From the NCBI GenBank assembly GCA_025351825.1, contig JANXVE010000197.1, positions 1 to 40,059 on the forward strand: a stretch of 40,059 bases of DNA, in the 5' to 3' direction. Positions 1 to 40,059 of the stretch are shown piece by piece; within the stretch, counting starts at the first letter, position 1; each line of letters begins with the position of its first letter. The translations under genes and the position numbers were made by a program. The DNA comes from Chamaesiphon sp. 341R_metabat_111 (lineage in GTDB: Bacteria; Cyanobacteriota; Cyanobacteriia; Cyanobacteriales; Chamaesiphonaceae). The notes beneath the pieces are model-generated. The model searched no databases and was not told where the DNA came from. It worked only from the letters and a program-made list of their open reading frames with translations.

Positions 1-2177
1 CTGCTCAGAATACCCCCGATCGTTTTACCCGTTCCTGTCAATGAAAGGTTTAACATTCGTTGCTGGCTGCGTAAATGTACCGCTGCCAACTTTTGCATTA
101 AGTTTGGTGGTGTAACTTTACCATTAACTCGGAATGCCCAACCTGATGGAATTACCATATCTCGCGCTTGGTAATATTCATCGAGAAATTGATCTCTCAC
201 CTGACGACCATAGCCATCATCCGTAAAAGCTTCAATAGCTTCAACCGCAGATTCATCTTCAAAAACTTCTGCCCAAATCCGATTCCGTTTGGAAGCAATA
301 AAAAAGTCGATCGCTTCCTGGTCGGCAGAAGCAACAATTTTACTATTTAGAAATTCCAGACTTTTCTGTACTTTAATTTTTGGTAGTTCGTCAGATTTAT
401 CAAAATTATCTTGAGAGTCACTAACTCCTTCAAAAGAGATATTTAATGATGTGGCAGTATCGGAAATCTGTATTTCAGCATCAGCATTAAGGTTGTAAAG
501 CGAATCAATCTCAGATTCAGTAGATTGAGATTCTTTGCCTTGAATCACATCTCGAAGCTTTTGCCCTGTAAGTTTACCCTTAATAATATCTTTGACTATT
601 TTGAGTCCTTCAGCGTTTGTTGTGTCTAAAACACCTGACTGCTCGAATATTTTATACAACTCAGCCTGAGTCAGATTAGGGATATGAACTTCTAGACTGG
701 CCACAAACTGACGAATAACATCAATGGTCCAACCCGACCCACAACGAGCGCAACCACTGTTTCCTCTCGCCCAAGCACTTCTGGTAATGCTGCCTATTCT
801 AGTTTTCCATTCGTGTCCATCAATAGGACACTTAAACCATGCTTCTTTCTGGGAGCCATTAGTTACTTCATCAGGAAATATTGCTAGTTCATTATTCTTT
901 TCATAATTCCAATACTGAGCTACACGATCGGGATAGGTAGAAATTAAAGAGGTAATTCCTGTTACAACAAAACCTTTGCAGGCTTGGCAAGCACTGTTTC
1001 CTTTTCCCAAAGAAGATCTTGTAATAGAAGTAACAGTTGCCTTCCATTCATAGCCATCAATAAGACATTTAAACCAGACTTCTCTAGTAGAACCTTTCGT
1101 AACTTTGTCAGGAAATATCCCTAGCTCATTGTTCTTTGTATAATTCCAATATTGTGCTACATGCTCAGGATAAGTTGAAATTAAAGATGTAGCTTCTATC
1201 GCCGTAAATCCTCTGCAAGCTGGACAACCACTATTTCCTTTTTTCCAGGAAAATTTTGTGATTACTGCAATTGTAGCTACCCACTCATGTCCATCAATAG
1301 GACATTTAAAAAAAGCTTCTTTGCTCGATCCAATTGTCAACTTTGTAGGATCAAGTCCCAGTTCATTATTTGTTTTGTAAAGCCAGTACTTAGCAACCTC
1401 ATCTGGGAATTCGATTGCTATTGGCTCTCGACGTTTCCATTCACCACGCTTGCGCTCATCAGTACCATTGCAGACTCGACATCCGGTATTATCTTTAGAC
1501 CACTGCTGTGAAATTGTTGAAACGATACTTGATTGCCATTCATTGCCATCATGAGGACATTTAAACCATATATAATGCTGTGTGCTTCCAGCAAGAACTT
1601 CTTCCGGTTTTAGATCTCCATTTTTCTCATAATCCCACAATTCTGCAACTCTTTCTGGATGAATTGCTGCCAAGCTTTTTGAGTAAAATTTCTTCTGAGT
1701 ATTTTCGCTCTTTTCTATCTCTGCTAATATTTCTGCTTCTTCACGCTCTTTCAAATACGTATGGAATTCAGAATTTGGCTTTAGAACTTGCCTCACCCGT
1801 TCCCTACTTAATCCATGTTTGTCTCCTATATCCTGATAGCTGAAACCTTGCTTATAAAGCTCTAAAAATTGATTACTTTTTTCAAGTCTTTCTTGTTTAG
1901 CAGCTTCCTTTTTTGTAGAGATTTCTAAAGGTTCTAATGAACTATTACTTTGGTTGTCCCAGTGCTTTAAAATACCTATGCCTAGAGTTGTAAGAGCTAC
2001 GTGCCCGTTTTTAATTGCAACAAGACCTCTATTCTGAAGATTAAGTATTACAGCCTCAGCAGAATCAAAAAAACTAATTGTGACAGGCACTCCAAATTGA
2101 GATAGTGACTTAATAATAGACTTCTGATTTTGGCTTAGATATTTAGCAGCTTCAATAACATCTGATAGATTTTTCAT
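1..2177 (-). CDS. Partial zinc-ribbon-repeat protein with sigma-r4-like HTH and P-loop (helicase/ATPase N-terminus)
   Basis: Reading the minus strand from ATG at 2177 gives an open frame of 725 codons that leaves the window at base 1, so only the N-terminal part is seen. Residues about 112-135 (SYQDIGDKHGLSRERVRQV) resemble a sigma-70 region 4 helix-turn-helix. Four repeats follow at about 172-236, 253-321, 332-401 and 411-481, each of the form YW-Y-K-N-EL ... WFKCPxDGHEW ... GNSGCxxC. This matches the probable zinc-ribbon family DUF4379 (PF14311); each repeat has two Cys pairs or a Cys/Cys-x2-Cys set. The last visible residues carry LTGTGKT at about 713-719, a Walker A motif preceded by QQRMLNL, as at the start of superfamily II helicase domains. 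I infer a DNA-acting ATPase, perhaps anti-phage. The domain order is seen directly; the function is a guess. Confidence 0.75.
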   Translation of the reverse strand, partial: MKNLSDVIEAAKYLSQNQKSIIKSLSQFGVPVTISFFDSAEAVILNLQNRGLVAIKNGHVALTTLGIGILKHWDNQSNSSLEPLEISTKKEAAKQERLEKSNQFLELYKQGFSYQDIGDKHGLSRERVRQVLKPNSEFHTYLKEREEAEILAEIEKSENTQKKFYSKSLAAIHPERVAELWDYEKNGDLKPEEVLAGSTQHYIWFKCPHDGNEWQSSIVSTISQQWSKDNTGCRVCNGTDERKRGEWKRREPIAIEFPDEVAKYWLYKTNNELGLDPTKLTIGSSKEAFFKCPIDGHEWVATIAVITKFSWKKGNSGCPACRGFTAIEATSLISTYPEHVAQYWNYTKNNELGIFPDKVTKGSTREVWFKCLIDGYEWKATVTSITRSSLGKGNSACQACKGFVVTGITSLISTYPDRVAQYWNYEKNNELAIFPDEVTNGSQKEAWFKCPIDGHEWKTRIGSITRSAWARGNSGCARCGSGWTIDVIRQFVASLEVHIPNLTQAELYKIFEQSGVLDTTNAEGLKIVKDIIKGKLTGQKLRDVIQGKESQSTESEIDSLYNLNADAEIQISDTATSLNISFEGVSDSQDNFDKSDELPKIKVQKSLEFLNSKIVASADQEAIDFFIASKRNRIWAEVFEDESAVEAIEAFTDDGYGRQVRDQFLDEYYQARDMVIPSGWAFRVNGKVTPPNLMQKLAAVHLRSQQRMLNLSLTGTGKTIGGILS

Positions 2178-2320
2178 GTCTTAATGCAATCTGCGGTAAA
2201 TCACTACAATCCATTTATGGACTCTACAATCAAGGATTCCCACTTAGATGTCAAGAATTGACAATTGTAACCTTTATTCTGGTTGTCAGATCTAGCGATA
2301 ATATAAATTTTAGCCATACC

Positions 2321-2643
2321 CTAGCTCAAATTTTGTTCGCAGAATCCAAAGAATACCCGCAACAGCCCCAGCAAAATCGACATCTCGCCAATCCCATGCA
2401 ACAGCGATTCTGACACCACTCCATCCACCTGGAGCCGATAAAACTTCCAACCCTCGCCATTGGTAACAATCCCATAAATCGCGCTCTCTCCCCCCAACTG
2501 CCGATCGATCCACTGACAAGCTTGCATCTCTACTAGACACTGGGCTGCCCCTTGCTCAAAATCATCCTTCTTTGCTTCTATTACACACATGTATGGTGCT
2601 TCTAGATATCCCCGCCGCTCGGCAATTAAATAGTCGGCATTGA
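2321..2643 (-). pseudogene. 5'-truncated copy of the PD-(D/E)XK nuclease-like gene at 3594-4205
   Basis: This stretch repeats the last ~105 codons of the gene at 3594-4205, differing at only a few residues in the C-terminal 89 amino acids (ESAIYG for EIAIYG, FCEQNLS for FCQQNLS). The similarity stops abruptly at about 2643, just after the codons for NADYLIAE. Read upstream, the frame meets the TAA that ends the neighbouring HNH gene, so no start or N-terminal domain remains. An 89-residue reading from an internal Met is possible but would lack the first acidic residue of the nuclease motif. Some similarity continues past the stop codon (AGCCATA-CCTAGCTCAA), so a DNA segment and not only a gene was duplicated. 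I read it as a remnant of a tandem duplication around the HNH pair. Confidence 0.8.
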
Positions 2644-2650
2644 ATCTTTA

Positions 2651-3076
2651 TTAATCCGGTGGATGATAACCCATAATTGCCAGAACTCGACGCATATTAA
2701 CCACACCATCACGATTGATTTGGAGCAGCGCGATCGTTGCACGACCAACTGGCGTAATCCCAATCGATTGAGTTACATCTTCATTCCAAGTAAAATGCTC
2801 TTCCCATAACATTTTGCGGGGATGAAATAAAGACACCGATTGATTCGTAACTGGATCGACGGCTTCAGTTTTGGTGTACTTGTAATTGTTGCAAGTTTGG
2901 CAAGAAAGAGCGAGATTTTCGGCAATGGTTTTACCACCACGACTTACTGGTTGAATGTGGTCGATGACTAACGGATCGATGGCAAACCTGGCTTGAGAGC
3001 GGCAATATTCACATAAGCCATTGGCTCGATTGAATACGAGTTGCTTTAAAGCAACAGGAACATATTCGCTAGACAT
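2651..3076 (-). CDS. HNH endonuclease
   Basis: A 141-residue HNH-family nuclease. It shows the paired-Cys zinc site CEYC near residue 18-21, the HNH core DHIQPVSRGGKT near 39-50, and NLALSCQTCNNYK near 54-66, in the order typical of stand-alone HNH proteins common in cyanobacteria. The C-terminal half (FHPRKMLWEEHFTW) resembles the conserved tail of this cyanobacterial subfamily. It overlaps the upstream 124-residue gene by 8 bp, so the two are translationally coupled. The cellular role of this family is unknown; members may be home-guard nucleases, mobile-element relics or toxin-like. It sits between the two copies of a nuclease-like gene, so it may have arrived with that duplication. Confidence 0.85.
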   Translation of the reverse strand: MSSEYVPVALKQLVFNRANGLCEYCRSQARFAIDPLVIDHIQPVSRGGKTIAENLALSCQTCNNYKYTKTEAVDPVTNQSVSLFHPRKMLWEEHFTWNEDVTQSIGITPVGRATIALLQINRDGVVNMRRVLAIMGYHPPD

Positions 3077-3443
3077 ATCTCACAGGCTGGATACCGAGGT
3101 TTTCCATCAGATCTAAGAGAGAGACTTGACGGAGTTGAGCGAGATGAGCGAGTGCTTCGAGACGTTGGGCACCAATCTGCTCAATTTGAGTGCTGAATTG
3201 GATCAGGAGATCGTGTTCGGAGTCAGTTAGAGTCTCCGCATCTCGCTTTTGAAGCAGAAGTTGATATTGGGCAAGGAGATCGGCAGGAATGCCCTGATTG
3301 ATTCTTAGCAAGAGTTGGGCTTCATCTTCTGGAAGCACTGGAGTTTTGCGGCGGGCACGCAGGTACACCACTTGTTGGAGCAATGAATCAAGGTCGGTTG
3401 CATCAAGCCGATCTGCTGCCTTAATAATTTCGTCGAGGCTCAT
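3069..3443 (-). CDS. Small helical protein coupled to the HNH nuclease
   Basis: A 124-residue, Leu/Gln/Ala-rich protein predicted to be almost entirely helical (MSLDEIIKAADRLDATDLDSL at the start). It has no catalytic motif I can see. It begins 8 bp before the HNH frame is closed off at its start, which argues for a two-gene operon. Proteins of this look sit next to HNH nucleases in many cyanobacterial genomes (general recollection, not checked). An antitoxin-like or partner role is possible, but nothing in the sequence proves it. Upstream, 3444-3593 is about 150 bp with no gene. Confidence 0.65.
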   Translation of the reverse strand: MSLDEIIKAADRLDATDLDSLLQQVVYLRARRKTPVLPEDEAQLLLRINQGIPADLLAQYQLLLQKRDAETLTDSEHDLLIQFSTQIEQIGAQRLEALAHLAQLRQVSLLDLMENLGIQPVRYV

Positions 3444-3593
3444 GGATAGCTGAGACTGATAATGTTATTAGTCTAAATTGTATCGTAAGAAAACATCCGA
3501 AGGCGAACTCCTTAACCCCGTCCAATTTTGTTCCTATCATTTATTTTGCTGTCGGTCGATCGAGAAGCTGATGATACAAATTTCAGCCATATC

Positions 3594-4205
3594 CTAGCTC
3601 AAGTTCTGTTGGCAGAACCCAAAGAATACCCGCAACAACCCCAGCAGAATCGACATTTCCCCAATTCCATGCAACAGCGACTCTGACACCGATCCATCCA
3701 CCTGGAGCCGATAAAACTTCCAACCCTCGCCATTGGTGACAATCCCATAAATCGCGATCTCTCCCCCCAATTGTCGATCGATCCACTGACAAGCCTGCAT
3801 CTCTACTAGACACTGGGCTGCCCCTTGCTCAAAATCATCCTTTTTTGCTTCGATTACACACATGTAGGGTGCTTCCAGATATCCCCGCCGCTCGGCAATT
3901 AAATAGTCGGCATTGCCACAAGTTCGATCGCCTTCCAGATAGGCACCCTTCCATACTTTCAGCCGATCGAATCCCTCCAATCCCTCTTCACAGATCGCAT
4001 CAATCAGCAAAGTCTTAGACACTTCTAAACTCTCTAGATCGAAACGTTGAAGTCGTTCCAATCGCTGTCTAAAAAAATCACTAATGGGTAGAGGTTCGGC
4101 TTCGATCGACCATCTTTGGAGTTCAATTATCCCTAGCTGTTTAAATGCCTCTTTGTAGGTAAAACTAGAAAAGCTTTTCTTACGCTCTGGGATTATCTGA
4201 ATCAT
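3594..4205 (-). CDS. PD-(D/E)XK nuclease-fold protein (HsdR-N-like)
   Basis: A 203-residue protein. Residues 96-121 contain GNADYLIAE followed by CVIEAKKDDF, giving the triad D100 - E119 - K121 of the PD-(D/E)XK nuclease fold. The following EQGAAQCLVEMQAC helix and the strand AIYGIVTNGEGWKFYRL match the order seen in type I restriction HsdR N-terminal domains and small cyanobacterial relatives. The substrate is unknown. A truncated near-identical copy lies at 2321-2643. The gene starts about 80 bp from the transposon left end and reads away from it, so it is outside the element. It shares the fold of the C-terminal domain of the CAST regulator at 18575-19453, though I see no close sequence match. 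Confidence 0.75.
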   Translation of the reverse strand: MIQIIPERKKSFSSFTYKEAFKQLGIIELQRWSIEAEPLPISDFFRQRLERLQRFDLESLEVSKTLLIDAICEEGLEGFDRLKVWKGAYLEGDRTCGNADYLIAERRGYLEAPYMCVIEAKKDDFEQGAAQCLVEMQACQWIDRQLGGEIAIYGIVTNGEGWKFYRLQVDGSVSESLLHGIGEMSILLGLLRVFFGFCQQNLS

Positions 4206-4230
4206 TTTAATCTCCCTCTACCTAGCGCAA

Positions 4231-4269
4231 AAGGTTTTAACAAAGCTTATTAACTTTGTTAAAACCCTT
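4231..4269. repeat. Perfect-stem inverted repeat beside the transposon insertion point
   Basis: AAGGTTTTAACAAAG at 4231-4245 pairs with CTTTGTTAAAACC at 4254-4266 (13 bp uninterrupted, extended by one bulge). It sits between the divergent nuclease-like gene and the left end of the element. There is no T-run long enough to call it a Rho-independent terminator with confidence. It may be a terminator of a gene that used to lie to the right, or an operator. Confidence 0.55.
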
Positions 4270-4283
4270 CTCTAATGCTGATT

Positions 4284-4489
4284 TGTACAGTGACTAATTA
4301 AATGACGTAATGACAAAATAATGTCATCAGATATATCTCGCTTCTAGTAATCATTAGAAGCATTTTCAACACAAAGACACAACTTTCTCCTGATGACAAC
4401 TTCAGTGTCACCTTTCAGATTAATGACAAATTAGATGTCGCTTTTACTAAAACTCTAAATATCAACCGATTGACTAAATGACCGTCACC
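4284..4489 (+). repeat. CAST left end (LE) with TnsB-site repeats
   Basis: The terminal TGTACAGTGACTAATTAAAT begins at 4284. Similar 20-bp sites with a TGAC...GTCA/GTCG pattern follow at 4308-4328, 4392-4412, 4421-4440 and 4472-4489. An unrelated small palindrome CTTCTA-N8-TAGAAG lies at 4341-4360. The terminal hexamer and TGAC-type repeats correspond to those of ShCAST. The last site is about 55 bp upstream of the tnsB start, so TnsB bound to the end could repress its own promoter; this is inference. An AT-rich TTAATATAAC at 4504-4513 could serve as the -10 region. Confidence 0.85.
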
Positions 4490-4542
4490 TTTTTATTTCT
4501 GTGTTAATATAACATTATGTTTTTATCAGGCGACTATGCATA

Positions 4543-6225
4543 ATGGAAGATTGCAACACTGAAATAATTGACTCTGCTCAACCGCCAGAGGCGATCGTCT
4601 CTGAATTGCCAGAGCAGGTACGGCAAAAACTAGAGATCGTACAATCTCTCTTAGAACCTTGCGATCGATCTGCTTACGGAGAAAAACTCCGTGGTTTTGC
4701 CCAGAAGCGGGGAGTTTCCGTCCGATCTATCCAACGACTGTTTAAGCGGTACCAGGATGAAGGATTAACGGCTTTGACAGATGGAGATCGTAAAGATAAA
4801 GGTTTCTATCGGATTAGTAATGATTGGGAGAATTTTATAGTTAACACATATAAACAGGGCAATAAGGGTAGTAAGCGGATGAGTCCCAAGCAAGTAGCCT
4901 TGCGACTAGAAAGCCAAGCTTTAAAGATCGGCAACCCTAAGCCACCTTGTTACCGAACTGTTTTACGAGTCTTAGCACCAATAATTGATAAACAGAAGAA
5001 AAGTATTCGCTCTCCAGGTTGGCAAGGGTCTACGCTATCGGTTAAAACCCGTGATGGCTTCGACTTAAACATCACTGTTAGTAATCAGGTATGGCAGTGC
5101 GATCATACTCGTGCCGATGTTTTGCTGGTAGACCGTGATGGTAAATTAATCGGTCGGCCTTGGCTAACAACCGTTGTTGATAGTTACTCTCGCTGTATTG
5201 TCGGCATTAACTTAGGATTTGATGCCCCTAGCTCCCAAGTTGTCGCTCTTGCGATACGCCATGCCATTCTACAAAAAAATTATGCGGAGGAATACAAACT
5301 CAATTGCGAATGGGGAACTCTCGGTACTCCCAAATACCTGTTTACGGATGGTGGTAAAGATTTTCGATCGAACCACTTGGCTGAAATTGCTAGCCAGCTA
5401 GGATTTGTACTCAAGCTCCGAGACCGTCCTTCTGAGGGCGGAATCGTAGAACGTCCCTTCAAAACCTTTAACCAAAGTCTGTTTTCAACATTACCTGGAT
5501 ATACAGGTTCTAATGTGCAAGAGCGCCCGAAAGAAGCAGAAGAGGATGCTTGTCTAACTTTACGACAGTTAGAATATTTAGTTGTGCGCTTTATAGTTGA
5601 TAACTACAATCAGAGTATTGACGCTCGAATATGCGAACAAACACGTTTTCAGCGTTGGGAAGCAGGACTAATAGCCGATCCAGAAGTGTTACCGGAACGG
5701 CAGTTAGATATTTGTCTAATGAAGCAGGCTCGAAGACAGATACAGCGGGGCGGATATATTCGGTTTGAGAATATTAACTATAAGGGAACTTATATTGAAG
5801 GTCATGCAGGTGAAACTATTTGCGTGCGATACGATCCCCGTGATATTACTAGCATTTTGGTGTATCAAATAGTCCAGCAGGGTCAGGAGGTATTTTTGTC
5901 CCGCGCTCATGCCCAAGGATTAGAGATGGAGCAATTAGCTTTAGATGAAGCGAGGGCTGGTGCTAAGAGGCTACGAGAAAAAGGGAAGAGTCTTCACAAT
6001 GAATCCATTTTGCAAGAGGTCATCGAACGGGATGCTGCCACTACAAAGGCAACTCGAAAACAACGCCAACGGCAAGAACAAAGCTATAAACAAGTGCAAT
6101 CAATGTCGATCGAAGAGGATGGGGCTTTGGAGAAAACTGCTCTAGAAGTCGCTGATGAAACAGCGGAAGTTGTTGATGTTGAGGTTTGGGATTTAGAAAC
6201 AATGCAAGAGGACTATGGGTGGTAA
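4543..6225 (+). CDS. tnsB: TnsB-type DDE transposase of the V-K CAST
   Basis: This 560-residue protein is the strand-transfer recombinase that joins the transposon 3' ends to target DNA. Residues about 40-75 form a helix-turn-helix (RGVSVRSIQRLFKRYQDEG). The RNase H-like integrase core carries CDHT (D187), TDGGKDF (D269) and GGIVERPF (E303), a DD-34-E triad. The C-terminal Mu-type beta-barrel region is followed by a Lys/Arg/Gln-rich, probably helical tail that contacts TnsC in relatives. It starts at ATG 4543 and ends 2 bp before the tnsC start. No TnsA endonuclease gene or domain is nearby, so only 3'-end cleavage is expected. Confidence 0.95.
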   Translation: MEDCNTEIIDSAQPPEAIVSELPEQVRQKLEIVQSLLEPCDRSAYGEKLRGFAQKRGVSVRSIQRLFKRYQDEGLTALTDGDRKDKGFYRISNDWENFIVNTYKQGNKGSKRMSPKQVALRLESQALKIGNPKPPCYRTVLRVLAPIIDKQKKSIRSPGWQGSTLSVKTRDGFDLNITVSNQVWQCDHTRADVLLVDRDGKLIGRPWLTTVVDSYSRCIVGINLGFDAPSSQVVALAIRHAILQKNYAEEYKLNCEWGTLGTPKYLFTDGGKDFRSNHLAEIASQLGFVLKLRDRPSEGGIVERPFKTFNQSLFSTLPGYTGSNVQERPKEAEEDACLTLRQLEYLVVRFIVDNYNQSIDARICEQTRFQRWEAGLIADPEVLPERQLDICLMKQARRQIQRGGYIRFENINYKGTYIEGHAGETICVRYDPRDITSILVYQIVQQGQEVFLSRAHAQGLEMEQLALDEARAGAKRLREKGKSLHNESILQEVIERDAATTKATRKQRQRQEQSYKQVQSMSIEEDGALEKTALEVADETAEVVDVEVWDLETMQEDYGW

Positions 6226-6227
6226 TT

Positions 6228-7055
6228 ATGGATGAAGCACAGAATATTGCTAATGAATTAGGAGATGTCTCCAAAGATGAACTGTGGTTGCAGCAGGAAA
6301 TAACCCGACTCAATCGTCCTTCAATCCTGCCTTTAGAACATATAAAGGATCTGCATAATTGGTTGGATGATAAGCGCAAGTCGAGGCAGTCGTGTCGAAT
6401 TGTAGGGGAGTCTCGTACTGGTAAGACTGTTGCTTGTAATGCTTACAAATTAAGAAATAAACCCACTCAGAATGGTCGACAAACGCCAATCGTACCTGTG
6501 ATTTACATCATGCCACCAACTAAATGCACTGCAAAAGAGTTGTTCAAAGAGATTATTGAGGCATTGCGTTACAGAGCGGTAAAAGGTACGGTGTCTGATT
6601 TTCGATCGCGGGCAATGGAAGTACTCAAAGCTTGTGAAGTAGAAATGCTAATTATTGACGAAGCAGATCGGTTGAATCTCGATATCTTTTCAGAAGTTCG
6701 CGATCTCAAGGAAAGGAATATCTCTGTTGTCTTAGTTGGCACCGATCGACTCGATGCTGTAATCAACAAGGATGAGCAGATTTATAACCGTTTTCGTTCC
6801 CATCGTCGATTTGGCAAGTTGGCTGGGGTAGATTTCAAGCGGACAGTAACCATTTGGGAGACTAATGTTTTGAAGCTGCCAGTGCCTTCTAATTTAGATC
6901 GCCCAGAAATGCTGAAGATTCTGCTAAAGGCAACAGAGGGCTACATCGGTCGGCTGGATGAGTTGTTGCGGGAAGCAGCAATTAAGTCGCTTTCAAGAGG
7001 ACATAAGCGCGTCGAGAAGGAGATTTTACAAGAAGTAGCTAAGGAGTATTCGTAA
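6228..7055 (+). CDS. tnsC: TnsC AAA+ ATPase of the V-K CAST
   Basis: The AAA+ regulator polymerises on target DNA and links Cas12k/TniQ target selection to TnsB. I place the start at ATG 6228, two bases after the tnsB stop. A longer frame from 6186 would overlap tnsB and adds residues unlike the family. The protein is then 275 residues, the usual length for V-K TnsC. Walker A is GESRTGKT at residues 60-67; Walker B is MLIIDEAD with D144/E145. The sensor region VVLVGTDRLDAVI follows. The stop codon overlaps the tniQ start by one base (TAATG), so the three transposition genes form a coupled operon. Confidence 0.95.
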   Translation: MDEAQNIANELGDVSKDELWLQQEITRLNRPSILPLEHIKDLHNWLDDKRKSRQSCRIVGESRTGKTVACNAYKLRNKPTQNGRQTPIVPVIYIMPPTKCTAKELFKEIIEALRYRAVKGTVSDFRSRAMEVLKACEVEMLIIDEADRLNLDIFSEVRDLKERNISVVLVGTDRLDAVINKDEQIYNRFRSHRRFGKLAGVDFKRTVTIWETNVLKLPVPSNLDRPEMLKILLKATEGYIGRLDELLREAAIKSLSRGHKRVEKEILQEVAKEYS

Positions 7056-7558
7056 TGATAGAAGATGAGATTAAGCCTTGGTTGTTATCGATCGAACCAA
7101 TATCAGGAGAAAGCCTGAGTCATTTTCTGGGTCGATTCCGGCGACAAAATCATTTAAGTTGTTCTGCTCTCGGTCAGCTAGCAGGTATTGGTGGGGTGAT
7201 TGCTCGTTGGGAAAAGTTCTACCATAATCCGTTTCCATCGGATGCTGAGTTGATGGCTCTGGGTAAGTTGTTAAATGTCGATCTATCAACGTTACGGATG
7301 ATGTTACCGACATTGGGCGATGGGATGATGTGTAGTCCGATCCGCCTTTGTGGAGCTTGCTATGTAGAGTCGCCTTATCATCGGCTGGAATGGCAGTATC
7401 GATCGACTGGAGGGTGCGATCGACATCAACTGAGATTGCTGTCTAAATGTCGTAATTGTGACGCTAAGTTATCAATTCCCGCCTTGTGGGAGGATGGTTG
7501 TTGTACTCGCTGCAAGTTACCTTTCGGGGCGATGGTGAAATGGCAAAAGTCCTATTGA
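7055..7558 (+). CDS. tniQ: TniQ, short V-K type
   Basis: This is a 167-residue TniQ, the same short length as in ShCAST and far shorter than TnsD. The N-terminal region (SIEPISGESLSHFLGRF) is the conserved TniQ start. Zinc-binding residues follow in CGACYVE, CDRH, CRNC and CTRC. In V-K systems TniQ caps the TnsC filament next to Cas12k and the tracrRNA. The start ATG shares its A with the tnsC stop. About 275 bp of non-coding DNA lies between its end and the convergent transglycosylase. Confidence 0.93.
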   Translation: MIEDEIKPWLLSIEPISGESLSHFLGRFRRQNHLSCSALGQLAGIGGVIARWEKFYHNPFPSDAELMALGKLLNVDLSTLRMMLPTLGDGMMCSPIRLCGACYVESPYHRLEWQYRSTGGCDRHQLRLLSKCRNCDAKLSIPALWEDGCCTRCKLPFGAMVKWQKSY

Positions 7559-7738
7559 GTAGACTGGAGTGGCGATCGAATATCTAAGATCTTCTAGGTC
7601 GGAAGCCATAATTGGTCTGAGGCTAAAAGTATTAGTTTCAATTGTCGGTAAAGCTGCACCGACTGACATCAGCTTGATCGAAGTTATTAACTTTGACGAT
7701 TGGGAAGATCGAGAGTTTCCAGTGCAGCAACGGAAAAA

Positions 7739-7765
7739 ACCTCGCTCCGATAAGTAGAGCGAGGT
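7739..7765 (-). terminator. Terminator for the minus-strand cargo operon
   Basis: ACCTCGCTC (7739-7747) pairs with GAGCGAGGT (7757-7765), a 9-bp GC-rich stem with a 9-nt loop. Read on the minus strand it is followed by a run of six T (AAAAAA at 7733-7738 on the plus strand), the form of a Rho-independent terminator. It lies between the convergent tniQ and mtgA genes. Confidence 0.8.
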
Positions 7766-7833
7766 AGACAAATTTGTTGATTTGTTCGATCGAGATTGGT
7801 TCATTGGTAAGATAAATCTGATGGAGTTTCTTC

Positions 7834-8592
7834 CTAAGGTTGTAAGGCTCCAGTTGGGTCACTAGCTCCAGTGACTCGATCGATTAATTCCATCGTGGGA
7901 ACGTCACGTTCGAGAGCTTTCATTTCTTTGCGAATGTGGGCTTGGACAAGCTTGAGTGGCTTGGTATGAACTCGGTAACGCAAACATCCTTTAGGTTGGG
8001 GAATGCAGCTTACGATTTCGATTGCTTCTTGTTTTGTCAAATTTTTAGCAGATTTATGGTACAACTTTTTGGCTGCGGATTCGACCCCATATACCCCATC
8101 TTCAAATTCGATGATATTGACGTAAATTTCGAGTATTCGCTCTTTGCCCCAGATTTTTTCGACTGTTGGTGTTAGATACAATTCGCCAACTTTACGGAGA
8201 ATTGCTAGTTCTTTCCACAGCAACGCATTTTTGACTGCTTGCTGGGTGATTGTGCTACCACCACCAGTTTTATTCCGAAGAGCTTCTTTGATACCTTCGA
8301 TGTCGAAGCCGTTATGGTGAGCGAACGAAGTATCTTCAGCACTAATCAGCGCGTGGTAGAAATGGAATGAAACTTTTTTGCCATCTATATACATTCGATC
8401 GAAAGAGCGAGATTTAAGAATCAGCGATTCTGCCTGAATGATTGTAATTGGTGGCAGTACATATTTGTAGATAACACAATATCCAATTTGAAGGGGGACA
8501 ATCGCAAGAACGAATAGTGTGGCTTTCTTTCTCCATCGTTGCCAGATAGTCAAGCTTGTTGCGGCAGTTTTCAATTCTGAAGCTTTGTTCAT
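7834..8592 (-). CDS. mtgA: Monofunctional peptidoglycan transglycosylase (GT51)
   Basis: This 252-residue membrane-anchored GT51 enzyme would polymerise lipid II into glycan chains outside the plasma membrane. One transmembrane helix spans about residues 24-46. The GT51 motif EDTSFAHHNGFD starts at the catalytic Glu, E86, and the second motif GGGSTITQQ covers residues 110-118. There is no transpeptidase domain. As transposon cargo it is unusual: it lies inside the CAST, downstream of alaX but separated by 170 bp containing two palindromes, so it may have its own promoter. The C-terminus (DRVTGASDPTGALQP) is longer than the core family. Confidence 0.88.
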   Translation of the reverse strand: MNKASELKTAATSLTIWQRWRKKATLFVLAIVPLQIGYCVIYKYVLPPITIIQAESLILKSRSFDRMYIDGKKVSFHFYHALISAEDTSFAHHNGFDIEGIKEALRNKTGGGSTITQQAVKNALLWKELAILRKVGELYLTPTVEKIWGKERILEIYVNIIEFEDGVYGVESAAKKLYHKSAKNLTKQEAIEIVSCIPQPKGCLRYRVHTKPLKLVQAHIRKEMKALERDVPTMELIDRVTGASDPTGALQP

Positions 8593-8623
8593 AGTTCAAC
8601 TTGCCTTAATTTTCAGAAAATTG

Positions 8624-8638
8624 ACACAAGGATTGTGT
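8624..8638. promoter_or_regulatory. Palindrome upstream of mtgA, candidate operator
   Basis: ACACAA-GGA-TTGTGT is a perfect 6-3-6 inverted repeat 32 bp upstream of the mtgA start codon. The position suits a repressor site. No regulator can be assigned from sequence. Confidence 0.35.
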
Positions 8639-8640
8639 GA

Positions 8641-8672
8641 GTTGTCTCGATCGAGATCGAGATCGAGACAAC
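8641..8672. repeat. Long palindrome between alaX and mtgA
   Basis: GTTGTCTCGATC (8641-8652) and GATCGAGACAAC (8661-8672) form a perfect 12-bp stem around GAGATCGA. It may end or attenuate the cysE-alaX transcript before mtgA, but no T-run follows on the minus strand. The GATCGA-rich sequence is also typical of cyanobacterial intergenic palindromes. Confidence 0.5.
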
Positions 8673-8764
8673 CCTATAAAATGGCTCAATAATTAGTTAC
8701 CCTGTTGATTTATTGATGGCTACTTACAAGATCGATTATTGAAATCTTTAACTCGATCAAAGCT

Positions 8765-9502
8765 TTACATAAATGAAATATAGATTCGATCTAGCGACTT
8801 GCCATGACTCTTGCGCCGAACGTTTACTACCCCAATGTCTTTGGCACTGCGGACATGAGTACCGCCGCAAGGCATAATGATGTCGCCATAACGCCAGTAG
8901 GAGATGTCTTTGGTGCTGGGGTCTGACTCCATGATGATGTCCTCGCCTCGATCGATTAAATCGTTGGTTAGGTTGGCTACTTCAGGAATCAGATCGGGAT
9001 TGAATTTGTTAGCGTAGTCTAGACGGGCACTTTCGTCATAGATATAGCAACCTTTGAGATAAAGTTTTTCCTCACGACCATAGATGCGATCGAGTGCGTG
9101 TAGGACGAAGTGAGTTGCGCTATGGTATCGCATTAATAAATGGCGATACGACCAGTCGATTTCCAGGCGAACTTTTTGTCCGACTTCAAAAGGCGCAGGT
9201 TGACTCAGTTGATGGACAACTACCGTATCAACTTGCACGACTGGAACTTCAATATCTGGGCGATTGATATAGATTACTTTCCCTGGTTGTTTTTGAACAT
9301 CTTTTACTTCGACACCATCGATCGATCCTCGATCTGCGACTTGCCCTCCTGACTCAGCATAGAATACCGTCTGGTCTAGTACTACTAAATCATCTTGGAC
9401 ATGCAAAACGGTTGCTTCGCATGAGGTTTGATAGGGATCGTCGATAAATAACTTCTGAGTGGGAGGTAATTTTGCTTGGTTGTTTAAAGTGAATGTTGCC
9501 AT
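8765..9502 (-). CDS. AlaX-type trans-editing protein (Ala-tRNA editing domain)
   Basis: A 245-residue free-standing editing domain related to alanyl-tRNA synthetase. The glycine-rich FYAESGGQVADRG motif lies at residues 47-59, and the zinc site is HSATH (H127, H131) plus CGGTH (C212, H216), all intact. AlaX-M proteins hydrolyse Ser- or Gly-tRNA(Ala). The gene follows a cysteine-synthase-like gene by 55 bp in what looks like one operon with cysE and a JAMM peptidase. That suggests it protects translation from a serine-like amino acid made or imported by the module; this link is inference. It is transposon cargo and so probably additional to the chromosomal AlaRS. Confidence 0.9.
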   Translation of the reverse strand: MATFTLNNQAKLPPTQKLFIDDPYQTSCEATVLHVQDDLVVLDQTVFYAESGGQVADRGSIDGVEVKDVQKQPGKVIYINRPDIEVPVVQVDTVVVHQLSQPAPFEVGQKVRLEIDWSYRHLLMRYHSATHFVLHALDRIYGREEKLYLKGCYIYDESARLDYANKFNPDLIPEVANLTNDLIDRGEDIIMESDPSTKDISYWRYGDIIMPCGGTHVRSAKDIGVVNVRRKSHGKSLDRIYISFM

Positions 9503-9557
9503 TGTCGTTACCTTGGTTGAGTGGTTTACATCTGAATTAGCGGGCGGATATTGGCTG

Positions 9558-10487
9558 TTATTTCAACAAGTCCAGGTAGTCAAATACTGAATCGTAAGCC
9601 ATTGTCAGAATATGGATTGGTTTGTCTAATTGTTTCCCCCTTAGCTCTTCAAATATTTTGGATACGGCGGCGAGATTTGCTCCACTAGAAAGTCCAACTA
9701 GCAGAGCTTCTTGCCTAGTCGCGGCAACCATCATTGCTAGTGACTCTTCATAAGTAACATCAATCATTCGATCGATAATCTCAAGGTTCAATACTTTCGG
9801 AATGACGCCAACGGCAAGCCCTTGAATTTGATGAAGCACAAATTTGTTGTCCAAAAGGTCACAGCCATACGGCTGTACGCCAACAATTTGCACTTGGGGA
9901 TATTCTTGCTTGAGGACTTCGCCGATTCCGGTAATATGACCACCAGTGCCAATTCCGCCCACAAAATAATCGATCGACAGATCCCGAAAATCTCTTAATA
10001 TTTCTGGGGCCGTTGTCTGGCGATGGATCTCAGGATTGGCTGGATTTTGACCTTGGTTTAACATTACATAGTCAGGATTTTCTAATTGAATCTCCATTGC
10101 TAATTCACCATGCGAGTTACCTCCTCGGCTACTGTCCGACAGGATTATCTCAACCCCAAATAGTTTCAGTTTTTTCTGTTTATCTGGGCTATAGTTGTCA
10201 GGAATTACCAGCACCACTCGATATCCAAGAATCGCGGCGGTCATTGCTATTCCTAATCCAGTATTTCCTCCAGTTGGTTCGAGAATGGTTTGTTCGGTAT
10301 TGCGCTTGAGAATACCTTCTCGTTCGGCAGCTAGTATCATGTTCGTGCCTGGTCGAATTTTATGGCTGCCGCCAGGATTAAAGGTTTCCATTTTCATGTA
10401 GACACGAATACCAGGGACACCAAAGAATTTACTAATTTCGATAACTGGCGTGTTACCGACAAGTTCGAGCATCGATGGATAAATCAT
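9558..10487 (-). CDS. Cysteine-synthase-like PLP enzyme (OASS/CBS family)
   Basis: A 309-residue fold type II PLP enzyme. The Schiff-base lysine is K43 in NPGGSHKIRPG, the substrate loop is PTGGNTGLG around 69-77, and the phosphate-binding loop is GGIGTGGHITG. Canonical O-acetylserine sulfhydrylases have SVKDR at the lysine; here it is SHKIR, as in some divergent subfamilies. The likely reaction is beta-replacement on O-acetylserine or a similar acceptor, since a serine acetyltransferase lies in the same cluster. The nucleophile may be sulfide, a thiocarboxylated carrier protein, or ammonia/amine as in SbnA-like enzymes. It starts 20 bp after the JAMM gene. The substrate is not determinable from sequence. 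Confidence 0.85.
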   Translation of the reverse strand: MIYPSMLELVGNTPVIEISKFFGVPGIRVYMKMETFNPGGSHKIRPGTNMILAAEREGILKRNTEQTILEPTGGNTGLGIAMTAAILGYRVVLVIPDNYSPDKQKKLKLFGVEIILSDSSRGGNSHGELAMEIQLENPDYVMLNQGQNPANPEIHRQTTAPEILRDFRDLSIDYFVGGIGTGGHITGIGEVLKQEYPQVQIVGVQPYGCDLLDNKFVLHQIQGLAVGVIPKVLNLEIIDRMIDVTYEESLAMMVAATRQEALLVGLSSGANLAAVSKIFEELRGKQLDKPIHILTMAYDSVFDYLDLLK

Positions 10488-10507
10488 AGGTTGTTTCTCC
10501 TAAAAAG

Positions 10508-10999
10508 TTATTTATCGTTGTTGCCAGGGAGAACGGCGATCAATTCGTAGTCACCGTTAATAAATCTGAAAAGTTTGGAGCAAATTACGCTGCTGCTTTG
10601 AACGTCAATTACTAGGTGATCGACTGAATAGATGGGTTCGCCATCGAATAGGGCGTTCTGTTTGTCTTCGTCGCTAAAGTAGGCACCCACATCAGGGTGA
10701 GAGTGATAGATGATCTTTACGGGATTAGTTGAATCAACGTTTCGGCTTAAAAACAGTGCATCCTGGGCTGAGAAGGTGAAGCCATTGGTTGAGTTTCTAG
10801 GATGGGTTACTGGGTCTAGCCGATGTAAATAGTCCTGAACGTTTTCACAGGACCGGATGCCTCGTTTTAGGATTAAGCCACAGCATTCAGTGGGGTAGCT
10901 ATCGAGAGCTAATGAATAAATTTCCTTAATTGAATCTCCTGAGATTAGATAGTTGAGTTCTTGCGTTACCTTTAAATCGATCGTGTAGATATATTTCAT
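10508..10999 (-). CDS. JAMM/MPN+ metallopeptidase (Mec+-like)
   Basis: A 163-residue single-domain JAMM protein with the full zinc site: E38 in TECCG, then H99-S-H101-x7-S109-x2-D112 in HSHPDVGAYFSDED. Bacterial proteins of this size next to cysteine synthases (mycobacterial Mec+) release cysteine from a ubiquitin-like sulfur carrier (CysO). Here the cysteine-synthase-like gene is directly downstream, and a serine acetyltransferase is 98 bp upstream, which fits that role. No ThiS/CysO-like carrier ending in Gly-Gly is visible in the element. An alternative is a deconjugating or processing peptidase of another small-molecule pathway. Confidence 0.88.
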   Translation of the reverse strand: MKYIYTIDLKVTQELNYLISGDSIKEIYSLALDSYPTECCGLILKRGIRSCENVQDYLHRLDPVTHPRNSTNGFTFSAQDALFLSRNVDSTNPVKIIYHSHPDVGAYFSDEDKQNALFDGEPIYSVDHLVIDVQSSSVICSKLFRFINGDYELIAVLPGNNDK

Positions 11000-11097
11000 G
11001 ACTACTATTGCCGCTAGAATTTGGAAAGTAGATTAAGGCTAAGATGCAGATAAATCAGGCATCCTAGCGATTCAAAATACAAGTAATCGAGTATTAT

Positions 11098-11856
11098 CTA
11101 CTGGCGTGGGAAAATTTGATTAAATCCGCGCCGCACTAGCGAAAATGGTGGAACATCTTTCGTCACTACTGCATATGGTTGGACAATCACATCATTGCCA
11201 ACATGAATGCGTCCAAGGATATTAACGTGTCCACAGACTTGCACTCGATCTCCAATAATGGGGTGACGCTGAATAGGTAAATTACCTTCAGCCCCTCTCG
11301 CCCCAATTGTTATACAATTCAAGAAGTAGCAATCCTGACCTATAACGGCGGTTTCACCGATCACTACACCCCATCCATGATCCACTACAAATCCAGATCC
11401 TATCTGTGCTGATGGATTTATCTCGATTCCAGCCGGAAACTTGGCTGCCTCCGAGATCTTCCGTGCCATTTTTTCGAGGTATGTAACATCTTTGGAATTT
11501 TCGCGTTTGCCTAGCTTGTCTAGTTCATGCGCGATTCGATGCTGAAACAGGGAATGAAAGGTCGAATAAGTTTCAAATACATGTTTCCAGCATCCTCGCG
11601 CTGCTGGATCTTTCCCCGCGAAGGCAATTAAATCTTCTCGGCTGTGGTTAACAACAGGATTGTAGATAAGGCGAAGTAATGTTTGCGCCTCTTTCCGAGG
11701 CAAATAGTTAAGTAAAGTCTTATAAACTCCCCCCTTGATTGCCAGATCGATATTGATGGTGTGCGGATCGCTCCCTATCGTGTGGTTTACCGGATCGATT
11801 AATAAGTGATTTCCTGAGTGGACTGTTCGATTTTCACGAGTTATGATTGCATTCAT
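11098..11856 (-). CDS. cysE: Serine O-acetyltransferase
   Basis: A left-handed beta-helix acetyltransferase of 252 residues, counted from ATG 11856. An upstream TTG frame exists, but ATG 11856 has a GGAG box 10 bp before it. An N-terminal helical CysE region (LINYLP, VVNHSR, AFAGKDPAARG) precedes hexapeptide repeats including IGSGFVVDHGWGVVIGETAVIG and ITIGARGAEG, with the conserved Asp-His pair (VDHGWG). It makes O-acetylserine from serine and acetyl-CoA. The C-terminus (GFNQIFPRQ) does not end in the isoleucine by which CysE normally docks into CysK, so a classical cysteine synthase complex with the neighbouring enzyme is doubtful. It is the first gene of the minus-strand cargo cluster. Confidence 0.88.
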   Translation of the reverse strand: MNAIITRENRTVHSGNHLLIDPVNHTIGSDPHTINIDLAIKGGVYKTLLNYLPRKEAQTLLRLIYNPVVNHSREDLIAFAGKDPAARGCWKHVFETYSTFHSLFQHRIAHELDKLGKRENSKDVTYLEKMARKISEAAKFPAGIEINPSAQIGSGFVVDHGWGVVIGETAVIGQDCYFLNCITIGARGAEGNLPIQRHPIIGDRVQVCGHVNILGRIHVGNDVIVQPYAVVTKDVPPFSLVRRGFNQIFPRQ

Positions 11857-11907
11857 ACATCTATTGCTCCAATTAAGGTAATAGAAGTCGTGCGAGGGAG
11901 GTACCAA

Positions 11908-12085
11908 TGCCCACGCATAACTTACAAAACAAAGTCCGAAATACCACTAGGCACTGATAATGCTGAGGTGGTATTTTATTTTTAGCACATGGGAAACAAA
12001 AAAGATAGCTTTTTACGTCAAATTAAATATAGCTTTTAAAGACATATTCGGATATGATGAGGCTATATTATGACGTATCAGCACT
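11908..12085. promoter_or_regulatory. Divergent promoter region between cysE cluster and HTH-fusion/ABC operon
   Basis: This ~180-bp AT-rich region separates the two divergent cargo operons. AAGACATATTCGG at 12039-12051 recurs exactly at 16206-16218, after the end of the ABC operon. TGAGGTGGTATTTTAT (about 11961) and TGAGGCTATATTATG (about 12058) resemble TGAGGTAGTAATTTAT near 16233. These repeats may be operators for the HTH protein encoded just to the right. No clear -35/-10 pair stands out. Confidence 0.35.
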
Positions 12086-13879
12086 ATGAATGAAGTAAAA
12101 AAACGCGGAAGACCAGCAAAAGCTGACAGTTCAGAAGCTCGACAAGATCTGTCCATCCAAAAAGGGTGTCCAGGATTCATGACAATACTTGAAAAATACT
12201 TAAAACAAGCAGATTGGACAAAAACGGATTTGATGTCAGCTATTGATATAGGGAATACACAGCTTTATCGTTGGATTAGCGGTCGGAGTAATATCAGTAA
12301 AGCGACAGTTAATCGAATTGCTGTGAAGCTAGCCAAGAGACTGGACGACGTTTTTGGCAGTTCGCATGGCAATTCTTATTCAGCAACTGATGCTATTGAT
12401 AGCCTATTAAATGAGTTGCTGGATGCTGCCGGATTTGCAGGTTCGGTTAAAGGCAAGTCTGGTGATGATTGCTGGAACAAAATTGCTGAAACCAAACGGT
12501 GGAAGCTTGGCTACACAGATGTTCCAGGATGGTCTACCCGTCAAGACAAAGAAGGTAATCAACAGAAAACCAAACCAATAGGGGACGCGATTGAATATGG
12601 AGAGAATATTGGAAGATTGCTGGGGTTAGAAACAGAATGGGTATATCTTAACTTTGATGAAATGCCTGTAGCTATTCGTCAAAGACAAGTAGATGGGATT
12701 GCACCGTTAATGGTAGCTTTGCCTGGAAGATTGTTTGATTATAGCTTTTCAGATCCATGCGGATCTCATAAATTTACTCTCACTGCTATTACAGATCGTG
12801 AGTTGGTCAATGGAGCAAGGAGCTTAGAGGATCTACCCCAAAATGAAATAGAGTTAATTTATGTAGAAGGTGAGTTAGGCGACTGGGGCAGAAAAATTCT
12901 GTCTCAGTATCGGAGCAAGGGTTATCCTAATGCTAGCCAAGCTGTTTTTCACATAAAAAAAGTAATTAAACGGAAGCAATCAATAATTCCAGTTCTGTTA
13001 ATTGATAATGCCACTGGAGACTTTTTGATTGAAGAAGAAAATTCTTTATCACTGTTAACGCTCACAATTCAACGGATCAAGATGGAATCTTTCAATGCTT
13101 TTGCTTTTAATCCAGATGAGCAAAGATTGGTAGCAGCAGTTAACCAAGCTATTTCTGTATTCCCGATATTTCTCGAACCTTTATCCGTTTCAAACAAGAG
13201 TTCTGTCGATCATTTGATTAACAGTATTATGGATCGAGAAAAATCAATGATTACCGAATTAAAAATCAGAGATGTATTGAGTTCAGTTACAAGCAAAGGT
13301 GATACAGTTGAATTCAGTGAAGCTTTTCACTTTATTCGGCACGAATTTTGTCGCTTGAATTTCATAGTAGGTGCAAGATGTCCAAACAATGAACTTATCT
13401 GGGCAGGTTTAGCAAAAAACTTAATTGAAGAATTAGGTGGAAAGCAAGGGTCTACTCATAATCAGCTATATCGTGATTTTCTTCGATGTGTTGCTGCTAG
13501 ACCCGAAGAAAAATTAGAATGTCCTAAATTCGCACAAGACTTTAACGACACTTGGGAAAATTTTGCTCGTCATGCTCCACTGATGGAATCCCTCTCAGCG
13601 ATCGCAATCTATGAGATTTTTGACGTTCCAGATTATCGCCTGTTTCTAGAAGTATTAGAACAGGCAAAAATCCCTGAATCAGGTTTGACATTCTTCCGCG
13701 TCCACGCCAACGCTCATCACTTTGAAATGTTTGAAGATACCGTCGAATGGATTCTTCAGCAAGAAGGTGGTCAAGAAGCCTTCGATAAGGCTACCGAGTT
13801 TGTATTCGAGACTCAACGAAAGATGTGGATTGGTTTAACTGAATGCCTCCAATCAAAACAACTAGTAACCGCCAATTAA
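12086..13879 (+). CDS. AT-hook/HTH + substrate-binding-like + haem-oxygenase-like diiron oxidase fusion
   Basis: A 597-residue cytoplasmic protein with four parts. Residues 5-11 (KKRGRPAK) look like an AT-hook. Residues ~30-90 form an XRE/Cro-like HTH (TKTDLMSAIDIGNTQLYRWISG). Residues ~135-300 resemble a type 2 periplasmic binding protein core of the amino-acid (SBP_bac_3) kind (VAIRQRQVDGIAPLMVALP, DYSFSDP) without a signal peptide. Residues ~375-590 resemble the haem-oxygenase-like diiron oxidase/CADD/BesC group: NLIEELGG...H with E448 and H458, then ESLSAIAIYEIFDVP and FFRVHANAHHFE. The usual last motif HxxxDxxH reads H540-x3-H544-x2-E547. It heads an operon with an amino-acid ABC importer, so the middle domain may sense the imported ligand and the oxidase act on it; both are inference. 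Confidence 0.75.
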   Translation: MNEVKKRGRPAKADSSEARQDLSIQKGCPGFMTILEKYLKQADWTKTDLMSAIDIGNTQLYRWISGRSNISKATVNRIAVKLAKRLDDVFGSSHGNSYSATDAIDSLLNELLDAAGFAGSVKGKSGDDCWNKIAETKRWKLGYTDVPGWSTRQDKEGNQQKTKPIGDAIEYGENIGRLLGLETEWVYLNFDEMPVAIRQRQVDGIAPLMVALPGRLFDYSFSDPCGSHKFTLTAITDRELVNGARSLEDLPQNEIELIYVEGELGDWGRKILSQYRSKGYPNASQAVFHIKKVIKRKQSIIPVLLIDNATGDFLIEEENSLSLLTLTIQRIKMESFNAFAFNPDEQRLVAAVNQAISVFPIFLEPLSVSNKSSVDHLINSIMDREKSMITELKIRDVLSSVTSKGDTVEFSEAFHFIRHEFCRLNFIVGARCPNNELIWAGLAKNLIEELGGKQGSTHNQLYRDFLRCVAARPEEKLECPKFAQDFNDTWENFARHAPLMESLSAIAIYEIFDVPDYRLFLEVLEQAKIPESGLTFFRVHANAHHFEMFEDTVEWILQQEGGQEAFDKATEFVFETQRKMWIGLTECLQSKQLVTAN

Positions 13880-13902
13880 AACCTAAAAACTAGAGAGATA
13901 GA

Positions 13903-14775
13903 ATGTTAAAAAAATCACTGCTCAGGTATGTGCTAATCGGATTGTCACTATTTAGTGTCCTGATTTTTAACTTAGCTGGATGTACCAATAGTAATGTTAC
14001 GCCGCCCACCGCTACCGCTAGCACATCCATCATGGATCGAGCGGCAACCGATAGCAAAGTCAAAATCGGCTACCTAGTTTTTCCCCCAGCAATTACCAAA
14101 AATCCAACCAGTGGGGAAATTGGCGGACATCTAATCGATACCATCAAAGAGATTGCTCGACTCAGTAAATGGACACCTGAATTTGTCGAAACAGATTGGG
14201 CGGGGTTTACCACTGGCTTAGATTCTGGTCGGTTTGACATCTCCGTCGTCCCGACTTTTGTGACAGTGCCTAGAGCATTGTCTATCTACTTTACCAAGCC
14301 GCTATTCTTCGCTGGCAACAGTGCGATCGTCCGTGCTGGTGAAACTAAAATTACCACCCTCGCCAGCATCGACAAGCCCGAAATTAGAGTTGCCGTTACC
14401 CAAGGTGAAGCGGGAGATGAATACGCCAAGGCAAACTTTAAAAAAGCCAAGATTACCAGCTTTCCAGGCAGCGACCAATCTGCCGCCTTTCAAGCTGTAG
14501 TTGCCGGACGCGCCGATATTGCTCTCGGTGATGCCTATGCTACCGCCCAGTTCGCTAAAGCCAATGCTGCCAAAGTCAAAGACCTATTTGCCGATAAACC
14601 CTACAATCTCACCCCCGTCTCCTGGGCAGTGAAAAAAGGCGACGACAAATTACTCAACTTCCTCAATAGCAGCATCGAAGCCCTCGATTATCAAGGACGC
14701 TTGCGCGAATTTGAGCAAAAAGCAGGTGCTAACTGGTTGCATCCAAAGAAAGTCTTGGAATTCACTAAAGGCTAA
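13903..14775 (+). CDS. Amino-acid-type ABC transporter substrate-binding lipoprotein
   Basis: A 290-residue extracytoplasmic solute receptor of SBP family 3. Residues 1-26 form a signal peptide ending in the lipobox LAGC, so Cys27 is lipidated. A Thr/Ala-rich linker precedes the binding domain: KIGYLVFPPAI at the start, GGHLIDTIKEIARLSKWTPEFVETDWAGFTTGL, then the hinge/second lobe VAVTQGEAGDEYA. The family binds polar amino acids; an acidic or hydrophobic side chain cannot be read off. It follows the fusion gene by 23 bp and precedes the permease by 6 bp. Its domain resembles the middle domain of the fusion protein. Confidence 0.88.
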   Translation: MLKKSLLRYVLIGLSLFSVLIFNLAGCTNSNVTPPTATASTSIMDRAATDSKVKIGYLVFPPAITKNPTSGEIGGHLIDTIKEIARLSKWTPEFVETDWAGFTTGLDSGRFDISVVPTFVTVPRALSIYFTKPLFFAGNSAIVRAGETKITTLASIDKPEIRVAVTQGEAGDEYAKANFKKAKITSFPGSDQSAAFQAVVAGRADIALGDAYATAQFAKANAAKVKDLFADKPYNLTPVSWAVKKGDDKLLNFLNSSIEALDYQGRLREFEQKAGANWLHPKKVLEFTKG

Positions 14776-14781
14776 AACCTC

Positions 14782-15456
14782 ATGGGCTGGAATTTTGCGG
14801 TCATGTGGAATAGTTTCCTGCCCCTGTGCCTTGCCATGCTCACCACCATTTGGATTAGCATTGGCACCATTGCGCTCGGCACGATTTTAGGGGTGCTGCT
14901 GGGGATTCTATCCCTCACCTCAAATCAATTTGCCTCCAAATTAGCACAGGCATTTATCGAACTATTCCTTGCCTTACCAGCCCTGGTGATTCTCGTCTGG
15001 CTCTACTATAGTTTGCCGCTGATTTTCCCTGGCTTCATCTTGAGCGGCGATGCCTGTGCCGTGTTGGGGCTGGGTCTGAGTTTATCCGCCTTTGTTGCCG
15101 ATATTATTCGAGGTGGCATCAATGCTATCCCCGCAGGGGAATTAGAAGTTGCCTATTGTACGGGAATGACTCGATTCCAAGCCATCCGCTACATCCTCAT
15201 CCCCCAAGTCCTCCAACGCTCTTGGTTGCCGCTGATGGGGCAATATCTAACCACCTACAAGTTTTCGACTCTAGCTTCAGTCATCGCCGTCCCCGAAATC
15301 CTGCATACAGCTAATGCGATCATCGCTCAAACCTATCGCCCATTGGAGATCTACTCGATCGTTGCCTTCCTGTTCGTCATCACAATTATGCCCCTCAACC
15401 TGCTGCTCCGCAGACTTCAGCGAGTCAGCAACCTTGGCGGCATGGAGAAAATTTAG
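14782..15456 (+). CDS. Amino-acid ABC transporter permease (HisM/GlnP type)
   Basis: A 224-residue inner-membrane permease with about five hydrophobic helices (TTIWISIGTIALGTILGVLLG, LALPALVILVWLYYSLPLIF, and three more). The cytoplasmic EAA loop ELEVAYCTGMTRFQAIRYILIP contacts the ATPase. A single permease gene is present, so a homodimer is expected. It is 6 bp from both neighbours. Confidence 0.9.
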   Translation: MGWNFAVMWNSFLPLCLAMLTTIWISIGTIALGTILGVLLGILSLTSNQFASKLAQAFIELFLALPALVILVWLYYSLPLIFPGFILSGDACAVLGLGLSLSAFVADIIRGGINAIPAGELEVAYCTGMTRFQAIRYILIPQVLQRSWLPLMGQYLTTYKFSTLASVIAVPEILHTANAIIAQTYRPLEIYSIVAFLFVITIMPLNLLLRRLQRVSNLGGMEKI

Positions 15457-15461
15457 TCCCT

Positions 15462-16142
15462 ATGGCAGAAGTACTCCTCCGACTCGAAAACATCCAAAAA
15501 AGAATCGCTGGCACCACCATCTTCGATAACGTCAGTCTGACACTCGATCGCGGTGACAGCCTGCTAATTCGTGGCAAAAGTGGCTGTGGCAAAACCACAC
15601 TGCTCAGATGTATCGCCCTGCTAGAACAGATCGATCGCGGACAAATCTCCTTCGACGGTAAAGTAGTCTCGGAAAAAGGTGTACTCGATCGATCCAAGCA
15701 CAAACCCGAAATTGGCATGGTGTTCCAGCAACTCTACCTATGGCCGCATCTCACAGTCCTAGACAATGTATCTCTCCCTCTCCATTTGCGCCAAGGCGGA
15801 CACAAAAAACTAGCCGATGGACTCGCGATCAAAAAGCTTTCCCAACTCGGCGTAATCGACAAAGAACAAGCCTATCCCCATCAACTCTCAGGCGGACAAA
15901 GACAGCGGGTTGCCCTGGCCAGAGCCTTAGTCCATTCCCCCAGCATTCTCCTCCTCGATGAAATCACCGCAAACCTAGACCCCGAAACCGCCAGCGTCGT
16001 TCTCGAACTCGTTGAGAAAATTATCATCTCCGGTACTACCGTCATCATGATTTCTCACCTACCCGTCACCTCTCCAGCCTGGATGTACGAACTCAACGCC
16101 AGCAACTGGGCATTGGAGAAAAGACAACAGAGTAATGGCTGA
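15462..16142 (+). CDS. Amino-acid ABC transporter ATP-binding protein (GlnQ type)
   Basis: A 226-residue ABC ATPase with a complete set of motifs: Walker A GKSGCGKTT, Q-loop VFQQLYLWPHLTVLDN, signature LSGGQRQRV, Walker B LLLDEITANLD, and H-loop MISHLP. It is the energising subunit of the importer encoded just upstream. It is shorter than the ~240 residues of typical GlnQ and lacks the usual DEP Walker B proline (DEI here). It is the last gene of the operon; 440 bp without a gene follow. Confidence 0.9.
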   Translation: MAEVLLRLENIQKRIAGTTIFDNVSLTLDRGDSLLIRGKSGCGKTTLLRCIALLEQIDRGQISFDGKVVSEKGVLDRSKHKPEIGMVFQQLYLWPHLTVLDNVSLPLHLRQGGHKKLADGLAIKKLSQLGVIDKEQAYPHQLSGGQRQRVALARALVHSPSILLLDEITANLDPETASVVLELVEKIIISGTTVIMISHLPVTSPAWMYELNASNWALEKRQQSNG

Positions 16143-16580
16143 AATTAATGAACCGGCGCAATACTAGTTTACAAATGTGTGTAACGACGATTTTACCGTT
16201 ATCACAAGACATATTCGGCTACTGTTTAGACGGTTGAGGTAGTAATTTATCGACATCTCAGCTTCGTGAGATGACGCTTCTGGGAGCTAGAATGGGTAAG
16301 CTTACTAAAGAAACCACTTAACTTGCTTATTTAGCTACACATTACTTCTCAATTCCGAATGCTGTGTGTAAAATTGAGGTAAGTTAATAATCTATCAAAA
16401 AATATATTTCACAAGTATACATACAATATATACCTTCTCAGTGACGCATCCAAAACCTTGTGTACCTTTCGGGCAGAAGTTTTTAGGCATTGTATATATC
16501 TAAATCACAGACCTAGTTATTATTTAATTAGTAAATATGTTCTTACCTATTGAGCTTAAACGGTTTCCCATAGATGAACA
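16143..16580. other. Non-coding gap between the ABC operon and the TIGR04255 cassette
   Basis: No credible ORF lies here. It contains a second copy of AAGACATATTCGG (16206-16218) and a perfect hairpin CATCTCA-GCTTCG-TGAGATG at 16254-16273 that could end the ABC transcript. An AT-rich stretch (16380-16580) probably carries the promoter of the next operon. Base composition drops sharply in GC from about 16300 onward, suggesting a cargo junction. Confidence 0.5.
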
Positions 16581-17342
16581 ATGACATTCTCTAATCCACC
16601 CATTGTTGAAGCTATATTCCATATAGTTGTAGAACGTGACAGTGACTTTAATAATGAAAAATTAAATGATTATGCAAAATACGTTACTGAAAGCTTTCCT
16701 GCTTTCGATCGAAAAGAACAGAGATCTCTAAAAAATGAGATTTTAATCCCTATTGATGATCCAGACAACACCACTTCTTCTGTTACCAATATATTACAAG
16801 GATATCTTTTAGCATCCAATGATAACCTCATAGTTATTCAAGCTAATATAGATAACTTCTCCTTTAGTAAATTGCCTCCTTATGGAACATGGGAATCATT
16901 CTACAAAGAAGCAAGTGAGTTTTGGGAGAAATACGTTGAGACAACCTCAGTCGATCGAGTTAAACGTCTTGGATTACGCTATTTAAATCGGATTGAAATT
17001 CCTTTTGATAATAGATCTTTCAAGCTACGAGACTACATCAAGATATTTCCCGAAGTCACTGATGATTTATCAGTAACAATCTCTGGGCACTTTATGCAAA
17101 TGTCTCTTGACTCTGAGCTTTATAAACCGTCCAGAGCGATTGTAAATCAAGCAGTTGGCAATGTAGGCGATATGAAGTCCACTCCTTTAATATTTGATGT
17201 TGAAGTTTTTCAAGATGTAGATCTTGCTCATCAAAACAATTCCAAAGAAATAGAATCAATTTTTATTAATAACTTACGAATATTCAAGAATAGTATATTC
17301 TTGAATAGTATCACTGAAAAATCACAGGAGCTTTTCAAATGA
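16581..17342 (+). CDS. TIGR04255 family protein
   Basis: A 253-residue protein matching the sporadically distributed TIGR04255 family from two signatures: FSNPPIVEAIFHIVV at the N-terminus and RVKRLGLRYLNRIEIP near residues 132-147. The family's biochemical function is not known; members occur patchily and often near defence or mobile genes. Its stop codon overlaps the next start (ATGA at 17339-17342), so it is coupled to the 191-residue gene. The three genes 16581-18469 are AT-rich compared with the ABC operon, which points to a separate origin. Confidence 0.8.
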   Translation: MTFSNPPIVEAIFHIVVERDSDFNNEKLNDYAKYVTESFPAFDRKEQRSLKNEILIPIDDPDNTTSSVTNILQGYLLASNDNLIVIQANIDNFSFSKLPPYGTWESFYKEASEFWEKYVETTSVDRVKRLGLRYLNRIEIPFDNRSFKLRDYIKIFPEVTDDLSVTISGHFMQMSLDSELYKPSRAIVNQAVGNVGDMKSTPLIFDVEVFQDVDLAHQNNSKEIESIFINNLRIFKNSIFLNSITEKSQELFK

Positions 17343-17914
17343 TAGTTTCAGAACGTCAAACCATCGCAAAAAGTCCTATTCAAACAGTAACAAAATCAGG
17401 TAGTTACAATGTTATTGCAAGCTCTAGCAGAGGTGATAGCTGTGAATACAAGCGAGTTGAAGCACAGATAAAATGTCAAGATCGTACTGAGGTTGCTCAC
17501 GTACTTGAAAGTCCTGATGTTGCTGAATTAGAAAAAAGAGCAGAGGATTTAAGAGACTTATTACTTGAAAATCGTACTGCTTTGTCAGAACAGGAAATGC
17601 GTCTACTCAAAGGACTCTTTAATAGTAATAAGCAACTCATTGCTCTGAACAAAAAAACATCTCCATTAATTTTAGTAGCATTAGCAAGTCTTTTAGAGCC
17701 ACTAATTGAAAATCCTGCCTATGCTCAAGACATAGAGTCTATTGTCAAAAGCTTACTAAAATCACCGTCAACAAGTTTAAGATATGCTGCTCTAGATATT
17801 ATTACTGCTGGATTAGGAATAGTTCCTATCGCAGATTCGTTGCTAAAAGAAGCAAGGAACTTGCTGAAAAATGAAGAGTCTGAGTATGTTCTCGAATACT
17901 TGGAGTCTCTTTAA
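17339..17914 (+). CDS. Hypothetical protein, second gene of TIGR04255 cassette
   Basis: A 191-residue protein I do not recognise. The N-terminal third is polar. Residues ~60-105 are strongly helical and charged (ELEKRAEDLRDLLLENRTALSEQEMRLLKGL). The C-terminal half consists of hydrophobic helices (LILVALASLLEPLIENPAYAQ, YAALDIITAGLGIVPIADSLLKEA). The two Pro/Gly-containing stretches could be membrane-associated or pack as a bundle. It overlaps the TIGR04255 frame by 4 bp and is followed after 3 bp by the third gene, so all three products probably act together. Confidence 0.7.
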   Translation: MIVSERQTIAKSPIQTVTKSGSYNVIASSSRGDSCEYKRVEAQIKCQDRTEVAHVLESPDVAELEKRAEDLRDLLLENRTALSEQEMRLLKGLFNSNKQLIALNKKTSPLILVALASLLEPLIENPAYAQDIESIVKSLLKSPSTSLRYAALDIITAGLGIVPIADSLLKEARNLLKNEESEYVLEYLESL

Positions 17915-17917
17915 TTT

Positions 17918-18469
17918 GTGGAGCAAATTTTTTATTATCGAAGTTTAAGTAAAAGTGCAGATATCTGGAGAAAGGGGAAAAAAATCAAGACTTTTCCCCT
18001 TGATGTTGAAAAGCAGACATACTTGAGTCACTTGACAACAGGGAAAGGATTTCCTTCAATATGGATGTCATCAAATAATGAAGATCTAGAAAAAATTGCT
18101 TTGGGGCTTATGCTATGTAAGGGAAGTCTTGATCGGATAGAGTTTATCGGACTCTATCCATGCTGCTTTGAAAAAACACAAGTCAAAATTATTCAAGCTC
18201 CCAACTCTCAATTTCCATTGCCTTCGGTTGCCAATCTTCATCATGAATTACAAACTTATAATGATGAAAACCTTACCGACTCAGTTGAAATATTTCTACA
18301 TTGTAATGGGAAGATAGAGAAGTTTCCAAAAGTCTCGAATTCAGAGACAGAGACAAGTATGCTAAACATAGCAAAGAAGTATATCGACGAAATAAGTGGT
18401 GAAGTTTATATAAAGAAAGCTAGGGACTGGATTGAAAAATACGGAAAATCTCAAGTAACTGAGAATTAA
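17918..18469 (+). CDS. Hypothetical protein, third gene of TIGR04255 cassette
   Basis: A 183-residue protein from a GTG start 3 bp after the preceding stop; a GGAG box lies about 10 bp upstream. I recognise no domain. It begins with FYYRSLSKSADIWRKGKKIKT, contains a segment resembling a small alpha/beta domain (DRIEFIGLYPCCFEKTQV), and ends in a charged helix. It is convergent with the MerR-HsdR regulator, separated by 105 bp. Confidence 0.65.
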   Translation: MEQIFYYRSLSKSADIWRKGKKIKTFPLDVEKQTYLSHLTTGKGFPSIWMSSNNEDLEKIALGLMLCKGSLDRIEFIGLYPCCFEKTQVKIIQAPNSQFPLPSVANLHHELQTYNDENLTDSVEIFLHCNGKIEKFPKVSNSETETSMLNIAKKYIDEISGEVYIKKARDWIEKYGKSQVTEN

Positions 18470-18574
18470 AAAGGACAGTTAACTTAAATAGAACAATCGA
18501 TCGTGGCAATTAGTTGATCGATCTGAAAAGATATGAAACCTCTTCATTTTCTGAACAATCAAATCCATATTAGC

Positions 18575-19453
18575 TTAATCACCCTTTACCAACTCAATTA
18601 AAGCTTGGGGCGTATGGAACGTAGGTATTGCCTCAACGAGATTAGACTCGTCTCTGATATCACAGAAATAGGTAGTTTTTCCATCACTAGAGTACAAGAA
18701 AGGAACCCGATAGCCCCGCCAACTACCAACACCGTCAAATGAACCTCTAGAGTATTGTTTGGCTTGCTCCATACCCGATTCGAGATTACTCATTAGTGTT
18801 TTTACCTCAATAATGCCAATTAGTAATCCATGTACGAACAGAGCATAGTCCGCCCTACCCGTTGCCACTGAATATTCTTCAACAGCATGACTCCCTAATT
18901 GACTTGTTTCTAAATCCTTTTCATCGCTAATCACCGACCAACCTAAAGCATCGAGTGTTCGATCGACGAGATTTTTAGCATTTTCATCTCGAATGTCATC
19001 AAGAACATCTATGAGTAAAACCTTGTCACCCCTTACACAACGGATGCGTTCGATTAATATTTGGTGAAGTTGGTCTAGCCAGAGTGGAATTACTGCTTGC
19101 CCATTTCTTAGTGCCTGTTGAGTGGCTTCTACCTCAAAATCTCTAATGATTAACCGATTTCCATCCTCAGATCGGGAAAAAAAGTAACGAGTGACAACAG
19201 AGTCCTTACTAAATGCTGGTTTCTCTTCCTTAAGAGCTTCAAGACCTGCACAAGCTTCTGTGTAGTCTAATCCAGCAGAAAATAGATGAGCCATCACCAT
19301 CAGAGCTGCAAGATCTTCTTGGGTATAGAAGACGCTGCGACCTCTGCCAGTGGCATCTACTGTCGGCACTACTACCCCTTGCTCTCGCCAATACTGCAAC
19401 TGACGCAATGTACATCCTGTAATCTCGGCAGCTTCTTTACTAGTAAAAAACAT
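18575..19453 (-). CDS. CvkR-like MerR regulator fused to an HsdR-N/PD-(D/E)XK domain
   Basis: A 292-residue protein divergent from cas12k, the position of CvkR, the MerR-type repressor of V-K CASTs. Residues 1-75 are a MerR winged helix (FTSKEAAEITGCTLRQLQYWREQG). A middle helical segment follows. Residues ~150-285 match the N-terminal domain of type I restriction R subunits: GRADYALFVHG, GIIEVKT, EQAKQYSRG, PFLYSSDGKTTYFCDIR. The nuclease triad D202 - E216 - K218 is intact. Repression of cas12k is inferred from position. The second domain could be catalytic or only a dimerisation/nucleic-acid-binding scaffold. Short CvkR proteins have about half this length; whether the long form is already described should be checked. 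Confidence 0.82.
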   Translation of the reverse strand: MFFTSKEAAEITGCTLRQLQYWREQGVVVPTVDATGRGRSVFYTQEDLAALMVMAHLFSAGLDYTEACAGLEALKEEKPAFSKDSVVTRYFFSRSEDGNRLIIRDFEVEATQQALRNGQAVIPLWLDQLHQILIERIRCVRGDKVLLIDVLDDIRDENAKNLVDRTLDALGWSVISDEKDLETSQLGSHAVEEYSVATGRADYALFVHGLLIGIIEVKTLMSNLESGMEQAKQYSRGSFDGVGSWRGYRVPFLYSSDGKTTYFCDIRDESNLVEAIPTFHTPQALIELVKGD

Positions 19454-19511
19454 TAAACTTCAGCATAGATTCTGACATAAAGATCATATTAGCTCAACGC
19501 GCCCCATCATG

Positions 19512-19544
19512 TTCATTGCCTTTAATGAAAACATTGTGTTATTA
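19512..19544 (+). promoter_or_regulatory. Candidate cas12k promoter with overlapping operator
   Basis: TTGCCT (19516-19521) and TTATTA (19539-19544) are spaced by 17 bp, a plausible -35/-10 pair ending 7 bp before the cas12k ATG. A perfect inverted repeat TTCATT-N6-AATGAA (19512-19529) overlaps the -35 box and spacer. This is where a MerR-family protein would bind. It lies in the 98-bp divergent region between the regulator and cas12k. The very short leader leaves little room for a ribosome site. Confidence 0.45.
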
Positions 19545-19551
19545 TTACGCT

Positions 19552-21402
19552 ATGAGCATTATTTCTATTCACTGTCATCTCACCGCATCTGAATCTACCC
19601 GCCACCAACTATGGGACTTGATGGCAGAGAAAAACACGCCCCTAATTAATGAGCTATTGAGACGGCTATCCGAACATGAAGATTTTGAGCAATGGTGCAA
19701 GCAAGGTTGGCTCAAAGCGGGTTTAATTAAAAAACTTAGCGACGAACTTAGACAGGACAGTTGCTTTCAAGGTCAACCTGGTCGCTTTTATAGCAGTGCT
19801 GTTAGTCATGTCGAGGATATTTACAAGTCATTCTTAAGACGACAACGCGAGTTACTCTTCCGATTAAAGGGTCAAGAGCGTTGGTTACAGATGCTTAAAA
19901 GCGACGAAGAATTAGCACGAGCAGCAGAGGTCAGCTTAGAAGACATTCGCAGAGTTGCCACAAATATTATCGATCACTACTCATCGGAGGAAGAGAACTT
20001 AGGTCAGAAATTGTTTGATGCCTATGACGTAGCCAAAGATATCCTTGCCAAATCCGCAATATGTTTTCTAATCAAAAACGGATGCCGAGTACCAAAGAAG
20101 GAAGAAGATCCAGATACCTTTAAAAAACGTCGTAGAAAAGCTGAAATCAAAGCAGAACGACTCAAAGTGCAAATTGAATCGAGAAGACCGCTAGGACGAG
20201 ATCTAAGCAACGATCGATGGATTAATACCTTGCTGACAGCAGCATCGACCATACCTCAAGATAATAGTGAAGCGATGGCTTGGCAGAACCAGCTACTTCA
20301 ACAACATCCGTCTGTGCCATACCCAGTTGCTATTGGTAATGAAGATTTGTCTTGGAGTAAGGATTCTCAAGGTCGTCTTTGCGTTAAGTTCAAGAGTCTA
20401 AGATCGCATACTTGTAAGGTTTATTGTGACCAAAGACAACTAAAGTGGCTAGAACGTTTCTATCAAGACCAAGAGGTGAAACGGCACAGTAAAGAAAATG
20501 CTAAAGACAAACATACCAGTGCTCTATTTACGCTGCGATCAGGGTTGCTGGTATGGCAGGAACAGCGAGGTAAAGGGGCACCTTGGCAAAAGCACCGCCT
20601 AACCCTGGCTTGTAGCTTAGATACTCGCTTTTGGTCAGCAGAAGGAACGGAAGTTATTCGGCAACAGAAAGCAATCGAGGTCAAGGAGTCCCTCGCAAAA
20701 ATGAATGATAAAGCCGACTTGACTAAAAACCAAGAGGCTTTCATCACAAAAAGGCAATCCACCCTAGATCGACTTAACAATTCTTTTCCCCGTCCCCATC
20801 AGCCCCTGTATTTCGGTCAAGCTAATCTCATATTGAGTGTATCCATGACTCTGGAAAAGCCTGCTACAGTAGCGATTGTTAATATGATTAGTGGAAAAGC
20901 AATTACTTACCGTAGCTTTAAACAATTGCTAGGAGATGAATACCATCTTTTTAACCGCCAATGTAAACAGAAACAACGTTTAGCCCATTGTAGAAAAAAT
21001 GCCCAAAGAAAACATCAAATTATTCACGCTACAGAATCAGAGCTAGGACATTATATTGATCGACTAGTCGCAAAATCTATTGTTGAACTGGCGATGGAAT
21101 ATCAGGCTGGAAGTATTATCTTACCTGCTCTAACTAATATTAGAGAAATTGTTGAATCAGAAATTAAGGTAAGGGCGGAGGCAAGAATACCCGGATGTAT
21201 TGAAGCACAAAAGCAATATGCAAAAGAATATAAAATGAGTATTCACCGATGGAGTCATGCAAGACTCAAAGATAGTATCCAATCACAAGCTGCTCAACAC
21301 AATATTCCTGTTGAAATAGTTAAGCAACCTATTCCGATTCAACCAGTTTCAATCGCAGCAGAGATGGCAAAGATTGCCTATGAACAGCGTTGTGTTCCCT
21401 GA
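19552..21402 (+). CDS. cas12k: Cas12k, RNA-guided target-selection effector of the V-K CAST
   Basis: A 616-residue protein from ATG 19552. A TTG frame 12 codons upstream is rejected because the family begins with MS-I-I-HLTASES-RHQLWDLMAEKNTPL. Along its length it parallels Scytonema Cas12k: LINELLRRL, GQPGRFY, DAYDVAKDILAKSAI, LIKNGC, RRPLGRDLSNDRW, ALFTLRSGLLVW, RPHQPLYFGQ, ASELGH-type ESELGHYIDRLVAKSIV, and YAKEYKMSIHRWSHARL. The C-terminal RuvC-like region is nuclease-inactive in this family, so it binds the target without cutting. It needs the tracrRNA encoded just downstream. Confidence 0.96.
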   Translation: MSIISIHCHLTASESTRHQLWDLMAEKNTPLINELLRRLSEHEDFEQWCKQGWLKAGLIKKLSDELRQDSCFQGQPGRFYSSAVSHVEDIYKSFLRRQRELLFRLKGQERWLQMLKSDEELARAAEVSLEDIRRVATNIIDHYSSEEENLGQKLFDAYDVAKDILAKSAICFLIKNGCRVPKKEEDPDTFKKRRRKAEIKAERLKVQIESRRPLGRDLSNDRWINTLLTAASTIPQDNSEAMAWQNQLLQQHPSVPYPVAIGNEDLSWSKDSQGRLCVKFKSLRSHTCKVYCDQRQLKWLERFYQDQEVKRHSKENAKDKHTSALFTLRSGLLVWQEQRGKGAPWQKHRLTLACSLDTRFWSAEGTEVIRQQKAIEVKESLAKMNDKADLTKNQEAFITKRQSTLDRLNNSFPRPHQPLYFGQANLILSVSMTLEKPATVAIVNMISGKAITYRSFKQLLGDEYHLFNRQCKQKQRLAHCRKNAQRKHQIIHATESELGHYIDRLVAKSIVELAMEYQAGSIILPALTNIREIVESEIKVRAEARIPGCIEAQKQYAKEYKMSIHRWSHARLKDSIQSQAAQHNIPVEIVKQPIPIQPVSIAAEMAKIAYEQRCVP

Positions 21403-21413
21403 AAATTGAACAA

Positions 21414-21640
21414 ATTCATAACAGTGCCGCAGTTCATGTTCAGCAATGAACCTCTGTACCGTGTTAAGTGAGGGGTAGTTTGTTTACCAGCGGTAAACGT
21501 GCTTTCTGACCCTAATAACTGCCCACCATGAAGCTGTCTACCATCAGGTAGAGACATAAGGCGCACACCCAGCAACAAGGGGATAGACATACTATAGCGG
21601 CAGTTATTAAATCACCTCCGAGCAAGGAGGAATCCATCTT
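21414..21640 (+). ncRNA. V-K CAST tracrRNA
   Basis: The segment between cas12k and the array parallels the ShCAST tracrRNA in order: GTGCCGCAGTTCATG, a hairpin, AGTGAGGGGTAGTTTG, CTTTCTGACCC, a GTCTACCATCAGGTAGAGAC hairpin, GGCGCACACCCAGCAACAAG, AGCGGCAGTTATTAAATCACC, then CCTCCGAGCAAGGAGG and the anti-repeat AATCCATCT. TGCCGC (21425-21430) can pair with GCGGCA (21597-21602), closing the fold as in ShCAST. The anti-repeat pairs with the GGATT of the CRISPR repeats. End points are estimates by similarity. Confidence 0.88.
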
Positions 21641-21642
21641 CT

Positions 21643-21691
21643 TTTTGGCAGTCCTCTAGTGGGGTCTAATTCACTAGGGGCTTTGCCAAAA
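21643..21691 (+). repeat. Long imperfect hairpin after the tracrRNA
   Basis: TTTTGGCA...CTCTAGTG and CACTAG-GGG-CTTTGCCAAAA form a long imperfect stem (core CTAGTG 21656-21661 with CACTAG 21672-21677). It lies just 3' of the anti-repeat. It may stop or process the tracrRNA, although no T-run follows it. Confidence 0.5.
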
Positions 21692-21833
21692 TCATATAAT
21701 GCTTACACAGCATCATACGTATACTCATCGGAACAGTAAAATCTGCTACGCTAGTGTTGAAATAGGTAATTTTCTTTAGGATTTGCCAAAGTCTCCCTAG
21801 ACACCAATGCCAGCAATGGTTTTGACTCGTACT

Positions 21834-21942
21834 GTTTCAACTACTGTCCCAATGGGGAGAGGATTGAAAGCGCCTGCACTGCCGCCTGATAGATTGATCG
21901 CTGCTGTTTCAACTACTGTTCCAACGGGGAGAGGGTTGAAAG
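21834..21942 (+). CRISPR. Minimal V-K CRISPR array: two 37-nt repeats, one full spacer
   Basis: Repeat 1 (21834-21870) and repeat 2 (21906-21942) are 37 nt, begin GTTTCAACTACTGT and end TTGAAAG. They differ at four positions (TCCCAATGG/TTCCAACGG, GGATT/GGGTT). The spacer between them is 35 nt (21871-21905). A 31-nt segment (21943-21973) separates repeat 2 from the divergent third repeat and may be a second spacer. Repeat form matches V-K arrays. No cas1/cas2 is present, as usual for CASTs. Confidence 0.9.
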
Positions 21943-21973
21943 AATATGCAGGCACTTGAGATCGGCAAATAAT

Positions 21974-22043
21974 GATTTCAATTACTGTTCCGATAGGCAG
22001 AAAATAGATGGATTGAAAGGCGCACTACTTTGGAGGTTGCTAC
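21974..22043 (+). CRISPR. Divergent repeat with tRNA-Pro homing spacer
   Basis: The 46-nt unit at 21974-22019 is a degenerate repeat: TTTCAATTACTGTTCCGATA matches the normal 5' part, an insertion AAATAGAT follows, then GGATTGAAAG. The spacer begins at 22020 as GCGCACTACTTTGGAGGTTG. Its first 14 nt are identical to tRNA-Pro nucleotides (minus strand 22232-22219), and the three bases before that match are GTA, fitting the GTN PAM of Cas12k. AGATGGATT of this repeat is fully complementary to AATCCATCT of the tracrRNA, a longer perfect pairing than in the array repeats. This is a delocalised-type homing guide of the kind described for CASTs. Confidence 0.88.
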
Positions 22044-22064
22044 AAAAGTTATATTGAATTTTTA

Positions 22065-22178
22065 GATGTCATTGATTCTGTCACTGCCACTTCAGCCACA
22101 AAAAATTGTTGCCACGACACCTAATTCGGCATCATGACAACAATGTGTCACTGGTGACACATTCTTTGTCACCGTACA
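22065..22178 (-). repeat. CAST right end (RE) with TnsB-site repeats
   Basis: Read from the outside inward the end is TGTACGGTGACAAAGAATGT. Near-palindromic sites lie at 22153-22173 (GGTGAC...GTCACC), 22133-22152 (CATGACAA...GTGTCACT) and 22065-22086 (GATGTC...GTCACTG). The terminal hexamer TGTACG differs by one base from the left end TGTACA. The two outermost sites abut, as in ShCAST. Confidence 0.85.
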
Positions 22179-22180
22179 AA

Positions 22181-22254
22181 TCGGAACGAGAGGATTTGAA
22201 CCTCCGACCCCTACTACCCCAAAGTAGTGCGCTACCAAGCTGCGCTACGTCCCG
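22181..22254 (-). tRNA. tRNA-Pro (anticodon GGG), CAST target
   Basis: The cloverleaf is complete: acceptor CGGGACG/CGTTCCG (one G-U), D-arm GCGC...GCGC, anticodon stem CTACT/AGTAG with loop TTGGGGT giving anticodon GGG, T-arm GGAGG-TTCAAAT-CCTCT (one wobble pair), discriminator A. CCA is not encoded. The transposon right end is 2 bp beyond the 3' end, so the gene is intact. Bases 23-36 are the protospacer of the homing spacer. Confidence 0.93.
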
Positions 22255-22403
22255 ATGCAGGATACCAGCATAGCAACTCTCGACAGATTCCGCAAGTATG
22301 AACGAATAAGTCACAATTGTGACGATCGAGCGGCAGGATCGATTAAGATCGATCGACGAGATTATTGCTTTCGATTCATCATGCCGGATAGCGGCAGTGG
22401 TTT

Positions 22404-23492
22404 ATGTCCTTCGACTTGAATAAACGTCATCAAGAAATTTTGTGGGCAACAATCCGGCAGTATATTTCTACAGCCGAGCCTGTTGGCTCCAAAACCCTCG
22501 TTGATGGGTACAATCTCAATATTAGTCCAGCTACTATTCGCAGTGGATTTGCCGCACTGGAAAAGGCAGGATTCTTGTATCAGCCGCACACTTCGGCGGG
22601 GAGAATTCCGTCTGATTCGGGTTATCGTCTATATGTCGATCGATCGATTCAGCCTTCGCCGGATATTGGGCGGCGAGTGGAAGCATTACTTGCTGACAAA
22701 CTCGATTGGGATAGCTGGAGTTTGGAAGCCGTTTTGCGGGGTGCAGCGGAAGCATTGGCGACTTTGAGCGGCTATGTGACGATGATTACCTTACCCCAAA
22801 CCAAGCGGCTGAAGATCGAGCATATCCAGCTTGTGAGAGTGAAATTGACTAAGATCATGGTGATTGTAGTCTGGGACTCTTATGAAACGCAGTCGATTTT
22901 GATGCAATTACCGCAATCATCTCATCAGAGCGTCGATGGTGATACGCTCGATCGAGAGCTACAGATTTTATCGAATTTTTTGAATAGCAAGCTTAGGAAT
23001 CGCTCGGTACTAGAAGTATTCAAATTAGACTGGAGCGAACTCGATCTGAAATTCCAGCACTATGGCGATTTAGTCAGTAATTTACTGATAGATTTATCTA
23101 AAAAGTCTAAGCCAATTCATTCATCGCAGATTATGATTTGGGGGATTTCAGAGATCCTCAGTCAACCTGAATTTTCTCAGCTAGATACAGTTAAAACATT
23201 ATTGCATTTATTAGAGTCGGAACAAGATAAGATTTGGGATCTAATATTTAATCCAGATGCTAATTCATTGTTAGATCTTCAACCTAAGCTATCTATTAAA
23301 ATTGGTGCCGAAAATCCGCTCAAGCCGATGCAGACTTGTACGTTAATTTCTACTAATTATCATCAAGATTCTGTGCCTGTTGGCAGTGTTGGATTATTAG
23401 GGCCAAAGCGAATGTTGTATGAAGATGCGATCGCACTAGTTCAGTCATCGGCTAGTTATATCTCAGCAGCGATCAGTCAGCCAGCTAGTTGA
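22404..23492 (+). CDS. hrcA: HrcA heat-shock repressor
   Basis: A 362-residue HrcA. The N-terminal winged helix (RHQEILWATIRQYISTAEPVG, NISPATIRSGFAALEKAGFL, HTSAGRIPSDSGYRLYVD) is the signature of the repressor that binds CIRCE elements upstream of groESL. The C-terminal GAF-like domain ends with GSVGLLGPKRMLYEDAIALV. No CIRCE (TTAGCACTC-N9-GAGTGCTAA) is visible upstream of this gene, so it does not appear autoregulated through one here. It is the first chromosomal protein gene right of the element, followed after 45 bp by hisH. Confidence 0.95.
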   Translation: MSFDLNKRHQEILWATIRQYISTAEPVGSKTLVDGYNLNISPATIRSGFAALEKAGFLYQPHTSAGRIPSDSGYRLYVDRSIQPSPDIGRRVEALLADKLDWDSWSLEAVLRGAAEALATLSGYVTMITLPQTKRLKIEHIQLVRVKLTKIMVIVVWDSYETQSILMQLPQSSHQSVDGDTLDRELQILSNFLNSKLRNRSVLEVFKLDWSELDLKFQHYGDLVSNLLIDLSKKSKPIHSSQIMIWGISEILSQPEFSQLDTVKTLLHLLESEQDKIWDLIFNPDANSLLDLQPKLSIKIGAENPLKPMQTCTLISTNYHQDSVPVGSVGLLGPKRMLYEDAIALVQSSASYISAAISQPAS

Positions 23493-23537
23493 TAGTCAGT
23501 AAGCATAATTGAAAGGCTAATCACTAAACCACTAACT

Positions 23538-24158
23538 ATGAAGATTGCTGTTGTAGATTACGATATGGGAAACTTGCACTCTGTTTGCAAGGCGTTGGAA
23601 TATGCGGGTGCTGAGACATTGATTACTCATGTGCCGTCAGAATTGGCGAATGCGGATGCGATTGTTTTACCAGGAGTTGGTTCATTCGATCCGGCTGTAA
23701 AGAAGATTCGCGATCGAGATTTAGAGCAGCCACTCAAAGATATTATTGCCAGTGGTAAACCATTTTTGGGAATCTGTTTGGGATTGCAAATTCTATTCGA
23801 TCGATCTGATGAAGGTTCAGAAGCAGGCTTAGGAATTATCGCTGGAACCGTCAAGAAATTCCAGCCAGAACCGAATTTAACCATCCCTCAAATGGGTTGG
23901 AATCAACTAGATCTATCTCAGCCAAACTGTTCGTTGTGGGCTGAATTAGGTGCCTCTGAGTGGGTATACTTTGACCACTCCTACTATGTTGAGCCGAGTC
24001 GATCTTCGGTATCAGCAGCGATGGTAACTCATGGTAATCAAACTGTGACAGCCGCGATCGCTCAAAACAATATTATGGCTGTCCAATTTCACCCCGAAAA
24101 GTCTTCAACAACGGGGCTACAGATCCTCACCAATTTTGTTCGAGCAATTGCTGGTTAG
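23538..24158 (+). CDS. hisH: Imidazole glycerol phosphate synthase glutaminase subunit
   Basis: A 206-residue class I glutamine amidotransferase. It supplies ammonia to HisF for histidine and AICAR formation. The catalytic triad is C80 (GICLGLQ), H185 and E187 (QFHPEKS). The oxyanion region PGVGSFDPAV is intact. Length is normal. It may be cotranscribed with hrcA, which is unusual; this is from spacing only. Confidence 0.96.
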   Translation: MKIAVVDYDMGNLHSVCKALEYAGAETLITHVPSELANADAIVLPGVGSFDPAVKKIRDRDLEQPLKDIIASGKPFLGICLGLQILFDRSDEGSEAGLGIIAGTVKKFQPEPNLTIPQMGWNQLDLSQPNCSLWAELGASEWVYFDHSYYVEPSRSSVSAAMVTHGNQTVTAAIAQNNIMAVQFHPEKSSTTGLQILTNFVRAIAG

Positions 24159-24227
24159 TGGGTGTGTTGGGTTTCATTCTTCAACCCAACCTACAGATCC
24201 ACAGATCCATCCACTATTCACTATTTA

Positions 24228-25178
24228 CTAATTCAACAACCCAGCAATTGCTGCTAGGCTAGCTTCATCTAAATACTGTTCATTGTTGGTTACTACCGAT
24301 TTTAGAAAGCTCTTAACTTTATCATCTTCGATCGACCAACCCACCTGACGGTTAGAAATTGCTGCTCCAACGATTGTATTGACTTGAGCCGCTGTAAATT
24401 CGGAATAATAGCTTAGTTTAGAGATCGCAATTTGAGTACTGGCGATCGATTGACTGTTGACTAAATCTCTAATCAGGAAATCTTTATCTCTAGCAGTCGC
24501 GAGTGTAATTCCAGGGAATTTTTCTTTGCAGAAACTTGATAGTCGCTTGTAGAAGTAAATTTTTGTCTGCTTTTGTAGATCCCATTCAGTCAGCAAGAAA
24601 TCACTAAATTCATCATCGTTAAGTGCCGAACAATAGTCTTTATCCCCTGTAATAAAATACAGATCTTTACCTGTTTGTGTTTGCTCTAATAAGGATTCCC
24701 AGTTAATCGCGTCGCCGAGGGAGTTATTCTTGCCAGGTGGATTACCTACACTCATGCGGAGCTTTGCTTTATCAATTGTGTTCGAGTCAGGCGTAAGCTG
24801 TTTGCCAAGACTAAATAAAGACTGAATAATTCGATCGGCTTTGAGCGTTTTAGCTTTGATATCGACTAAAATTCTGGTAGTCAGAGCTGCATGAGCTTGT
24901 TCGTGATGTTTGAGTGCTTCTCTCAGAGTATCTATTTCTGGATAGTCTTCACACAATTGAGGAAATTGGGCATTGAAAGTTTGGGTGCGGAAAGATTTGA
25001 TCGCGCCATCGATCCGTTGTTCACGGTTACGATAGAATTCATTAATGATTTGATCGGTGAGTAATAATGTGATTTGTTGTTTCTCGATCGCATCGATAAT
25101 TTTATCTAATTCTGCTAAGTCATCTTGATTTAGTGAATAGAAGGATAACAGAATATTAGTATCAATGAAAAGCTGCAT
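24228..25178 (-). CDS. PIN-domain protein with long C-terminal helical region
   Basis: A 316-residue protein starting with the PIN signature FIDTNILLSFYS (first acidic residue D6). Further conserved residues occur in LTDQIINEFYRNR, SLGDAINWESLL and FITGDKDYCSAL. PIN domains are Mg-dependent ribonucleases, often VapC toxins. This one is more than twice the usual toxin length, and no antitoxin gene overlaps it, so it resembles the large stand-alone PIN (DUF4935-like) proteins. The C-terminal ~100 residues contain no motif I recognise. It is convergent with hisH, with 70 bp between. Confidence 0.8.
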   Translation of the reverse strand: MQLFIDTNILLSFYSLNQDDLAELDKIIDAIEKQQITLLLTDQIINEFYRNREQRIDGAIKSFRTQTFNAQFPQLCEDYPEIDTLREALKHHEQAHAALTTRILVDIKAKTLKADRIIQSLFSLGKQLTPDSNTIDKAKLRMSVGNPPGKNNSLGDAINWESLLEQTQTGKDLYFITGDKDYCSALNDDEFSDFLLTEWDLQKQTKIYFYKRLSSFCKEKFPGITLATARDKDFLIRDLVNSQSIASTQIAISKLSYYSEFTAAQVNTIVGAAISNRQVGWSIEDDKVKSFLKSVVTNNEQYLDEASLAAIAGLLN

Positions 25179-25303
25179 GTTTTTATTATAATTAAAATGG
25201 TCTAGGGAATAATCACAAGTAACTAGTGATTATTTGATGTCTATCACTAATTATTATTTGATAACTATGAATATGAGTAAATGCACTAGGATTTGGATTA
25301 TCT

Positions 25304-26614
25304 TTAATCCTCTAAAACTTTATTCTTAGTTTCCAACACCCACGGCATGAGTAAGATTCCGATTAGCGGTACGAAACCGATCCAGAACAAAGCTTTAATT
25401 GCACTATTTGCAGCATTTGCACCACCAGCAGCCGCGATCGATCCTACCCAAAATGGCCCAATTGAAGCGATGATTCTGCCAAAATTATAACAAAAACCAG
25501 CACCAGTTGCACGCAAGCGGGTGGGAAATAGTTCGGGCAAATAATAAGTGAAGCTACCAAAGATACCGAAGACAGTCAATCCGACAAAAAAGTACAAGTA
25601 AGTTCTAGTTAGCGGATCCCAATTCATCCCAAACGTGACAAATATAAAGATCGCTGACAGCAGAAAATACGTTGAGAATAGTTTTTTGCGTCCGAAAGTT
25701 TTAGCAATCGGAATAGTTAGCACTGTACCGATTAAGCCGCCTAGATTATAACAGTTAGCTGCCAACGTTTTCGCCTGTTCGACAGCAACAGAAACAGCGA
25801 CTTTATCCAATCCTTGAGCGACAGCGTTTGCTTGGGCAATACCACCAGAAATCACTAAAATAAACGCATTACAACTCCACCAGACAATTAACGCTGTTGT
25901 TGCAACAATAATTGCGCTAATCGTCGCGCGGCGATATTTGGGGGTAAAAATATCAGCAAGCTTACCAGCTTCTTGATGCGAGGTTTTTTCCCAGCGTTCT
26001 GGTTCCTTGGCAAATGCGCGAACGGCAAATGAAGCAATTGCAGGAATTAATCCACAAGCGAATACGTATCGCCAAGAAACTTCTGGTTGACCTTTCATCA
26101 AGTTACCAGCAATCAGCCAATTTACAAACGTAGCGAGAAATAATCCCATCGGCGCGGAAGTGTATAACAATGCTCCAGCTTCCACGCGATTTTTATCGGG
26201 GACAGTTTCGGAGACTAAAGTTGCACCAGAAGCCCACTCACCACCAATTCCTAAACTGGCAAGGAACCTAAACGCAATCAAGAACCAGAGATTGGGTGCA
26301 AAGGCGCAGCAAGCTGTTCCCAGGGAATAAAGTAACATCGTAATCAGCATTGTTTTCAGTCTACCAATTCGATCGGCAATTTGACCAAAAATAATCCCGC
26401 CAATTGCCCAGCCAATTAATAGTAACGAAGTGAGAATACCCGTCCAAAATAAAATTGCGGACTTTGCTTCAGGAGAACCAATTTGCAATCCTAATAAGGT
26501 CGGAATACAGTTGGCTGCAACATAATTAAACAGCAGACTATCAAAGATATTAAATCCCCACCCCAACCAGGCAGCAAATAAAATATTCCATTGAGAGCGA
26601 GAGAGTTGTAACAT
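25304..26614 (-). CDS. MFS transporter
   Basis: A 436-residue transporter with 12 predicted hydrophobic helices. Family signatures are seen: GQIADRIGRLKTML between helices 2 and 3, FRFLASLGIGGEWASGATLVSE after helix 4 (as in the sugar-porter/aromatic-acid/JEN branch), and PELFPTRLRATGAGFCYNFGRI in the second half. It probably moves a carboxylate or sugar by H+ symport; the substrate is not evident. About 120 bp separate it from ggt on the same strand, so the two could be cotranscribed. Confidence 0.88.
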   Translation of the reverse strand: MLQLSRSQWNILFAAWLGWGFNIFDSLLFNYVAANCIPTLLGLQIGSPEAKSAILFWTGILTSLLLIGWAIGGIIFGQIADRIGRLKTMLITMLLYSLGTACCAFAPNLWFLIAFRFLASLGIGGEWASGATLVSETVPDKNRVEAGALLYTSAPMGLFLATFVNWLIAGNLMKGQPEVSWRYVFACGLIPAIASFAVRAFAKEPERWEKTSHQEAGKLADIFTPKYRRATISAIIVATTALIVWWSCNAFILVISGGIAQANAVAQGLDKVAVSVAVEQAKTLAANCYNLGGLIGTVLTIPIAKTFGRKKLFSTYFLLSAIFIFVTFGMNWDPLTRTYLYFFVGLTVFGIFGSFTYYLPELFPTRLRATGAGFCYNFGRIIASIGPFWVGSIAAAGGANAANSAIKALFWIGFVPLIGILLMPWVLETKNKVLED

Positions 26615-26733
26615 ATATTAGAGAGCTAGTTATTGAGAATACTTAGTAATAATTTAGGCTGAGTGAAAGAGATTATGCGAAATTAACTATTGGATGCTCA
26701 GATATTTGATTTTACTAACTCTTTTTAGTCGAT

Positions 26734-28539
26734 CTAAAATCCCTGTGCCGTTCCTTCCCCTCGTGGATCTGCTGCACCTTCAAGTTTTCCGTTGGGTAAT
26801 TGTTGAATGGCATTCGCATTTCCCCAATAGCTACGTGGTTCGATCGTCTGTCCCCGACGGCGCAATTCTGCTAGTGTGGTAGGATCGAATCCCCAGGGAT
26901 CGACGTTGACTCGATCGGGTTGCCATTGATGGTGAATTCGCCCTGCGGCTACAGCAGCACCAACGTCCATCTTGTATTCCAATACATTTAGTAAAATCTG
27001 GAGCACGGTAGTAATAATAGTACTGCCTCCAGGTGCGCCGATCGCCAGTCGAAATTGACCATTTTCAGTCACAATCGTTGGTGTCATACTAGATAATGGT
27101 GTCTTCCCAGGTGCGATCGAGTTTTTGTCACCACCGACTAGCCCAAATACATTGGCAACTCCAGGTGCGATCGCAAAATCATCCATTTCGTCGTTGAGTA
27201 ATATTCCCGTACCTGGTACGACGACACCTGCGCCGAAGCGATAATTGACGGTAAATGTCAGGCTGACAACATTCCGATCTCGATCGACAACATTGATATG
27301 GCTAGTTTCCATCGATTCAGATACTGGCTGTTCAAATACCCTGTAGGGGTGCCCCTTGTGGGTACCCGTGGGGGCTTGGGTACCCACAAGGGATACCCCT
27401 ACAGGTCGATCGAATTGGTTTAAGATCTCTACACTCGCTGGTTTCACCGCTGTCGATGGAGTAGCTTTCTCCATGCTAATTTCCTGACGGCGTTTGGCAG
27501 CATAAGCTGGATTCGTCAGGGCAGCTACAGGTATTTTGCTAAAATCAGGATCGCCCAAATGCACAGAGCGATCGGCATAGGCAATTCGCATCGATTCTAT
27601 CAGCAGATGGAGCGCGTCGGGGCTGTGCCATCCCATTGCGGCGAGATCCGTACTGCCGATCGTATTCAGGATTTGCAGCAGATGTACACCCCCAGAGGAA
27701 GGAGGAGCCATCGAGCAGACATTGTACTGGCGGAACTTGCCACAGACAGGATCGCGCCATTTGGGTTGATAGGCTTGAAGATCTGCGCGGGTAATTAAGC
27801 CCTGATTTGTCCGCATATCTCGATCGATCTTACTTGCGATCGATCCGGTATAGAAGTCCTGAGGATTCCGCGCCACCGCAATCAGTGTCCGCGCTAGATC
27901 TCTTTGGACTAACCGATCTCCTGGCTGGAGCGGTTGCCCATTATTAGTAAAAATTGCCCGCGCCGCCGGATTACTTGCCAGCAGTTTTTGCTTAGATTTA
28001 GCTTGCTCCGTATAGAGTTCGCTCACTTTAAACCCATTTCGCGCCAGTCTAATTGCGGGAGCTACAACCGATTTCCAGGGTAACTTCCCATATTTTTTGT
28101 GTGCCGCTGCCAGTCCCGCAATCGTCCCTGGCACCCCCGCCGCCAAATGCCCTTCCAAACTCGCATTTGGACGCACCTTTCCTTGAGCATCCAGATACAT
28201 ATTCCGCGATGCTGCTTTAGGTGCCCGTTCTCGAAAATCTAGTGACTCTAACTTATTACCCACCTTCACTAGCATAAAACCACCACCGCCAATCCCCGCT
28301 GAAAATGGCTCCACCACAGAAATAGCCAGAGTTGTTGCTACTGCTGCATCGATCGCATTACCGCCCTGCGCCAACATCTCCACCCCCGCTTGCGTCGCCA
28401 ACGGATGCGCCGATGCCACCATCCCCTTCTGACTCTGCGCCGGACGCGGAAAAGCTGCAAAAACTGGCACAGAACTAGCTAAAATCAAGAACGAGCTAAC
28501 CGTCACCGTATACCGATAAAAATATCTAAAAATATTCAT
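26734..28539 (-). CDS. ggt: Gamma-glutamyltransferase, secreted
   Basis: A 601-residue Ntn-hydrolase precursor. Residues 1-28 form a signal peptide (ending VFAAFP). The large-subunit signatures are HPLATQAGVEMLAQGGNAIDAAVA, FSAGIGGGGFML and LDFRERAP. The self-cleavage/catalytic Thr is in METSHINVVD, followed by FTVNYRFGAGVVVPGTGILLNDEMDDF and TPLSSMTPTIV. It hydrolyses glutathione and related gamma-glutamyl compounds in the periplasm. A 67-bp palindromic repeat is inserted in frame just before the cleavage site and adds ~22 residues (VGVSLVGTQAPTGTHKGH). The insert probably lies in the flexible linker removed or exposed on maturation, so the enzyme may remain active. Confidence 0.93.
   Translation of the reverse strand: MNIFRYFYRYTVTVSSFLILASSVPVFAAFPRPAQSQKGMVASAHPLATQAGVEMLAQGGNAIDAAVATTLAISVVEPFSAGIGGGGFMLVKVGNKLESLDFRERAPKAASRNMYLDAQGKVRPNASLEGHLAAGVPGTIAGLAAAHKKYGKLPWKSVVAPAIRLARNGFKVSELYTEQAKSKQKLLASNPAARAIFTNNGQPLQPGDRLVQRDLARTLIAVARNPQDFYTGSIASKIDRDMRTNQGLITRADLQAYQPKWRDPVCGKFRQYNVCSMAPPSSGGVHLLQILNTIGSTDLAAMGWHSPDALHLLIESMRIAYADRSVHLGDPDFSKIPVAALTNPAYAAKRRQEISMEKATPSTAVKPASVEILNQFDRPVGVSLVGTQAPTGTHKGHPYRVFEQPVSESMETSHINVVDRDRNVVSLTFTVNYRFGAGVVVPGTGILLNDEMDDFAIAPGVANVFGLVGGDKNSIAPGKTPLSSMTPTIVTENGQFRLAIGAPGGSTIITTVLQILLNVLEYKMDVGAAVAAGRIHHQWQPDRVNVDPWGFDPTTLAELRRRGQTIEPRSYWGNANAIQQLPNGKLEGAADPRGEGTAQGF
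27339..27405. repeat. Palindromic mobile-type repeat inside ggt
   Basis: CCTGTAGGGGT-GCCCCTTGTGGGTACCC (from 27339) pairs with GGGTACCCACAAGGG-ATACCCCTACAGG (to 27405), a stem of about 28 bp with two mismatches. GC content is well above its surroundings. Such CCTGTAGGGG palindromes are dispersed in many cyanobacterial genomes. It is translated in frame as part of ggt. Confidence 0.85.
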
Positions 28540-28549
28540 AATCTTTCTT

Positions 28550-28613
28550 CTCTGCGCCCTCTGCGCCTCTGCGGTTTAATTCACTCCCAACTCCCAACTC
28601 CCAACTCCCAACT
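28550..28613. repeat. Dispersed CTCTGCG repeat and ACTCCCA tandem repeat
   Basis: CTCTGCGCCCTCTGCGCCTC (28550 on) is a copy, in opposite orientation, of the repeat at 34144-34171. It is followed by ACTCCCA repeated about 4.4 times (28583-28613), ending 8 bp before the rdgB start codon. Both lie between ggt and rdgB, in the place where promoters of both genes must be. Confidence 0.8.
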
Positions 28614-28620
28614 AAATCTT

Positions 28621-29211
28621 ATGCCAAAACTAATTGTAGCTACTAGCAACCCTGGGAAGCTGAAAGAAATGCAAGCATACCTCACCGATAGCCTCTGGGA
28701 ATTAGCTCTTAAACCAGCCGAATTAGATGTTGATGAGACGGGCAATACATTTGCTGCCAATGCTTGTCTCAAGGCATCTGAGGTGGCGATCGCGTTGAAT
28801 TGCTGGACGATCGCTGATGACTCTGGACTCCAGGTAGATGCCCTCGATGGTGCGCCAGGAATTTATTCCGCACGGTATGCTAATAGCGACAAAGAACGGA
28901 TCGATCGCATGTTGCGAGAACTCAGCGATTTTCCAGAGCCAGCCCAACGTCAAGCTCAATTTGTCTGTGCGGTGGCTGTCGCCCGTCCAGATGGGACAAT
29001 TGTCGCCCAAGCTGAGGGGATTTGTCGGGGCGAAATTCTCACTGCTGCGCGGGGTGTGGATGGGTTTGGTTACGATCCAATTTTTTATGTTCCAGCCAAA
29101 CAACTCGCTTTTGCCGAGATGTCGGTAGAAGTGAAACGCAGTATCAGCCATCGGGGGCTGGCTTTTGTAATTATTCGAGAGAAATTAGCCATGCTCTCCA
29201 CTGCCGGATAA
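28621..29211 (+). CDS. rdgB: XTP/dITP diphosphatase
   Basis: A 196-residue HAM1/RdgB house-cleaning pyrophosphatase that removes XTP, ITP and dITP. Motifs: ATSNPGKLKEM at the N-terminus, FAANACLKA, ADDSGLQVDALDGAPGIYSARYA, GFGYDPIFYVP and SHRG near the C-terminus, all conserved. Length is exactly typical. It is divergent from ggt, with the ATG only 8 bp after a tandem repeat, so no clear Shine-Dalgarno is seen. Confidence 0.95.
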   Translation: MPKLIVATSNPGKLKEMQAYLTDSLWELALKPAELDVDETGNTFAANACLKASEVAIALNCWTIADDSGLQVDALDGAPGIYSARYANSDKERIDRMLRELSDFPEPAQRQAQFVCAVAVARPDGTIVAQAEGICRGEILTAARGVDGFGYDPIFYVPAKQLAFAEMSVEVKRSISHRGLAFVIIREKLAMLSTAG

Positions 29212-29353
29212 GTGTTATGTAGGGTATGTCAAAATTAGCCACAATTTGTAATCACCCAGTCTCCCAGTTCCATGAAGCCTAATTCAAAAAAAGCCAGAAA
29301 TAATTGATGGGATCGGTTACGATCGATGAACCCTCAATTTGGTCTAGTAAAAT

Positions 29354-29596
29354 ATGTCTGAAGCTTTAACCCTTACTCCTGTCAACGTTGAATCTGTCCT
29401 CGATAGCCTTCGCCCCTATCTGATGGCCGACGGTGGTAACGTAGAATTAGTCGAAATCGATGGTCCGATCGTCAAACTCCGCCTCCAAGGTGCCTGCGGA
29501 TCTTGCCCCAGTTCGGCAATGACGCTCAAAATGGGCATCGAACGCAAGTTGTGCGACATGATTCCCGAAATCTCTGGTGTCGAGCAAGTATTTTAA
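29354..29596 (+). CDS. NifU-C-domain iron-sulfur scaffold/carrier
   Basis: An 80-residue NifU C-terminal domain protein of the cyanobacterial NfuA/CnfU kind. [17 protein letters not shown] is the family start, and CGSC (in [18 protein letters not shown]) provides the two Cys that bind a 4Fe-4S or 2Fe-2S cluster as a dimer. In cyanobacteria the small NfuA is the main iron-sulfur carrier for photosystem I. About 140 bp precede it with no other gene. Confidence 0.93.
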
Positions 29597-29607
29597 TTAG
29601 TTGATAA

Positions 29608-29650
29608 TTGATAGCTAAATAGTTGGAGATATCCATCATCTAGCTATCAA
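29608..29650 (+). terminator. Inverted repeat after nfu
   Basis: TTGATAGCTA (29608-29617) and TAGCTATCAA (29641-29650) form a perfect 10-bp stem with a 23-nt loop. It begins 12 bp after the nfu stop codon. There is no T-run, so calling it a terminator is tentative. Confidence 0.4.
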
Positions 29651-29743
29651 TCGCCTATTCGCAAGTGGTAAGAATAGCGAGGTTTTTAAAAATGAACGGC
29701 ATTCAAACCCCGTGCTTTGGTTGATATATTGTCTACTCCGAAT

Positions 29744-30556
29744 TTATCCATTCTTTGCCAAATGTTGCTTTGCTTGTTGCCAGAGAGCTTCCAATTCAAC
29801 GATCGAATAATCACTCAGCGGACGATCTGTATATTGCTCCATCTGCTGAATTCGATCGATAAATCTTTGATTGGTACCGTTCAATCCCCGCTCTGGATCG
29901 AGCTTGTACCACCGTGCCAGATTGACAACTGTAAATAATAAGTCCCCCAATTCAGATTCCTGATGGGCGAGATCGGGAGTAGCGAGTGCTTCCTTGAACT
30001 CGCCCAATTCTTCCTCAAACTTGTCCCAGACTCCATCCACACTTTCCCACTCAAATCCGACAGATGCCGCCCGTTCAGAGATTTTTGCGGCAGCGGTGAG
30101 GGGTGGGAGTTTTTCGGCATAGCTACTTAACTTGTCGCTAAATGTTGCCGTAGGATTGCCTTTCTCGATCGATTTGATCTGCTCCCAATTAGCCTTGACT
30201 TCATCTACATTCGCAACTTGGACATCCCCGAATACATGGGGATGACGACGAATCAGCTTCTCACTAATCCCCTGCGCCACATCTTCGAGGGTAAATCCCC
30301 CCGCCTCACTCGCTATTTGCGCTTGCAAAACTACCTGCAATAATAAGTCCCCCAACTCTGAGATAATTGCCGCTCGATCGCCACTCCGAATCGCGTGTAC
30401 CGCCTCATAAGCCTCCTCAACGATATATGGAGTCAAACTCTCCGGTGTCTGCGCCAAATCCCAAGGACAACCCCCATCAGGATTTCTTAATTTGGCAACG
30501 ACATCGATCAATTCTTGAAGGGCAGTGAGGATTGGTGTCGATTCAGTGTTTATCAT
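29744..30556 (-). CDS. mazG: MazG nucleoside triphosphate pyrophosphohydrolase
   Basis: A 270-residue protein from ATG 30556 (a TTG four codons earlier is less likely). It has two MazG helical domains. The first has LRNPDGGCPWDLAQTPESL and EEAYEAVHAIRSGD...ELGDLLLQVVLQA with the EExxE...ExxD magnesium residues. RRHPHVFGDVQV follows. The second repeat carries EEELGEFKEAL and ESELGDLLFTVVNLARW. It hydrolyses all NTPs/dNTPs to NMP and PPi. It is convergent with nfu and divergent from the tRNA-Leu gene. Confidence 0.95.
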   Translation of the reverse strand: MINTESTPILTALQELIDVVAKLRNPDGGCPWDLAQTPESLTPYIVEEAYEAVHAIRSGDRAAIISELGDLLLQVVLQAQIASEAGGFTLEDVAQGISEKLIRRHPHVFGDVQVANVDEVKANWEQIKSIEKGNPTATFSDKLSSYAEKLPPLTAAAKISERAASVGFEWESVDGVWDKFEEELGEFKEALATPDLAHQESELGDLLFTVVNLARWYKLDPERGLNGTNQRFIDRIQQMEQYTDRPLSDYSIVELEALWQQAKQHLAKNG

Positions 30557-30614
30557 AGTTGGCAGCAAATTATTTACTTTAATCGATCGCTCATGTTATA
30601 TTAAAGGACGTTGC

Positions 30615-30696
30615 GCGGATATGGCGGAATTGGTAGACGCGCCAGTTTTAGGTACTGGTTTCGCAAGAAGTGAAGGTTCAAGTCCTTTTATCCGCA
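30615..30696 (+). tRNA. tRNA-Leu (anticodon UAG)
   Basis: An 82-nt class II tRNA. Acceptor GCGGATA/TATCCGC with discriminator A; D-loop GGCGGAATTGGTAGACGC typical of tRNA-Leu; anticodon stem CCAGT/ACTGG with loop TTTAGGT giving UAG; a short variable arm (TTTC-GCAA-GAAG); T-arm AAGG-TTCAAGT-CCTT. CCA is not encoded. Confidence 0.94.
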
Positions 30697-30781
30697 TCTT
30701 AATAACGTCAGAGCCAACTGACAGCAGTACAGTTTACTCTTACGTTAACGAACCATTGAGATGATTCTTACATCTAAATCT

Positions 30782-30822
30782 AGCCCTAAGCGGTATGCTA
30801 ATGCCACTTAGGGCTATTTTAG
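30782..30822 (+). terminator. Hairpin terminator downstream of tRNA-Leu
   Basis: AGCCCTAAG (30782-30790) pairs with CTTAGGGCT (30807-30815) and is followed by ATTTTAG. Position and form suit a terminator of the tRNA-Leu transcript, about 85 bp after the tRNA. Confidence 0.65.
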
Positions 30823-30931
30823 TTAACTGTAAGAATGCGACGACGGCAAGGTTGGCGCGGGAGAAGCAAAAGACTGTTGCCACCAGTACGATCGTCCAAA
30901 ACGACCTTTTATCCTGTTTTTGACCCTAATT

Positions 30932-32464
30932 ATGTCGATCGCGATCGCTGGAGAACGTAGTGGTGTAGGTAAAACTACCGTCACATTAGCAATACTTGCC
31001 GCATTAAAGCGCAGAAAACAGACGGTACAATCTTTTAAAGTTGGGCCGGATTATATAGATCCGATGTTTCATACTTACGTCACTGGCAGAGCGTGTCGAA
31101 ACCTCGATCCGATTTTAACTTCTGATGGCTATGTCCGGCAATGTTTCGATCGACATCGCCAGACAGCAGATTGTGCGCTGATAGAGGGAGTGATGGGGCT
31201 ATTTGATGGCGCGTCGGGGACGACTGATGCTGGTAGCACGGCACAGGTTGCCAAACTGCTGAACGTGCCTGTGGTGTTAATTCTCAATTGTAGTAGCACA
31301 TCCAGATCGATCGCTGCAATTGCCCACGGTTATCGGACATTCGATCCCCATGTTCAGATTGCGGGTTTGATTCTCAATCAAGTTGGTAGCGATCGACACC
31401 TGGAATTGCTCACTGCTGCCCTCTTGCCGCTCCATCTACCCATCCTCGGCGTACTCAGACGGCGCGATGACCTAAAAATCCCCGATCGGCATTTAGGGTT
31501 GATTCCATCGGGAGAATTAACCGATTTGAATGATACACTCGATCGACTTGCAAATGTCGGGGAAACTTGTTTTGACTGGGAACGGCTATTACCATTGCTG
31601 AGTTCCAAACCCGTGCTTACCCCCCCTTTACCAGGAGTAGCTCTAACTCTTACCCCCTCCCCTTTCCAAGGGGAGGGTTGGGGTGGGGTAAAGATCTCCG
31701 CACCCCCTCCAACTTTCCAAGGGGATGGCTGGGGTGGGGTAAAGATCTCCGCACCCCCTCCAACCTTTCAACGGGAGGGCTGGGGTGAGGTAAAGATCCC
31801 CGCATTCCCTCCAAAGATCCGCATCGCAGTAGCCAGAGATGCCGCATTTAACTTCTACTACGCAGACAATCTAGACTTGCTCAGAGAAGCAGGTGCCGAA
31901 CTAGTTGAGTGGAGTCCACTCGTAGATCTACAGCTACCGCCAGATATCCAAGGCTTGTATTTTGGGGGTGGATTTCCAGAAGTCTTTGCCGAGACACTCG
32001 CAGCCAATCAGTCAGCCCGAACATCTGTAGCAGCCGCGATTACAGCCGGAATGCCAACTTATGCTGAATGCGGTGGATTGATGTATTTATGCGATCGAAT
32101 TATTGATTTTAACGATCGATCTTATCCAATGGTTGGAATTTTTTCTACCACAGCAGTGATGGGGAAAAAGTTAACACTTGGTTATCGACAACTTACTGCT
32201 TTACAAGATAGTTTGCTGTTTGATATAGGCGATCGCGTGTGGGGGCACGAATTTCACCGTTCTACTCTTACCGATTTACCATCTCAGCCTTTATATACTC
32301 TTGATGGCTACGAATCTAGCTCGATCTTTGTACCTGAAGGCTGGTGCCAGCAGCAGGTTCAGGCTGCGTATACTCATCTGCATTTTGGTGCTAAACCAGA
32401 TTTGCCAGCACGATTTGTCAACCGTTGCCGCCAGTTTAGCAAGCTATTTATATCCTCAAAATAA
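30932..32464 (+). CDS. cbiA: Cobyrinate a,c-diamide synthase
   Basis: A 510-residue enzyme from ATG 30932 (a TTG start 12 bp earlier is possible). The N-terminal ATPase domain starts IAIAGERSGVGKTTVTLA (P-loop), then FKVGPDYIDPMFH and LIEGVMGLFDG. The C-terminal class I glutaminase domain has GLYFGGGFPEVFAETL, TYAECGGLMYL (nucleophile Cys) and HEFHRS. It amidates the a and c carboxylates of cobyrinate using Gln and ATP in cobalamin synthesis. Between the domains three 17-residue repeats of the PPTFQGDGWGGVKISA type are encoded by a dispersed DNA repeat. They lengthen the protein by about 50 residues over usual CbiA but keep the frame and sit in the linker. Confidence 0.93.
   Translation: MSIAIAGERSGVGKTTVTLAILAALKRRKQTVQSFKVGPDYIDPMFHTYVTGRACRNLDPILTSDGYVRQCFDRHRQTADCALIEGVMGLFDGASGTTDAGSTAQVAKLLNVPVVLILNCSSTSRSIAAIAHGYRTFDPHVQIAGLILNQVGSDRHLELLTAALLPLHLPILGVLRRRDDLKIPDRHLGLIPSGELTDLNDTLDRLANVGETCFDWERLLPLLSSKPVLTPPLPGVALTLTPSPFQGEGWGGVKISAPPPTFQGDGWGGVKISAPPPTFQREGWGEVKIPAFPPKIRIAVARDAAFNFYYADNLDLLREAGAELVEWSPLVDLQLPPDIQGLYFGGGFPEVFAETLAANQSARTSVAAAITAGMPTYAECGGLMYLCDRIIDFNDRSYPMVGIFSTTAVMGKKLTLGYRQLTALQDSLLFDIGDRVWGHEFHRSTLTDLPSQPLYTLDGYESSSIFVPEGWCQQQVQAAYTHLHFGAKPDLPARFVNRCRQFSKLFISSK
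31652..31803. repeat. Three 51-bp direct repeats in frame within cbiA
   Basis: Units begin at about 31652, 31702 and 31753, each ACCCCCTCC...TTTCCAAGGGGA then GGCTGGGGTGGGGTAAAGAT. Each also holds the small palindrome CCTTTCCAAGG. Units differ by a few bases. The length is a multiple of three, so all encode the same 17-residue motif. Confidence 0.88.
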
Positions 32465-32604
32465 TTTTGCTAATCGCCCTGAATTTTGAAATTTAGTTAT
32501 GTATATTGACACACTACATTTTTTTGATGTTAAAATACAAGAGCGTTAATTTTCAGATATCTAACGCACTTTCAGCAAAAATATCTACAATTTAACAAAT
32601 TTTC

Positions 32605-33060
32605 ATGATTAAAATAATCCAAACGATCGTTCTCACTGCTGTAGTTTTTTCCCCACTGAGCCTGATTAGCCTCGCCACCTCCGCTACAGCTCACCACACA
32701 TCATCACATGTTTCCAGCGTAGCGGTTGCGGCTACCCAAACTCGCAAGAAAGCAGTCAAAAAGGGCAAAAAGCCAGCAACAACTGGCACCAGTCAGCAAA
32801 AAACAACGCCTGACGCAACGACTCAGCCATCAGAAGGAATGCCGTCTAGCGAATCCATGCCAGTTAAGCCCTCTAAGCCAGATGCATCTAATCCTGACAA
32901 AATGAAACCTAGCGGTGCCATGACACCAAAACCTAGCAGCAGCGACATGCCTCCTTCAGGTACTAGTACACCTCCTTCAGGTAGTAGTATGCCAAGTACT
33001 CCAACCGTTCCTGGTAGCGGTACCCCATCACTACCCAGTACAGTACCGAATGCCAAGTAG
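32605..33060 (+). CDS. Small secreted Pro/Ser/Thr/Lys-rich protein
   Basis: A 151-residue protein with an N-terminal signal peptide (residues 1-30, cleavage likely after ATA near HHTSS). A basic patch TRKKAVKKGKKPATT is followed by a disordered Pro/Ser/Thr/Met region with repeats such as KPSKPDASNPDKMKPSGAM and PPSGTSTPPSGSSMPSTPT. No domain is recognised. Such proteins are probably cell-wall or periplasmic and fast-evolving. About 140 bp upstream is AT-rich and may hold its promoter. Confidence 0.7.
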   Translation: MIKIIQTIVLTAVVFSPLSLISLATSATAHHTSSHVSSVAVAATQTRKKAVKKGKKPATTGTSQQKTTPDATTQPSEGMPSSESMPVKPSKPDASNPDKMKPSGAMTPKPSSSDMPPSGTSTPPSGSSMPSTPTVPGSGTPSLPSTVPNAK

Positions 33061-33196
33061 GTAACTAGTTAATACTGGAGAGCATAAATCTAAGTATGCA
33101 GCTTAGATGTTATCGCTCAAGTAGGGGCAATGTCCTGTCTCTACTTGAGTTGAGCTAAGTTCATCTTTGAATCTTCGTCTAGCTCTCATTTGGACA

Positions 33197-34117
33197 TTAG
33201 CTTTTTCCGAGCGAGATCGAAATCGATCCAGTGACAACTAGAATTGCCCCCAATAATCCGAGTGAAGTGATGTGTTCGGGTGCGACTAATCCAGGTGCAA
33301 GCCAAGCGGTTACACTCATCGATCCGATCGTAAAAATTGGTGCTAGAGCTAAAATTGCACTGACTCTAGAAGCCTCCCAATGTTGGAGTGATTCGGCAAA
33401 AGCTCCATAGGCAATTACAGTATTTAACCCACAAAAAATCAGGGCAATCCACTCGATCGAATTGAGCTGCATTAGGGTTTGAGGTTTAGCCATCAGCCCA
33501 AATAATACTCCACAGGCACCATAAATTACCCACATAATATGGGTAGAATCTAGCTTAGTTAATAGCTGTTTTTGGATCAGTGCGTAGACAGCCCAACTAA
33601 TACCAGCAACAATCAGCATGATGCTACCACTAATATATTTATCACTATCTGCGGCTACCACTTTTAATTGCTCGTAAAAGAAGCCGATAAAGCCAGCAAC
33701 TAAAACACCGACACCTATCCACTGATAGCGGGTATATCGTTCTTTGAAAATTAGCAATCCGCCGAGACTGAGAAATATACCTGCTAATTGGATTAAGACT
33801 TCGGCATGAGAGGGAGAAGTAGCCTTCAAGCCCATCACAAAGAAAATATAATTACCTGTTAAACCCAAGATTGCGATCGCCAATAGATAGGTAGGTACAG
33901 ATTTTAATTGAGCGAGTTTAGGCAGATTTTTTTGTTTAACTAAATATCCGCCTAATAAAACAAATGCCGTAGCAAACCGAAACCAATTAATTGTATAAGT
34001 GTCTAATTTGGTTAAGACAATTGCTAGTGCAACTGGTACTAAGCCCCATAAAACAACAGTAATCAATGATAGTCCCAATCCCAGCCGCCAGTTACCTGTT
34101 GTCCGATGAAGTTCCAT
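33197..34117 (-). CDS. EamA/DMT-family transporter
   Basis: A 306-residue membrane protein with ten hydrophobic helices in two EamA repeats. The first repeat starts LSLITVVLWGLVPVALAIVL, the second IMLIVAGISWAVYALIQKQLL. Between them GGLLIFKERYTRYQWIGVGVLVAGF is the conserved end of repeat one. Drug/metabolite exporters of this kind move amino acids or metabolites; the substrate is unknown. It is divergent from the methyltransferase gene, with a dispersed repeat in the shared upstream region. Confidence 0.88.
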   Translation of the reverse strand: MELHRTTGNWRLGLGLSLITVVLWGLVPVALAIVLTKLDTYTINWFRFATAFVLLGGYLVKQKNLPKLAQLKSVPTYLLAIAILGLTGNYIFFVMGLKATSPSHAEVLIQLAGIFLSLGGLLIFKERYTRYQWIGVGVLVAGFIGFFYEQLKVVAADSDKYISGSIMLIVAGISWAVYALIQKQLLTKLDSTHIMWVIYGACGVLFGLMAKPQTLMQLNSIEWIALIFCGLNTVIAYGAFAESLQHWEASRVSAILALAPIFTIGSMSVTAWLAPGLVAPEHITSLGLLGAILVVTGSISISLGKS

Positions 34118-34143
34118 GAAGTTAGATAGCGTTAATATTTTTT

Positions 34144-34171
34144 AACCGCAGAGGCGCAAAGGACGCAGAGG
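34144..34171. repeat. Dispersed repeat copy (CCGCAGAGGCGC type)
   Basis: AACCGCAGAGGCGCAAAGGA (34144 on) ending in CGCAGAGG is the reverse complement, with a few differences, of the repeat at 28550-28577. It sits between two divergent genes, as does the other copy. This short repeat is familiar from many cyanobacterial genomes. Confidence 0.75.
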
Positions 34172-34225
34172 AAGGAAAATAGAAATACTTACTTTCACTC
34201 TGGCGTTCCAGGACAAACCTAGTTA

Positions 34226-35392
34226 ATGGGTAATAATTTAGAATTAGTTGAAATTGTTCGCGATCGAATCGAGAATTCTACACAACAACAAATCACATTC
34301 GCTGAGTACATGGAATTGGTATTGTACCATCCACAGCATGGTTACTATGCCAGTAGTGAGTCACGAATCAGCGAAGGTGGTGATTTTTTGACATCGCCCC
34401 ATTTAGCCAATGATTTTGGTGAAATGTTGGCGATCCAATTATATCAAATGTGGCAGGTTGTGGGTTCACCGCAGGTGTTTAGTATAGTTGAAATGGGGGC
34501 TGGACAGGGATTATTAGCTGCCCAGATTTTAGACTACTCAAGTCGAGTAGATTCAGAATTCTTTCGATCGATCGATTATCTAATTATCGAAATTGCCCCA
34601 GCTATGATCTCTGCCCAACAAAGGAGATTAAAAGATCTACCAGTTCGGTGGTGCGATTGGGATGAAATACTCGATCGATCGATCGTCGGTTGCTTTCTAT
34701 CTAATGAATTAATTGATGCTTTACCAGTTCATCAACTTATAGTTTCTGAGGGTAAACTGCAAGAAGTTTATGTAACTATTAGTAGTGATAATGATAGTAA
34801 TGTTTTTGCCGAGATAATTAATGATTTGTCCACAGATAGACTGGAACAATACTGGCGATTAAATAATATCAATTTACTCGGTGGCAAATATCCAGAAGAT
34901 TATCGAACGGAAGTGAATTTAGCTGCCTTAGGATGGCTAGAAAAAGTTTCTAAAAAGTTGCAGCGCGGATATATTATCTCGATCGATTATGGCTATACAG
35001 CCGATCGATATTACAATCCGATCCGCGCTCAGGGTACCTTACAATGCTATTACCAACATGCCTATCACAACGATCCCTATATCAATATTGGTAATCAGGA
35101 TCTCACCGCACATGTTGATTTTACCGCAGTTCAAAATCAAGGTGAGTTATTAGGCTTGCAGACAGTTGGATTTACTCAACAGGGTATGTTCCTGATGGCA
35201 TTGGGTTTGGGTGAAAGAATTGCGTCAATTTCGACTAGCAATGGCGATCTCCAATCATTACTCCGCCGCCGTCAAAACTTACACCAATTAATCGATCCAA
35301 TGGGTTTGGGCAAGTTTGGTGTGCTGATTCAAAGTCAGGGGTTAACACCTGAAGAACAAAGAATAGTATTGACAGGTTTGTCGATTTCTTAA
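34226..35392 (+). CDS. NDUFAF7/MidA-type class I SAM-dependent methyltransferase
   Basis: A 388-residue protein of the Methyltransf_28 (formerly DUF185) family. Conserved: ITFAEYMELVLYHPQHGYYAS near the N-terminus, GGDFLTSPHLANDFGEMLA, the SAM-binding EMGAGQGLLAAQIL, LSNELIDALPVHQL, and ISIDYGYTADRYYNPIRAQGTL. The mitochondrial homologue methylates an arginine of a complex I subunit; in cyanobacteria an NDH-1 assembly role is plausible but not proven. It is followed after 29 bp by menC. Confidence 0.9.
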   Translation: MGNNLELVEIVRDRIENSTQQQITFAEYMELVLYHPQHGYYASSESRISEGGDFLTSPHLANDFGEMLAIQLYQMWQVVGSPQVFSIVEMGAGQGLLAAQILDYSSRVDSEFFRSIDYLIIEIAPAMISAQQRRLKDLPVRWCDWDEILDRSIVGCFLSNELIDALPVHQLIVSEGKLQEVYVTISSDNDSNVFAEIINDLSTDRLEQYWRLNNINLLGGKYPEDYRTEVNLAALGWLEKVSKKLQRGYIISIDYGYTADRYYNPIRAQGTLQCYYQHAYHNDPYINIGNQDLTAHVDFTAVQNQGELLGLQTVGFTQQGMFLMALGLGERIASISTSNGDLQSLLRRRQNLHQLIDPMGLGKFGVLIQSQGLTPEEQRIVLTGLSIS

Positions 35393-35421
35393 CTCATCCT
35401 AAAGCCCAAAGCCTAATCACG

Positions 35422-36360
35422 ATGGAGAGCTATAAGTTCACCTATTCAGTCTATCAACGCCCATTTCGACAACCACTAAAAACTAGTCATGGCGTGTGGG
35501 AAATTAGACAGGGAATTATTATTCAACTTACCGATACTTTAGGCAGATCTCACCAGGGAGAAATTGCCCCAATCTCGTGGTTTGGTTCAGAATCGATCGA
35601 ACAGGCAATATTATGGTGTCAGCAGATTGGCGATAATATTACCACTGCTCAAATTTATCAAATTCCCGATATTTTACCTGCTTGTCAGTTTGGATTTGGG
35701 AGTGCTTTACTAGCATTTAATCCTGCCTCATCTGCCACAGCATCAACGCCAGATCTCAGTGCCTTATTGCCTTCAGGTGCTGCTGCAATTGCCAGAATAC
35801 CAGCCTTATCTGCACGGGGATACTCTACCTTCAAATGGAAGATTGGAGTACTGCCAATTGCTGAGGAGGTGGCAATCTGGAGACAACTGATGATGGTGCC
35901 TAGAGTTGCGAAACTTCGGCTGGATGCTAATGGGGGGCTGACTTATGCTGAAGCCCAACAGTGGTTGGAGATTTGTAGTCAGGAACCGCGCATCGAGTTT
36001 ATCGAGCAACCTTTGGGAATAGATTCGATCGAGCAGATGCAAGAATTAGCCCAGATATATGATACGCCAATTGCGATCGATGAATCTGTTGCTACATTTA
36101 CGCTGATTCAAGCCGCCTATGCCCAAGGCTGGCGGGGAATCTACGTTGTCAAACCTGGCATCGCTGGGTTGCCGTGGCGATTGGCTGAGTTTATCACTCA
36201 GCATCGACTTGACGTGGTTTTCTCATCAGTGATGGAAACTACTGTGGGGAGAGAGGCAGCTTTTCGGTTAGCTTCAGAATTGAAGCTAACTCGCAGCATG
36301 GGTTTTGGTGTCGATGAGTGGTTTGCAGACTCAGATCTTGCAGCAGTAGATCAAGACTAG
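35422..36360 (+). CDS. menC: o-Succinylbenzoate synthase
   Basis: A 312-residue enolase-superfamily enzyme of phylloquinone synthesis that dehydrates SHCHC to o-succinylbenzoate. Catalytic and metal residues: Lys pair in FKWKIG, D in RLDANGG, E in IEFIEQPLG, D/E in IAIDESVA, and Lys in VVKPGIAG. The N-terminal capping domain starts YKFTYSVYQRPFRQPLKTSHG. Length is normal for cyanobacterial MenC. Confidence 0.94.
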   Translation: MESYKFTYSVYQRPFRQPLKTSHGVWEIRQGIIIQLTDTLGRSHQGEIAPISWFGSESIEQAILWCQQIGDNITTAQIYQIPDILPACQFGFGSALLAFNPASSATASTPDLSALLPSGAAAIARIPALSARGYSTFKWKIGVLPIAEEVAIWRQLMMVPRVAKLRLDANGGLTYAEAQQWLEICSQEPRIEFIEQPLGIDSIEQMQELAQIYDTPIAIDESVATFTLIQAAYAQGWRGIYVVKPGIAGLPWRLAEFITQHRLDVVFSSVMETTVGREAAFRLASELKLTRSMGFGVDEWFADSDLAAVDQD

Positions 36361-36434
36361 TAACAGCAGAGATTTTCGGGTACCCTAGATCTACAGTTAG
36401 CACTAACATTTTCAAATTGGGTGCAAGATGTGAA

Positions 36435-38249
36435 TCAATCCAATCTGAAATTAAATGGTAGCCGTACATAGACACCATGTGGATCGTTGAAGCTTTTGAG
36501 AATACTTAATTCAGATTTGACTTTAAGCAATTCAGTCGTTAAAGGATCTTGACTTTGGAGAGCGCGAATATCTTTGGTATTGCCAAATTTTTTAATAAAT
36601 TTCTCTTCCCAACCTTCAACTACTGGATATTCTTCAAGTTCCCAATCATCACCTAGTTTAGCAACTTGAGCGGCATAGACGATCGCGTCATTTAAGCCAC
36701 CGATATCATCTACTAAGCCAATCTTTTTCGCATCAACACCAGACCAAACTCGTCCCTGAGCAATCTCAGCAACTTTATCTTTTGGTAACTTCCGAGATTC
36801 AGATACTTTGTTGAGGAAGTCGTCGTAGATATCATTTACCATCTGTTGAGAGATCGCTAATTCCTGGGGCGTGCGTGGACGAGCAATCGTCGTGCTATCT
36901 GCTAACTTAGATGTTTTAATTACGTCCCAGGTAATCCCATTACTGTTAGCTAATTTTTGATAATTAAAGCTTACGCCAATGACACCGATCGATCCGGTAA
37001 TTGTATTTGATTCAGCAAATATTTTATTAGAGTAAGTAGAGATCCAATAGCCGCCAGATGCAGCTACATCCCCCATCGAAACTACTACGGGCTTCTCTTT
37101 TTGGAGGAGTCGAACTTCCCGTTGGATAATGTCTGAAGCTAAGGCACTACCGCCAGGACTATTTACTCGTAGCACTACTGCCTTAACGTCTTTATCCAAT
37201 CGGAGTTCACGGATCTGACGGGCTAAACTATCGCCACCGATTTGACCTGTACCACCTTCGCCATTGACGATATTTCCTTGAGCATATAGGGTAGCAATTT
37301 TCCGACTAGAAGTTTTATTAGTTTTATTTACTACTTGAGCATAGTCATCAATACTAATCTTTCGATAGGTCGCATTGTCTTCATCATCTGCCCCACTAAT
37401 CTTCTTAAGTTCGACTAAAATCTCGTCAGAATATGCAGTGCGATCGACTAATTTATTCTTGATCGATTGAGTCGCCGTTAATACCCCACGCTCATCAGCA
37501 ATTTTTTGAATTGTATCTGGTGTTAATTGCCGACTAGTGCCGATCGACACCTTAAAGTCTCCCCATAGATTATTTAATAATTGTTGCGTTTCCTGACGAG
37601 CTGCGGGACTAAATTTAGCCAAAGACCAAGTTTCGCCAAATGATTTATATTTACCTACCCTGACAACTTCTACACCGACACCATATTTATCAAAAGCATT
37701 TTTAAAAAACATTGTCTCCGATCGAAAGCCATTAATATCAATCGAACCCATTGGATTGATAAAACTTTGATTGGCAACTGATGATAGATAAAAATCGCGT
37801 TTGTCCATATCGATATTGTAGGCAATAATCTGTTTGCCACTCGCCCGAAATCGCTCCAATGCTGTCCGCACTTCCTTCAGCGTCGCGAAACCAGTACTAT
37901 TAGCTTGCTTCCCACGCCCCCCATCTAAATAAATCGCGAGGATGCGTTTGTCTTTGGCTGCAAAATCGATCGCATTTAGCACAGACTTTAATTCAGTTAC
38001 ATGGGTAGCCTCGCCAGCAATTACCTCTTGTAACGTTTTACCAGGATTGAGATCGACAATCGATTGGGACAGATCGATCGTCAAAATTGATTTTTCAGGT
38101 ACAGTAGCTGACTCCTTTGCAGTAGTTACAGTATTAACGACTGCAACGATAATTGCTGTAAATAAAGTTAGGGAAATTGCCGAGAATAATGTCAAGCCGA
38201 GGAGGCTACCTACGGTACTAGCCAAAGCTTGTTTGAGAAATTGACGCAT
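36435..38249 (-). CDS. sppA: Signal peptide peptidase SppA (protease IV)
   Basis: A 604-residue membrane protease counted from ATG 38249. The longer frame to 38372 adds a low-complexity stretch (LPVSPSPSLPIS) translated from a GGGAGA-rich repeat and is rejected. A membrane anchor spans residues ~15-45. The tandem S49 repeats contain the general-base Lys in RFRASGKQIIAYN and the nucleophile Ser in GDVAASGGYW. SppA degrades cleaved signal peptides; in cyanobacteria it is also linked to antenna degradation under high light. The two-repeat length (~600) is that of the large bacterial form. Confidence 0.92.
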   Translation of the reverse strand: MRQFLKQALASTVGSLLGLTLFSAISLTLFTAIIVAVVNTVTTAKESATVPEKSILTIDLSQSIVDLNPGKTLQEVIAGEATHVTELKSVLNAIDFAAKDKRILAIYLDGGRGKQANSTGFATLKEVRTALERFRASGKQIIAYNIDMDKRDFYLSSVANQSFINPMGSIDINGFRSETMFFKNAFDKYGVGVEVVRVGKYKSFGETWSLAKFSPAARQETQQLLNNLWGDFKVSIGTSRQLTPDTIQKIADERGVLTATQSIKNKLVDRTAYSDEILVELKKISGADDEDNATYRKISIDDYAQVVNKTNKTSSRKIATLYAQGNIVNGEGGTGQIGGDSLARQIRELRLDKDVKAVVLRVNSPGGSALASDIIQREVRLLQKEKPVVVSMGDVAASGGYWISTYSNKIFAESNTITGSIGVIGVSFNYQKLANSNGITWDVIKTSKLADSTTIARPRTPQELAISQQMVNDIYDDFLNKVSESRKLPKDKVAEIAQGRVWSGVDAKKIGLVDDIGGLNDAIVYAAQVAKLGDDWELEEYPVVEGWEEKFIKKFGNTKDIRALQSQDPLTTELLKVKSELSILKSFNDPHGVYVRLPFNFRLD

Positions 38250-38403
38250 AAGGAAAGTGTGGGAGATGGGGAGACTGGGAGATGGGGAGACTGGGAGACT
38301 GGGGGCAAGAAACAATGTCCTAACTTGCGCCGCGTAGCTATCATTATTCCCAAATCGTGGTCTTCCTAACACGGCTGCTCGTAAAGAATAGTGGAAGATT
38401 TAA

Positions 38404-39432
38404 TTAAAATTTTAACGGGTGGAGGCAATTTGCTTGTTTCAAGGCGAGTAAATCGATATTCCCCGTACAAAATAGCACCGTCTGGATTTCAGCCATTAAA
38501 ATTTGGACTAGCTCGGTGACGGCGGCTGTCGAAGTATCCGCCGCCTGTAAAAATGGTAATGCCAATCCAGCGACATCGGCACCTAGAGCGATCGCTTTAG
38601 CGATATCCAGCCCATTTCGCACTCCCCCAGAAGCAATCAATGGCAGAGTCGGTGCGATCTGCCGAATCGTCGTGATACATTCAGTTGTCGGAATGCCCCA
38701 ATCGCCAAAAGTCTGTCCGAGTCTGCGTTGCAGAGCTGTCTGTGCGCGTTCACTTTCTACCTTCGCCCAGGAAGTGCCTCCTGCCCCCGCGACATCGATC
38801 CCACTGACTCCCGCCGCAATTAATTGTTGCGCCGTACTTGCCGAAATCCCATTTCCCACCTCCTTGATAATTACGGGCACAGATAGCTGCTGACAGACGG
38901 TAGCGATCCGATCGAGCAATCCCTTGAAATTGGTGTCGCCGTGGGGTTGGATGCACTCCTGGAGGGGATTGAGATGCAAAATCAGGGCATCTGCTTCGAG
39001 CAATTCTACCGCCCGCAGACATTCGGCAATCCCATAGCGATAATTGAGCTGTACCGCGCCAATATTTGCCAGTAATAAGATGTCTGGGGCAATCTTCCGC
39101 ACCTGAAAAGTATCTGCGACATCTGGTTTTTCGATCGCCACGCGCTGAGAACCCACGCCCATAGCCAGTTTATATTCCTGTGCCGCCTCTGCCAAGCGGT
39201 AATTGATCTCCTTTGCCTGCTGTGTCCCCCCCGTCATCGAAGAAATCAAAATCGGCGCGCCAAGATGTTTACCGAGTAAATTGGTAGTAAGATCGATATC
39301 TCGATAATCTAGCTCTGGCAGACAATTGTGGGTAAACTGATACCTGTCAAATCCACTCCCCTGAGCCTTGAACTGAACATCTGATTCCAAGCAGATCCGA
39401 ATATGCTCCGCTTTACGCTCAACTGTAGACAT
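38404..39432 (-). CDS. fni: Isopentenyl-diphosphate delta-isomerase, type 2
   Basis: A 342-residue FMN-dependent IDI-2 from ATG 39432. The frame to 39480 would translate a repeat and is rejected. Signatures: [10 protein letters not shown] near the start, [80 protein letters not shown], and [20 protein letters not shown]. It interconverts IPP and DMAPP for carotenoid, chlorophyll and quinone side chains. The upstream region is made of a duplicated 53-bp repeat. Confidence 0.94.
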
Positions 39433-39567
39433 AGGCTTTAGGTTTTGGGCTTTAGGCTTTATTAAAACACCATTCACCATTCACTATCCACCATTCACTA
39501 CTCACTATAGGTTTTAGGCTTTAGGTTTTGGACTTTAGGCTTTATTAAAACACCATTCACCATTCAC
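39432..39567. repeat. Duplicated 53-bp AT-rich repeat upstream of fni and dndE
   Basis: TAGGCTTTAGGTTTTGGGCT (39432 on, to 39484) recurs with one change at 39515-39567, both ending TTAAAACACCATTCACCATT-CAC. Short ACCATTCACC/ACTATCC units fill the space. The block occupies the divergent promoter region of fni and dndE. Confidence 0.85.
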
Positions 39568-39583
39568 CATCCACCGTCCACCA

Positions 39584-39973
39584 ATGTTAGAACCGCCTGT
39601 AAATAGTATCAAACTGTCACAAACAGCCAAAGACCAGCTCACGAAATTGAAACGATCGACTAAAATCGAACAGTGGAATATTCTCTGTCGCTGGGCATTT
39701 TTTCGCTCGCTAGCAGAAGCAGCACCCCCTTCCATCATCCCGATTCCCGCTGACAGCAATCTCGAACTGACGTGGAAAGTATTTGGGGGTGAGCTAGCAG
39801 ATATCTCAGTCCTCGCACTCAAACAACGGTGTTATCAAGATGGCTTAGAAATTACGCCAGAAATCTTGTCTCAGCAATTTCGGCTCCATCTACATCGGGG
39901 CATCGGTTATCTAGCTGGGGATAGTAATTTGCGAAAAATTGAGGATTTAGTCGGGCTGGCGAAGATTTGCTAA
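39584..39973 (+). CDS. dndE: DndE family protein, isolated
   Basis: A 129-residue protein with DndE signatures: LSQTAKDQLTKLKRSTKIEQWN, LCRWAFFRSLAE, WKVFGGELADI and the C-terminal FRLHLHRGIGYLAGD. DndE belongs to the DNA phosphorothioation system DndABCDE and binds nicked DNA as a tetramer. No dndB, dndC or dndD gene is present on either side here: fni lies upstream, a terminator and a tRNA downstream. Either the other genes are elsewhere in the genome or this is an orphan. Confidence 0.85.
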   Translation: MLEPPVNSIKLSQTAKDQLTKLKRSTKIEQWNILCRWAFFRSLAEAAPPSIIPIPADSNLELTWKVFGGELADISVLALKQRCYQDGLEITPEILSQQFRLHLHRGIGYLAGDSNLRKIEDLVGLAKIC

Positions 39974-39974
39974 C

Positions 39975-40010
39975 AAATAGAGCCTACTGATTTCTCAGTA
40001 GGCTCTATTT
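39975..40010 (+). terminator. Strong hairpin terminator after dndE
   Basis: AAATAGAGCCTACTGA (39975-39990), loop TTTC, TCAGTAGGCTCTATTT (39995-40010): a perfect 16-bp stem ending in T residues on the plus strand. It lies between convergent dndE and a tRNA and, having A's on the other side, may work for both. Confidence 0.85.
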
Positions 40011-40024
40011 GGTCGTATTCGATA

Positions 40025-40059
40025 TGGAAGGTACAGGACTCGAACCTGTGACAGCCTGC
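40025..40059 (-). tRNA. Partial tRNA (3' part only)
   Basis: Read on the minus strand the last 35 bases give a T-arm ACAGG-TTCGAGT-CCTGT, then ACCTTCC and discriminator A. The anticodon and 5' half lie outside the window, so the amino acid cannot be named. Confidence 0.8.

What the first reader, a model, noticed from the sequence alone, without database searches (positions are those of the whole stretch)
8765..16142. Possible undescribed amino-acid import, conversion and tRNA-proofreading module
Two divergent operons share one control region: CysE, JAMM peptidase, cysteine-synthase-like enzyme and AlaX on one side; HTH/binding-protein/diiron-oxidase fusion plus amino-acid ABC importer on the other. 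Each family is clear. The combination suggests handling of a serine- or cysteine-like non-protein amino acid, with AlaX removing mischarged tRNA and the fusion protein sensing or oxidising the compound. I know no described system with this set.
Basis: partly seen in the sequence, partly recalled or inferred. Interest (0 to 1): 0.85.

Follow-up and report, generated by a model that had tools for sequence, protein, structure and literature searches.

The report
Self-proofreading amino-acid module in transposon
A cyanobacterial transposon carries a conserved, apparently undescribed set of genes that probably makes or handles an unusual serine-derived amino acid, together with an enzyme that removes this amino acid when it is wrongly attached to alanine tRNA; the same three-gene core recurs in other cyanobacteria and on plasmids of gut and insect-associated bacteria.

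Summary
The set is not a chance assembly. The same divergent pair of operons lies outside any visible transposon in a relative of the same genus and in a cyanobacterium of another family. The two halves can also be separated: two genomes carry only the sensor/oxidase/importer half. The other half has a core, AlaX + cysteine-synthase-like enzyme + CysE, that recurs with an MFS exporter in a fourth cyanobacterium and, on plasmids, with AzlC or DMT exporters in Salmonella and Xenorhabdus. These linked synthase-like enzymes separate from ordinary CysK/CysM/CBS. Best reading: synthesis of a small beta-substituted alanine from O-acetylserine, with AlaX clearing mischarged tRNA-Ala. The cyanobacterial version adds a JAMM protease and a sensing, import and oxidation arm. 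Corrections: the fusion is a one-off joining of two normally separate genes, and the oxidase lacks two of six canonical di-metal ligands, resembling mononuclear FlcD. The compound is unknown. BMAA is an untested candidate. No description of this set was found in the paper library.

The parts
8765..9502 (-). Standalone alanyl-tRNA editing protein (AlaX-M type); zinc motif H127xxxH131 and C212xxxH216 and the GGQ loop intact
   Evidence: PDB AlaX 2e1b E=2e-35
9558..10487 (-). PLP-dependent beta-replacement enzyme, cysteine-synthase fold; K43 in NPGGSHK, Asn loop GGN in place of SGN, QPxGC motif, SSGAN; distinct from the housekeeping CysK of the same genome
10508..10999 (-). JAMM/JAB metalloprotease, motif E38 ... 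H99-S-H101-P ... S109xxD112 intact; family found only in this module
11098..11907 (-). CysE-type serine O-acetyltransferase (DHG and RHP motifs kept); second, divergent copy beside a housekeeping cysE; start codon uncertain (TTG as listed, ATG at codon 18)
11908..12085 (.). Shared divergent control region; no conserved operator identified
12086..13160 (+). Regulator part of the fusion: Cro/CI-type HTH (aa 35-88) plus cytoplasmic amino-acid-binding domain (SBP_bac_3, aa 160-356) keeping the carboxylate Arg and amino-group Asp
13187..13879 (+). Heme-oxygenase-like oxidase (HDO) part of the fusion; ligand positions E-H-E-H kept, last two core-helix-3 ligands replaced, invariant His at +5; closest fold BesC
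13903..14775 (+). Lipoprotein-type polar amino-acid binding protein of the ABC importer
14782..15456 (+). ABC importer permease (HEQRo/GlnP type)
15462..16142 (+). ABC importer ATPase (GlnQ type)
4284..22178 (.). Type V-K CAST that carries the module: ends TGTACAGTGAC / GTCACCGTACA, TnsB 4543-6225, TnsC 6186-7055, TniQ 7055-7558, CvkR-HsdR fusion 18575-19453 (-), Cas12k 19516-21402, CRISPR repeats 21832-22011, next to tRNA-Pro 22180-22255

Best explanation
Specialised non-protein amino-acid module with built-in tRNA proofreading. CysE makes O-acetylserine, and the cysteine-synthase-like enzyme replaces the acetate with a nucleophile other than plain sulfide to give a small beta-substituted alanine. 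Alanyl-tRNA synthetase mischarges this compound and AlaX removes it from tRNA-Ala. In the cyanobacterial version a JAMM protease joins the synthase, perhaps to free a product or nucleophile from a carrier protein. A divergent operon senses (HTH-SBP), imports (ABC) and oxidises (HDO) the same or a related alpha-amino acid, giving uptake and turnover or a tailoring step. Shown: gene identities, intact motifs, conservation of the module, and recurrence of the AlaX+PALP+CysE core in four contexts. Inferred: direction (synthesis rather than breakdown), O-acetylserine as substrate, AlaX as self-protection, the HDO substrate being the sensed and imported amino acid. Unknown: the compound.
For: Full divergent module in G391 (same genus) and G354 (other family), with no Tns or Cas12k genes in the fetched flanks. 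AlaX+PALP+CysE with an MFS exporter in G618; with a methyltransferase and AzlC-type amino-acid exporter on a Salmonella plasmid; with a plasmid-borne ValRS, serine deaminase and DMT exporter on a Xenorhabdus plasmid. Every full-length standalone AlaX of this family found in the cyanobacterial draws lies in such a cluster (4 of 4, other hits being full AlaRS). The linked PALPs separate from CysK/CysM/CBS (branch 100/99) and share GGN, (Q/H)PxxC(D/E) and SSGAN. Housekeeping CysK and CysE exist elsewhere in the same genomes. Independent precedent: an AlaX and a LysE exporter at the end of the coronamic acid cluster of Pseudomonas tremae. Beta-substituted alanines can be AlaRS substrates: BMAA is charged to tRNA-Ala and is activated by cyanobacterial AlaRS (reported in PMC7904546 and PMC9414260).
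Against: The cyanobacterial module has an importer and no exporter. The importer/HDO half lives without the AlaX half in G039 and Zarconia, so a joint pathway is not obligatory. Nothing identifies the nucleophile or the product. No extra ThiS/MoaD-type carrier accompanies the JAMM. The AlaX tree supports grouping of the linked AlaX only weakly (76/84), and G618 PALP is on a very long branch.
Confidence: 0.5

Rival explanations
1. Uptake and detoxification or use of an external toxic amino acid. The importer takes it up, the HTH-SBP protein senses it, HDO breaks it down, PALP+CysE trap the released nucleophile as a harmless alanine derivative, and AlaX clears mischarged tRNA. This is the logic of canavanine users with CtdA.
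For: Importer present and exporter absent in the cyanobacterial loci; sensor and importer binding domains keep amino-acid-binding Arg and Asp; HDO+importer half conserved alone; CtdA precedent for a standalone tRNA deacylase in canavanine metabolism (PMC10018355).
Against: CysE is present in every AlaX+PALP cluster, and three clusters have exporters and no importer or HDO, which suits synthesis better.
Confidence: 0.22
2. Alternative cysteine synthesis of the CysO/CysM/Mec+ kind: a thiocarboxylated carrier protein donates sulfur to O-acetylserine on the PALP, JAMM frees cysteine, and the importer/HDO arm recovers sulfur from an imported organosulfur amino acid.
For: JAMM next to a cysteine-synthase-like enzyme and CysE; in Mycobacterium CysM adds CysO-COSH to O-phosphoserine and Mec+ cleaves CysO-cysteine (PMC3227635); F143-equivalent is Gly in the JAMM-linked PALPs, giving a roomier pocket; JAMM motif intact.
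Against: No carrier gene in the module and no extra ThiS/MoaD in JAMM genomes; clusters without JAMM keep AlaX+PALP+CysE; ordinary cysteine synthesis gives no obvious reason for AlaX; housekeeping CysK/CysE are present.
Confidence: 0.17
3. Two independent cargo operons that merely sit back to back: an AlaX/PALP/JAMM/CysE unit and an HTH-SBP/HDO/importer unit, brought together once and inherited.
For: Each half exists alone; the G039 and G354 loci of one genus differ by presence of the AlaX half.
Against: Same divergent order in two families at 61-76% protein identity for AlaX, PALP, JAMM and importer subunits, inside and outside a CAST, suggests selection for the pair.
Confidence: 0.11

Closest known systems
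CysO-CysM-Mec+ cysteine pathway (Mycobacterium tuberculosis)
   Same: Cysteine-synthase-like enzyme paired with a JAMM protease
   Different: No carrier gene here; CysE present; AlaX, HDO, sensor and importer have no counterpart
CtdA canavanyl-tRNA(Arg) deacylase of canavanine-exposed bacteria (PMC10018355)
   Same: Standalone tRNA-editing protein that protects against a non-protein amino acid
   Different: B3/4-fold editor for tRNA-Arg, not AlaX for tRNA-Ala; no O-acetylserine chemistry
Coronamic acid cluster (cma) of Pseudomonas
   Different: Product is an isoleucine-derived cyclopropane amino acid made on carrier proteins; no PALP or CysE
O-ureido-L-serine synthase (PDB 3x43, D-cycloserine pathway), SbnA, beta-cyanoalanine synthase
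   Same: PALP enzymes that make beta-substituted alanines
   Different: Module PALP is not specially close to any of them and carries GGN rather than SGN
BesC (4-chloro-allylglycine synthase) and FlcD, HDO family
   Same: BesC is the closest fold (Z 21.3); the loss of the last two core-helix-3 ligands resembles FlcD
   Different: 12% identity to BesC; fused or adjacent to an amino-acid-sensing regulator
Hypothetical BMAA route (cysteine-synthase-like enzyme plus methyltransferase; PMC9414260)
   Same: Extra PALP with CysE; a methyltransferase in the Salmonella cluster; product would be an AlaRS substrate
   Different: No methyltransferase in the cyanobacterial module; no biochemical evidence

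Membership tests
AlaX trans-editing proteins | Standalone AlaRS-like editing domain with zinc motif HxxxH ... CxxxH and GGQ loop | tested here: met
   245 aa, no aminoacylation domain; H127, H131, C212, H216 and GGQ invariant in five homologues; NCBIfam AlaXM 136 bits, below its equivalog cut-off of 300
AlaX trans-editing proteins | Deacylates Ser- or Gly-tRNA(Ala) | not testable with these tools
   needs assay
O-acetylserine sulfhydrylase (CysK/CysM) | PALP fold with PLP lysine | tested here: met
   PF00291 228 bits; NPGGSHK
O-acetylserine sulfhydrylase (CysK/CysM) | Curated CysK/CysM score and canonical Asn loop TSGNTG; grouping with CysK | tested here: not met
   285 and 280 bits against cut-offs of 344 and 351; TGGNTG; separate in the tree
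Mec+/JAMM of sulfur-carrier cysteine synthesis | JAMM zinc motif E-x-HxH-x7-Sx2D | tested here: met
   E38, H99, H101, S109, D112 invariant in three homologues
Mec+/JAMM of sulfur-carrier cysteine synthesis | Dedicated sulfur-carrier protein | tested here: not met
   none in the module; 2-3 ThiS-family genes in all five genomes with or without the JAMM
Heme-oxygenase-like dimetal oxidases (HDO) | Heme-oxygenase-like fold | tested here: met
   PF14518 56 bits; model pLDDT 80, BesC Z 21.3 over 212 residues
Heme-oxygenase-like dimetal oxidases (HDO) | Six-ligand 3H/3C set (E-H-E-H-D-H) | tested here: not met
   E82-H91-E143-H173 kept; +4 is H/H/E/N/N and +7 is E/A/G/E/E; invariant His at +5. FlcD (E-H-X-H-V-R) is mononuclear
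Polar amino-acid ABC importer (PAAT) | SBP_bac_3 + HEQRo-type permease + GlnQ-type ATPase, binding Arg and Asp | tested here: met
Type V-K CAST cargo | Lies between TniQ and CvkR/Cas12k, within matched ends beside a tRNA gene | tested here: met
   layout as in PMC9938897; a 5-bp target duplication was not recognisable
BMAA biosynthesis | Any enzyme shown to make BMAA | not testable with these tools
   no such gene is known; only a proposed route

The most novel reading that the evidence does not exclude
The AlaX+PALP+CysE core is the long-sought kind of locus for a small beta-amino- or beta-substituted alanine such as 2,3-diaminopropionate or BMAA in cyanobacteria. In this reading AlaX is the producer's own protection against an amino acid that AlaRS charges and fails to proofread, and the CAST spreads the trait.
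Probability: 0.07. Interest if true: 0.93.

Novelty: new variant of a known kind. Interest (0 to 1): 0.66.

Why it matters
A standalone tRNA editor tied to an amino-acid-making enzyme would show that cells pair production of an amino-acid mimic with tRNA proofreading, and that AlaX can serve as a self-resistance gene. It gives a sequence signature (AlaX beside a GGN-type cysteine-synthase-like gene and CysE) for finding unknown non-protein amino acids. It also gives a concrete genetic candidate class for cyanobacterial beta-substituted alanines, whose genes are unknown.

Tried and rejected
Fusion protein against plasmids and 84,980 genomes as a single sequence: nothing; the HDO alignment then found three loci. 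Extra valyl-tRNA synthetase as self-resistance in G354/G039: rejected, the neighbouring valS is the only full-length one in those genomes. A dedicated sulfur carrier: not found. Conserved operator in the shared region: none shared by the distant loci. JAMM structure prediction failed (pLDDT 43), so no fold search was run with it. AlaX in viral contigs: one distant hit only. The Salmonella cluster is not in 5,426 E. coli genomes. PALP relatives in phage records are of the ordinary cysteine-synthase level of similarity. AlaX genes of Vibrio, Legionella, Halorientalis and Cetobacterium plasmids have no PALP/CysE neighbours.
Full report
OBSERVATION. The window is one whole contig of a 4.06-Mb cyanobacterial genome. 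The genes are cargo of a type V-K CAST: TnsB, TnsC and TniQ on the left, a MerR-HsdR fusion of the CvkR kind and Cas12k on the right, CRISPR repeats at 21832-22011, ends TGTACAGTGAC at 4284 and GTCACCGTACA at 22178, and a tRNA-Pro gene just outside. This matches the published layout, including four known CvkR-HsdR fusions (PMC9938897).

IS IT A MODULE? Yes. In G391, another genome of the same genus, the same two divergent operons lie with AlaX 96%, PALP 89%, JAMM 70%, CysE 39%, regulator 54%, HDO 68%, SBP 97% and the rest of the importer 92-96% identical. In G354, of another family (an Oscillatoriales MAG), the full set is present with AlaX 73, PALP 68, JAMM 61, CysE 43, regulator 39, HDO 55, SBP 72, permease 76 and ATPase 61% identical. 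Neither has transposition or Cas12k genes in the fetched flanks.

THE HALVES CAN SEPARATE. G039 (same genus as G354, syntenic locus beside valS) and Zarconia navalis have the HTH-SBP gene and the HDO gene (G039 with the whole importer, Zarconia with the binding protein before its 6-kb contig ends) but no AlaX anywhere in the genome at E <= 1e-10. Conversely G618 (same genus again) has AlaX (58%), a PALP (34%), an MFS transporter and CysE, without JAMM, HDO or importer at that locus. In all loci but the window the regulator and the HDO are separate neighbouring genes, so the fusion is a single, lineage-specific joining.

A WIDER CORE. The best plasmid relatives of the window AlaX, and among the best of the PALP, lie together. 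In Salmonella India, AlaX is divergent from PALP-CysE-methyltransferase-AzlC exporter. In Xenorhabdus sp. TH1, AlaX lies with a plasmid-borne valS, a serine deaminase, a DMT transporter, CysE and PALP. Other plasmid AlaX genes that were inspected have no such neighbours. One exception is instructive: in Pseudomonas tremae an AlaX and a LysE exporter close the coronamic acid cluster, which is another non-protein amino-acid pathway. In draws of 391 and 365 cyanobacterial genomes, the full-length standalone AlaX proteins of this family were those of G000, G391, G354 and G618, all in PALP/CysE operons, plus a C-terminal fragment in G458; the remaining hits are complete alanyl-tRNA synthetases.

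THE ENZYMES. AlaX keeps its zinc motif and GGQ loop. The AlaX-linked PALPs stand apart from CysK, CysM and CBS (100/99) and share a GGN Asn loop in place of SGN or AGN, a (Q/H)PxxC(D/E) motif and SSGAN. The JAMM-linked ones also have Gly where CysK has Phe143, implying a larger pocket (inference). The long G618 branch makes its exact place unsure. Each genome also has ordinary CysK and CysE copies, so the module copies are specialised. CysE keeps its DHG and RHP motifs. JAMM keeps E, HxH, S and D; the JAMM family was found only in this module. The regulator domain and the importer SBP both keep the Arg and Asp positions that in this family hold the carboxylate and amino group (the roles are established knowledge of the SBP_bac_3 family).

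THE OXIDASE. The HDO model (pLDDT 80) is closest to BesC (Z 21.3, rmsd 2.8 over 212 residues, 12% identity). BesC cleaves 4-chlorolysine (PMC13108848). Of the six canonical metal positions, E-H-E-H are kept and the last two on core helix 3 are replaced, with an invariant His one residue off. FlcD, with its last two ligands replaced by Val and Arg, uses a single iron (PMC11363339). The label 'diiron' is therefore not met; a mononuclear or unusual site is more likely (inference).

HOW IT PROBABLY WORKS. CysE in every AlaX+PALP cluster points to O-acetylserine as substrate, so the PALP should make a beta-substituted alanine. Exporters in three contexts favour a secreted product. AlaX implies that the compound is mischarged onto tRNA-Ala. 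This is chemically plausible: BMAA, a beta-substituted alanine, is charged by human AlaRS and escapes proofreading, and cyanobacterial AlaRS also activates it (as reported in PMC7904546 and PMC9414260). A cysteine-synthase-like enzyme plus methyltransferase has been proposed for BMAA, and the Salmonella cluster has a methyltransferase, but nothing here identifies the product. The divergent arm most likely senses, imports and oxidises the same or a related amino acid. The rivals are detoxification of an imported analogue (CtdA-like logic, PMC10018355), sulfur-carrier cysteine synthesis (PMC3227635; weakened by the lack of a carrier), and mere neighbourhood.

NOVELTY. No paper in the held library was found to describe the AlaX+PALP+CysE set or the full module; subscription papers are largely absent from it. 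Each part is of a known kind; the combination and its recurrence appear new.

Noticed in passing
L137 5013-6281 (Pseudomonas tremae plasmid NZ_CP066271.1): An AlaX gene followed by a LysE exporter sits at the end of the coronamic acid biosynthesis cluster; no text linking AlaX to this cluster was found in the paper library.
   Followed up: partly
L060 1786-8107 (Salmonella India plasmid NZ_CP022016.1): Near the AlaX cluster lies a second unusual operon: MoaD/ThiS, TrmO-like, Glu/Leu dehydrogenase-type, adenylosuccinate-lyase-type, hypothetical and HesA/MoeB/ThiF genes, possibly another non-protein amino-acid pathway.
   Followed up: no
L061 950-5429 (Xenorhabdus sp. TH1 plasmid NZ_CP147736.1): A plasmid-borne valyl-tRNA synthetase and a serine deaminase beside AlaX look like further target copies against a valine- or serine-like inhibitor.
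   Followed up: no
window 10728-13310 against L017: DNA of the block matches G391 at 85-93% on both sides, but CysE, the control region and the regulator do not align as DNA, apart from a 104-base match: the middle was replaced or diverged fast.
   Followed up: partly
window 7834-8592 and 16581-18469: A monofunctional transglycosylase and a three-gene set starting with a TIGR04255 protein flank the module in both the CAST and G391 (87-96% identity), but not in G354; function of the three-gene set unknown.
   Followed up: partly
L022 3662-4159 (G391): A second partial copy of the importer ATPase gene (87% DNA identity) lies downstream of the TIGR04255 set.
   Followed up: no
L017 12329-13462 (G391): A septin/dynamin-like GTPase gene is inserted between AlaX and the PALP gene.
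   Followed up: no
L019 8123-8386 (G354): A short ORF with a weak partial DUF2000 match (E 0.0013) between cysE and the regulator.
   Followed up: no
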